From Herpetosiphonaceae bacterium (GTDB lineage: Bacteria; Chloroflexota; Chloroflexia; Chloroflexales; Kallotenuaceae), in the NCBI GenBank assembly GCA_036374795.1, contig DASUTC010000339.1, forward strand, positions 1-43,406: a DNA stretch of 43,406 nt, written 5' to 3'. Positions 1 through 43,406 of this stretch are shown here, in pieces; within the stretch, counting starts at the first letter, position 1; each line of letters begins with the position of its first letter. Both the position numbers and the translations under genes were made by a program. The notes under the pieces are model-generated. The model searched no databases and was not told where the DNA came from. It saw only the letters and a program-made list of their open reading frames with translations.

Positions 1-38
1 TCCCCGCGTCGTCCGCGTCTTCAAGCCTGTGTCGTACA

Positions 39-56
39 TGCACGAGCGCTCGTGCA
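39..56. repeat. 18-bp perfect palindrome upstream of hisS
   Basis: Two 9-bp arms meet without a loop (TGCACGAGC / GCTCGTGCA). It lies about 70 bp before the hisS start and is followed some 10 nt later by a short TTTT run. It could end the upstream gene, or be an operator or leader hairpin for hisS. No T-box consensus is visible in the 125 bases available. Confidence 0.4.
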
Positions 57-125
57 GCAGCGGCCAGGCTTTTGTGTGTCCGTCGATCGATACATGTTCC
101 AATCCCTCATCTAAGGAGCATACCG

Positions 126-1424
126 ATGGCAGTGAAAGCGCAAACCTACAAGGGCATGAAGGATTACCTGCCGCGCGACATGCGGCTGCGGCAATATATC
201 GTCGCGACGCTGACCGAGGTGGCCGAGCGCTACGGCTTCGAGCCGATGCAGACGCCGATTGTGGAGTACGAGGCGACGCTGGCGGGCAAGCTCGGCGACG
301 ATGAGAAGCTGATCTATCGCTTGCAGTACGGCGACGACCGGCTGGCACTGCGCTACGATCAGACCGTCTCGCTGGCGCGCGTGGTCGGGCAGTATCCCAA
401 CGAGATCGTGTTTCCGTTCCGGCGCTATGCGTTCGGGCCATCCTACCGGGGCGAGCGACAGCAGCGCGGTCGCTACCGCGAGTTCTACCAGTTCGACCTC
501 GACATCGTGGGCGTGGACTCGCGCGTGGCCGATGCGGAGGTGGTGGCGGTGATCTGCGAGGCGCTGACGCGGCTGGGCTTTACCGGCTTCAAGGTGCTGC
601 TCAATCATCGCGAGGTGCTGACCGCGCTGGCGCGGGTGGCGGGCGTGGCGGAGGAGCAGGCGGGCCAGGTCTATCGCGCGATCGATAAGTTCGATAAGAT
701 CGGCGCGGATGGCGTGCGCAATGAGCTGATCAACAGCGGCGTGAGCGCGGACGCGGCGACGCGGATCGTCGAGCTCATCGCGATCGAGGGCGATCCGCAA
801 ACAGTACTTTCGGCGATGCGCGGCGCGCTGCAAGCCGATCCGCGCGGCCAGCAGGCGGTCGAGGCGGTGGCTGCCGTGGTGCAGCTTTTGGCCGAGCAGG
901 GCGTCGATCCGCGTGCCTACGCGGTCGCGCCGCGTCTGGCGCGGGGCCTGTCGTACTACACCGGGCTGGTCTTCGAGGCCGTGATCGAGAATCCGCCGAT
1001 CGGCTCGCTGCTTGGCGGCGGGCGCTACGACAGGCTGATCGGCTCGTTCGCCGGGCGAGAGGTGCCCACCGTCGGCACGGCGTTCGGCATCGAGCGCTTG
1101 CAGATCGTGATGACCGAGCTTGGTCTTCAGCCGCCGATCGACTCCGCACCGCGTGTCTATGTGACGCTCTTCGGCCCGGAGCAGGTCGCCGAGTCGCTCA
1201 GGCTGGCTCAGGAGCTACGGGCCGCTGGCATTCCGACGATCACCGCGCTCCAGCCCGATAAGCTTGGCAAGCAGCTCAAGGAGGCCGATCAGAAGAACGT
1301 GCCCTACGCGCTGGTGCTCGGCCCCGACGATCTGGCGCGCGGCGAGGTGGTGGTCAAGAATCTGCGCTCCGGCGAGCAGCAGAGCGTCGCCCGCGATCGG
1401 GTGCTGGCGCTGGTGCGGCAGTAA
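126..1424 (+). CDS. hisS: Histidyl-tRNA synthetase
   Basis: Class II aminoacyl-tRNA synthetase that charges tRNA-His with histidine in the cytoplasm. The 432-residue protein has the expected family length. Motif 2 lies near residues 105-127 (SYRGERQQRGRYREF). The histidine-specific signature LARGLSYYTG is at 271-280, followed by GGGRYD at 297-302 and motif 3 (GTAFGIERL) near 317. Residues about 340-432 form the anticodon-binding domain. The ATG at 126 is chosen over an in-frame upstream ATG at 72 because AAGGAG lies 7 nt before it and the family N-terminus (YKGMKDYLP) starts there. The gene is monocistronic as far as visible and convergent with the nitroreductase gene. Confidence 0.97.
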   Translation: MAVKAQTYKGMKDYLPRDMRLRQYIVATLTEVAERYGFEPMQTPIVEYEATLAGKLGDDEKLIYRLQYGDDRLALRYDQTVSLARVVGQYPNEIVFPFRRYAFGPSYRGERQQRGRYREFYQFDLDIVGVDSRVADAEVVAVICEALTRLGFTGFKVLLNHREVLTALARVAGVAEEQAGQVYRAIDKFDKIGADGVRNELINSGVSADAATRIVELIAIEGDPQTVLSAMRGALQADPRGQQAVEAVAAVVQLLAEQGVDPRAYAVAPRLARGLSYYTGLVFEAVIENPPIGSLLGGGRYDRLIGSFAGREVPTVGTAFGIERLQIVMTELGLQPPIDSAPRVYVTLFGPEQVAESLRLAQELRAAGIPTITALQPDKLGKQLKEADQKNVPYALVLGPDDLARGEVVVKNLRSGEQQSVARDRVLALVRQ

Positions 1425-1505
1425 TTCCGGGGGATCTTCACCCGCCGCTCACGATCGATCATCAATCGGTGGCGTGGGCGGCGGGCGGATCGGGCCACAG
1501 GCGCG

Positions 1506-2012
1506 CTACTCGAACGGATCGCCGAAGCGCTCGCGATGCGCGACCTGAGCAAGCGGCTTGCGCACTTTCTTGCCCTGCCCGACCGCGCTCGTGGGGTAGC
1601 CAATCGAGAGAACGGCGAAAACGTCCAGATCATCGGGAATGCCCAGCAGCGGCTTGAGCACGTCCACCCCGCCGAAGCCGGCCCAGTTCGATCCCAGCCC
1701 ATCGGCCCAGGCGGTCAGCAGCATCGACTGGATCGCGCGGCTGGCATCCGAGACGGCGGTCGGCATCTGGTCGATCGCAACGACGATCGCCAGCGGTGCC
1801 TGCGCGATGTAGGGGCCGGTGGGCATCAGGGCTCCGATCTGGCGCAGCGTGTCGCGATCTTGAACGGCGATAAAATGCCAGGGCTGCGCATTCCTGCCGC
1901 TGCCGGTCAGCCGCCCGGCCTCCAAAATCCGCCGGATGCTCTCCTCAGGCACGGGGCGGTCCTGGTAGATTCGCACGGCCAGGAGCGTAGAGATCGCCTC
2001 GAAAACATCCAT
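1506..2012 (-). CDS. Nitroreductase-family flavoprotein
   Basis: A 168-residue member of the FMN-dependent nitroreductase superfamily, which uses NAD(P)H to reduce nitroaromatics, quinones or similar acceptors. The substrate cannot be told from sequence. It opens with the typical helix ending in RIYQDRPVPEE, followed by the flavin-binding stretch around SGRNAQPWHF. The glycine-rich central part (ADGLGSNWAGFGG) and the C-terminal GYP are also typical. A GGGAG ribosome site sits 6 nt before the ATG. It is the last gene of a probable hflX - kinase - nitroreductase run with 39-45 bp gaps. It is short for the family, so it may be a compact subfamily member acting as a dimer. Confidence 0.85.
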   Translation of the reverse strand: MDVFEAISTLLAVRIYQDRPVPEESIRRILEAGRLTGSGRNAQPWHFIAVQDRDTLRQIGALMPTGPYIAQAPLAIVVAIDQMPTAVSDASRAIQSMLLTAWADGLGSNWAGFGGVDVLKPLLGIPDDLDVFAVLSIGYPTSAVGQGKKVRKPLAQVAHRERFGDPFE

Positions 2013-2057
2013 CGCCTGCTCCCTTCAGCAGAAATACGTCCGCTTGATCTGGTCCTG

Positions 2058-2690
2058 CTACAGCGGCAGCAGCGACGGCTGCTGGTAGCCTGCCAGCGCC
2101 GCGCGGATCTGCCCGACAACCTGCGCGCGGGCCTGCAGATCGCGCACCAGATTCAGCGCATCCGTCGCGACCGTCAGCAGCGGCGTCTCGGTGTAGCTCG
2201 CGAAAAACTCCTCGTAGGCGTCGCGTAGATCGGCGATGTACTGCCGGTCCATGTCGCGCTCGAAGGGCCGGTCGCGCAGCGCGATCCGCGCCATGAGCGT
2301 ATCGACATCGGCCTGCAAATAGACCACCAGATCGGGCTTCGGGATGTGCGCCGACAGCGTGCGGTACAACTGATAGAAGAGCGTCAGCTCATCGCTGGAG
2401 AGATTCTGGCGGGCGAAGATCTCGTTCTTGGCGAAGAGATAATCGCTGAGCAGGTTAGCGCGGCCAATCTGCGGCGCGACCTCGCCGGTCTGCTGCTTGT
2501 AGCGGCTCAGCAGAAAGAACGTCTGCGTCTGGAACGCATACCGCGCCCGATCGCCGTAGAAGTCCGACAGGAACGGATTTTCCTCGACGACTTCGAGCAG
2601 GACGTTGGCGCTAAATGGTTTGGCGAGCAGCCGGGTGAGCGTCGTCTTGCCCACGCCGATCACGCCCTCGATCACGATGTAGTGTGGCAT
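2058..2690 (-). CDS. Deoxynucleoside kinase (dGK/dAK family)
   Basis: A 210-residue P-loop kinase that phosphorylates salvaged deoxynucleosides to monophosphates. The Walker A motif GVIGVGKTT is at residues 9-17. The DRPFERDMDRQY segment near the LID arginines and a central DYLFAKNEIFA match the dNK family (dCK/dGK, Bacillus Dgk/Dck). Exact base specificity is not readable. It sits 39 bp after hflX and 45 bp before the nitroreductase gene, probably co-transcribed. There is no good Shine-Dalgarno. A TATAAG sequence ends 8 nt before the ATG, so an internal leaderless start is possible. Confidence 0.88.
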   Translation of the reverse strand: MPHYIVIEGVIGVGKTTLTRLLAKPFSANVLLEVVEENPFLSDFYGDRARYAFQTQTFFLLSRYKQQTGEVAPQIGRANLLSDYLFAKNEIFARQNLSSDELTLFYQLYRTLSAHIPKPDLVVYLQADVDTLMARIALRDRPFERDMDRQYIADLRDAYEEFFASYTETPLLTVATDALNLVRDLQARAQVVGQIRAALAGYQQPSLLPL

Positions 2691-2729
2691 ACGTCTTACT
2701 TATAGAGAGTAGGCGCGATACACTCGCGC

Positions 2730-4106
2730 CTACTCGTTGGCTTGATTTTCGGCGGTCGCGATGCGGAACGGCGTGAACTGGCTCACGAGTTGCAGCGGCA
2801 GCTTGCCCGTGACATAGACGCCATGATCCTGATACTCCTCGTTGTCGAGCACGCCGCGCTGTCGCCAGAGGGCGACCAGATCGTTGCGGGTGTACGGAAT
2901 CAGCGCTATCAGCGGCGTCATCTGGCCGCCCAGCGCCTCCTCGATGCGCTCCTGAAGCAGATTCAGGCCCCAGCCCTGCTCGGCTGAGACGGGAATATAG
3001 TCGGCGGGCAGGTTCATCTCCTCGGCCAGCCGCTCGACGCCGCCTTTGTCCACGCCCTCCAGCTCGTCGATCTTATTGAGCACCGTCAGGATCGGCTTCT
3101 CGTCGACCTCAAGATCGGCCAGCGTCTCCAGCACCGTCTCCGATTGCTCCTCGGCGTTGGGATGCGTGATGTCGAGGACATGCAGCAGAATATCAGCCTC
3201 CTGAATCTCCTCCAGCGTCGCGCGGAAGGCCGCGACCAGCGCGGTGGGCAAGCGCTGAATAAAGCCCACGGTATCGGTCAGCAAGATCTGGCGACCGCCC
3301 GGCAGCGTTACCTGGCGCGTCGTCGGATCGAGCGTGGCAAAGAGCTGGTTTTCGGCTCGCACGCCCGCGCCCGACAGCGCGTTGAGCAGCGTCGATTTTC
3401 CGGCGTTGGTGTAGCCTACCAGCGATACGACCGGAATGCCGCTCTGGCGTCGGCGCTGGCGGTAGCGCTCGCGGTGGCGGCGCACCTCCTCGATCTGCTC
3501 TTTCAGAAAGGCGATCCGCCGCCCAACCAGCCGCCGGTCAGTCTCAAGCTGAGTCTCGCCGGGGCCGCGCACGCCGACGGCGGAGCCGCCCGCGGCGCCC
3601 TGGGCGGTCTGGCGTGAGAGATGGCCCCACTGGCCGCGCAGACGCGGCAGCAGATACTCGTGCTGCGCCAGCTCCACCTGCAAGCGGCCCTCGCGGGTCT
3701 GCGCGTGCTGCGCGAAAATGTCCAGAATAAGCTGCGTGCGGTCGATCACCCGCGTTTGCAGCGACTCCTCAAGGTTGCGGGTCTGCGAGCCGGTCAGCTC
3801 ATCGTCGAAGACGACGATATCATAGTGCAGCTCGCCCTTGAGATCGGCGATCTCCTGCACCTTGCCCGGCCCGATGTAATGCTTTGGATACGGCTTGCTC
3901 AGCTTCTGGTAGGTCGTGCCGACCACGTCAAGCCCGGCGGTATCCGACAGCAGCGCGAGCTCATCGAGCGAGTCTTGCGCGCTCCACGAGCTATGATCGG
4001 CAAAGACTTCGAGGCCAACTAAAAAGGCGCGTGGCTGATCTGGCACCGTTTTGTACAAACGACGGCGCACATGCGTATCGCCATCCTGTCTAACCTGCTC
4101 ATCCAT
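2730..4106 (-). CDS. hflX: Ribosome-associated GTPase HflX
   Basis: GTPase of the OBG-HflX branch, which binds the 50S subunit and splits or rescues stalled ribosomes under stress. The 458-residue protein has the N-terminal HflX domain, including KHYIGPGKVQEI and the family signature GVRGPGETQLETDRR near 178-192. A basic coiled coil precedes the G domain. G1 (GYTNAGKS) is at about 231-238, G3 (DTVG) at 278-281 and G4 (NKID) at 344-347. The open frame extends upstream to 4211, but the ATG at 4106 has GGAG 5 nt before it and the extension is not family-like. A TATAAT on the minus strand at 4134-4139 would give a roughly 20-nt leader. Confidence 0.95.
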   Translation of the reverse strand: MDEQVRQDGDTHVRRRLYKTVPDQPRAFLVGLEVFADHSSWSAQDSLDELALLSDTAGLDVVGTTYQKLSKPYPKHYIGPGKVQEIADLKGELHYDIVVFDDELTGSQTRNLEESLQTRVIDRTQLILDIFAQHAQTREGRLQVELAQHEYLLPRLRGQWGHLSRQTAQGAAGGSAVGVRGPGETQLETDRRLVGRRIAFLKEQIEEVRRHRERYRQRRRQSGIPVVSLVGYTNAGKSTLLNALSGAGVRAENQLFATLDPTTRQVTLPGGRQILLTDTVGFIQRLPTALVAAFRATLEEIQEADILLHVLDITHPNAEEQSETVLETLADLEVDEKPILTVLNKIDELEGVDKGGVERLAEEMNLPADYIPVSAEQGWGLNLLQERIEEALGGQMTPLIALIPYTRNDLVALWRQRGVLDNEEYQDHGVYVTGKLPLQLVSQFTPFRIATAENQANE

Positions 4107-4133
4107 AACAACTCCAACAACTTCTGTCTGGCT

Positions 4134-4139
4134 ATTATA
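4134..4139 (-). promoter_or_regulatory. Candidate -10 box for hflX
   Basis: A consensus TATAAT reads on the minus strand about 27 nt before the hflX ATG, leaving a short leader that contains the ribosome site. No good -35 hexamer is visible at 16-18 nt, so this is a partial match. Confidence 0.45.
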
Positions 4140-4345
4140 CAGAATGTCGCCACAATCGCGGTCGCAGAATATAGGCAGCAGTGTACCAATTTGCGGCACG
4201 TGCTGCATCACCGGGGAGCGCGGCCCGCCGATTGCACGGTTCTGTGCTATGCTGTTGGTAGAAGCAGCGCATACACGGAGCGATGGTTGTGGTCGGCGGC
4301 GCGGGCACAGCGGCGCGGCAATCGCAACGATCGCCGATGAGAGCC

Positions 4346-4954
4346 ATGACTGAAACAGCGAGCACGACCATCGGCGTACCCTATCCGCTCGGACACGGCA
4401 AGGTTGGCATTACGACCCGCAGCGGCCAGTGCGTGTGCATCCGGCATATCGTGGCGCGGGATGCGACGCTGCTGGTCGATCTGTTCCATAACCTTTCGGA
4501 GCATACCAGATGGCTACGCTTTTTCTCGCCGGTGGGCATTCCCGAAGATCGGCTGTGGGATGAGGCAACGCGCCTTTCGGAGATCGATCCGCGCATTCAG
4601 GCGGCGCTGATCGGCACGATCGACGTGGATGGCCGCGAGCAGGCGGTGGCGGTCGCGCGCATGATCCGCGAAACGCCGCTCTCGGACACGGCGGAGGTCG
4701 CGATCGTGGTGCGCGACGATTTTCAGCGTGAAGGGATCGGGCGCACGATCTTCGATCTGCTGGTGCAGGTAGCGCTGGTGCAGGACATCAAGCGGCTGTA
4801 CGCGATTACGCTGCCCGAAAACCTTGGCATGCAGCGGCTCGCGCGCGGCGTGGGCCTGCCCGTCAGCGTACGGATTCACGAGGGCGAGATGACGATCACC
4901 ATCCATCTTCAGGAGCAGGCGAAAACCGGCAGCGACGGGCACAAGGTTGATTGA
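4346..4954 (+). CDS. GNAT-family N-acetyltransferase
   Basis: A 202-residue protein with a GCN5-related acetyltransferase fold. Such enzymes transfer an acetyl group from acetyl-CoA to an amine; the substrate is unknown. The N-terminal part resembles the acetyltransferase domains that start with a TRSGQCVCIRHI-like strand and a VDLFHNLSEHTRWLRFF helix. Motif A with the CoA pyrophosphate loop is VVRDDFQREGIGRTIFDLL (Q/R-x-x-G-I-G). The start is uncertain: in-frame ATGs lie at 4283, 4337 and 4346. The last is preceded by a weak GAGAG and gives the family-like N-terminus. It is transcribed divergently from hflX and ends before a perfect palindrome. Confidence 0.85.
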   Translation: MTETASTTIGVPYPLGHGKVGITTRSGQCVCIRHIVARDATLLVDLFHNLSEHTRWLRFFSPVGIPEDRLWDEATRLSEIDPRIQAALIGTIDVDGREQAVAVARMIRETPLSDTAEVAIVVRDDFQREGIGRTIFDLLVQVALVQDIKRLYAITLPENLGMQRLARGVGLPVSVRIHEGEMTITIHLQEQAKTGSDGHKVD

Positions 4955-4959
4955 CCTTG

Positions 4960-4983
4960 CAGGGCACGGCGCGCCGTGCCCTG
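4960..4983. terminator. 24-bp perfect palindrome between convergent genes
   Basis: Arms CAGGGCACGGCG and CGCCGTGCCCTG meet at 4971/4972. It lies 6 bp after the acetyltransferase stop and 50 bp before the end of the convergent molybdoenzyme gene. A bidirectional terminator is likely, although neither side has a clear U-tract. Confidence 0.5.
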
Positions 4984-5032
4984 GAGCGTATCGCGCTATG
5001 CCCCCACGGACATATTCGCAATCACTACCCAG

Positions 5033-5653
5033 CTACTCGTCTTCGGCGTAGCGCTCCTCCTGCCAGGGATCGGCGTGATTGTTGTAGCCGTAGCGCTCCC
5101 AGAAGCCAAGCTGATCGTGACTAAGAAACTCGATGCCGCGCAGCCACTTCGCCGATTTCCAAAAATATTTCTTGGGCACCAGCGCACGCAGTGGAAAGCC
5201 ATGCTCCGGGTCTAGCTCCCGGCCCTCGAAGAGATAGGCCAGCATCGCGTCGTCCTCAAGCATGATCTCAAGCGGCACGTTGGCGGTAAAGCCGTGCTCG
5301 CAGTGCCACAAAATATACTTCGCGCCCGGCTTGAGCGGCGGGATATGCCGCAAAAACTCCTTGAACTGCACGCCGGTCCAGGGAGTGTCGAGCTTGCTCC
5401 AGCGCGTCACGCAGTGGATGTCAGTCGTGATCGTCGTGGTCGGCAGGCCGCGAAACTCGGCGAATGAAAACCGCTGAGGCTCCTCGATCTCGCCCCAGAC
5501 GCGCAGATCCCAGTCATTCTCGACATCTTTATACGTGGGAACCGAGCCGTAGTGCAGCACGGGGAACTTTTCGGTCACGTACTGGCCCGGCGGCACGCGA
5601 TCCGCCATGCCCGTCGGCGTACGGTCATACGTTTTGCGGAAACGATCGAACAT
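5033..5653 (-). CDS. Sulfite-oxidase-like molybdopterin oxidoreductase
   Basis: A 206-residue protein consisting almost only of the oxidoreductase molybdopterin-binding domain of the sulfite oxidase/MsrP superfamily. The DIHCVTRWSKLDTPWTGV stretch holds the conserved Cys (C81) that ligates molybdenum. The basic and aromatic residues around HCEHGFTANVPLE and the C-terminal PLRALVPKKYFWKSAKWL are also typical. There is no signal peptide, Tat motif, dimerisation domain or heme domain, so it is probably cytoplasmic, unlike classical periplasmic MsrP. The substrate is unknown. AGGAG lies 6 nt before the ATG. Confidence 0.88.
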   Translation of the reverse strand: MFDRFRKTYDRTPTGMADRVPPGQYVTEKFPVLHYGSVPTYKDVENDWDLRVWGEIEEPQRFSFAEFRGLPTTTITTDIHCVTRWSKLDTPWTGVQFKEFLRHIPPLKPGAKYILWHCEHGFTANVPLEIMLEDDAMLAYLFEGRELDPEHGFPLRALVPKKYFWKSAKWLRGIEFLSHDQLGFWERYGYNNHADPWQEERYAEDE

Positions 5654-5754
5654 ATGGCGCTCCTCGTCTCATCCGGTAACACGTTCTTAACGTATGATAC
5701 GCCTTTTCTGCTGCGACGGAGGCTGCCTAAACCCGTCTATTCCAGAGCATCGCG

Positions 5755-6762
5755 CTATCGCCCCTGCGCCTGGCGTCTGGCGCGTCTGCGCCACAGCCCG
5801 ATCGGATAGCCCGCCATCTTGCCGAGATCGCCGATCAGCCGGACCGCTGGCACCCAGGCGCAGGCTGCCAGCCGCTGGCGGAGCGGCAGATCGCGGCTGC
5901 GCGACCACAGGCGACGGTACGGCCTGTAGGTGTGGTAGACGATGCCCGGCAGCAAGAGCAGCAGGCTCGATCGCCAGCGCCGCGCGAGCAGCACCACGCC
6001 GAGCAGCCCGATGTAGGAGGCGTAGCGGATCAGATGACGCCGCAGCCACAGATCGGCCACGCCGTCGCCACGGGCATAGGTGAAGTACTGCCAGAAGTAG
6101 GCGCGCGCACTCTCGCGGGGCCGAAACTGCACCGCCGCTTCCGGCGCGAAGACCATGCGATAGCCGCGCCGCTTCAGCTCCAGGTCGAAGACCAGATCCT
6201 CGCAGGTGTCGGCCCATTCGGGGTAGCCGCCGACCGACCCCCAGGCGCTTTTGGTGAAGGCCATCGAGTTGCCGCCCGGCAGAAACGCCGCCGGATCGAT
6301 CTCGCGGGCATCGGGAAAGTTGGTCGCGCCCAGTGCCAGCTCCCAGGTCGAGCGCGGCGCTGGCTCGTAAAAGCCGCCGACCAGATCGGCCTCGCCCCGC
6401 TCCAGCGGCGCGACGATCGTCTCCAGCCAGTGAGGCGGCAGGACCAGCCCGGCATCGCACGAGGCGATCAGCGGGCCGCGCGCGTGACGGATCGCGTTGT
6501 TGCGACCGGAGGGAATGTTGAAGCCGCCCCGGACCAGCCTGATCGGATGGCCCGCCGCGATATAGCGCTCGACAATCGCGGGAGTCTCGTCGGTGCTGTG
6601 ATTATCGTTGATCACGATCTCGTCCGGCGCGCGCGTCTGCGCCAGCATCGAGTCGAGCAGATCGGCAATGTTGTCGGCCTCGTTCTTGACCGTGGCGATC
6701 AGCGAGACGGCCAGGCGCTGCATTGTGGTCTGCGGCGCGTCCGTGAGCGTCGAAACTGCCAT
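5755..6762 (-). CDS. Family 2 glycosyltransferase
   Basis: A 335-residue GT-A fold glycosyltransferase. The N-terminal strand SLIATVKNEADNIADLLDS is followed by the nucleotide-sugar region INDNHSTDET. The DXD-like catalytic area is near SCDAGLVLPP, and the acceptor-side acidic residues are in WADTCEDLVFDLELKRRG. The C-terminus has hydrophobic stretches (YIGLLGVVLLA, SSLLLLLPGIVYH) that suggest membrane association. It probably adds sugar to a lipid or polysaccharide carrier; the substrate is unknown. The start lies 3 bp after the fpg stop, with GAGGG at 8 nt, so it is co-transcribed with fpg. Confidence 0.88.
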   Translation of the reverse strand: MAVSTLTDAPQTTMQRLAVSLIATVKNEADNIADLLDSMLAQTRAPDEIVINDNHSTDETPAIVERYIAAGHPIRLVRGGFNIPSGRNNAIRHARGPLIASCDAGLVLPPHWLETIVAPLERGEADLVGGFYEPAPRSTWELALGATNFPDAREIDPAAFLPGGNSMAFTKSAWGSVGGYPEWADTCEDLVFDLELKRRGYRMVFAPEAAVQFRPRESARAYFWQYFTYARGDGVADLWLRRHLIRYASYIGLLGVVLLARRWRSSLLLLLPGIVYHTYRPYRRLWSRSRDLPLRQRLAACAWVPAVRLIGDLGKMAGYPIGLWRRRARRQAQGR

Positions 6763-6765
6763 AGG

Positions 6766-7620
6766 CTAGCCCTCGCCGCGTCGCAGCGCATCGGCTGGGA
6801 TCTGCTGGCAGTGCGGGCAGAGATGCGTGCCGCGCTGCGCAACGGTGATGCGCTCGATCGACGTGCCGCAGCGCAGACAGGGCTGATCCTTGCGGGCGTA
6901 GACGCTGAGATGGTTCTGGTTGTCGCCCTTGATTCCCAGCGCGTCGCGGTAGTCGGCGAGCGTGGTGCCGCGATTCTGGATACTGCGGCTCAGCACCTCG
7001 CGGATCGCGTCGTGCAGCGCATCGATCTGCTCGTCGCTCGTCTCGCCGACGGTTTGCAGCGGATGCAGCCGCGCCATCCAGAGCGCCTCATCTGCATAGA
7101 TGTTGCCCAGCCCGGCGATCAAGCGCTGATCCAGCAGCAGCGGCTTGAGCCGTCCCTTGCGCTTGCGCAGCAGCGTGCGAAATTCCTCGGCGGTCAGCGC
7201 CTCGTCGAGCGGCTCAGGGCCAAGCTTGCGGTCGAGCGCCTCAAGGCCCTGCCGGTCCAGCAGCCAGATCCGGCCAAACTTGCGCGTGTCGCGGAAAAAG
7301 ATCTGCTGATGCGTTTCGAGGCGCAGCGCGACATGCGTATGTTTGTCGGGCGCGGCGGCGGCATCAACCACCGTGAGCTGTCCGGTCATGCGTAGGTGGA
7401 TCACCAGCGCTTCATCACGATCGAGATGGATGATCACATATTTGGCACGGCGATCGACGCTTCGGATCGCGCGATCACGCAGGAGTTCGCAGAAGATTTC
7501 GGGCGCAGGCTCGGCGATCGTGCGCGGCCAGGAGACGCGCGTCACCTCGGCGATACTGCGTCCGGCCAGCGCTTGCTGGAGCGAACGTCTGACGGTTTCG
7601 ACTTCGGGTAGTTCTGGCAT
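6766..7620 (-). CDS. mutM: Formamidopyrimidine-DNA glycosylase (Fpg/MutM)
   Basis: Bifunctional base-excision repair glycosylase/AP lyase removing 8-oxoguanine and formamidopyrimidines. The ATG at 7620 is required because catalysis uses the N-terminal proline after Met removal: the protein begins MPELPEVETVRRSL. The 284 residues include the helix-two-turn-helix near LIAGLGNIYADEALW, with the catalytic-pocket Asn. The C-terminal zinc finger (CLRCG...CPHC) with its intercalating region is intact. An upstream in-frame extension to 7740 is therefore not used. There is no strong Shine-Dalgarno. It forms an operon with the glycosyltransferase 3 bp downstream. Confidence 0.97.
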   Translation of the reverse strand: MPELPEVETVRRSLQQALAGRSIAEVTRVSWPRTIAEPAPEIFCELLRDRAIRSVDRRAKYVIIHLDRDEALVIHLRMTGQLTVVDAAAAPDKHTHVALRLETHQQIFFRDTRKFGRIWLLDRQGLEALDRKLGPEPLDEALTAEEFRTLLRKRKGRLKPLLLDQRLIAGLGNIYADEALWMARLHPLQTVGETSDEQIDALHDAIREVLSRSIQNRGTTLADYRDALGIKGDNQNHLSVYARKDQPCLRCGTSIERITVAQRGTHLCPHCQQIPADALRRGEG

Positions 7621-7795
7621 GAGCTTGTGGGCTTGTTCCTTCTTGCTTTCAGATCCGACGACAGGCTCAGAATCTCTGCCGCGATGCCTGATCGACGAGC
7701 GGGACGATACGGAGATCCCGAACCCCCGGCCTCGCGGCACGCTGCCGCTTCATTGTGCCATGCTCGTCTGTGTTGTGTCAAAGCCGGGGCGCTTA

Positions 7796-7831
7796 AACGA
7801 CGAGCGAGACATGTTCATCACGTCTCGCTCG
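7796..7831 (-). terminator. Terminator-like hairpin after the subtilisin gene
   Basis: A 10-bp perfect stem (7801-7810 with 7822-7831) with an 11-nt loop lies 25 bp beyond the protease stop. On the minus strand it is followed by a short TCGTTT tract. It separates the protease gene from fpg. Confidence 0.6.
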
Positions 7832-7855
7832 ATTGCCGTGGATTGTGCGGAAGCG

Positions 7856-9112
7856 CTAGAAGCTGCTGACGTTCAGCAGCCGCTCCGGGTTGCCGTCGGG
7901 GTCGGTCGCGGTATTCCAGTTGAGGTTGCCCGCATTCTGGAGCGCGCTCTTGACCTGGCTCGGCGAGGCGCTGGGGTTGTTGGCCTTGTAGAGCGCCGCA
8001 GCGCCTGCGACGTGCGGCGACGCCATCGACGTGCCGCTGATCGTGTTGTAGGCGCTGCCCTTCCAGGTGGAGTTGATGCAGACGCCCGGCGCGATGATGT
8101 CCACGTCCGCGCCGTAGTTGCTGAAGTCGGCGAAGGTATCGTCGACGTCCGCGCGGCAGGTAGCCGCAGCGCCGCCGCCGGGCGCGCCGTTGAAGTCGGC
8201 CAGTGCCGAGACGGTGATGACCTCGTTATAGGTCGCCGGGCGGAAGCTCCGGGCGTCCGCCGCCGAGTTGCCCGCCGCGACGGCGTAGGTCACGCCCGCG
8301 TTGACCGAGTTGCAGATCGCGTTGTGGTAGGTATCGCTGCCGCCGCAGTTGCTATCGCTGCCGGAGCCGCCGAGGCTCATGTTGGCGACCTCAATCGTAC
8401 CGGCGTTGGCCGTCACCCAGTCGATACCGCAGATCACCGTCGAGGTGGTGCCGGAGCCGGAGTTATTCAGCACGCGCACCGCCCACAGACGAGCGCCAGG
8501 CGCGACGCCGACAACGCCGTTGGCATCGTCCTTCGCGGCGATCGTACCGGCGACGTGCGTGCCGTGGCCGTGACCGTCATCGTAGGAGTTGCCCGTCTGG
8601 CAGTTCTTGCCGCCGACCACGTTCAGATCGGGGTGGTTGATCTGAATGCCGGTGTCGATGACCGCCACGTCGACGTTGACCGAGCCGGAGCCGTTGCCCG
8701 AAAGCGTGCTGCTCAAGTTACCGCCAATACGCAGAATGCCGGTTGGGATGCTCTGTGCCTGCGAGCCACCGCCGGGCTTTGCCATGGTCTGGACAGGCAG
8801 CGAGACGATTTCATCCTGGGTGATCGATGCGACGTTTGGATCGGCTTGAAGATCGGCCAGCTTGCCTTCTGGAACCTTTGCCGCAAAGCCTTTGAGCGCC
8901 GCCTTGTAGGTGTGCAGCACGCCAAGGCCATGCTGCGCGGCGAGCCTGCCGGTCAGGCCATCGACATCCGAGACGTTATCTTTCAGGACGACGATATACT
9001 GACCAGGGACTTTCGCGGAGCCGGTGGGAGACGCGGCGGCGGGCTGAAGGGCGGCCAGAGCACAGGCCAGTGAGAGGCCAAGACCAAGGGAGATACGGAC
9101 CAAATTCGGCAT
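7856..9112 (-). CDS. Secreted subtilisin-like serine protease (S8)
   Basis: A 418-residue extracellular peptidase. A signal peptide spans about 1-28 (hydrophobic LGLGLSLACALAALQP, AAAS cleavage region). An I9 inhibitor propeptide covers about 35-105. The catalytic domain has Asp153 (VAVIDTGIQINHPD), His183 (GHGHGTHVAGTIA), oxyanion Asn282 (AVAAGNSAADA) and Ser362 (SGTSMASPHVAG). The pattern fits the proteinase K/aqualysin-type S8A group; several cysteines may form disulfides. There is no C-terminal anchor, so it is probably released for feeding on protein. A strong AGGAGG lies 6 nt before the ATG. Confidence 0.95.
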   Translation of the reverse strand: MPNLVRISLGLGLSLACALAALQPAAASPTGSAKVPGQYIVVLKDNVSDVDGLTGRLAAQHGLGVLHTYKAALKGFAAKVPEGKLADLQADPNVASITQDEIVSLPVQTMAKPGGGSQAQSIPTGILRIGGNLSSTLSGNGSGSVNVDVAVIDTGIQINHPDLNVVGGKNCQTGNSYDDGHGHGTHVAGTIAAKDDANGVVGVAPGARLWAVRVLNNSGSGTTSTVICGIDWVTANAGTIEVANMSLGGSGSDSNCGGSDTYHNAICNSVNAGVTYAVAAGNSAADARSFRPATYNEVITVSALADFNGAPGGGAAATCRADVDDTFADFSNYGADVDIIAPGVCINSTWKGSAYNTISGTSMASPHVAGAAALYKANNPSASPSQVKSALQNAGNLNWNTATDPDGNPERLLNVSSF

Positions 9113-9131
9113 TCGAATCCTCCTAAATGAC

Positions 9132-9151
9132 TGAGATCTTCTTTGATCTCA
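9132..9151. promoter_or_regulatory. Inverted repeat in the protease leader
   Basis: TGAGATC and GATCTCA are separated by 6 nt, about 20 bp upstream of the subtilisin start and just before its AGGAGG. It could be a repressor operator or a leader hairpin. The evidence is the symmetry only. Confidence 0.3.
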
Positions 9152-9449
9152 ACAGGGGGCCATCAACGGATTGTCGGCGTTTCGACACAACAATGTTGAC
9201 GATCAGAGGACGGTCAAGCGTACCAGCGCTGCACGGTATCGCGGTAAAACTGAGGTGCTTGACATGTGATGATCAGCCGTGGTGTGATGGTCAATCTGTC
9301 TTGCAGGACAGTTGTACCAAGGATAACAAAGGGTTTAACTTCGGTCAATATTGTGAATTAAAGTGCAAAAATCATGCCGCGATCGTTTTTGACGATCAGC
9401 TTCAGCAAGCGGAGAATCAGCGAGCATGGACTGTACACGTGATTGTGCA

Positions 9450-9484
9450 TGAGAAAGAGGAAGGTGTGGGGGAGGCCCCACACC
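9450..9484 (-). terminator. Rho-independent terminator of the receiver/RodZ-like gene
   Basis: On the minus strand a 9-bp GC-rich stem (arms 9476-9484 and 9463-9471, 4-nt loop) lies 15 bp after the stop codon. It is followed by the pyrimidine-rich TTCCTCTTTCTC. Confidence 0.75.
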
Positions 9485-9498
9485 CCGGCATAATGGCG

Positions 9499-10647
9499 CT
9501 ACGGTCCTGCGGTCGCCGTCTCGGTTAATTCCGGCGGCGGCGGTGAGGTCGGCGTCACGGTTGGCGTCGTGGTCGGCGTCGCCGTTGCGGTTGCCGTAGG
9601 CTCCGGCGTGCGCGTGGGCGTCAGCGTCGGGGGCGGCGTGATCGTCGGGGTAGCCGTCGCGGTGGGCGGGCTGATCATCGTGCGCAGGTTGCTGTTGAGC
9701 GCTATCACCTGATCGGGGGCGAAGAACCAGAGGCCGCCGATACCGAGCGCCAGCGCCAGCAGCGCCGAAACTGTGATCACGAGCCAGCGCGGAATATCAC
9801 GCGGCTCCGGCTTGCCGCCGAGGTAGGCAAGCGGCTGTACAGGCAGATCGGCGAACTCACGCTGGAAATCGCCAACAGCGTGCTCGACATCCAGGCCCAG
9901 GTACTTGGCGTAGGTGCGCAGCATCTGCTCGGCCATGCCGCGCGGCAGCATCCCGAAGCGGGCCTCCTCCATGGCCTGCAAATACCAGATGCGCAGCTTG
10001 GTGTCGAGTTCGACCTGTACCAGCGAGAGGTTGCCCCGCTGACGGGCCGCGCGCAGGCGTTGTCCCAGCGGCAGCTCCTCAATGTTCCCGGCATATGCCT
10101 CGAAGGCGGCGCGCTCCTGAAGTAGCGAATGCTCGGCGGCGGCGTCCATAAAGACGGGCGCGTCCCGATCGAAATCATCGGCGGCGTACATGCTTGTTTC
10201 GGGCGTGCTCGCAGGCGGCGGTGCAGCCGGTCGGGAAACCGGCCCGCCGATCGGAGCCTGCGGCTGGGGCGTGATCGGCCTCTGCCGCAGGGCCTCACGT
10301 AAGCGGACACGAACCCGCGCGATCAGCTCGTTGGTCCGAAACGGCTTGGCAAGATAATCGACGGCGCCCAGATCGAACGCGGCGACAACATCTTCTTCGA
10401 GGCCATGGCTGCTTATGACGACCACGGGCGCGCTGCGGAGTGTGGCAAGCTCGCGGAGAAAATCCCAGCCATGTCCGTGGTCGGTTTCAACTTCGAGCAG
10501 CACAATATCAATGATCTCGGTGGCGACAAAGCGGCCTGCCTGCTCAAGCTTGCTGGCGTGCAGCACGCGATGACCATCGGCCTCAAGGATTGCCCCAAGC
10601 GATGAAAGTAAGTTAGCATCGTCATCGACGATAAGGATCGTGGGCAC
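9499..10647 (-). CDS. Receiver domain fused to RodZ-like HTH membrane protein
   Basis: The 382-residue protein has three parts. Residues 1-118 are a CheY-like receiver with the acidic pocket D8-D10, S79 and K101. At the phospho-acceptor position the motif is DIVLLEVETDHG, so Glu52 replaces Asp. After a Pro-rich linker, residues about 191-255 are a helix-turn-helix of the RodZ/HTH_25 type (LGQRLRAARQRGNLSLVQVE and LRTYAKYLGLD). A single membrane helix (about 286-308) follows, then an extracellular Thr/Pro-rich stalk (TPT repeats) to the end. Canonical RodZ links MreB to the cell wall machinery and has no receiver. The GTG at 10647 is preferred over one at 10656 because GGAG lies 8 nt before it. 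Function is inferred as envelope or shape regulation. Confidence 0.85.
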   Translation of the reverse strand: MPTILIVDDDANLLSSLGAILEADGHRVLHASKLEQAGRFVATEIIDIVLLEVETDHGHGWDFLRELATLRSAPVVVISSHGLEEDVVAAFDLGAVDYLAKPFRTNELIARVRVRLREALRQRPITPQPQAPIGGPVSRPAAPPPASTPETSMYAADDFDRDAPVFMDAAAEHSLLQERAAFEAYAGNIEELPLGQRLRAARQRGNLSLVQVELDTKLRIWYLQAMEEARFGMLPRGMAEQMLRTYAKYLGLDVEHAVGDFQREFADLPVQPLAYLGGKPEPRDIPRWLVITVSALLALALGIGGLWFFAPDQVIALNSNLRTMISPPTATATPTITPPPTLTPTRTPEPTATATATPTTTPTVTPTSPPPPELTETATAGP

Positions 10648-10703
10648 GAGAAACACTCCAACTATCGCACAGAACGTTGTGTGTGGGTGGTAAAGCGGCG
10701 CGC

Positions 10704-10712
10704 ATTATACCA
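10704..10712 (-). promoter_or_regulatory. Extended -10 promoter for the receiver/RodZ-like gene
   Basis: TGGTATAAT (extended -10, TGnTATAAT) reads on the minus strand and gives a roughly 50-nt leader. A weak TTCTGT lies about 17 nt upstream. The same TGGTATAAT form occurs at the tRNA-Leu promoter. Confidence 0.6.
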
Positions 10713-10754
10713 TACGACGCGGCGCTACAGAACATGGGACGATTACAATATCCT

Positions 10755-10850
10755 TAGTCTGGGTTGGGGAGCAAGGGATCAGGCGAGCAAGGGAACAAGC
10801 GAACAAAGAAGTTGAGCGCCTGGTTTTTTTGTTCTTTCGTTTGTTCTCGG
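10755..10850. repeat. Heptad-like repeats forming an imperfect inverted pair
   Basis: The first half reads as roughly 7-nt units (GGAGCAA, GGGATCA, GGGAACAA, GCGAACAA). GAACAAGCGAA (10793-10803) pairs with TTCGTTTGTTC (10836-10846) with one wobble. It belongs to the intergenic repeat family also seen near 24.3, 27.4, 27.55, 31.7 and 43.03 kb. Confidence 0.5.
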
Positions 10851-10894
10851 CTTTCAAAATTCCCGCACAGGATGCGCCGCAACGCCAGCGGTGC

Positions 10895-10900
10895 TATAAT
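10895..10900 (+). promoter_or_regulatory. Consensus -10 box abutting the endonuclease IV start
   Basis: TATAAT ends 7 nt before the ATG at 10908, so the predicted transcript start coincides with the start codon. There is no Shine-Dalgarno. The -35 region is poor. Confidence 0.45.
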
Positions 10901-10907
10901 GCGCTTC

Positions 10908-11795
10908 ATGAATTTTGGCGCACATATGTCGATCTCTGGTGGCCTGTACACGGCCTTTGCGCGCGGCGAGTCCGTGGGCTGCCGGACGATGCAGATCTTC
11001 AGCAAGAACGAGCGGCAGTGGAATGCCAAGCCGCTTGACGAGGAAGCTATCCAAAAGTTCAAGGCGGAGCAGGCGCGCACCGGCATCGGCCCGCTGATCG
11101 TCCACGACTCGTACCTGATCAATCTGGCGTCGCCCAAAGACGATCTCTGGGAAAAATCGATCGCGGCCTTTGCGCATGAGCTGGAGCGCTGCGAGCAGCT
11201 TGGCATCCCCTATCTGGTAACGCATCCGGGCGCGCACACCGGCTCAGGCTGCGACGCGGGCCTGGCCCGTGAGGTCGAGGCGCTCAACCGGCTGTTTGCC
11301 GAGGGCGTCGGCGGCGAGACGATGGTGCTGCTCGAAACTACTGCCGGACAGGGCACCTGCCTGGGTAGTCGCTTCGAGGAGATTGCCTGGCTGCTGGATC
11401 GCGTCTCGCGTCCCGATCGGGTCGGCGTGTGTGTCGATACCTGCCATATCTTCGCGGCAGGCTACGACTTTCGCACGCCGGAAGGCTATGAGGCCGTGTT
11501 CGATCGCCTGATCAGCCTGGTCGGCTCCGAGCGCATCAAGGCCTTTCACCTCAACGATAGCAAGGGCAAGCTTGGCAGCCACCTGGACCGGCACACCGCG
11601 ATCGGCGAGGGCGAGATCGGCGTTGAAGGCTTTCGGCTGCTGGTCAACGATCCGCGCTTTGCCGCGCTGCCGATGGTGATCGAAACGCCGAAAGAGCCCG
11701 ACGAGAGCGCCGATATTCGTAATCTGACACTGCTGCGTAGCCTCCGCCACGAAACGGCATCATCCATAACAGAAAGTGTAGAGAGTTCGATATGA
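10908..11795 (+). CDS. nfo: Endonuclease IV (AP endonuclease)
   Basis: Zinc-dependent TIM-barrel AP endonuclease that nicks 5' of abasic sites in base-excision repair. The 295 residues start [13 protein letters not shown]. Metal-ligand motifs are [25 protein letters not shown] and [22 protein letters not shown], all intact. An ATG at 10899 is also possible, but the one at 10908 fits the family N-terminus. There is no ribosome site, and TATAAT sits directly upstream, which suggests leaderless translation. The TGA overlaps the next gene's ATG (ATGA), so the two are translationally coupled. Confidence 0.95.
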
Positions 11796-12214
11796 CTCAA
11801 CAGCAATTTCGTTGGTTGCTCCTGGCGCTCGCCAGCGGGCTGCTCGCCTTCGTGATCGTCCGCCGTCGCCAGCAGCTTGCCGCCGCGCTGCCACAGCCGA
11901 TCATCGATCAGGCCGAGCGCTTTGTGATTCCGTGGAGCGCATTGGAGCGCAGTAAGCCGGGTGCGGCTGCGGATGCTGACCGGGGCGGACAGGATGAGGC
12001 CGTCGATGAGCAGGGCGGCGAGGAGGAGCATGACGAGGGCGGCGTGATGCGCCGGAAGGTCAGCAGCACCCACCGGATCAGCTTCGGCGGCAAGCGGTAC
12101 GGCCCGCTGCCGGAGCATCTGGTCGGCGAGTACGTCGAGGTCGAGACGCGCGACGGCAATCTCTTTGTGCTGCACCAGGGCACGCCGATCGCCAACTTTG
12201 AGCTTCAGGACTAG
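11792..12214 (+). CDS. Membrane-anchored hypothetical protein
   Basis: A 140-residue protein I cannot assign to a named family. An N-terminal membrane helix (about 7-23, [18 protein letters not shown]) is followed by a basic stop-transfer RRRQQ. Residues about 50-85 form a very acidic, Glu/Asp/Gly-rich linker. The C-terminal 50 residues contain [23 protein letters not shown] and look like a small beta-barrel. It resembles the C-terminal beta-barrel of Mu/IS-type transposases by eye only, without any catalytic part. It overlaps nfo by 4 nt and is followed by a strong terminator. Confidence 0.75.
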
Positions 12215-12239
12215 CTGCGCGATCACACGGAAAGCAAAG

Positions 12240-12275
12240 ACGATTCGGGAAACACTCCCGAATCGTTTTGTGTTT
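12240..12275 (+). terminator. Rho-independent terminator after nfo operon
   Basis: An 11-bp perfect stem (12240-12250 with 12256-12266, 5-nt loop AACAC) is followed by TTTGTGTTT. It lies 26 bp past the stop of the small membrane protein. Confidence 0.9.
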
Positions 12276-12313
12276 CATGAATACCGGAGGTAGTTTAGCT
12301 AGAGGCCAGCACC

Positions 12314-12386
12314 GGCCCTCACACCCGTCCCCTCTCCTATCGCGATGGGAGAGGGGTGCTGGGCACAGCGAAGCGGGGTGAGGGCC
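12314..12386. repeat. Long intergenic inverted repeat (REP-like)
   Basis: The outer arms GGCCCTCAC and GTGAGGGCC enclose an inner stem (CCCCTCTCC 12329-12337 with GGAGAGGGG 12348-12356), so the 73-nt unit can fold as a cruciform-like hairpin. It overlaps the stop of the HD-GYP gene. A related half-copy occurs in the opposite orientation at 31726-31748. It may act as a bidirectional terminator. Confidence 0.65.
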
Positions 12387-13897
12387 TACTGGATCAACGT
12401 CCCGATGTTGCCGTCGCAGAACGTGGCCTGCGCTGGCCGATCCTTGCCTTCCAGCAGCGTCTCGCCCTCGCTCTCGATCAGATCGATCAGCACATCCACG
12501 ATGTCGCCCTGCCACTGCTCGTTGCGACCGGCGCGCAAGATCTTGACCGCCTGCTCCACCGACATGCCCTTGCGATAGGCTCGATCCGAGGTCATGGCGT
12601 CCAGCGCGTCGGCCACGGCGATCACCCGCGACTCAAGCGGGATCTCCTCGCCCTTGAGGCCATCGGGATAGCCCGTGCCGTCGTAGCGCTCGTGGTGATG
12701 GCGAATAATATCGCGGACATCGTCCAGCACCCGCTCGACGATGCGCGCGCCCGTGATCGGATGCTGCTTCATGCGCTCGAACTCTTCGGGCGTGAGCGCG
12801 CCCGGCTTCAGCAAGATCGAGTCGGGCACGCCGATCTTACCGACATCGTGCAGCAGCGCGCCGTAGCGCAGCCGCTCGATCCAGGTTTCGGTTTGCTCCA
12901 TCACCTCAGCCATGCGCACGGCATACTTCGTCACCTGCTCGGAGTGGCCGCTGGTGTACGTATCGCGCGCATCGATCGCCGCCGCCAGCGCCGCGATCGT
13001 TTGCAGATTTTGATGCTTCAGCTTGCTGTACAGCCGTCCGTTCTCCAGCGCGACCGCCATACTGGAGGTGAAGACCTCGAAGAGCTGCGCGTCTTTACCG
13101 CTCAGCGGCATGCTTTCGCTCCAGGTCATCTGGAGCACACCCACGGGCCGATCCTGCACCCGCAGCACATGCATAATCTGATTCTCGGTTTCGTGATGAT
13201 TCACCAGATCGGCGTGTGCCCGTACGATGCTCTCATCGCTGCTCAGCCTGGTCAGCGCCACGGCCCGTCCAACATCGATGCCGTTGGCGATCCCTTTCTG
13301 ATCCATCAGCGTGAGCTTATGCTCGTTGGGATCGAGCAGCGAGAGGGCCACGCTCGTCGGGCTGAAGCGGTTGCGAAGCTGGCCGATAAAATCGCGGATT
13401 TGCGAAGTCACGTCAAGCCGCGCCGAGATCGTCCGGCTCAGTTCCATCAGGGCGACCATCTCCGAGAGTGTCTCGCGCTCGTTGCGGAGGCGTTTCAGCT
13501 CGCGCATCTCCAGACAGGTCTGGACCGTGCGCTCCAGGTCGTCAAGCTCCAGCGGCTTGGTCAGATAATCGAACGCGCCGAGCTTGATCGCTTGCTTGGC
13601 GGTGTCGATCGAGCCGAAGGCGGTAATCATGATCGTGTCGGTGTCGGGGTAGCGCTCCCTGACCTGGCGCAGCAGCCCCAGCCCGTTGAGCAGCGGCATG
13701 CTCAGGTCGGTCAGCACGATGTCATAGGCCGCCTCGCCCAGCCGCTCTAATGCGCGCAGCCCATTGTCAACCTGATCGACTTCATACTGCCGCATCTTCA
13801 GCAACCGTACGCAGACGGTTCGGACCAGCGGATCATCTTCCACGACCAGCAGCCGTGGAGTCGTCGTTGGAGCACTCAGCGCCTGGGTTATCTGCAT
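12386..13897 (-). CDS. Response regulator with GAF and HD-GYP domains (c-di-GMP phosphodiesterase)
   Basis: A 503-residue protein expected to hydrolyse cyclic di-GMP. Residues about 14-130 are a receiver with the VVEDD acidic pocket, phospho-acceptor Asp in DIVLTDLSMP and the TKP lysine. A GAF-like domain covers about 150-305. The C-terminal HD-GYP domain has the metal-binding LLHDVGKIG, then HHHERYDGTGYPDGLKGEEIP and the IAVADALDAMTSDRAYR segment, all intact. AAGGA precedes the ATG. It lies 60 bp beyond the histidine kinase gene and is probably in the same transcript; that kinase is its most likely phosphodonor, by neighbourhood only. Confidence 0.93.
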   Translation of the reverse strand: MQITQALSAPTTTPRLLVVEDDPLVRTVCVRLLKMRQYEVDQVDNGLRALERLGEAAYDIVLTDLSMPLLNGLGLLRQVRERYPDTDTIMITAFGSIDTAKQAIKLGAFDYLTKPLELDDLERTVQTCLEMRELKRLRNERETLSEMVALMELSRTISARLDVTSQIRDFIGQLRNRFSPTSVALSLLDPNEHKLTLMDQKGIANGIDVGRAVALTRLSSDESIVRAHADLVNHHETENQIMHVLRVQDRPVGVLQMTWSESMPLSGKDAQLFEVFTSSMAVALENGRLYSKLKHQNLQTIAALAAAIDARDTYTSGHSEQVTKYAVRMAEVMEQTETWIERLRYGALLHDVGKIGVPDSILLKPGALTPEEFERMKQHPITGARIVERVLDDVRDIIRHHHERYDGTGYPDGLKGEEIPLESRVIAVADALDAMTSDRAYRKGMSVEQAVKILRAGRNEQWQGDIVDVLIDLIESEGETLLEGKDRPAQATFCDGNIGTLIQ

Positions 13898-13957
13898 AGA
13901 GACATTCCTTACGGGTGGGCGTAGTATCAGAAGTGTACCGTTAACAATAGTGAACGT

Positions 13958-15640
13958 CTAGATCTGCGGCAAACGCATTGTAAAACAGCTTCCCTCCCAG
14001 ATCTGCGAGGTAACGGTGATCGTGCCCCAGTGGTTGCGAACGATGTCCAGGGCGATCGGTAGCCCGATGCCGAGGCCGCGCCGCATACCGCCGGAGGTTT
14101 TGGTGGTAAACCCAGGCGCGAAGATCCGGTCGCGCAGATCTTCGGGAATGCCGTAGCCGTTATCGCCGATCCGCACGAGCGCCCACTGGCCCTCGCAGCC
14201 GACCTCGACGGTGATCTCCGGCTCGTCGCTGGTTTCGATCGCGTCGAGCGCGTTGTTGAGCAGATCCAGGCAGACCTGCTGTAACTGCGCTCGATTGCCG
14301 AGCACCACCGGCGATTCTTCCGGCAGACGGCAATGCAGCGCCACCTGTCGCTGCTGGGTCAGGCCCTTGACCACGGCCAGTGTATCGCCGACGACCTCGT
14401 TGAGCTTGACCGGCACTTTGGTCATGGCGCTGGTATGGCCGAAGTTCGACAGCCGCTTGACAAACTCGCCGACGCGCTGCGCCTCGGCGATGATCGCCTG
14501 CGCATCGCTGTCCGCCGCCTCCGGGAGCGTCGGGTCGCGCCGCAGCAGCGAGGCCAGCCCGATAATCGCGCTGATCGGATTCTGGAGCTCGTGCGCCAGA
14601 CCCTCGACCAGATCGCTGATCGCGCTGGAGCGCATCTGGTGGATATGCTGCACCAGCATACGCACCGATTGCTGCGCCTGCTGCTCACACTGGATCTGCT
14701 CGCGCAGCCAGACCATCAGCGCCGTCACGATCGCGCTGATCTGCTGGAGCGCCGCAGGCTCGACCACGCCAAACGGCAGCGGTGTCGTGTAATACAGCTC
14801 GGCCCAGCCGAGCGCCTCGTGCTCGTGGATAAAGGGTAGCACCAGCCCGGCCTCGCCCCGCTGCATCGTCGCCGCCGACCCGGCTGCTGGATCGGGCTGG
14901 CCCGCCGGATCGGGCTGCGGCCACTGCGCGACGACCGTCATCAGGCGCTCGTCCTCGATCGGGCCTGCATCTGGTGGCGGCGGCACCGCCTGATTGAAGC
15001 CAAGCCCATAGGCCAGCTCGGTCGGCAGCATCAGCGTTCCCGCCACGGCTTCGCTCGCCGTCACGATTTCTCCGAGCAGCGCCTGAAACGTATCGCGCAG
15101 GCTGGGCGCGAGCAGCGCCGCTTCGATGCCGCGCAGCATATGGCGCTGCGCCGCCATCTCATGCCGCGTGTGCGCTGCCACTTCGAGCTGCGCCAGGCCG
15201 AGCGCCGCGTAGCGTACCAGCGTCTCGGCCTGCCGCAGATGGGTGTCGCTAAACCGATTCGGCTGTGTGCTGAGCATCTCGACCCAGCCGCGCCGCATGC
15301 CGTGCAGCACCAGCGGCACGCCCAGCCAGCAGCGCAGATCGCCCTCGTGAATGTCCGGCTGGCTGTGCAGATCGGCGATTCGCGCGGCCTCGGCGGTGGT
15401 TTGAAAGATAAAATGGCGCGGCGATAGCGTCGACGGCAGCACCGCGTGGTCGGGATAGACCACGCGCAGGGCCGGGTGATCGTCATGGCCCAGCCAGACC
15501 GCCGCGACATCGTACGGCACGTAGAGCTGTAAGTCGAGCAGCAGTTGCTGGAGCTGTCGGTCAAGGATCTGGTCGAACGTGTCCGACTCCGATGCGGGCG
15601 ATGGTGAGGACGAGTCTTCCTGAAAGGTCTGTGAGATCAT
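13958..15640 (-). CDS. GAF-domain sensor histidine kinase
   Basis: A 560-residue soluble sensor kinase without membrane helices. A GAF domain occupies about 25-170 and a second, more divergent GAF-like region about 185-325. The H-box is DLVEGLAHELQNPISAIIG. The catalytic domain has the N-box LDLLNNALDAIE, G1 IGDNGYGIPEDL, the F-box IFAPGFTTK and G2 GLGIGLPIALDI. The ATG at 15640 overlaps the cutA stop (ATGA). A longer frame to 15676 is rejected for that reason. It probably phosphorylates the receiver-HD-GYP protein encoded next. Confidence 0.92.
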   Translation of the reverse strand: MISQTFQEDSSSPSPASESDTFDQILDRQLQQLLLDLQLYVPYDVAAVWLGHDDHPALRVVYPDHAVLPSTLSPRHFIFQTTAEAARIADLHSQPDIHEGDLRCWLGVPLVLHGMRRGWVEMLSTQPNRFSDTHLRQAETLVRYAALGLAQLEVAAHTRHEMAAQRHMLRGIEAALLAPSLRDTFQALLGEIVTASEAVAGTLMLPTELAYGLGFNQAVPPPPDAGPIEDERLMTVVAQWPQPDPAGQPDPAAGSAATMQRGEAGLVLPFIHEHEALGWAELYYTTPLPFGVVEPAALQQISAIVTALMVWLREQIQCEQQAQQSVRMLVQHIHQMRSSAISDLVEGLAHELQNPISAIIGLASLLRRDPTLPEAADSDAQAIIAEAQRVGEFVKRLSNFGHTSAMTKVPVKLNEVVGDTLAVVKGLTQQRQVALHCRLPEESPVVLGNRAQLQQVCLDLLNNALDAIETSDEPEITVEVGCEGQWALVRIGDNGYGIPEDLRDRIFAPGFTTKTSGGMRRGLGIGLPIALDIVRNHWGTITVTSQIWEGSCFTMRLPQI

Positions 15641-15972
15641 GGCTGGTCCTCCGGTCCCACCTGCATGGCTAGCCATTGTAGATACGCCGACGAGCCGCCG
15701 ACAACTGGCAGCGCCAGCACCTCAGGCGTCTCATATGAGTGCAGCTCCACGATCCGCTGTGTCAGTTGATCGAGATGCGTTGCGCTGGTCTTGATCAGCA
15801 GCAGCACCTCGGCATCATCCTGGATCGCCCCCTGCCAGCGATAGATCGACCGCAGGCCCGGCACAAGGTTCGCGCAGGCGGCCAGCCGCTCTTCTACCAG
15901 CGCCCGGCCAAGCTGCGCCGCCTCTTCGATCGTTGGTGCCGTCACCAGCACCACCAGCGTCGTATCGCTCAT
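15637..15972 (-). CDS. cutA: Divalent-cation tolerance protein CutA
   Basis: A 111-residue small trimeric ferredoxin-like protein. It shows the family core VLVTAPTIEEAAQLGRAL, the ACANLVPGLRSIYRWQGAIQ segment and the ending HSYETPEVLALPV. The family is linked to copper tolerance in enterobacteria, but its molecular role is unclear. The ATG at 15972 overlaps the preceding HAD gene by 4 nt, and its TGA overlaps the kinase start. That makes it the middle of a translationally coupled run, an unusual place for CutA. Confidence 0.93.
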   Translation of the reverse strand: MSDTTLVVLVTAPTIEEAAQLGRALVEERLAACANLVPGLRSIYRWQGAIQDDAEVLLLIKTSATHLDQLTQRIVELHSYETPEVLALPVVGGSSAYLQWLAMQVGPEDQP

Positions 15973-16631
15973 CGTCCAACCTGCCGTTGTTGCTGCTCGA
16001 TCCAGACTCGAAACGCGCCCAGCGATTGGCATAGCATCTGCGCCGCGCCGAAGTCGAGATCGCGTGTCAGCTCGTTGGGCACCGCCACTGCGAACATGCC
16101 CGCCGCCCGCGCGGCTGCGATCCCATGCGGCGCATCTTCCACCACCACGCACTGCGCGGGCGACACGTCCAGCAGCTCGGCGGCTCGTAAGAAAATATCC
16201 GGGGCGGGCTTGCCCCGTGTCACCGTATCGCCGGTGACAATCGCATCGAAGGCGTGCTCCAGCCCCAGCTCACGCAGCGCGATCGTCACATAGCGCTGGT
16301 GTCCCGATGTCGCCAGCGCCGTGCGCAGCCCAAGCCTGTGCATCGCCGCGACCGTCGCGCTCGCCTGCGGCATTGGCTGGAGCACGCCCGGCAGCGAGTC
16401 CAGAAAAAGCGCGTCGCGCTCTGCCATCACCTGCTCGACCGAGAGCGGCAGGCTCAACTCCTGGCGCACCAGCGCGGCGCTGTCGAGCAGCCGCAGGCCA
16501 AACATGCGATCGATCAGCTCCGGCTCAAGCACGCGATCGTAGCGCTCGACAAAGCGATGCCACGCTCTTTTTTGCAGCGGCTCGCTATCGGCCAGCAGCC
16601 CGTCGAGGTCGAAGAGCACCGCCGCGATCAT
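15969..16631 (-). CDS. HAD-superfamily hydrolase (beta-phosphoglucomutase-like)
   Basis: A 220-residue HAD phosphatase/phosphoglucomutase subfamily enzyme. Motif I is FDLDGLLADSEPL (nucleophile Asp8). A helical cap follows, then motif II ALATSGHQRY, motif III Lys in GKPAPDIFLRAAELL and motif IV VVVEDAPHGIAAARAAGM. It dephosphorylates a small phosphorylated metabolite or sugar; the substrate cannot be told. It has 4-nt overlaps with both neighbours (EamA transporter upstream, cutA downstream). The upstream in-frame extension to 16790 runs inside the transporter gene and is rejected. Confidence 0.92.
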   Translation of the reverse strand: MIAAVLFDLDGLLADSEPLQKRAWHRFVERYDRVLEPELIDRMFGLRLLDSAALVRQELSLPLSVEQVMAERDALFLDSLPGVLQPMPQASATVAAMHRLGLRTALATSGHQRYVTIALRELGLEHAFDAIVTGDTVTRGKPAPDIFLRAAELLDVSPAQCVVVEDAPHGIAAARAAGMFAVAVPNELTRDLDFGAAQMLCQSLGAFRVWIEQQQRQVGR

Positions 16632-17578
16632 CGCGCACCGTCCAGCATCACGTCGTCGGCGATCACCTGGGCCAGCTTGTCGGGTGACGCATTGCGGCTG
16701 AGCGAAACCTCGGCCACGATCACGCCCAGCAGCATCAGGCCGCCGCCGAGCCAGACCGCCGCCGTCAGCACCTCGCCGATCCACAGCCACGAGAAGAGCG
16801 CCGCAAAGACCGGCTCAAGCGCAAAAATCAACGCCGTATGCGTCGCCGTGGTGTAGCGTTGCAGCTTCAGTTGCAGCGCGAACACCAGCGCGGTCGCAAC
16901 CAATCCCAGAAACAGCGCGGCTCCCCAGACGCCCCAGGACGGCGCGGGAAGCGGCCAATCGCTCATGATCGCCGCGCCGGTTGCCAGCAGCGCCGCGACG
17001 ATCAACTGAACCGTGTTGATCGGCACGATCGGCAGCGTGGTTGCCCAGCGGCTAACCGCGACGATATGCATGGCGAACGCAAACGCGCAGACCAGCACCA
17101 GCAGGTCGCCCAAGCGCTGGGCGGGCGTCGCGTCCACGCCCACGGTACAGCCAAGCCACGGTATGCGGCAGCCCCACGAAAGAACTGCTAAGCCAACCAC
17201 GGCCAGCGCCACGCCGACGACCGCGCGCCGGGGCGGCTGCTGCCCAAAGCCCAGGCCAAGCAGCGGCACCAGCACCACGTTCAGCCCGGTGATGAATCCG
17301 GCCCGCGCCGGGCTGGTGTACTGAAGGCCGAGCGTCTGGCTGGCAAACCCGGCAAATAACAGAGCGCCCAGCAGCGCGCCGACCACTACGACCTGTCGGG
17401 TTAGCTCGGCCCGTCGCCGCGCCAGCGTCGGCAAGAAGACCGCTGCCGCGCATCCAAACCGCAGTGCGATCAGCGCCAATGCCGGAAACGTCGCCACCGC
17501 CTCGTGGACGATGGTAAACGTTGTGCCCCAGATAAGCGCGATCAATACCAGCAAAAGATCTGCCCGCCGTTGACTCAC
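16628..17578 (-). CDS. EamA-family (DMT) transporter
   Basis: A 316-residue inner-membrane protein of the drug/metabolite transporter superfamily with about ten hydrophobic helices in two EamA repeats. The first repeat starts LLLVLIALIWGTTFTIVHEA, and the second ends in LIFALEPVFAALFSWLWIGE, the family hallmark. The substrate is unknown; relatives export amino acids or other metabolites. The GTG at 17578 has GGGAG 7 nt upstream and is preferred over an ATG at 17596, which has none. It is the first gene of the transporter-HAD-cutA-kinase run. Confidence 0.9.
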   Translation of the reverse strand: MSQRRADLLLVLIALIWGTTFTIVHEAVATFPALALIALRFGCAAAVFLPTLARRRAELTRQVVVVGALLGALLFAGFASQTLGLQYTSPARAGFITGLNVVLVPLLGLGFGQQPPRRAVVGVALAVVGLAVLSWGCRIPWLGCTVGVDATPAQRLGDLLVLVCAFAFAMHIVAVSRWATTLPIVPINTVQLIVAALLATGAAIMSDWPLPAPSWGVWGAALFLGLVATALVFALQLKLQRYTTATHTALIFALEPVFAALFSWLWIGEVLTAAVWLGGGLMLLGVIVAEVSLSRNASPDKLAQVIADDVMLDGAR

Positions 17579-17704
17579 CCTACTGCTCCCAAACATGTGA
17601 CGATCACAGGCGGCACGCGATGGAAGAGATTGGCCTGCGGTCCTGCCGCAGGCTGATAGGGAAGATCGCCGCGTACATCCTCTAAACGTTCAACGATTGG
17701 CAGC

Positions 17705-17710
17705 ATTATA
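17705..17710 (-). promoter_or_regulatory. Possible -10 box for the EamA operon
   Basis: TATAAT reads on the minus strand just past the STAS gene stop and about 127 nt before the transporter start. No convincing -35 is visible. Confidence 0.25.
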
Positions 17711-17715
17711 CCCAA

Positions 17716-18060
17716 TCAAACACGGGCTGGTTCGCGATACGCCGCGAGATCGGCCTCGTCGACGATCGGCATGAAGCGCGACATCTCGACCATCTTGAAG
17801 ATCTTCTGATGGTGCGGGCTGACATTGATCGCAAACAGCTTGTAGCCCGATTTGCGCGCCGCGACGACAAACTTGAGCAGCGCCGAGATTCCGGCTGAGT
17901 TGATAAAGTTGACCTGCGCGAAATCGAGCGCCGTGATCGGACGCATATCGCTGCACATCTGCTCAATCAATCCCGCCGAGATGGCGTCGATGCTGGGCAT
18001 GCTGATGCGCAAAACCGCCAGATCGCCTTGTTCTTCGCGTCGGATCGTGTGCTGAGCCAT
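17716..18060 (-). CDS. STAS-domain anti-sigma-factor antagonist
   Basis: A 114-residue single STAS domain like SpoIIAA/RsbV. The phosphorylatable serine lies in the conserved loop VNFINSAGISALL (Ser55). In partner switching, the unphosphorylated antagonist binds the HATPase anti-sigma or switch kinase and frees its target. A SpoIIE-type phosphatase and a short HATPase are encoded just upstream in the same orientation, so the three parts are together. AAGGA precedes the ATG at 8 nt. No sigma factor gene is in the window, so the final target is unknown. Confidence 0.9.
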   Translation of the reverse strand: MAQHTIRREEQGDLAVLRISMPSIDAISAGLIEQMCSDMRPITALDFAQVNFINSAGISALLKFVVAARKSGYKLFAINVSPHHQKIFKMVEMSRFMPIVDEADLAAYREPARV

Positions 18061-18162
18061 ATGAACATCCTTTCTATGGTAGCCAATACGCTTGCATAAA
18101 TGCGTTGGTTCGATCGCTGCCGCTCGTGCCGGTTCGGCAGACCATCCCGGCTCGATCGCGGC

Positions 18163-18588
18163 TTACTCCTCCGGCTTGCGGAAGATTCGTAAGGTCATAA
18201 CCGTGCCTTCGGCGGTGCTGGTCACTTCGCACTGATCGACCAGCGAGCTGATCAGATACATGCCGAAGCCGCGCAGCATTCCGGCGTCCAGGTTGTCTTC
18301 TTCGACCACCCGCCTGCTCCAGTCGATCCGCTCCACACCACCGCCGTGATCCGTCACGCGCACCTCAAGATGATCGCCGTTCACGCTGAACGACACATCC
18401 ACCGGAAGATGGCTCTGACGTTTGCTGCCGTGATCGATCGCGTTGTTGACGGCCTCGCTCACGGCCAGCTTCAAGTCCTCAATCCGCTCAGGGTCGAAGC
18501 CGAGCGTATCGCCAAGTTCCGCCGCGCTGGCCCGTACAACTCGCTCGAACGCCGGATCAGAAGGGATGGATAACGTTACACGATGCAT
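18163..18588 (-). CDS. RsbW-like HATPase (anti-sigma / switch kinase)
   Basis: A 141-residue GHKL ATPase of the anti-sigma serine kinase type. The N-box is KLAVSEAVNNAIDHGS, G1 is RVTDHGGGV and G2 is MLRGFGMYLISSLVD. It has no sensor or H-box. It should bind and phosphorylate the STAS protein encoded 102 bp downstream and sequester a sigma factor or another partner. GGAG lies 8 nt before the ATG. It starts 17 bp after the TPR gene, so it is probably co-transcribed with it. Confidence 0.9.
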   Translation of the reverse strand: MHRVTLSIPSDPAFERVVRASAAELGDTLGFDPERIEDLKLAVSEAVNNAIDHGSKRQSHLPVDVSFSVNGDHLEVRVTDHGGGVERIDWSRRVVEEDNLDAGMLRGFGMYLISSLVDQCEVTSTAEGTVMTLRIFRKPEE

Positions 18589-18605
18589 ACACTACGCTCC
18601 GACCA

Positions 18606-20153
18606 TTACGAAGATGAGGGCATGACTTGATGCGGCAATCGAGGGACGCGACCACCGCGCGCCATGAACCGATCGTAGCGCCGCAGGTAGGCCCGCCCGA
18701 CGGGGGTGTTGCCGGTTTGGAGATAACACGCTCCCAGGTAGTACAACGCCTGGGCATGGTTCGGCTGGGCTTTGATCACCTGCTCGAAGAGCGGGATCGC
18801 CCGCGCGGGCTCAAGCAGCTCCTTGTAGCAGGTGCCCAGCAGGAAGGCCGCCTCGATGTCCTGCGATTTTTGCTCAAGCACGGCCTCCAGCTCCACCGTC
18901 GCCAGATCGTGCCGTCCACGCCGAATGTAGATGCAGGCCAGATCGTAGCGCAGCGAGGCGGCGCGCGGCGTCAGCGTAATCGCCTGCTTCCACGCGGTAA
19001 TCGCCCAGTGCTCCTTGCCGATCACCAGATACATAAAGCCGAGCAAATAGAACGCGACCGAGTCGTCGCCGAGCAGGTGGGTGGCGCGCTCAAGCGCACG
19101 AGCCGCCGCCTGGGGCTTGCCCAGATCGTAGAGCAGCTTGCCCATCTGCACAAAGATCTGGCCCTCGGTCGGACGCTGCCGCGCGCACTCGTAGAGGATG
19201 GTGTAGGCCTGCTTCAGGCGCTTGCCCAGACGCAGCACCGCCGCGATGCGCAGCCGCGCGGCGACATAGAACGGGTCCTGCGGCGGAATATGCAGATATT
19301 CACGCACGGCCTCTTCCCAGCGCCGCCGCCGTGCCAGGAGGTTGCCCAGCAGAAAGCGCGCGCGATGCTCCTCCGGCTTCCATTCCAGCAGCGCGCGGTA
19401 GATCCGCTCGGCCTCTTCTTCCGCGCCCTGGTTTTTGAGATCGTCGGAGAGGCGATAGTACCACTGCGAGGTGTCGGCCTCGGTTTTGTTGACGAGCTCC
19501 TGCGGCTCCGATTCGGGCGAGATAAAGGTTGGCTCGACGCGCAGCGCCTCGGCAAAGCAGCGCTGCGCCAGCTCGTGCGCGCCGTGGCGCTGATGCATCA
19601 GGCCCATGTAGTAGAGCGGCTCGCCCGCCTGTGGCCGCACCTCGCGCGCCGAGGCATAGTGAATATAGGCCCGCACCGAGTCGTCGAGATGCTGGTAGCA
19701 GCGTCCGAGCGCGAAATGCGCCTCGTACAGGCCATCGTTGTGCTCCAGCGCCTCCTTGAAGGCCGCGATGGCCCGCTCGGTCTGGCCCATGGCCGCGAAG
19801 GCCACGCCGAGATTGTAGTGCGCCTCAGACAGCGACGGATCGGTGCGCACGGCCTCAAGGTACTCGCGCAGCGACGCATCCCAATCTTCGGCAAAGGCCC
19901 AGGCGTTGCCAATATAGAGATAAATAATCGCGCGCTCGCGGTCGGAGATAAGCGCGTGCTGCGTCCCATCGACATACGCCGCGATCAGCGCTGCTTTGAA
20001 ACGTTCTACGGCTTCCGGGTACTGCGCGCTGAGATAGGCGCGAATGCCTTGGGTAAAGGCCGTGCCCAGTTCTGAGCCGTCCATAAAGCGCTCGCTGCCC
20101 ACAAAGGTATCGAGGTCGAGCGGCATGAACACCAGCGGCTCGGAGGTAATCAT
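18606..20153 (-). CDS. Large tetratricopeptide-repeat protein
   Basis: A 515-residue protein built of about a dozen TPR units and without an enzymatic domain. Clear repeats include SEAHYNLGVAFAAMGQTERA, YEAHFALGRCYQHLDD and QALYYLGACYLQTGNTPVG. There is no signal peptide or membrane helix, so it is a cytoplasmic scaffold. Its place between the SpoIIE-type phosphatase and the RsbW-like kinase, with a further TPR domain on CheR, suggests it assembles chemosensory or partner-switch components; that is inference. AGGAG lies 7 nt before the ATG. Confidence 0.88.
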   Translation of the reverse strand: MITSEPLVFMPLDLDTFVGSERFMDGSELGTAFTQGIRAYLSAQYPEAVERFKAALIAAYVDGTQHALISDRERAIIYLYIGNAWAFAEDWDASLREYLEAVRTDPSLSEAHYNLGVAFAAMGQTERAIAAFKEALEHNDGLYEAHFALGRCYQHLDDSVRAYIHYASAREVRPQAGEPLYYMGLMHQRHGAHELAQRCFAEALRVEPTFISPESEPQELVNKTEADTSQWYYRLSDDLKNQGAEEEAERIYRALLEWKPEEHRARFLLGNLLARRRRWEEAVREYLHIPPQDPFYVAARLRIAAVLRLGKRLKQAYTILYECARQRPTEGQIFVQMGKLLYDLGKPQAAARALERATHLLGDDSVAFYLLGFMYLVIGKEHWAITAWKQAITLTPRAASLRYDLACIYIRRGRHDLATVELEAVLEQKSQDIEAAFLLGTCYKELLEPARAIPLFEQVIKAQPNHAQALYYLGACYLQTGNTPVGRAYLRRYDRFMARGGRVPRLPHQVMPSSS

Positions 20154-20251
20154 CTATGGCTCCTGCAACGTAGAACGGGGAGCTGGCCGGTCGATCGCGC
20201 GCTCATAACGGTTGGCACGTCGTGTCACGCGCGAGTACCGGCTCCACACAG

Positions 20252-21325
20252 CTATACACATGCATCCATTTCTGCGCGTACCGTCGTGCGGTACTCCTCC
20301 AGCGTCAATCGGAGCTGGGCCAGCAGCTCACGGCTCAGGCCGCGCCCATGACGAGCCTGCACGATCTTGCCGATCTGCGGCAGCGCCGCCTGCCACTCCT
20401 GCACATCCGCCGGGATCTGCCCGATCTCGACCCACAGCGCCGCCGCGCCCATCTCGCCCATCACATCGACGCTGATGTTGCGCAGTTCGGCGTTCAGATC
20501 GGGCAGCCGTCGGCGCATCACCACCATCGTCATGTCGTCGGCCAGCGTGTTGCCGCTCCATGTCTTGACCGTGTTGAGGATCGTCGCCATCATCGAGCGC
20601 GGACGCTGCTGGTGGCTGCGCAGCAGCAGCGATTGCAGCCGGGTAAAGCCGTACATCCGCTCGCGGGGATCGCTGGCCTCGGTGATACCGTCGGTATAGA
20701 GCAGCGCCGTCTCGCCGGGAGCCAGCGTCGCGGTGATCGTCTCGTACTCGGCGTCGGGGTCGATCCCCAGTGGCAGGCCCGTCACCTCAAGCTCATGGAC
20801 ATCATGGCCGATCAGCACCGGGAAGTTATGCCCGGCGTTGGCGATATGCAGCGTGCCGGTATGAATCTCGGCGTGGACGTAGAGCATCGTCACCATGCCG
20901 TGGGGCATCTCGCTGATCAGCGCGCGGTTGAGCGCGGCCAGCGTCGCGCCCGGCGCGAGCTTTTCGCGGGCGATCTGCCGAAAGAGCGTGCGCGCCACGG
21001 CCATGCGCAGCGCCGCCGCCAGGCCGTGCCCTGAGACATCGCCGATCATCAGGCCGTGCCAGTTGTCGTCCAGCGCCGGAAAATCGTAGAGATCGCCGCC
21101 GAGCTCGCTCGCGGGCAGCGAGGCTGCGGCCAGCTCCCATTTATGCAAGCGCGGCACCGTCTGCAACAGCAAGCCCTGCTGTAGCTCGCGCGCCATGCGC
21201 AGATCTTGAGCTAATTCAGGGTGATCGCCGGGTGTTGCCCGTCGCGGCCTCCGCGCAACCACCGCGGGGCGTCCCGTCAGGCGTTGATGGGGAGAGCGAT
21301 GGCTCACGAGACTTTTCCACGACAT
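20252..21325 (-). CDS. SpoIIE/RsbU-type PP2C serine phosphatase
   Basis: A 357-residue protein whose residues about 45-265 are a PP2C-like SpoIIE phosphatase domain. Metal-binding motifs are ASELGGDLYDF, MIGDVSGHGLAAAL, LLYTDGITEASD and ADDMTMVVMRR. The first 40 residues are basic, with no receiver or PAS domain. About 85 C-terminal residues beyond the catalytic domain have no assignment. It should dephosphorylate the STAS antagonist encoded downstream. ATGs lie at 21334 and 21325; the second is better placed relative to AGAGG. It begins 17 bp after cheR, linking the phosphatase to the chemosensory genes. Confidence 0.9.
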   Translation of the reverse strand: MSWKSLVSHRSPHQRLTGRPAVVARRPRRATPGDHPELAQDLRMARELQQGLLLQTVPRLHKWELAAASLPASELGGDLYDFPALDDNWHGLMIGDVSGHGLAAALRMAVARTLFRQIAREKLAPGATLAALNRALISEMPHGMVTMLYVHAEIHTGTLHIANAGHNFPVLIGHDVHELEVTGLPLGIDPDAEYETITATLAPGETALLYTDGITEASDPRERMYGFTRLQSLLLRSHQQRPRSMMATILNTVKTWSGNTLADDMTMVVMRRRLPDLNAELRNISVDVMGEMGAAALWVEIGQIPADVQEWQAALPQIGKIVQARHGRGLSRELLAQLRLTLEEYRTTVRAEMDACV

Positions 21326-21342
21326 GCAAGGCATCCTCTAAA

Positions 21343-22863
21343 CTAGCGGTGTTGGAATCGATCGGCTTCGAGATGTTGCAAAAACCGCTGACATGTTTCA
21401 CGTAGCCAGGCGACGGTCACGCCATCCAGGACCTCAGCCTCGTCCAGGTCGGCCAGCTTGCGCAGCGCGCTGCGGTACTCGCGCTCGGCCAGGTCGAGCC
21501 GCTGCTGGCTGCGGTAGGCGTTCGCCAGATGGAACGACGGCAGCGGTGCCTGTGGCAGCAGATAGCGCACGCGCTCAAGATGGATCACCGCCTCGTCCCA
21601 GCGCTCCTGGTTGGCGTAGAGCATTCCCAGCAGCAGATGCGCGTCATGGACCAGCACATCGCACTCGATCGCGCGCTGCGCCTCGGTCGCCGCCTGCTCC
21701 CAGTCGCCGCGATTGGCATGAATGCGGGCGATGGCCGCCAGCGCGTGCGGGTAGGCTGGCTCGTCGGCGCGCACTCGTCGCAGCGTGTGCAGCGCATCGT
21801 CGAGCTGTCCGGCTTGCAGGTGGGCCAGGCCCTGATCCAGAAATGCCTGACTCGTCGGCGCGGGCGGGCGGGACGGTAGCCGCGCTGCCGTACGAGGCCG
21901 CGCTTCGCGCTGGGGGGTGCGCTCACGGGGTGGTGCCTCGAAGGGCGCTGGCTGCTCGCGCAGGAGCTTCTGGCTTTCGCGCGCTGCGGCGCGCTCGGTT
22001 CGCTCGCGAAGCTGGTGCTGATGCCGTGCCCGCAGTGCGCCCGTGCGCGGCAGCGGCTTGCGATAGACAAATGCTCCCGCCAGTTCAACCGTCTCAAAGC
22101 GGTCGAAGATACGCCACAGAGTCTCGGAGAAGCCCAGGAAAAGATACCCACCCGGTCGTAGGACCTCGAAGAAGCGAGCCATTAACGCCCGGCACACATC
22201 CACCGAGAAGTAGATCGTCACGTTCTGGCAGAAGATAATATCGAGCGCGCGCGCCCATTTCGGCACGGGCGTGTGCAGGTTATGCTGCTCGAAGTGGATC
22301 AGCGCGCGCACCTCAGGCCGCACCAGATGGTAGCCCTGATCCGGCGTGAAGTAGCGCGTGAACTCTTCCTGCTTGACATTCATCAGCGTGCGGCCCCGGT
22401 AGCGCCCAAGCTGCGCTTTCGCCAGCGCCTGGGTGCTGATGTCGGTAGCATGGATCTCCACCTGGCGCGGCAACGGCTCGCCGAGCGTCTGAAGGATCGA
22501 GATCGCCAGCGAGTACGGCTCCTCGCCGGTAGCGCAGCCAGCGCTCCAGCAGCGGAGCGGCATGGCCGCTGTGCGCTCGCGGTGCAGCGCAGGCAAAATA
22601 TGCTCGCGCAGCGCGCGATGATGCGCCGGAGTGCGGAAGAACTGCGTCTCATGGTTGACGACCAGCTCCGTCAGCCGGTGCAGCTCGGCGGCGTCGATCT
22701 GTTGCAGATAGGTGTGTGTCTCGTCGAGGCCAAGCGTTTCCATGCGCACCGCGATGGCGCTCTCAAGCGATCGATGGCGGCTGCCGTCCATCAAAAAGCC
22801 GCTGTACTCGGCGATGCTGCCGGCGAGCGTTTGAAACTGGGCGGTGGAGAGAGTCGGTCGCAT
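21343..22863 (-). CDS. cheR: CheR methyltransferase with C-terminal TPR domain
   Basis: A 506-residue S-adenosylmethionine-dependent MCP glutamate methyltransferase. The N-terminal helical domain (1-75) contains NHETQFFRTP. The SAM motif is WSAGCATGEEPYSLAISI (about 106-123), and DIIFCQNVTIYF is the usual CheR strand. Residues about 280-345 are a basic, Arg/Pro-rich linker. From about 350 there are three or four TPR units (FLDQGLAHLQAGQLDDALHT and following). CheR-TPR fusions occur in alternative chemosensory systems. AAGGAG lies 8 nt before the ATG, and the start overlaps the cheB stop by 1 nt (TGATG). Confidence 0.95.
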   Translation of the reverse strand: MRPTLSTAQFQTLAGSIAEYSGFLMDGSRHRSLESAIAVRMETLGLDETHTYLQQIDAAELHRLTELVVNHETQFFRTPAHHRALREHILPALHRERTAAMPLRCWSAGCATGEEPYSLAISILQTLGEPLPRQVEIHATDISTQALAKAQLGRYRGRTLMNVKQEEFTRYFTPDQGYHLVRPEVRALIHFEQHNLHTPVPKWARALDIIFCQNVTIYFSVDVCRALMARFFEVLRPGGYLFLGFSETLWRIFDRFETVELAGAFVYRKPLPRTGALRARHQHQLRERTERAAARESQKLLREQPAPFEAPPRERTPQREARPRTAARLPSRPPAPTSQAFLDQGLAHLQAGQLDDALHTLRRVRADEPAYPHALAAIARIHANRGDWEQAATEAQRAIECDVLVHDAHLLLGMLYANQERWDEAVIHLERVRYLLPQAPLPSFHLANAYRSQQRLDLAEREYRSALRKLADLDEAEVLDGVTVAWLRETCQRFLQHLEADRFQHR

Positions 22864-24293
22864 CAGCGTTGCTCCTTGACCACGTTCTCGCGCAGCAAGA
22901 CCTGCAAGCGGCCCGCGATGGCCTCTGGACTCAGCACCTCGTGGACTACCTGCGCCTCAATCGCGGCGCGCGGCATGCCAAAGACGATGCAGGTTTCGCT
23001 GTTCTGAGCGATGGTATAGCCGCCCTCGCGGTAGATCGCGCCCATGCCCGACGCCCCATCGCGGCCCATGCCGGTCAGCAGCACGCCGATAGCGCGGGTG
23101 CCGTAGGCCTCCGCCGCGCGCTGCATCGTCACATCCACCGAGGGCCGCTGGAGCAGCGCGGGCTGCGACGAGAGGCTCAGCACGCCGTCGCCGTCGATCA
23201 GCAGGTGCATGTTGTCGGGCGCGACAAAGACTCGTCCGGGCAGCGCTATATCGCCCGACTTCGCAAGCTGAACCGGCATCGGAGTGGATGCGGCCAGCCA
23301 GTCGACCATGCCGCGCGTAAAGCCGTCCGCAATATGCTGCACCAGCAGGACCGAGGCAGGCAGGTTGACCGGCAACTGGCGCAAGATCTGCTGCACCACG
23401 CGCGGCCCGCCAGTCGACGCGCCGATCACGATCACCTTGTTGGCCGCGCCCATCGTCGAGCGCCGCGTGACGATCGGCGGCGGGTTCACCGGAGCGCTGG
23501 CAGGCGTTTTTGCCGCCGGGCTGGTCGTCGGGGGCGTAGCGGGTGTTTTCGCTGGCGGCGTGCTCGGCGGCGCAGATCCGAGCGGACGGGAGCCGCGCAG
23601 CCTGCGCTGGGCGGCATCGCCGGGCGTAGAGGTGCTCGGCGGCGCAGATCCGAGCGGACGGGAGCCGCGCAGCCTGCGCTGGGCGGCATCGCCGGGCGCC
23701 AGCGAGAGCGTTCCCCGTGTGCGGCGCAGGGAGTCCGTGCCGGATAATGGGCGCGAGCCGCGCGCGCGGCGCAGCGCGTCGCCGCCGCCGAGCGGACGAG
23801 AGCCGCGAAGTCGCCGCTGGGCCGCATCGCTGCTGTCGGCTTCCGACGTGTCGCGCATGGAGCGCCGCCGACCACGGAGATGCGTCACGACGCGCACGCG
23901 CGACAAGACTTTGATCCGCTTGATCAGCGCGGCGCGGGCCTGCTCCAGACCACCGGGATCGCTGCTGGAGGGCTTTTCCATCACATCGAGCGCGCCCAGG
24001 CCAAGCATGCGGAAGGTGATGTCGATATCGAAGCGCGAGAGCGAGGCCGTCAGCACCAGGATCGGCGTCGGGTAGTACGCCATGATGTGCTCGGTAGTCT
24101 GCAAGCCGTCCATCACCGGCATGCGCACATCCATCGTAATCACATCGGGCCGCAGCGCTACCACCTGCTCGATCGCAGCCTGCCCATCACGCGCCGTCCC
24201 GACGACCTCGATCTCAGGATCGGACGTGAGCAGCGCCGTCAGTGCGCGACGCATCAGCGCAGAGTCATCGACAATCAACACACGGATAGGCAT
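22863..24293 (-). CDS. cheB: Chemotaxis methylesterase/deamidase CheB with expanded linker
   Basis: A 476-residue response regulator enzyme that demethylates or deamidates receptors. The receiver spans 1-125 (D10/D11, acceptor D55 in VITMDVRMP, KP lysine 107). The methylesterase domain covers about 284-470 with catalytic Ser293 (IGASTGGP), His320 (LLVQHIADGF) and Asp412 (TGMGRDGA). Between them lies an unusually long linker of about 145 residues. It has five copies of a basic RRLRGSRPLG-type motif and a Pro/Thr-rich tail; two copies are encoded by near-identical 72-bp units. The enzyme should be active. The linker may bind a partner or be a slippage product. Confidence 0.95.
   Translation of the reverse strand: MPIRVLIVDDSALMRRALTALLTSDPEIEVVGTARDGQAAIEQVVALRPDVITMDVRMPVMDGLQTTEHIMAYYPTPILVLTASLSRFDIDITFRMLGLGALDVMEKPSSSDPGGLEQARAALIKRIKVLSRVRVVTHLRGRRRSMRDTSEADSSDAAQRRLRGSRPLGGGDALRRARGSRPLSGTDSLRRTRGTLSLAPGDAAQRRLRGSRPLGSAPPSTSTPGDAAQRRLRGSRPLGSAPPSTPPAKTPATPPTTSPAAKTPASAPVNPPPIVTRRSTMGAANKVIVIGASTGGPRVVQQILRQLPVNLPASVLLVQHIADGFTRGMVDWLAASTPMPVQLAKSGDIALPGRVFVAPDNMHLLIDGDGVLSLSSQPALLQRPSVDVTMQRAAEAYGTRAIGVLLTGMGRDGASGMGAIYREGGYTIAQNSETCIVFGMPRAAIEAQVVHEVLSPEAIAGRLQVLLRENVVKEQR
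23550..23693 (-). repeat. Tandem 72-bp repeat inside cheB
   Basis: Two adjacent, nearly identical 72-bp in-frame units encode 24 residues each, starting GDAAQRRLRGSRPLGSAPPS. They extend an older degenerate series of the same basic motif toward the receiver side. High identity suggests a recent duplication and possible length variation between strains. Confidence 0.9.
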
Positions 24294-24400
24294 AGCGGTA
24301 TCGCAACTCCGAAGCGATCGAATCCAGGGACGCGGACGAAAGAACCGAGAACTAAGAACCAGGGAGAACTCAGAACTCGAAACTTGAAACTCATGAATAG
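24294..24400. repeat. Spacer with degenerate heptamer repeats (cheY-cheB)
   Basis: On the minus strand, units such as GTTCTTA, GTTCTCG and GTTCTTT follow one another at 7-nt spacing between about 24336 and 24391. It is the same family as the 27.4-kb spacer. No promoter or gene is visible. Confidence 0.55.
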
Positions 24401-24760
24401 TTATACGCCGAGCAGTACTTTGACCCGGTTGGGCAGATCCAGCAGATCGAGATCCTTGTTGAGGTAATCATCGACACCTGCCTCAAAGCCCGCGCGCCGG
24501 TCGTCCATCGAGGTCAGCATGATAATCGGCAGATCTTCCAGCGCCGGTTGTTCGCGCAGGCGGCGGCAGACCTCGTAGCCATCAATGCCCGGCATCTGAA
24601 CGTCCAGCACGATCAGGTCGGGCATAACATCGTGGACCCGATCCAGCCCGTCTTCGCCGCTATGCGCGACCTGGACTTCGTAGCCGTACATTTCCAGCCG
24701 CATTTTGACAATGTCGGTAACGAGTCTGCTATCGTCGACAATCAGGATGGTGGCGCTCAT
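24401..24760 (-). CDS. cheY: CheY-like single-domain response regulator
   Basis: A 119-residue stand-alone receiver. The acidic pair lies in LIVDDSRLV, the acceptor Asp in DLIVLDVQMPG, the Thr/Ser in IIMLTSMDD and the lysine in DDYLNKDLD. Asp follows the lysine instead of the usual Pro. There is no output domain. GGAGG lies 6 nt before the ATG at 24760. It sits between cheA and cheB, so CheA is the expected phosphodonor. With no flagellar genes nearby, its target (type IV pili, gliding or another output) is not visible. Confidence 0.92.
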   Translation of the reverse strand: MSATILIVDDSRLVTDIVKMRLEMYGYEVQVAHSGEDGLDRVHDVMPDLIVLDVQMPGIDGYEVCRRLREQPALEDLPIIMLTSMDDRRAGFEAGVDDYLNKDLDLLDLPNRVKVLLGV

Positions 24761-24967
24761 GCAAACCTCCAGCATGCGATCGTGCCGATATCGCATGCGC
24801 TACGTATCACTTGGTGGCTGTAAGAACTGTCTCTCTATGTGCGGCGTGGATAATCGCTCAACCCGGTTCATGACTGTTGTGCAGCATACGAGAATCTCCA
24901 GCACGCGGGTATAGTACTGGAGCCTACACTTTTGTCGCCGTTTGATAGATACGGAAAGGGACGGCTA

Positions 24968-27334
24968 TCACGGCGCTGCGCCCACCAGATCGCGCACGGC
25001 AGCCAGCAGATTCGATTGATCGAACTGCGATTTGACGATGTAGGCTTGCGCTCCCGCGACGATGCCCTGGCGCTTGTGCTCGTCTGAGTGCAGGCTGGTG
25101 ACGATGATCACGGGGATGTGTGTCAGCGCCGGATCGGTGCGGATGTTGGAGGTCAGGCCAAAGCCGTCCATCCGAGGCATCTCGACATCGCTGACGACCA
25201 GATCGAAGCGCTGATCGGCGCGCAGTTTGTCCAGCGCGTCCTGCCCATCGACCGCTGTTGTGACGTCGTAGCCGGCGGATTGCAGGATCGAGCGCAGCAG
25301 CTCGCGGGTCGTAAACGAGTCGTCGGTGATTAGCAGCCGATGCCTGCGCGCGGCCTTCTTGCTGGCGAAGCTTGCTCTGCGCGCCCGTCGGGTGCGGCTG
25401 AGGAGGCCCTGAGCGCTCAGCACCACGGCGAGCGAGCCGTCAGGCAGCGGCGCGATGCCGGAGACGAGCGGATGATTGGGAAAGAGCGGGCCAAGCGGCT
25501 TGACCACGACCTCACGCTCGTCTACCAGCCGATCGACCAGCACCGCCGTCGGGCGCGTCGTGCCGATCAGCAGTGCGTGGTCGCGCGCGAGCTTAACGTC
25601 GTCCTGCGGCAGATCGAGCAGATCGGCCAGCGTCACCAGCGGCACCAGCCTGCCGTCGATCTGGATCAGCGGCTGCCCTTCGACGCGATGGACCGCCTCG
25701 CGCTCCAGCCGCAGTAGGCTCTGGCAGCTACGCGAGGGCAGCGCCCAGAGCTGCTTGCCCGCCTCTACCAGTAGCACCTGCGAGGTCATCAGCGACACCG
25801 GCAGAATCAGCGAGATCGTCGTGCCCCGGCCAGGCGTGCTGTCCACGGCGACCTGACCACCAAGCTCGACCATGCGCGAGCGAACCACGTCCATGCCGAC
25901 GCCGCGCCCCGATACGTCGGTGATGATCGGACTCATCGAGAAGCCCGGCATGAAGATCAGATCGATCGCCTCGGCATCGTTGAGCATCGCCGCCGATTGC
26001 TCGTCGAGCAGCCCTTTGCGAACCGCCGCCGCCCGCAGCGCCGTCGGGTTCATGCCCCGCCCATCGTCGATCACGTCGATGCGGATCTGCCCGTGCTCGG
26101 CGGTCGCCGCGACGATGACTCGCCCGGTCGGGGGCTTTCCGGCGCTCGCCCGCTCCTCAGCCGACTCCAGGCCGTGGTCGAGGGCGTTGCGCACCATATG
26201 CAGCAGCGGATCGCTCAGCGCATCAAGCACTTTGCGGTCGGCCTCGGTTTCTTCGCCTTGCAGCTCAAGCTCGACTTGCTTGTTGAGCGTGCGGGCCAGC
26301 TCGCGGACGGCGCGCGGCAGCGTGGCGAAGATCGTCGCCACCGGCACCAGTCGCGCCGCGAACACCTCGGCCTCCAGCTCGTCGACCAGTAGCGCCTGCG
26401 CGGCGGTATGCCGGGCGTACATATCGTGCTGAGAGCGAACGATCTGCCCAAGCTCGCCGGATCGAGTCTGCAGCTCGTTGATCCGGTGCGTGACGCTCTG
26501 GCGCTGCGACGGCGATAGACGCGCGTGACGCAGCTCGCCTTCAAGCGCCTGAAGCGTGCGCTGCTGCTGCGAGATCAGCGACGTGAGCGTTTGTAAGCTT
26601 TGGAGATGCAGCGTATCTTCCTGCTGCCCCACCATCAGCTCGCCCGCGACCGCCAGCAGCCGGTCGAGCCGATCGACGCGCACCCGCACCGTGCCGCGCT
26701 GCGCTCGTGGGCTCGCCGCTGTCGCCGTGGGTGTCAATGGTGCGGGGGGCGCTGTGGGCGCTGCCGCCGGTGCTGTCGGCGCTGACACCGCTGCCGTGGG
26801 CCGCGTGCTGGCCGGTGGCGCCTGTGTCGCCGCTGTCGTCGGTGTCGTCTCGGCTGCGGCTACGGGCGGCTCGCCTGCGGGCGGCTGCTCGTCCGCAGGC
26901 AATGCATCGACCGGATCGGGCGCGGGGCTGTTTGGAGCCGGATCTGGGAGCGGCTGACCGCTGGCCGCGCCCTCAAGCCGGGCGATTAGCGCCGTGGTAT
27001 CGATCTCCACGCTGCGCTGCTCGCTGGCCGCCGTGGCAAGCGTCAGCAAGGTATCGTTGGCTTTGAGCAGCAGATCGTTGAGCGTGGCCGAGAGCGCGAT
27101 GTTGCCATCGCGCAGCGCCCCCAGCAGGCTCTCCATCGCGTGCGCGACATTGGCAACCGCGCCGAAGCCCAGGAGCCGCGACGAGCCTTTGACGGTATGC
27201 GCCGCCCGAAAGACGCCATCAAGCGTCGCCCGATCGCCGGGATCGTTTTCGAGCGCCAGCAATCCTTCCGCAATCACGCGGACATTGTCGATGGTTTCTT
27301 CGCGGAATTGGGCGTAGAACGCGCTGAGATCCAT
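24968..27334 (-). CDS. cheA: Hybrid chemotaxis histidine kinase CheA-receiver
   Basis: A 788-residue kinase. The Hpt domain (about 1-115) carries the phosphorylated His46 in FRAAHTVKGSSRLLGF. There is no clear CheY/CheB-binding P2; instead an Ala/Pro/Thr-rich linker covers about 118-213. Dimerisation helices (about 218-340) are followed by the HATPase domain with N-box MVRNALDHGLES, G1 VIDDGRGMNP and G2 GRGVGMDVVRSRM. A CheW-like P5 domain (about 515-650) is followed by a C-terminal receiver (DLVVSDVEMPRMDG). The layout matches hybrid CheA of type IV pilus or alternative systems. No ribosome site is obvious. Confidence 0.95.
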   Translation of the reverse strand: MDLSAFYAQFREETIDNVRVIAEGLLALENDPGDRATLDGVFRAAHTVKGSSRLLGFGAVANVAHAMESLLGALRDGNIALSATLNDLLLKANDTLLTLATAASEQRSVEIDTTALIARLEGAASGQPLPDPAPNSPAPDPVDALPADEQPPAGEPPVAAAETTPTTAATQAPPASTRPTAAVSAPTAPAAAPTAPPAPLTPTATAASPRAQRGTVRVRVDRLDRLLAVAGELMVGQQEDTLHLQSLQTLTSLISQQQRTLQALEGELRHARLSPSQRQSVTHRINELQTRSGELGQIVRSQHDMYARHTAAQALLVDELEAEVFAARLVPVATIFATLPRAVRELARTLNKQVELELQGEETEADRKVLDALSDPLLHMVRNALDHGLESAEERASAGKPPTGRVIVAATAEHGQIRIDVIDDGRGMNPTALRAAAVRKGLLDEQSAAMLNDAEAIDLIFMPGFSMSPIITDVSGRGVGMDVVRSRMVELGGQVAVDSTPGRGTTISLILPVSLMTSQVLLVEAGKQLWALPSRSCQSLLRLEREAVHRVEGQPLIQIDGRLVPLVTLADLLDLPQDDVKLARDHALLIGTTRPTAVLVDRLVDEREVVVKPLGPLFPNHPLVSGIAPLPDGSLAVVLSAQGLLSRTRRARRASFASKKAARRHRLLITDDSFTTRELLRSILQSAGYDVTTAVDGQDALDKLRADQRFDLVVSDVEMPRMDGFGLTSNIRTDPALTHIPVIIVTSLHSDEHKRQGIVAGAQAYIVKSQFDQSNLLAAVRDLVGAAP

Positions 27335-27344
27335 AGGTCAAAGA

Positions 27345-27437
27345 ATAAAGCGAGAACAGAGAACAAAGAACAACGGAACAAAGAACAAAACGAGAATAGA
27401 GAACAGAGAGCAAAGAACAAAACGAGAAAGGAACCAA
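27345..27437. repeat. Heptamer repeat tract upstream of cheA
   Basis: On the minus strand, about ten units of GTTCTTT/GTTCTCT/GTTCTCG follow one another with 7-nt spacing, ending 10 bp before the cheA start. In mRNA this would give a pyrimidine-rich leader right before translation starts, where a ribosome site would normally be. Confidence 0.75.
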
Positions 27438-27509
27438 TTGCTGTTTAATGACTTCTTTTTCTGTGATTCATGTCAGCTATGCGAGAAACATAAAGGGCTT
27501 GTTCGATTC

Positions 27510-27538
27510 GGGATAGTGCCGGTATATACAAAAATCAA
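27510..27538 (-). promoter_or_regulatory. Candidate promoter for cheA
   Basis: TTGATT and TATCCC are separated by 17 nt on the minus strand. They would give a roughly 170-nt leader containing the heptamer tract. It follows the mcp terminator-like hairpin, so cheA could be transcribed separately. Confidence 0.35.
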
Positions 27539-27591
27539 GAACAAAGAACAAAGGATACGAGCATAGGCTCTGCTCTTTGTTCTTTGTTCTT
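27537..27591 (-). terminator. 17-bp perfect hairpin of heptamer repeats after mcp
   Basis: AAGAACAAAGAACAAAG (27537-27553) and its exact complement (27575-27591) flank a 21-nt loop, 13 bp after the mcp stop. On the minus strand it is followed by GATTTTTG. The stem is AT-rich, so it may be a weak terminator or attenuator between mcp and cheA. Confidence 0.55.
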
Positions 27592-27603
27592 TGCGCTTCT
27601 CTG

Positions 27604-29088
27604 CTACACGCTACTCGTCAGGCCGTGCAGCCGCTCGGCAATCGCCGTCAGCGTTGCCGCCGCCTCGGCCATCTGCCGCGAGCCTGCCGCAGTCTGCCGC
27701 GATACCTCGGCGACATCGCGCATCGTCTCGACGACCTGCTCGCTGGCCGTCTGCTGCTGCGAGGTTGCCAGGCTGATCTCCTGCGACGACTGGACCGTTC
27801 GCTCGGCCATCATCACGATCGTATCCATCACCTGACCGGCGCGATTCGCCAGCAGCGCGCCGCGCTCGACCTCCTTAACGCCCTCCTCGGTCGCCATGAC
27901 CGCCGACGAGGTTGCGGCCTGGATCTCGGCGACGACGCTCTTGACCTCTTTGGCGGCGGCGATCGTGCGGTTAGCGAGATTCTTGACCTCGGCGGCCACC
28001 ACCGCGAAGCGCCGCCCGTACTCGCCCGCGCCTGCGGCCTCGATCGCGGCGTTCAGCGACAGCAGATGCGTCTCATCCGAAATATCGTCGATCAGATCGA
28101 TGATCTCGCCGATCTGCTGCGAGCGCTCGCCCAGCGCCAGAATGCGGGTTGCAACATCCTGCACCTTGCCTTTGATGCGCTCCATCGCGGCGACGCTCTC
28201 GTCCACGGCGCTCTGGCCCTGGCTGATATTTTCGAGCGTCGCGCTGGCGGCATCGCTGACCTGCTCCGCCGATTGCGCGATCTGGCGCGAGGTATAGCCC
28301 AGCTCCTCGATCGTCGATGTCACCTCGGCCACCGCCGACGCCTGCTCGGTCGCGCCGCTGGCCTGCTGCTGTGAGGTCGCCGACATCTCGGAGGCGGCAG
28401 CCGAAAGCTCGGACGCCAGCTCGATCTGCTGCGCGTTCTTTTCGAGCAGCATCTTATTGGTCTGCAAGAGCTCCTGCGCCCAGGTGCGCGCCTTGGCCGA
28501 GCTGTTGTCCAGCGAGCTGGTCGAGACGGTGATCGTCATCGTGACGACAAGAAACGTGAGCACGTAGTTGAGCGTGCTAAACAGGAGATTGAGCATCTCG
28601 CTCTCAACTCGTCGCGGCACGATCACGCCGAACGCCTCCAGCACAGCCAGCGCCACGTAGCACAGCAGGACGATTACGCCCATCCGCATGCTGTCGCCGA
28701 TGCCGCTCATCAGCCCGGCCAGGATAATCGGCAGCACGTAGTAGACGGGAACCGGCCCGGTGATGCCGTTATACGCCCAGATCTCGATCGTGATCGCGAT
28801 CATCAGGTAGATCAGACTGTAGCGTCCGGCCCGCATGATCTGGTTGCGAAACGCCAGCAGCGGTACCGGCATACCGGCGACAACTGCGATCAGCGAAACC
28901 CACAGCGGCCAGAGCAGGTTCGGCTCGTGGGTCTGGAGCCAGACCAGCAGGATCGCCACGGCCATGAGCCCAAAGCCAGCTATCCCGCCCAGCCCGATCG
29001 CTTGAACCAGCGGGCGGTAGCGGGCGGTGTCGTCGGTATCATGCGCCGAAACATCAGGTACCAGGCGTTGTACAATCGACAGGTTCAT
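27604..29088 (-). CDS. Methyl-accepting chemotaxis protein with multi-helix membrane domain
   Basis: A 494-residue receptor. After a 30-residue cytoplasmic head, six hydrophobic helices (about 31-50, 57-80, 90-107, 113-130, 134-153, 168-190) have only short loops, so there is no classical periplasmic ligand domain. No HAMP is evident: helix 6 runs straight into the coiled coil. The signalling tip (about 336-375) reads [20 protein letters not shown] and [15 protein letters not shown], close to the MCP consensus. It probably senses a membrane state or small hydrophobic ligand, or receives input from another protein. Its start overlaps the cheW stop by 4 nt. Confidence 0.93.
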
Positions 29089-29450
29089 GGAGCATCGTAT
29101 CCAATCTGAAGCGCGAGTTGCACCAGGTCAACCAACGGCATTAATTCGGTATCGTCAAGAATGAGCCCACATACGGCTGGATGGGCCTGCCCTGCGAGCC
29201 AGGCCGGAAGCTGGAACCGCGGCAGCGCCTCGCGCAGATCGGCGCGGCGCACGCGAAACGCGACATCTCGCTCGGTGCCAGCGACGACCAGCGCGTACTG
29301 CTCGTCGGCGGCGGTCGTCGCTCCCAGCAGATCGGCCAGCCCGATCAGCGGTTGCTCCGCGCCCGCCCGCTGTAGCTCGCGCACTGTCCGGCGCGGCACG
29401 GCATACTGCTGCCCGCCCGCTGCCACGATGATCAATTGCTCATCGTGCAT
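29085..29450 (-). CDS. cheW: Short CheW-like coupling protein
   Basis: A 121-residue CheW-fold protein beginning [19 protein letters not shown]. It contains the weakly conserved [11 protein letters not shown] strand and the ending [15 protein letters not shown]. It is shorter and more diverged than the first CheW, lacking part of the second beta-barrel. It might couple the mcp encoded next to CheA, or modulate that coupling. It overlaps the upstream cheW by 11 nt and the mcp start by 4 nt, so all three are translationally coupled. Identification rests on fold-like pattern plus context. Confidence 0.8.
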
Positions 29451-29898
29451 CGTGCTCTGCCGTGATCGTCGCGAAGATTGCCGGCAGATCGAGCAGCGCG
29501 ACCGGCTGATCATCGTATGTGACCAGACCGGAGAGATATTGCGCCTGCGCGGCTGGCAGCGACGATGGCAGCGGCTCGACCGCCCCGTCGTCGATGTAGA
29601 CGATGTCGGCAACCGCATCGCCGATGATGCCCGCCTGGATCGCGCCCTGCTCCACGACGATAATCCGCGTGCTGCGTGTCGGCAGCGGCTTGCCGATGCC
29701 CAGCAGCGAGCGCACGTCGAGCACGGGCAGAATCGCCCCCCGGTGATGGAGCATGCCGATCACCGTCTGCGGCGTGCCCGGAATTGGCGTGGGCGTGCGC
29801 CAGCGCAGCACCTCGCGCACGACATCCATCGACAGGCCGTAGTGCTCGTCCGCAAGTTTACATAGCAAGAAGCGTATCGTCTCAGTAGCTACCAGCAT
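29440..29898 (-). CDS. cheW: Chemotaxis coupling protein CheW
   Basis: A 152-residue CheW scaffold joining receptor and CheA. Typical elements are FLLCKLADEHYGLSMDVVREV, GMLHHRGAILPVLDVRSLLG and the closing SGLVTYDDQPVALLDLPAIF. The ATG at 29898 gives the usual N-terminus. A GTG 6 nt earlier and a longer frame to 29961 exist, but no clear Shine-Dalgarno decides. It is the first gene of the long minus-strand chemosensory locus, and a good promoter lies 35-63 bp upstream. Confidence 0.92.
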   Translation of the reverse strand: MLVATETIRFLLCKLADEHYGLSMDVVREVLRWRTPTPIPGTPQTVIGMLHHRGAILPVLDVRSLLGIGKPLPTRSTRIIVVEQGAIQAGIIGDAVADIVYIDDGAVEPLPSSLPAAQAQYLSGLVTYDDQPVALLDLPAIFATITAEHDAR

Positions 29899-29932
29899 AT
29901 CCACATATCTTTTTAAGGGGATGTGTAACGTC

Positions 29933-29961
29933 AGGATAACGAGCCGGTATGGTCGGGTCAA
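29933..29961 (-). promoter_or_regulatory. Sigma-70-type promoter of the chemosensory operon
   Basis: TTGACC and TATCCT are separated by exactly 17 nt on the minus strand and give a leader of about 30 nt before the first cheW. It is one of the best -35/-10 pairs in the window. Confidence 0.65.
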
Positions 29962-30045
29962 GCCGCGCAGCTAGTACGAGAGGTATGCCCTTTCTCAGTA
30001 CTCTTGTGTGTATCATACGGGCGTAGCAGAAGACGCCCAGGACAC

Positions 30046-30054
30046 TGGTACAAT
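30046..30054 (+). promoter_or_regulatory. Extended -10 for the HAD/SUMF1 pair
   Basis: TGGTACAAT (TGnTACAAT) lies about 60 bp before the HAD hydrolase start. The -35 region is weak. Confidence 0.35.
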
Positions 30055-30113
30055 CTCTGCCGACCGATGGGCATGGATCATCATTTGGTTACGACAGATG
30101 GGAGCGATCATCG

Positions 30114-30794
30114 ATGATAGACCAAAACACGACGACGGGCCGCGCGCGTGCGGTGCTGTGGGACGTCGACGGCACGCTGCTCGACTCCGCGGATTATCAT
30201 TGGCTGGCCTGGCGCGACACGATGGCGGCGGAAGGCTTCGATCTGGCCCGCGAGCGTTTCGCTGCGTCGTTTGGCTGGCGCAACGATGCCATTTTGCGCG
30301 ATTGGCTGGGCGCGGATCTGACCGATGCGGAGATCGCGCGGATCGGCGATGCGAAAGAGGCGCTTTATCGCAGGCTGATGCGTGAGCGTGGCGTCAAGCC
30401 GCTGCCGGGCGTCCGCCGCTGGCTGGATCGGCTCCACGCCGCCGGGTGGCGGCAGGCGGTGGCCTCGTCGGCACCCCGGCTCAACGTCGCGGCGATTCTG
30501 GAGGCGCTGGAGATCGCGCCGCTTTTTGAGGCGATTACCTCGGCGGAGGACGTGCAGCGCGGCAAGCCCGACCCGCAGGTCTTTCTGGTCGCCGCCGAGA
30601 AGCTGGGCGTCGCGCCACAGCGCTGTATTGTCGTGGAGGACGCGCCCGCCGGAGTCGAGGGCGGACGCCGCGCGGGGATGCGTACCGTCGGCGTGCTGTC
30701 GTCGCATCCCGCGCTCTCAGCCGATCTCGTGGTTCCGACGCTCGACGAGCTGCCGGACGATGCCTTCGATCGGCTGCTCGACGGCGTGGCTTAG
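30114..30794 (+). CDS. HAD-superfamily hydrolase
   Basis: A 226-residue HAD phosphatase of the beta-phosphoglucomutase/phosphatase type. Motif I is LWDVDGTLLDSADYHWLAW, with the nucleophile Asp near 17. A helical cap follows, then motif II AVASSAPRLN, motif III RGKPDPQVFLVAAEKLG and motif IV IVVEDAPAGVEGGRRAGM. The substrate is unknown. It is a distant paralogue of the HAD protein at 16 kb. GGGAG lies about 9 nt before the ATG. The SUMF1-domain gene follows after 11 bp and is probably co-transcribed. Confidence 0.92.
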   Translation: MIDQNTTTGRARAVLWDVDGTLLDSADYHWLAWRDTMAAEGFDLARERFAASFGWRNDAILRDWLGADLTDAEIARIGDAKEALYRRLMRERGVKPLPGVRRWLDRLHAAGWRQAVASSAPRLNVAAILEALEIAPLFEAITSAEDVQRGKPDPQVFLVAAEKLGVAPQRCIVVEDAPAGVEGGRRAGMRTVGVLSSHPALSADLVVPTLDELPDDAFDRLLDGVA

Positions 30795-30805
30795 GCGATG
30801 TCGCT

Positions 30806-31627
30806 ATGAGTCTAGAGATGCTACTGCCGCCGTTCATCACGATCCCGGCTGGTCCGTTCCTGATGGGCACGTTCGACGCCGAGCGCTCCCGTCTGGCGAC
30901 GCGCTACGGCGGCACCCGCGAAAGCTACGCCGAGGAGTCGCCCCAGCACGAGGTGCTGCTTGCCGAGTTCGCGATCGGCCAGGTGCCCGTGACGAACGCA
31001 CTGTACGCCGCGTTCCAGCAGGCGACCGGCGCGCATCGTCCGATCGTCTGGGGCGGCGCGCTGACCGATGCCCTGCGCGATCATCCGGTGGTCGATGTAA
31101 GCTGGCACGAGGCGCAGGCGCTCTGCGCCTGGCTCGTCGAGCAGACCGGGCAGCGCTACCGCCTGCCGACCGAGGCTGAGTGGGAAAAGGCGGCGCGCGG
31201 CAGCGATGGACGCGCCTTTCCCTGGGGCGACGAGTTCGATCTACGGCGCTGCAACGTCCGCGAGAGCGGCCTGGGCATGACCACGCCGGTCGGCTCGTAT
31301 CTCGCGGGCGCGTCGCCGTACGATTGCCTGGACATGGCTGGCAGTGTGTGGGAGTGGACGCAATCGCTGCAAGCGCCCTACCCCTACCGCGCCGACGATA
31401 GACGCGACGGCATGGAGCCACGGATCGAGCGCCGCACGCCGCGCTTTTTGCAGCGATTGCTGCGAACCGCGCCAGAGCACGCGCCGCCCCCGGTTGAGAC
31501 GCGGCGGGTCATTCGCGGCGGCTGCTTTGCCAATCCCGAAGGCTTTGCCCGCTGCGCCTGTCGTCTGCGGCTCCAGCCTGAGCGCCGCACGCCCTTTCTT
31601 GGGATTCGGCTGATCCGCGATGCATAG
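30806..31627 (+). CDS. SUMF1/FGE-sulfatase-domain protein
   Basis: A 273-residue protein of the formylglycine-generating-enzyme fold, starting FITIPAGPFLMGT and including VTNALYAAFQQATG, the DVSWHEAQALCAWLVEQTG helix, RLPTEAEWEKAARG and DMAGSVWEWTQ. The C-terminal strand is RGGCFANPEGFARCACR. The paired copper-binding cysteines of true FGE are not in register, and there is no sulfatase gene, so formylglycine formation is unlikely. An insertion of about 45 residues precedes the last strand. Many such proteins bind ligands or act in other oxidations; the function is open. It is probably transcribed with the HAD gene. Confidence 0.88.
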   Translation: MSLEMLLPPFITIPAGPFLMGTFDAERSRLATRYGGTRESYAEESPQHEVLLAEFAIGQVPVTNALYAAFQQATGAHRPIVWGGALTDALRDHPVVDVSWHEAQALCAWLVEQTGQRYRLPTEAEWEKAARGSDGRAFPWGDEFDLRRCNVRESGLGMTTPVGSYLAGASPYDCLDMAGSVWEWTQSLQAPYPYRADDRRDGMEPRIERRTPRFLQRLLRTAPEHAPPPVETRRVIRGGCFANPEGFARCACRLRLQPERRTPFLGIRLIRDA

Positions 31628-31628
31628 A

Positions 31629-31870
31629 GCGTACAAACAAAGAACAAAGGGGAGAACGGACAACCAAGAACCCAACTCTCCCTCGCTTCTGCCGCAGGCC
31701 GAGCGGGAACGCGACCGGCGAAGATGGGAAGGGGGACGGGTGAGGGCCGCGCCAAGCACCAAGAACCAACGGAAGAACCAAGGAGCATGGGGACCAGGCA
31801 TGCGGGAAGCGGCAGCGCACGGCCTGACGCCTGACCCCCGACTCCCTGATCCCTGGGGCTTGGAACGCGC
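31629..31870. repeat. Spacer of mixed degenerate heptamer repeats
   Basis: This 279-bp gap holds AAGAACA-type units (31635-31672 and 31759-31786), a half-copy of the 12.3-kb inverted repeat at 31726-31748, and GCCTGAC-type heptamers (about 31821-31860). An open frame across it consists of these repeats and has no family resemblance. No clear promoter is seen. Confidence 0.6.
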
Positions 31871-31906
31871 AACTTCGGATAGCCCAAGCGAAAGGATACG
31901 ATCAGC

Positions 31907-33193
31907 GTGAACTCAAATCACATGGCGTTATTCTTAGCGGTCGTCCCTGCATTGGCCGTGATTGTCGGTTTCTCGCAGCTTATGAGTCGGCTGGCGCTAG
32001 CCGTCGGTCAGCCGCGAGTCGTCGGCGAGATGGTAGCTGGTCTGCTGCTTGGCCCATCACTGTTTGGGCTGATTGCTCCAGAGCTACACCAGGCGCTCTT
32101 CTCACCCGATGTCAAGGCTGTGCTGTATGTGCTGGGTAACATCGGCCTCACCACCTATATGTTTTTGGTAGGGGCAGAGATCGATCGTGATTGGCTTGTC
32201 GGAGGGCAGATCCAGCGTGCGGTGATCCTGGCGGTATCGGGTATCGTGCCCTCCTTTCTGTTGGGCGTGGCGGTTGGCTACTGGCTACACGGAGCGCTCG
32301 CACTTGAGCATATAAGCGCGCTGAAGTTTGCCTTTTTCATGGGCTGTGCATCGTCAATTACGGCCTTCCCGATGCTGGCTCGCATTCTCCAGGAGCGTGG
32401 TCTGTCCAACTCGCTGATCGGCTCGCTGACGCTCGTCGCCGCATCGATCGACGATGCCGTCGCCTGGTCCTTCCTGGCGATTATCACGGCGATGTTCCAG
32501 GCGCGGACGCTCTTTGCCGGGCTTGCTACGATCCTCGGCGGCATCATGTTCACAGCGATGATGCTGGTGGTCGTGCGGCCAATGGTGCGGCCTTTGGGCG
32601 ATGCGACCGAGCGCAGCGGTACGCTTAGCCAGCCTGGATTGGCGTTCGTTCTGCTTATTTTGCTTGGCGCTGCATGGTTCACCGATTATATCGGGATCTT
32701 TTCGGTCTTTGGCGGTTTTATTACCGGCCTGTGTATGCCGCGCACGCAGATCTTACGGCGGGAATTACGCGACCGGCTGCTGGATTTTAATGTGGTGCTC
32801 TTGATTCCGGTTTTTTTCACCTATTCAGGATTGAATACCCGCTTCAACGGCTTGACCGGCATCGCCCTGCTGGTCCCGTTTCTGATTGTGCTCCTGGCGG
32901 CGGTGGTCGGAAAATATGGCGGGTGTGGCCTAACGATGCGCATGATGGGATTTTCCTGGCGGCAATCTTCCGCCATCGGCGGGCTGATGAATGCGCGAGG
33001 ATTGATGGAGTTGATGCTGATCAATTTGGGACTGGCCTATGGCATGATCACACAGGATGTCTTTTCGATCCTTATGCTGATGACCATTATCACCACCGCG
33101 ATGGCAATGCCGATCTATCGTCTATCGCTGCCGCGGGAGCACGAGACTGAGCTTCGTCAGGTGATCGAGACGAGCAAGGTTTCGCAGGCGTGA
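31907..33193 (+). CDS. CPA2-type cation:proton antiporter
   Basis: A 428-residue integral membrane protein with about 12-13 helices, related to the KefB/NapA monovalent cation:H+ antiporters. Recognisable features are the helix start RVVGEMVAGLLLGPSLFG, the FLVGAEID segment and the likely ion-binding AASIDDAVAW. The paired Asp in that motif is typical of electrogenic Na+/H+ members. There is no C-terminal TrkA-N domain. The start is a GTG with AAAGGA about 10 nt before it; an ATG at 31922 is an alternative. Codon use is less GC-rich than in neighbours, suggesting a different history. Confidence 0.92.
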   Translation: MNSNHMALFLAVVPALAVIVGFSQLMSRLALAVGQPRVVGEMVAGLLLGPSLFGLIAPELHQALFSPDVKAVLYVLGNIGLTTYMFLVGAEIDRDWLVGGQIQRAVILAVSGIVPSFLLGVAVGYWLHGALALEHISALKFAFFMGCASSITAFPMLARILQERGLSNSLIGSLTLVAASIDDAVAWSFLAIITAMFQARTLFAGLATILGGIMFTAMMLVVVRPMVRPLGDATERSGTLSQPGLAFVLLILLGAAWFTDYIGIFSVFGGFITGLCMPRTQILRRELRDRLLDFNVVLLIPVFFTYSGLNTRFNGLTGIALLVPFLIVLLAAVVGKYGGCGLTMRMMGFSWRQSSAIGGLMNARGLMELMLINLGLAYGMITQDVFSILMLMTIITTAMAMPIYRLSLPREHETELRQVIETSKVSQA

Positions 33194-33254
33194 GCAGGCC
33201 AGTGATCAATCGCATATTCCTGCTGCCGCTGCTCCGGGCGCTGCCACAGGCGCG

Positions 33255-33295
33255 CAGCGCAAACAAAAACGGTCATGAGCCAGGCCCATGACCGT
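33255..33295 (-). terminator. Rho-independent terminator of the transglutaminase gene
   Basis: On the minus strand, a 9-bp stem (arms 33287-33295 and 33269-33277, 9-nt loop) lies 20 bp after the stop and is followed by TTTTGTTTG. It may also help end the convergent antiporter transcript. Confidence 0.85.
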
Positions 33296-33315
33296 CCGGT
33301 ACGTCCTGCGCCAGA

Positions 33316-35790
33316 TCAGCGGCGCTTGCGATTGCCCGCGCGGCGACGACCTGCGCGGCGCTCATCCGACCTGCTGCGCGCGCGGCGTCCCATACCCGCC
33401 CAGCGCGTCAGCAGCGTGCCGAGCAGCGGCCAGCGAAGCTGCTCCCAGGCTTTTTCGACGGTGCCCGCGTGCGCGCGCCGCTCCGTGGGCGCGCTGTATC
33501 GCTCGCGGGTGTCGGCCGAGGCGATGTCGACCAGCGGCGCGCGCTGGGCGGGCATATGCTCGGCAAACTGCACCGCAAACTCGTGCGGCGTGATCGATTC
33601 CTTCGGCCCCAGGCCAGCCCAGCGCGCTACGCGCAGCGTGCGGGCATAGGCCAGCGATGCTGCGCCCGCGCCGCTTGGCCGCCGCAGGAAAAAGACGGCA
33701 AACAGCGCCAGTGCGATCACGCTGCCGCCGATCGCGCCGCCTCGGATCAGCGCTACGCGCCGCTCGCGCGCCTCCTGCTCGGCGATCAACCGCTTGACCT
33801 GCTCAGGATCGGAGATGTTGCCTTCAGTCTCGGCCAGACGACGCTCCAGCTCCTCCAGGCTCATCTGGCGTCCCATGAACAGCGGACTCTGTGCATCGCT
33901 GCTGGCGTCGCCCTGGCCGCCCTCCGACGCAGGAGTTTCCGGTCGTTCGGGCAGCGTGGTGTAGGAGGCCGGTGTCGGCTCGAAGCGCTGCCAGCCGTAG
34001 CCCGGAAAATAGACTTCGACCCAGGTATGCGCTACGTTTTGCCGGACCTCGTACAGACCCTTCTCGGAGTTGAACTCGCCGCCCGCGTAGCCGGAGACGA
34101 GCCGCGCCGGAACGCCCTGTGAGCGCAGCATGATCGCCATCGCCGAGGCGAAGTAATCGCAGTAGCCGCGCTTCAGATCGAAGAGGAACCAGTCGACGCG
34201 ATCACGGTCTTCCGGCGGAAACGGAATCTTCTCGTCGTACGGAAACGAGCGCAGGAAGGTCTGGATCGCCTCGGCCTTGTCGTAGGGATTGCTCGCGCCG
34301 CCCGCGATCTCCTGCGCCCTGGCCTTGACTCGATCGAGCTGGTTGCCTTCGGGCAGTTGCAGATAGCGCTGAACCCACGGCGCGTACTCGATGGGTGCTT
34401 GACGTAAGTCCTGCTTGTTGGCAGCGCTCACCAGCGACTCGACGGTATACTCCATGCCGGTGCGCACGCCGCTCGACTGTGCGGAAAAGAGCGAGGTGTC
34501 GGTGTAGTTGGCGACGGTCTTGCCATCGACCGTGATGAACGAGTGTTTGACCTGGATCGGCACGCTGACCGAGATCGGCTGTGTTGCCGCGAACAGCGTG
34601 GCCTGCGGGAAGCTCTGCCGCAGCGTGTAGGTCTGCGTCACCACGCTCCGGGCGACGATGTCGAGCTGCGACATGCTCTTGCCAGCCTCGATCGGCGTGC
34701 GCGCGCGCTCCTCCTGGCTCAGCCCAAGTGTCGCGGCGGCCACCTGGCCCGTCGTATCCGACCACGAGAGGCCGCCGGGTCCGAAATCGCCGACGTAGCG
34801 GTCGTAGGCCGTAGCCCGCCAGTAGTCGAAGTAGGGCTTGTCCTCGCCATCGACCGAGCGCACCTCCATCACCAGCTCGTTGCCGAGCGAGCGAGCGCCG
34901 CCCAGGTTCAGCGCGCGACCGCCGAAGAAGCCGCCGCCGCCCGCGTTGGCCGGCGCGTTGATGTTCGAGAAGGCTTTGTCCCAGCGGTTTTGAATGTTGA
35001 GCCACGGCTCGCGCATCCGCTGCCAGACATGCGCGACCTGCGCGCTGGTGATGCGCGTCGGCAGCAACGTGGTAAACGTCAGCAGCACGGCCACAACCAT
35101 CGTTCCCGACAGGATGAAGCGCCAGCCGAGCAGATCGGGAACCTCGATCATCGCCGCCGTCCACGTGTTGGCGCGGTGAAGATAGCTTTGATGCACCAGC
35201 AGCAGCAGGCTGGCTCCGGCGAAGAGATAGAACAAAATCGCCGGTGGCTTGGGCGAGGCGTGAGTCAGGTTGACCAGCAGGATCAGCGCGTTCAAGATCA
35301 GCGGCGACCATGACCAGCCGCGCCGGATCAGCATCCACATCGTGGCGTAGCTGAGCGCCCAGGCCAGGAGCGCCAGCACGGTGATGAACAGCAGCAGGTC
35401 CTCGCCCGTGCCGCCGTTCGCCAGGATACGCATCAGGATGATCGCGCGGATCAGAATCTCGGTCGCCTGGTCTTTCCAGGTGGGCAATGCGTCGCCCAGC
35501 AGCGGGCCGATGCGGTTGACGGCCCAGACGACGCCGAGCACGATGCTCAGGCTGTGCGCGAGCCACTTCGGCAGCCAGCGCGCCTGCGCGAAGCCCGCAC
35601 CAACCAGGATACCGCCGACCGCTACCATCAGCAGCACTTGCAGGCCGCGCGCCCAGTTAGAGGCGATAATGCTCTGCACCGTCGCCAGAGTCATCGTCGC
35701 GCCCAGCACGATGGTGATCAACGCTGGTCCGAATTGTGTCACGCCGGAGGCTGGACGCCGCCGGTGGAGAACAGGAGTTACTACTGCCAT
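33316..35790 (-). CDS. Membrane-anchored transglutaminase-like protein (TgpA type)
   Basis: An 824-residue protein. The N-terminal third has about six to eight membrane helices. A large extracytoplasmic part carries the transglutaminase core, with catalytic Cys544 (KRGYCDYFASAMAIML), His588 (NVAHTWVEV) and, at the third position, Glu in WQRFEPTP. A further helix (about 680-700) leads to a cytoplasmic DUF4129-like segment and a very Arg-rich C-terminal tail. Such proteins are common in Chloroflexota and actinobacteria, often beside a MoxR ATPase and a DUF58 protein; neither is here. It may cross-link or cleave envelope proteins. No ribosome site is evident. Confidence 0.92.
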   Translation of the reverse strand: MAVVTPVLHRRRPASGVTQFGPALITIVLGATMTLATVQSIIASNWARGLQVLLMVAVGGILVGAGFAQARWLPKWLAHSLSIVLGVVWAVNRIGPLLGDALPTWKDQATEILIRAIILMRILANGGTGEDLLLFITVLALLAWALSYATMWMLIRRGWSWSPLILNALILLVNLTHASPKPPAILFYLFAGASLLLLVHQSYLHRANTWTAAMIEVPDLLGWRFILSGTMVVAVLLTFTTLLPTRITSAQVAHVWQRMREPWLNIQNRWDKAFSNINAPANAGGGGFFGGRALNLGGARSLGNELVMEVRSVDGEDKPYFDYWRATAYDRYVGDFGPGGLSWSDTTGQVAAATLGLSQEERARTPIEAGKSMSQLDIVARSVVTQTYTLRQSFPQATLFAATQPISVSVPIQVKHSFITVDGKTVANYTDTSLFSAQSSGVRTGMEYTVESLVSAANKQDLRQAPIEYAPWVQRYLQLPEGNQLDRVKARAQEIAGGASNPYDKAEAIQTFLRSFPYDEKIPFPPEDRDRVDWFLFDLKRGYCDYFASAMAIMLRSQGVPARLVSGYAGGEFNSEKGLYEVRQNVAHTWVEVYFPGYGWQRFEPTPASYTTLPERPETPASEGGQGDASSDAQSPLFMGRQMSLEELERRLAETEGNISDPEQVKRLIAEQEARERRVALIRGGAIGGSVIALALFAVFFLRRPSGAGAASLAYARTLRVARWAGLGPKESITPHEFAVQFAEHMPAQRAPLVDIASADTRERYSAPTERRAHAGTVEKAWEQLRWPLLGTLLTRWAGMGRRARSRSDERRAGRRRAGNRKRR

Positions 35791-35838
35791 AAAGATCGTG
35801 ATGGGCGATGCCTGCGTCGCAGCGGCGGCGCAGCCTCA

Positions 35839-36624
35839 TCAGCCATAAGATATAGCTTGCAGCTTGGGAAACACGCTGTGCGCGTTATCCCAGGCTGCCT
35901 GCACAAGGTCGTCGTATGGTATACCACGTAGCGCAGCGATTCGTTCAGCCACGAAGTGGACGCGCGCCGGCTCGTTACGCTTGCCCCGGAACGGATGCGG
36001 CGACAGGTAGGGACAGTCGGTTTCGATCAGCAGGCGATCGAGCGAGACACGCTGCGCGACCTCGTGAAGCTCGGTGGCTTTGGGGAAGGTGACAGGTCCG
36101 GCCAGAGAGATATACGCGCCCAGCTCAAGGCACGCCGAGGCGTAGGCCCAGTCGCCGCTAAAGGCATGCATCACGATCGTCAGGCCGCGCGCGGACTCCG
36201 ACAGGATACGCACGGTATCGGCCTGCGCGTCGCGGGCGTGGATCACCACCGGCATGCCGTGCTCGCGAGCCAGCGCAAGCTGCGTCCGAAACAGCGCGTG
36301 CTGTGCATCCTGCGGCGCGCGGTTGTGGTGATAGTCCAGCCCGATCTCGCCGAGCGCGACCACCTTGGGCTGTTGCAGCAGCGCGGCGATCTCGTCGAGG
36401 TGTTCGGTGGTGGTGATGAGCGAGTAGTGCGGCTGAATCCCGGCGGTGGCGTAGATCTGCGGGTGCCGCGCGGCTAGCGTGGCGCTGGCATGGCTCGACG
36501 GCAGATCGTAGCCGATGTTGATCAGCTTTGCCACGCCTGCCGCCCGGGCACGCTCCAGCACCGCCGCTCGGTCGGCGTTGAACGCATCGATATGCACATG
36601 GGCATGGGTGTCGATTAATGGCAC
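35839..36624 (-). CDS. tatD: TatD-family metal-dependent DNase
   Basis: A 261-residue TIM-barrel metal hydrolase of the TatD family (3'-5' exonuclease/deoxyribonuclease, DNA repair or quality control). The metal ligands are all present: DTHAHVH, the Glu in GEIGLDYHH, the His in VIHARDA and VMHAFSGD, and the Asp in IETDCPYLSPHP. The start is GTG at 36624, giving VPLIDTHAH. There is no Shine-Dalgarno, and a TAGAAT box ends 6 nt before it, so the mRNA is probably leaderless. It is divergent from the toxin-antitoxin pair. Confidence 0.93.
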   Translation of the reverse strand: MPLIDTHAHVHIDAFNADRAAVLERARAAGVAKLINIGYDLPSSHASATLAARHPQIYATAGIQPHYSLITTTEHLDEIAALLQQPKVVALGEIGLDYHHNRAPQDAQHALFRTQLALAREHGMPVVIHARDAQADTVRILSESARGLTIVMHAFSGDWAYASACLELGAYISLAGPVTFPKATELHEVAQRVSLDRLLIETDCPYLSPHPFRGKRNEPARVHFVAERIAALRGIPYDDLVQAAWDNAHSVFPKLQAISYG

Positions 36625-36630
36625 ATCAAG

Positions 36631-36636
36631 ATTCTA
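36631..36636 (-). promoter_or_regulatory. -10 box placing the tatD start codon at +1
   Basis: TAGAAT on the minus strand ends 6 nt before the GTG, so the expected transcript start is the start codon itself. No consensus -35 is visible. Confidence 0.4.
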
Positions 36637-36694
36637 CCACAATCGCACGATCGGGGCACTTGCGGTCGTCCAATTCATGGGTATCATCTCAGAC

Positions 36695-36722
36695 TTGCAT
36701 TCCTGAGGCGCTTTGGTACTAT
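36695..36722 (+). promoter_or_regulatory. Promoter of the toxin-antitoxin operon
   Basis: TTGCAT and TACTAT are separated by 16 nt and lie 25 bp before the antitoxin ATG, with AGGAG between. Confidence 0.55.
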
Positions 36723-36747
36723 TGAATCGTCTGTAGGAGATAGCACT

Positions 36748-36999
36748 ATGCTTACGAGTATCGAAGGCGTGTACCGTAATGGTCAGATTGAGCTTAGTGA
36801 GCAACCAACGAATATGGATGATAACACGCGCGTGATTGTGACCTTCCTTGATCGTGGTCATGTCGACCTTCGCGCTCGTGGTATTGATGCACAACAAGCC
36901 GCTGACGTACGCAGGCAGCTCACTCCGTTTGCCGAAGAATGGAATAGCCCAGAGATGGATGCGTATGACGACTATGATGCCGCCAAAGCTTGTCTATAA
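36748..36999 (+). CDS. Antitoxin of a MazF/PemK-type module
   Basis: An 83-residue small protein. The N-terminus MLTSIEGVYRNGQIELSEQP followed by TRVIVTFLD resembles the short beta-rich AF2212-like (DUF104) antitoxins found before PemK toxins. The C-terminal half is acidic and probably neutralises the toxin. AGGAG lies 9 nt before the ATG. It overlaps the toxin gene by 26 nt, the usual antitoxin-first order, and probably represses its own promoter. Base composition is clearly more AT-rich than in neighbours, indicating recent acquisition. Confidence 0.8.
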   Translation: MLTSIEGVYRNGQIELSEQPTNMDDNTRVIVTFLDRGHVDLRARGIDAQQAADVRRQLTPFAEEWNSPEMDAYDDYDAAKACL

Positions 37000-37333
37000 A
37001 CGGGGCGATGTTGTCTTGGTGCTCTTTCCGAATTCCAACTTACAGACGGCGAAGCGGCGTCCTGCGCTAGTCATCCAGGCGGACAATCTACAAACTGGAC
37101 TATCACAGGTAATTGTGGCGATGATTACTGGACGTACTTTTCGCGCCAATCATCCCAGCCGCGTTCTTATCCAGCAAGGTACACCCGAAGGGCAACAATC
37201 GGGGCTACTTAGCGACTCTGTCGTGATGACGGACAATCTTACGACTATTATAGAAACGGCGATTGATCGGGTTATTGGAACCCTACCAATGGCTCAAGTT
37301 GATGCAGCCCTCCGCCGTACGCTAGCGTTATGA
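36974..37333 (+). CDS. MazF/PemK-family toxin endoribonuclease
   Basis: A 119-residue MazF-fold protein. Family hallmarks are YKRGDVVLVLFPNSN, the catalytic-region KRRPALVIQADN, and a C-terminal DNLTTIIETAIDRVIGTL resembling the MazF helix. MazF/PemK toxins cleave mRNA at short motifs; the cut site here is unknown. The ATG at 36974 (or the next codon, 36977) lies inside the antitoxin gene, so translation is coupled. The frame continues upstream without a good start and is not used. Confidence 0.88.
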   Translation: MMPPKLVYKRGDVVLVLFPNSNLQTAKRRPALVIQADNLQTGLSQVIVAMITGRTFRANHPSRVLIQQGTPEGQQSGLLSDSVVMTDNLTTIIETAIDRVIGTLPMAQVDAALRRTLAL

Positions 37334-37430
37334 ACAAGCGAGATAACATGCGGTGCTACACCTGAGTCAGCCTGCATTGTCCGCTGGAATCATGAGCTTT
37401 GCCTCACCGAATCCTCGTGATCCGTAGCAC

Positions 37431-39428
37431 CTACCCACCATCTCCGTCCGGTTCGGTAAAGAATTTCGGCGGCGTGTAGGGCCAGCGCACCTGCGCCCGC
37501 GACCACTCGGCGTCGAGGTTGAGGCTGAACGAGCCGCCGAGGTCGGCTGAGGCCAGCGTCTCGATGATCGACAGGCCCAGCCCGCTGCTTGGCTTGTGCG
37601 GCGCGGGCGGCTTCGACGGCCCATCGTCGCGCACCTCGATGCAGGCCTCGTGGCCGCTCTGCCATGCCTCGACCTGCACCACGCCGCCGTCGATTGAGAC
37701 TCCATGCGACAGCGCGTTGTTGACCAGCTCGTTGATGATCAGCGCGATCACCGTGGCCTCACGCGACGAGATCGGCACTGGCTTGCCGAGCACCTCGAAG
37801 TTGACGGGCGACTCGCCCACCAATCCGGTATGTGCGTTATCGACGACCTGCCGCGCGATCTCCTGCACGGTGGTCACGCCGATGTCCTCGCGGCACAGCA
37901 GATTATGCACGGCGGCAATCGCCTGAATCCGCCCCGCCGACTGAGCCAGCGCCGCCGCGCCCGGCGAGTCGGCATCCAGCCGCCGATACTGCATCGTCAG
38001 CAGCGCCGAGATCGTTTGCAGGTTGTTGCGCACGCGATGATGCATCTCCTGCAACAGCGTCGATTTGATCCGCAGGCTGCGCTTGGCCTCTTTGAAGAGC
38101 CGCGCATTCTCGATCGCGATGGCCGCCTCGTCGGCAAAGCTCGACAGCAGCCGCACCTGCTCGTAGTCGAAGTAGCGCTGCTGACGGGTATAGAGCACGA
38201 TCGCGCCGATCACCCGCTCGCCGATCCGCAGCGGCAGGCAAAACAACGAGTGATAGCCCTCGCTGTAGGCCAGCGCCGCCAGTTCGGGAAAGCGCATGTC
38301 GTCGTAGGCGTTGGCGATCGCCACCGGATGCGCCTCGGTGATCGAGCGCAGGATCACCCGGCGCAGCCGCTCGTCCCACCGCCCGCCCCACGAGGCGATC
38401 AGCTCGATCTCGCGGCACTCGTCGTCGCACTGGAAAATATCGGCGCGATCCGACGACGAAAGCACCACCGCCTGCTCCACGATCAGATTGAGCACCGTGC
38501 CGAGATCAAGGGTGGCCGCAATCGCGGCGGAGACGCGCTGAAGCGTGCTTAGCTCACGAATCTTCTGATGCAGCCGCTCGTCTGTCTCCTGGTAGCGCTG
38601 GGCGTTGGCGATCGAAAAGGCCAGCTCGCCCGCGACCACTTCCAGAAAGTGGACCTCTTCTTCGCGGAAGGCGCGCGGCCCGATTGCCTGCACGCTGATC
38701 ACGCCCTGAAGCTGATCGCCTACATAATCATCGGGCGAGCTGGCAAACAAGATGATCGGCACGCAGATGATCGAGCGGTACGGGCGCTCGTCGAGACGCG
38801 GCACCACTTTGAAGCGCTGATCTTCCAGCACGTCTTGAATCACGAGCGGCTGTCCCTCTTGCGCCGCCCAGCCGGTCGCGCCCTCGCCGAGGCGGATCAC
38901 CACATGACCGATCGCGCCATGATCCAGGCCATGTGTTGCGCGCATCGTCAGGTTGCCGGTGTTGCGATCGAAGAGAAAGACCGAGCAGACATCGGTGCTC
39001 ATCACGTTGGCGACCGTCTCGGCAACGGTCTGGAGCGATGCCTCAAGGTCGAGCGACGAGTTGGCCGCGCTGACGATATGGTGCAGCCCGTCAAGCTCGG
39101 CTACCTGACGCATCAGCCGGTGCTCCCACTCCCGCGAGCGGCTATCCTCACGCGACGCGGCGTAGCCCAGCAGCAGCTCGCTGACCAGATTAGCCGGATC
39201 GAGCTGGAGCGACGGCGCGAGGGTCAGCCCCAGCCGGGCCAGATCGTCCGGCGGTCGCTGCTCGTCGTGCCACATGTAGCCCAGGCAGAAGGCGCGCGCC
39301 CGCCACGCCTGTGTGTCGGCCTCGCGCACCAGCTCGTCGATCAGGCCGAGCGTCTGCGAGCTGCTGCTTTCAAGGCGCTGATGGAGCTCAGGCAGCAGGC
39401 TATCGATAGACGAAACAGTCATACACAT
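37431..39428 (-). CDS. GAF sensor histidine kinase, HisKA_2 type
   Basis: A 665-residue soluble kinase. Residues about 1-110 are a helical N-terminal region without assignment. Two GAF domains follow (about 115-285, 305-455); both end in the usual FSIANAQRYQETDE / AIAIENARLFKEA helices. The H-box is of the HisKA_2/HWE class (LLQEMHHRVRNNLQTISALL). The ATPase has N-box LIINELVNNALSHGV, G1 EVRDDGPSKPP and G2 SSGLGLSIIETL. No response regulator gene is adjacent, so the target is unknown. ATGs at 39428 and 39422 are equally possible. Confidence 0.92.
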   Translation of the reverse strand: MCMTVSSIDSLLPELHQRLESSSSQTLGLIDELVREADTQAWRARAFCLGYMWHDEQRPPDDLARLGLTLAPSLQLDPANLVSELLLGYAASREDSRSREWEHRLMRQVAELDGLHHIVSAANSSLDLEASLQTVAETVANVMSTDVCSVFLFDRNTGNLTMRATHGLDHGAIGHVVIRLGEGATGWAAQEGQPLVIQDVLEDQRFKVVPRLDERPYRSIICVPIILFASSPDDYVGDQLQGVISVQAIGPRAFREEEVHFLEVVAGELAFSIANAQRYQETDERLHQKIRELSTLQRVSAAIAATLDLGTVLNLIVEQAVVLSSSDRADIFQCDDECREIELIASWGGRWDERLRRVILRSITEAHPVAIANAYDDMRFPELAALAYSEGYHSLFCLPLRIGERVIGAIVLYTRQQRYFDYEQVRLLSSFADEAAIAIENARLFKEAKRSLRIKSTLLQEMHHRVRNNLQTISALLTMQYRRLDADSPGAAALAQSAGRIQAIAAVHNLLCREDIGVTTVQEIARQVVDNAHTGLVGESPVNFEVLGKPVPISSREATVIALIINELVNNALSHGVSIDGGVVQVEAWQSGHEACIEVRDDGPSKPPAPHKPSSGLGLSIIETLASADLGGSFSLNLDAEWSRAQVRWPYTPPKFFTEPDGDGG

Positions 39429-39482
39429 ACTCGCGTAGGCGATGGCCGCGTGACAATCAGCAGTGGGAGCGTGGAGCGCGGC

Positions 39483-41270
39483 CTACTTGACGGGAATCCA
39501 GATGATCGCATCGTACCATACATTGTTTCCGGCCTCGGTATCATTGGCGGCCAGCCCGACGAACGGACGCCGCGCCGGGTCGAAGTCGTACACGCCCAGG
39601 TCGGCCCAGCCGTTGGCGGTATCCATCTGGCTGATCGTCACCTCCTGCGCGTCGCCGGAGCCGTCGGCGTGCCCGACGACGTAGCGCGCGGTGCCCGCGT
39701 CTTTCAAGCCGTTCGGCACGTACGGCACCCAGGCCAGCACGCGATACGTGCCGACGCCCGGCAGCTTCGGTCGCCACGTTCCGATCGTTAGCTGGCTGCT
39801 GCTGTCCGGTCGGCTGATCACGTTCAGCGCCGTCCCGCCGATGCCCTGCGCGATCTCATCCCAGCCGTCGCCGAGCCGCTTGAAGCTGGGATCGGTCGTA
39901 TCCACGACGATCGCGTCTTGCGGCAGCGCGCAGGGCGAGGGCACGTCGCGCCAGATCCAGGTGCTGATCTGGCCCGCCGGATGGTTGGCCCAGGGATCGC
40001 CGCCCTTGGGACCGCACCAGCCCGCCGGATCGGTGTCGCGTCCCAGGTATTGCACCTGGAAGTGCAGGTGCGGCCCCGTGGCGCAGCCCGACGACCCGGC
40101 GATGCCGATGTGCTCGCCGCGCTTGATCGGCCCAGGCTCGACGGTTGCCCGCGCGAGGTGCCAGTAGAGCGTGCGGTAGCCGTTGTGATGCTCGATGATC
40201 ACAACATGCGCGATGCCGCAGCCGTCGTCGGAGTTGCCCGCAAAGACGACGGTGCCGTCGGCGGCGGATAGAACCGGCTCCGGCGGCAGCATGCCGTAGT
40301 CCCAGCCGTCGTGTCCGTCGTAGCTCAGCTGCTCGTCGCGGTCGCCGCGATAGGTGACGATCGAGCCGTCCTGCGTCAGAAAGGGCGCGTCATGATCGAA
40401 GAACGAGGTCGTCTCGTGCAGGGCTTCCATCGGCGGCGACAGGAACGGCTGCGCTGGCTCAGGCCAGCCCGCGACGGGGTCGCGCGGATCGCCGAAGAGC
40501 CGGGCGTAGGTTGCCACGAACGAGCCGCTGCCCTGATCGAGCTTCGCGGGCAGCCCATCAGCGGTTGTCGTCGCCGCCAGCACGCGCATCACCGCGTAGT
40601 CCGCGATCGAGAGGCCGGGCGGCATCGGCGAGTGGGTCTGGTCGGCATAGACCAGATCGGGCACGCCCGGAAAATCGCGCTGCGCACGATGGAGCTCGCG
40701 GATCGCCCAGCGCAGCTGCGCGACCCAGCCCGCGCGGCGCTCTTCTTCGCCGCGAAAGCCAAGCATGAAGCGCTGCTGATCCTCCGAGGGCGCGCCAGTG
40801 CTCAGGATACCGCTCTGCTGCTCGATCAGCGCCAGCACGACTTTCGGATTGATGCTGTAGAGCGTCGTCTGGCTGCTCAGCAGATCGGCGAACGAGTGCT
40901 CACGGTTGCCGACGGTGGCGCGATAGTGCTTGAGCGGGCCGGGCTGAGTCTCAAGAAACGCCTGGATCTGCGGGCCATAAAAGTCCGGCTCGTAGAAAAA
41001 CCGCTGCCGCTCGATCAGCGCCGCGCGCGGCGGATCTGGCGGCGGCACTTCCGGCCCGACGGTGGGTGGTCCGCCCGGCTCGTGGCCGGGATGCGCAGGC
41101 TCGCTAGTGCGCTCCGGCTGTGCCTCAAGCTGCCGCTCGACCGGCGTGGTCGGGCGGGTGGGGGCGGCGTTGGCCTCAAGCAGTAGACTGGTCTGTTGGT
41201 GGACAAGCAGCGAGGTGAGCAGCGTTGCGATGACTAAACTACATGTGATGAATACAACCCGGTGGCGCAT
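39483..41270 (-). CDS. Secreted M23 (LytM) metallopeptidase with C-terminal lectin-like domain
   Basis: A 595-residue exported protein. The signal segment is about residues 1-35 (VVFITCSLVIATLLTSLLV). A Pro-rich spacer to about 85 and a helical domain of about 200 residues of unknown type follow. The LytM domain has the zinc motif SYDGHDGWDYGM and the HLHFQV box, so peptidoglycan endopeptidase activity is expected. The last 140 residues (VVDTTDPSFKRLG to NNVWYDAIIWIPV) look like a golvesin/Xly carbohydrate-binding domain. The ATG at 41270 has GGA 8 nt upstream; an in-frame TTG at 41285 is rejected. Confidence 0.93.
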   Translation of the reverse strand: MRHRVVFITCSLVIATLLTSLLVHQQTSLLLEANAAPTRPTTPVERQLEAQPERTSEPAHPGHEPGGPPTVGPEVPPPDPPRAALIERQRFFYEPDFYGPQIQAFLETQPGPLKHYRATVGNREHSFADLLSSQTTLYSINPKVVLALIEQQSGILSTGAPSEDQQRFMLGFRGEEERRAGWVAQLRWAIRELHRAQRDFPGVPDLVYADQTHSPMPPGLSIADYAVMRVLAATTTADGLPAKLDQGSGSFVATYARLFGDPRDPVAGWPEPAQPFLSPPMEALHETTSFFDHDAPFLTQDGSIVTYRGDRDEQLSYDGHDGWDYGMLPPEPVLSAADGTVVFAGNSDDGCGIAHVVIIEHHNGYRTLYWHLARATVEPGPIKRGEHIGIAGSSGCATGPHLHFQVQYLGRDTDPAGWCGPKGGDPWANHPAGQISTWIWRDVPSPCALPQDAIVVDTTDPSFKRLGDGWDEIAQGIGGTALNVISRPDSSSQLTIGTWRPKLPGVGTYRVLAWVPYVPNGLKDAGTARYVVGHADGSGDAQEVTISQMDTANGWADLGVYDFDPARRPFVGLAANDTEAGNNVWYDAIIWIPVK

Positions 41271-41309
41271 ACGTTTCTTCCACAAGCTACGTCAGGGTAG
41301 GTGCCTGGG

Positions 41310-41338
41310 AGTATAACGGAAAGACCGGGGAACGGCAA
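41310..41338 (-). promoter_or_regulatory. Promoter of the M23 peptidase gene
   Basis: TTGCCG and TATACT are separated by 17 nt on the minus strand, giving a leader of about 33 nt. Confidence 0.55.
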
Positions 41339-41398
41339 CGTGCGCCATGCCGGGGCTGTGACGGCAGGCGCACGCCGATCGGAGCGCGGATCGTTCGG

Positions 41399-41734
41399 CT
41401 AGCGCTCGCTGTCGTAGATCCGGGCGCGGCGGTCGCCTGCTCTCCGCTGTGGCGTTACAGCAGGCGGATTGCGGGCGTCGCTTTCCTCGTAGGCGTCGAT
41501 CGCCTGCTCATAGAGCGTGCGGCCCTCGCCCTCGTCGAGTGTGCCCGCCACAAGCGCCGCGTCGATGTTGAGCCTGTCGGTGGAAATATCGACCGGCTCC
41601 GGCGGCACCAGCGGCAGCGAGTCGGCACCGGCATCGGGCACGTCGGGCAGCGGGCTATCCTCGGTGACATCGACGCCCTGCGCATCGAAGGCTTGAGCCT
41701 GATCGTCGGGTTGCCGCAATACGTTGCTATCCAT
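41399..41734 (-). CDS. Small acidic hypothetical protein
   Basis: A 111-residue protein I do not recognise. It is strongly acidic for the first 90 residues (DSPLPDVPDAGADSLPLVPP and similar) and ends in a basic RRAGDRRARIYDSER. No signal peptide or membrane helix is visible and it is probably disordered. A good AAAGGAG lies 9 nt before the ATG, supporting translation. It is 128 bp upstream of the M23 gene, which has its own promoter. Confidence 0.7.
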   Translation of the reverse strand: MDSNVLRQPDDQAQAFDAQGVDVTEDSPLPDVPDAGADSLPLVPPEPVDISTDRLNIDAALVAGTLDEGEGRTLYEQAIDAYEESDARNPPAVTPQRRAGDRRARIYDSER

Positions 41735-41953
41735 AGCTGAACGCTCCTTTGGCTAGGCTGCATGGCTTCGGCGAGTGCTGCCCGTGTGACGGCTTGCTAG
41801 GCGCACCTCAGCCGACTGGTTCTACGACTATCTATCAATGCGCATGCCACGATTACTGAAAGGTATGCGATACTTGCTGCAAGGGCTGGACACCCTGACG
41901 ATCGGGCGGCGCGTCTGCCGGAAAGGAGGAGCTGGCGAACGCATCTATCGGCT

Positions 41954-41983
41954 TTGAACCAGATCGCATCGGCTCAATACATT
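41954..41983 (+). promoter_or_regulatory. Candidate promoter of the EEP-family gene
   Basis: TTGAAC and TACATT are separated by 18 nt, 32 bp before the ATG. The match is moderate. Confidence 0.4.
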
Positions 41984-42014
41984 CTCGAAAATCTGTGTTC
42001 TCAAGGAGCGTTGT

Positions 42015-43016
42015 ATGTTGCGTACAGTTCATGGATCGGTCTGGCATCGACGGAGCATGCTTCCCGTGGCGCTGCTGGCAATCGTCGTGATCGCCCACAT
42101 GGCGAGCAGCCGCACGGCAGTTTCGCAGCAGCTCCAGGCCAGTATTCCGCTGCGCTATCTCGCGATCAACGTCGGCAATGCGTCGCCGCAGTATGGCTGC
42201 TGGGAGTACAAGCTGTGCCGGGCGCAGGACGTGCAAAATCTGCGCAATTATATTGCCGCCTGGAAGCCTGATATTATCATGCTCTCCGAGGTGTATCGTA
42301 AAGATCAACTGACCGGCACGGCGATGAACGGCCCGATCTTGCCGCCGGGCTATACCGGAATCTGCGGTGAAAGCCGCGATCGGATGACCGGCGCGCTGGT
42401 TGCCTGGAATGCCAGCAATGCGTCGCATGAGCACGAGTGTATCGCCTGGAAAACGTCGCGGGTGAGCTATGTTTCGGGCAGCGCGCTGTCGGCCTATGGT
42501 CGCAACGACAGCTACGGCAAGGCCAACTGTAGCTATGATTTTACGGGCTTCCGGGCAAGGCTGCTGCTGGCCGGGCAGGCGACGATTACGGCGGTGGCGG
42601 TTCATCCGAACTCCTCGGATACGAGCTGTCGTGTCGAAGAGATCAACCGCTACTGGGGGACGCTGGCGGCCGGCACGCGCGTGATCATCGGCGGTGATTG
42701 GAATACGGATGTCGACAGCGAGATCCAGCGTCCCGCCGGGTTTAAGATCAACTATTCGCGCGGTCAGCATTGGAATCTGGTAACGCACTCCGGCGAGTAC
42801 AGCGCGATCTATAGCGGCGGGCTGGTCAAGCGCCATCTGGATCATGCCTACTCGAATTTTGGCAGCCCGTGTACAACCTGCGGCGGCACCTATGGCACCG
42901 TCAGTCTGCCGTACGGCTCGGTGCTCGGCGGCTACGATGGGCATCCGCGCGCCGATAACGGCGAGGGCATGGACCATCGGCAGATTCTGGTCGACATGCT
43001 GGTTGCTACGTCGTGA
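42015..43016 (+). CDS. Secreted endonuclease/exonuclease/phosphatase-family protein
   Basis: A 333-residue protein with an N-terminal export signal (MLPVALLAIVVIAHMASS after a basic WHRR), cleaved near residue 40. The EEP (DNase I-like) fold is shown by YLAINVGNAS, the metal-binding Glu in DIIMLSEVY, AVAVHPNSSD, IIGGDWNTD and the C-terminal catalytic GEGMDHRQI. It probably acts as an extracellular nuclease or phosphodiesterase; the substrate is unknown. Several cysteines suit an exported disulfide-bonded protein. AAGGAG lies 7 nt before the ATG. Confidence 0.9.
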   Translation: MLRTVHGSVWHRRSMLPVALLAIVVIAHMASSRTAVSQQLQASIPLRYLAINVGNASPQYGCWEYKLCRAQDVQNLRNYIAAWKPDIIMLSEVYRKDQLTGTAMNGPILPPGYTGICGESRDRMTGALVAWNASNASHEHECIAWKTSRVSYVSGSALSAYGRNDSYGKANCSYDFTGFRARLLLAGQATITAVAVHPNSSDTSCRVEEINRYWGTLAAGTRVIIGGDWNTDVDSEIQRPAGFKINYSRGQHWNLVTHSGEYSAIYSGGLVKRHLDHAYSNFGSPCTTCGGTYGTVSLPYGSVLGGYDGHPRADNGEGMDHRQILVDMLVATS

Positions 43017-43085
43017 TCCTCCAGGTGACAGGCGTCAGGTGGTGGTCTGCACGAGCCTTCGGCAGAGCGGTACTGGATCTTTTTT

Positions 43086-43122
43086 GTGAGTGTGTGCGCG
43101 CTTCAAGCGCGCACACACTCAC
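43086..43122. terminator. 37-nt near-perfect palindrome after the EEP gene
   Basis: Arms of 18 bp (43086-43103 and 43105-43122) flank a single central base. Five T residues precede it on the plus strand, but none follow on either side, so it is not a standard intrinsic terminator. It may still end or protect the EEP transcript. Confidence 0.5.
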
Positions 43123-43209
43123 CTTATACCTGGATCGTAGGCTGCTATCGCGGCAAAAAATATACGACGTGCTGCTCTGCGCTGTTTGTAAAACCGGGCC
43201 GAATGCCGC

Positions 43210-43237
43210 TTGACAAGTATCCGACAATTGGTATAAT
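43210..43237 (+). promoter_or_regulatory. Consensus promoter of the tRNA genes
   Basis: TTGACA and TATAAT are separated by 16 nt, with TGG before the -10 (extended form). It lies about 38 bp before the tRNA-Leu gene and is the strongest promoter in the window, as expected for tRNA transcription. Confidence 0.88.
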
Positions 43238-43275
43238 ACCCGCGCTGTTGAGAAACGCACCTTGCAAACAAACGA

Positions 43276-43362
<87 letters not shown>

Positions 43363-43365
43363 TGT

Positions 43366-43406
43366 GACCCCGTAGCTCAGTGGATTAGAGCGCTTCCCTG
43401 CGGAGG
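43366..43406 (+). tRNA. tRNA-Arg, probable anticodon GCG (partial, cut by the window end)
   Basis: The first 41 nt are visible: acceptor GACCCCG, D-stem GCTC/GAGC, then anticodon 5' stem CTTCC and loop CTGCGGA. The loop gives anticodon GCG (codon CGC, arginine). The 3' half is outside the window, so pairing of the anticodon and acceptor stems cannot be confirmed. Confidence 0.75.

Follow-up and report, generated by a model that had tools for sequence, protein, structure and literature searches.

An array-like chemosensory gene set adjoins a partner switch

Re-annotation from sequence of the window, a 43,406-nucleotide stretch of DNA from a Herpetosiphonaceae bacterium, identifies a single-strand block of signalling genes between positions 17716 and 29898. 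Transcribed from the minus strand, the genes lie in the order cheW-cheW-mcp-cheA(REC)-cheY-cheB-cheR(TPR)-PP2C-TPR-rsbW-STAS. The names, coordinates and common strand given by the first-pass annotation are all borne out, as follows.

29440..29898, minus strand: cheW, coupling protein 1 (Pfam CheW, 4.9e-33; start ATG at 29898)
29085..29450, minus strand: second cheW, divergent, overlapping the first cheW by 11 bp (Pfam CheW at cut-off, 23.5 bits)
27604..29088, minus strand: mcp, chemoreceptor (MCPsignal, 4.2e-37; transmembrane profile; AlphaFold2 helical model of the N-terminus)
24968..27334, minus strand: cheA with a C-terminal receiver domain, Hpt-dimer-HATPase-CheW-REC (Pfam)
24401..24796, minus strand: cheY, single receiver domain (Pfam REC, 5e-27)
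22863..24293, minus strand: cheB, REC plus methylesterase, with repeats in the linker (Pfam CheB, 1e-60)
21343..22863, minus strand: cheR-TPR (Pfam CheR, 2.1e-50, plus TPR)
20252..21325, minus strand: SpoIIE/RsbU-type PP2C phosphatase (SpoIIE, 3.4e-51)
18606..20153, minus strand: TPR protein, candidate joint of the two modules (Pfam TPR; conservation; divergence in genus g16)
18163..18588, minus strand: RsbW-like serine kinase (HATPase_c_2, 7.2e-26; PDB RsbW 6m36, E 1e-14)
17716..18060, minus strand: STAS antagonist (STAS, 6.3e-9; Ser in conserved FINSAGIS)

The block holds a complete MCP-CheW-CheA-CheB-CheR core and, as first described, no motility genes. In the window, the start codon of mcp overlaps the end of cheW in an ATGA, and cheB and cheR share 1 bp. 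The phosphatase most likely begins at its second Met (21325), which has a well-placed AGAGG upstream and agrees with the starts of the closest orthologs; provided that this start is used, the 17-bp gap previously given between cheR and PP2C is right. Among relatives, cheR-PP2C gaps are mostly shorter than 70 bp and 4-bp overlaps are common at the cheB-cheR, TPR-RsbW and RsbW-STAS junctions, distances that are operon-like. Calling the two modules "genetically fused" was an overstatement, since their genes are merely adjacent and are split in two of the genomes discussed below (G005 and G085).

The chemoreceptor is predicted from its transmembrane profile to have about six membrane-spanning helices. 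Neither a periplasmic ligand domain nor a HAMP domain was found in it, and a Pfam search of the transmembrane segments returned nothing above cut-off. In a comparison with known types of transmembrane sensor, Foldseek gave no more than a weak hint (ImcA, E 0.13), and homology of the six-helix domain to the membrane region found in outgroup phosphatases is unsupported (hhalign probability 15%). CheY shows higher conservation than the remaining Che proteins, at 69-78% in families f2-f4.

Gene order is conserved across the order and rearranged beyond it

Orthologs of the phosphatase occur in 43 of the 60 relatives searched (E 1e-74 or better, mostly near full length). A search across the class recovered them from 63 genomes of this order, whose name, Chloroflexales, is deduced from the family names of its members and from the literature. 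We read the gene neighbourhood of this ortholog in 40 order-level relatives. The identical nine-gene order mcp-cheA-cheY-cheB-cheR-PP2C-TPR-RsbW-STAS is present on one strand in 32 of them, a count that includes one genome with an interrupted rsbW (G053), and a further five are collinear as far as the contig end. Two relatives (G024 and G015) have no STAS gene after RsbW, and one (G005) carries a split block in which mcp-cheA is located about 0.54 Mb from cheY-...-STAS. Because the order is identical in 32/40 relatives, spanning families f1-f4, its conservation is far beyond chance. Moreover, the flanking genes vary between families, and therefore it is the block that is conserved rather than the region.

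Outside the order, the same arrangement as in the window recurs in one genome of another family of the class (G087). In four genomes of families f5/f8 (G082, G083, G086 and G089), the modules are permuted yet adjacent, such that RsbW-STAS-PP2C-TPR comes first and cheW-cheW-cheA-cheY-cheR after it; a cheB gene was detected in two of the four, G086 and G089. The second cheW also precedes cheA in these f5/f8 relatives. In G085, the two modules reside on different contigs. Thus, the gene order noted in the first-pass annotation, when looked for in related genomes, proves to be present across the Chloroflexales, and other families of the class have the same genes in a different arrangement.

In a CheA tree, the window CheA groups with the linked CheAs of Chloroflexales and G087, and the linked CheAs of f5/f8 form a group of their own. 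The fork that separates these from other CheA paralogs has no resolution, and we therefore rejected this tree as proof of an ancestral linkage shared by f5/f8 and Chloroflexales. The linkage may be ancestral and subsequently rearranged, or it may have arisen twice; each of these histories favors a functional tie. The exceptions listed above, namely the unlinked modules in G005 and G085, the missing STAS gene beside RsbW in G024 and G015, and the interrupted rsbW in G053, count against a reading in which both modules form one pathway.

The switch behaves as a dependent branch of the chemosensory system

Natural gene losses provide a second line of comparison. The presence of a chemosensory system was judged by CheW-domain searches on chosen genomes. 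No CheW-domain protein was found in the tested genomes of genus g5, in G046 or in G050; the PP2C ortholog is missing there too, and no RsbW ortholog was found in the checked members of this CheW-less set. Genus g16 (G038, G045 and G047) retains mcp-cheA-cheY-cheB-cheR-TPR, and PP2C, RsbW and STAS are gone from the block. Elsewhere in the g16 genomes, RsbW is matched best by a 34-37% paralog that is found in other genomes as well. One additional genome, G004, carries an unrelated, divergent Che cluster, and orthologs of the switch and of the TPR protein are absent from it. Among the tested genomes, there was no case of PP2C-RsbW-STAS orthologs without a chemosensory system.

In many f4 genomes, the block is bordered by genes for a malate-dehydrogenase-like protein (MDH) and a receiver protein (REC). 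In G046, the TPR gene still lies beside this MDH/REC flank, and both modules are gone from between. Given that the Che-less genomes have no switch, that g16 has Che without the switch, and that the reverse is never seen, the switch appears to behave as a Che-dependent branch, and not the other way around, a pattern built on few independent losses. Together with the conserved linkage, these comparisons support well a functional tie between the two modules, as far as genome comparison can speak to it.

The TPR protein is a candidate joint between the modules

Among 400 genomes sampled from the phylum, the TPR protein encoded between the phosphatase and the kinase is found in this class alone. 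We measured its rate of change from FastTree trees built for each protein, using distances to families f1-f3 and 19 f4 sisters as the comparison. The three g16 TPR proteins lie at a distance of 0.82-0.84 from the outgroup families f1-f3, whereas the 19 switch-keeping sisters have a mean of 0.593 (sd 0.038) and a maximum of 0.660. The resulting g16-to-sister ratio of 1.39-1.42 places the TPR protein beyond all 19 sisters, compared with ratios of 1.07-1.15 for CheA, CheB, CheR and MCP and of 0.97-1.05 for CheY; all three g16 sequences represent one loss event, on which this rate test rests. An earlier impression that CheY is relaxed in g16 like the TPR protein, which came from seemingly lower identities, was dropped because its tree ratio indicates no acceleration.

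Where the switch is present, 249 residues of the TPR protein are invariant, and 30 of these are changed in all three g16 sequences. The changes are concentrated toward the N-terminus, with 26/157 in the first 280 residues versus 4/92 beyond (Fisher p 0.004). This region includes the motif LDLDTFxGSERFM, which hardly varies even in other families, where the clusters are permuted. In g16, the motif is broken and reads LDPGMYSGSERLM in place of LDLDTFxGSERFM. In G046, which has lost both Che and the switch, the motif is mostly kept (LDLDIF). Since G046 keeps most of the motif and g16 is one event, this reading of the motif is suggestive and not proof.

Regardless, these patterns make the TPR protein the likely joint between array and switch. 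It is not devoted to the switch alone, because it survives without the switch in g16 and G046. The earlier proposal that shared TPR elements provide the physical link thus gains from the faster divergence where the switch was lost, and loses from the survival of the protein without the switch. Its persistence without the switch in g16, and without Che and the switch in G046, is also a point against the one-pathway reading.

The phosphatase has no receiver domain

The metal-binding Asp motifs of the PP2C protein (GGD, GDVSG, TDG and DD) are conserved. Its AlphaFold2 model (mean pLDDT 84) comprises 33 disordered N-terminal residues, a linker helix, the PP2C fold and a C-terminal three-helix domain. 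The best structural matches to the PP2C fold are RssB, Rv1364c and SiaA. The C-terminal domain is modelled with confidence and carries the conserved signature GRGLxREL..Q.R...E.YR; a truncated RsbW (HATPase) at this position was considered and discarded, as BLASTP returned no match and the model is a three-helix bundle. In the disordered tail, 38 of 39 orthologs carry the pattern [ST]-hydrophobic-hydrophobic-x-H, where shuffling would lead one to expect 0.46; the shuffling ignores relatedness, but the rest of the tail is poorly conserved. This tail motif is likely to serve for docking.

No receiver domain was found on the phosphatase, either among its Pfam domains or in the AlphaFold2 model. 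Therefore, simple phosphotransfer from CheA would not be expected, and the candidate messengers from the array to the phosphatase are CheY-P or the TPR protein. The lack of an obvious phosphotransfer step also weighs against a one-pathway reading.

Kinase and STAS protein are relatives of RsbW and SpoIIAA that score below the equivalog cut-offs

The N, G1 and G2 boxes of the RsbW-like kinase are intact (SEAVNNAIDHG, DHGGG and RGFGMYLI), and its closest solved relative is RsbW itself (PDB 6m36, E 1e-14). The STAS protein carries, within FINSAGIS, a Ser at the position of the SpoIIAA/RsbV phosphosite, and this residue is Ser in at least 95% of 38 aligned rows. The kinase reaches 81 bits versus the NCBIfam cut-off of 145 for RsbW, and 70 versus 135 for SpoIIAB; the STAS protein likewise falls below the NCBIfam SpoIIAA equivalog cut-off. 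Hence the labels "RsbW-like" and STAS hold as statements of family relationship, although these proteins are not RsbW, SpoIIAB or SpoIIAA proper.

Control of a sigma factor, one of the outputs first suggested for the switch, finds no backing here. There is no sigma gene in the window's block and none was noticed in the blocks of relatives, and the organism's own genome has no SigB/F/G-family member above the curated TIGR02980 cut-off. Lower-scoring sigma matches in the genome are presumably other sigma-70 proteins. By analogy with what is reported for HmpV, SypA and SiaC, the STAS protein more likely has an output other than a sigma factor. Gliding and Tad pili are known in Chloroflexales, and chemoreceptor-like arrays were seen by cryo-ET in one species (PMC7332563), which makes surface behaviour a natural candidate. 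The output is therefore probably a surface behaviour, such as Tad-pilus function, gliding or aggregation, and not a SigB-type sigma factor.

A proposed pathway and its alternatives

Judged from gene sequence and genome comparison, the array and the Ser/Thr phosphatase-kinase-antagonist switch very probably constitute one signalling pathway. In our model, the six-helix receptor, two CheW proteins and hybrid CheA would form a chemosensory array that is adapted by CheB and CheR-TPR. The RsbW-like kinase would phosphorylate the STAS protein and the phosphatase would dephosphorylate it, such that the phosphorylation state of the STAS protein carries the signal. The array would most likely act on the phosphatase side, via CheY-P and/or the TPR protein encoded beside the phosphatase, because this enzyme has no receiver or sensor of its own but does have a motif-bearing disordered tail and a C-terminal helical domain. 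The first proposal, that CheA sets the phosphorylation state of the STAS protein, is a plausible hypothesis in this framework. We infer the direction from array to switch, the contact points and the target. Taken as a whole, the reading that the array signals into the partner switch and probably steers surface behaviour is one we hold at somewhat better than even confidence. More tentatively, we can envision a specific version in which the array signals through a dedicated TPR protein to the Ser/Thr switch without a receiver-fused phosphatase, and in which phosphorylated STAS is a second output beside CheY that controls the Tad-pilus gliding of multicellular Chloroflexales filaments.

The flow of information could instead be reversed, with the switch reporting to the array; one phosphorylation form of the STAS protein would then bind the receptor, CheA or the TPR protein to tune gain or localisation. 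Outside the order (f5, f8 and f6), the phosphatase has an N-terminal membrane region of three to five predicted transmembrane helices that might allow it to act as a sensor, and for Campylobacterota it has been put forward, as a proposal only, that a STAS protein acts on a chemoreceptor (PMC9239204). The Chloroflexales phosphatase, however, has no membrane region and thus no sensor of its own, and in g16 it is the switch that is dispensable while Che stays, making this direction unlikely. We assign a still lower probability to a shared process without direct signalling, in which both modules regulate surface behaviour and are linked only for co-expression. The separability of the modules in G005 and G085, the completeness of RsbW, PP2C and STAS as a stand-alone switch, and the generic scaffolding nature of TPR proteins would all suit such an arrangement; it accounts poorly for linkage that is kept while the order is permuted in other families, for a switch that depends on Che but not vice versa, and for the specific divergence of the TPR protein in g16. 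Finally, a canonical switch in which the RsbW-like protein sequesters a sigma factor and dephosphorylated STAS releases it, with CheA in control, is highly improbable, for although RsbW is the kinase's closest solved relative and several sigma-70 family genes occur in the genome, the sigma gene and SigB/F/G searches described above were negative and the proteins score below the RsbW/SpoIIAB equivalog cut-offs.

Comparison with known systems

Chemosensory arrays are usually investigated apart from partner switches, and we found no description of a combined block in the open-licence literature searched. The pathway that we favor, from array to switch, nevertheless resembles several known systems in part.

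The three enzyme and antagonist families, with their conserved active sites, are those of RsbU-RsbW-RsbV and SpoIIE-SpoIIAB-SpoIIAA from Bacillus, but here no sigma factor is linked and the proteins lie below the equivalog cut-offs. In SiaABCD of Pseudomonas aeruginosa, a PP2C/kinase/STAS switch has a non-sigma output, a c-di-GMP enzyme (PMC9239204). Its phosphatase SiaA is a close fold match to ours; SiaABCD has no chemosensory array, and the present block has no cyclase. The HptB-HsbR-HsbA system and RssB of Pseudomonas likewise bring histidine-kinase signalling into a PP2C/kinase/STAS switch that affects swarming (PMC8256260). The phosphatase domain of RssB is among the top structural matches of the window phosphatase, whereas HsbR and RssB have a receiver fused to the phosphatase and the window protein does not.

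According to PMC3447774, which cites Wuichet and Zhulin, all Chloroflexi chemosensory pathways are classed as ACF, and CheR-TPR is present in about 80% of the Chloroflexi genomes examined, with flagellar genes absent; a text search of that paper gives no mention of STAS or sigma. The block shares CheR-TPR and the lack of flagella with this Wsp-like superfamily. In most cases, an ACF pathway ends in a response regulator that is joined to an output domain, phosphatases included, but some pathways have single-domain regulators, and so the multidomain output is typical rather than strict (PMC3447774). Such an output is not encountered here, where CheY has a single domain and the phosphatase, unlike ACF outputs, has no REC and is accompanied by its own kinase and STAS partner. 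On the best reading of the sequences, the array would be an alternative-function (ACF-like) chemosensory system with a Ser-phosphorylation switch among its outputs.

The closest precedent, compared by architecture and literature only, appears to be the pairing of Hmp and HmpUVW, and the first-pass annotation was apt in pointing to it. In Nostoc punctiforme, the chemotaxis-like Hmp system (hmpA-F) and the HmpUVW partner switch serve one surface-motility programme, and the STAS protein itself, rather than a sigma factor, is thought to be the output (PMC6495340; PMC8256260). The likeness extends to a filamentous, gliding host and to the combination of a chemotaxis-like system with a PP2C/kinase/STAS switch. 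Hmp and HmpUVW, however, have been described as two separately named systems, whereas here both sets of genes share a single block that also encodes CheR-TPR and a dedicated TPR protein, and the studied Chloroflexales have Tad pili rather than type IV pili. Hmp/HmpUVW hints at cooperation between array and switch, but not at how this is accomplished. In the present case, array and switch are kept together order-wide and rearranged beyond, and natural losses point to the TPR protein as the joint, giving the gliding, pilus-bearing and non-flagellated Chloroflexales a concrete candidate pathway for motility control, together with short motifs.

Front of the block and the CheB linker

Several features within the chemosensory and partner-switching block, and one stretch beside it, are located as follows in the window.

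27604-29088, minus strand: mcp receptor
27559-27575: terminator-like stem inside the 269-bp mcp-cheA gap
22863-24293, minus strand: CheB, with a repeat region at residues about 160-240
12386-17596, minus strand: genes downstream of the block

The front of the block, upstream of the mcp-cheA gap, could be a separate transcript because of the terminator-like stem, although matches of this kind also arise by chance. The mcp receptor has an N-terminus with about six transmembrane helices, and this region carries the motif GG..GPL...FLIPIV.AGL. No periplasmic ligand domain is present in the receptor and no Pfam match was found for its N-terminal membrane region, for which the diguanylate cyclase ImcA is a weak fold lead. 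In CheB, the linker between the receiver and esterase domains contains several copies of an arginine-rich repeat, RRLRGSRPL(G).

Genomic surroundings and relatives

The genes downstream of the block encode an EamA transporter, a GAF histidine kinase and a receiver-GAF-HD phosphodiesterase-like protein; an EamA gene after the STAS gene is common to the window and its nearest relatives (family f1). In many genomes of another Chloroflexales family (f4), the block is followed by genes for a malate/lactate dehydrogenase-like protein, a stand-alone receiver and a larger receiver-bearing protein (L084:16780-19821; also loci L069, L086, L100 and L157), which may be an extension of the block. Within one relative's genome (G053; L069, about 4127-4957), rsbW is seemingly broken by a few hundred bases, possibly through insertion or decay of the kinase, and the remainder of the block is intact.

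The same genome as the window carries a second, divergent chemosensory cluster (L143, contig C254), whose CheA is 32% identical over 718 residues; the 20 kb read there yielded no matches to the switch or TPR proteins.

The block PP2C phosphatases outside the order Chloroflexales are membrane-anchored, with 3-5 predicted transmembrane segments (genes at L136, L137, L138, L139 and L140), whereas in those of Chloroflexales the membrane region is replaced by a disordered tail that bears a short conserved motif.
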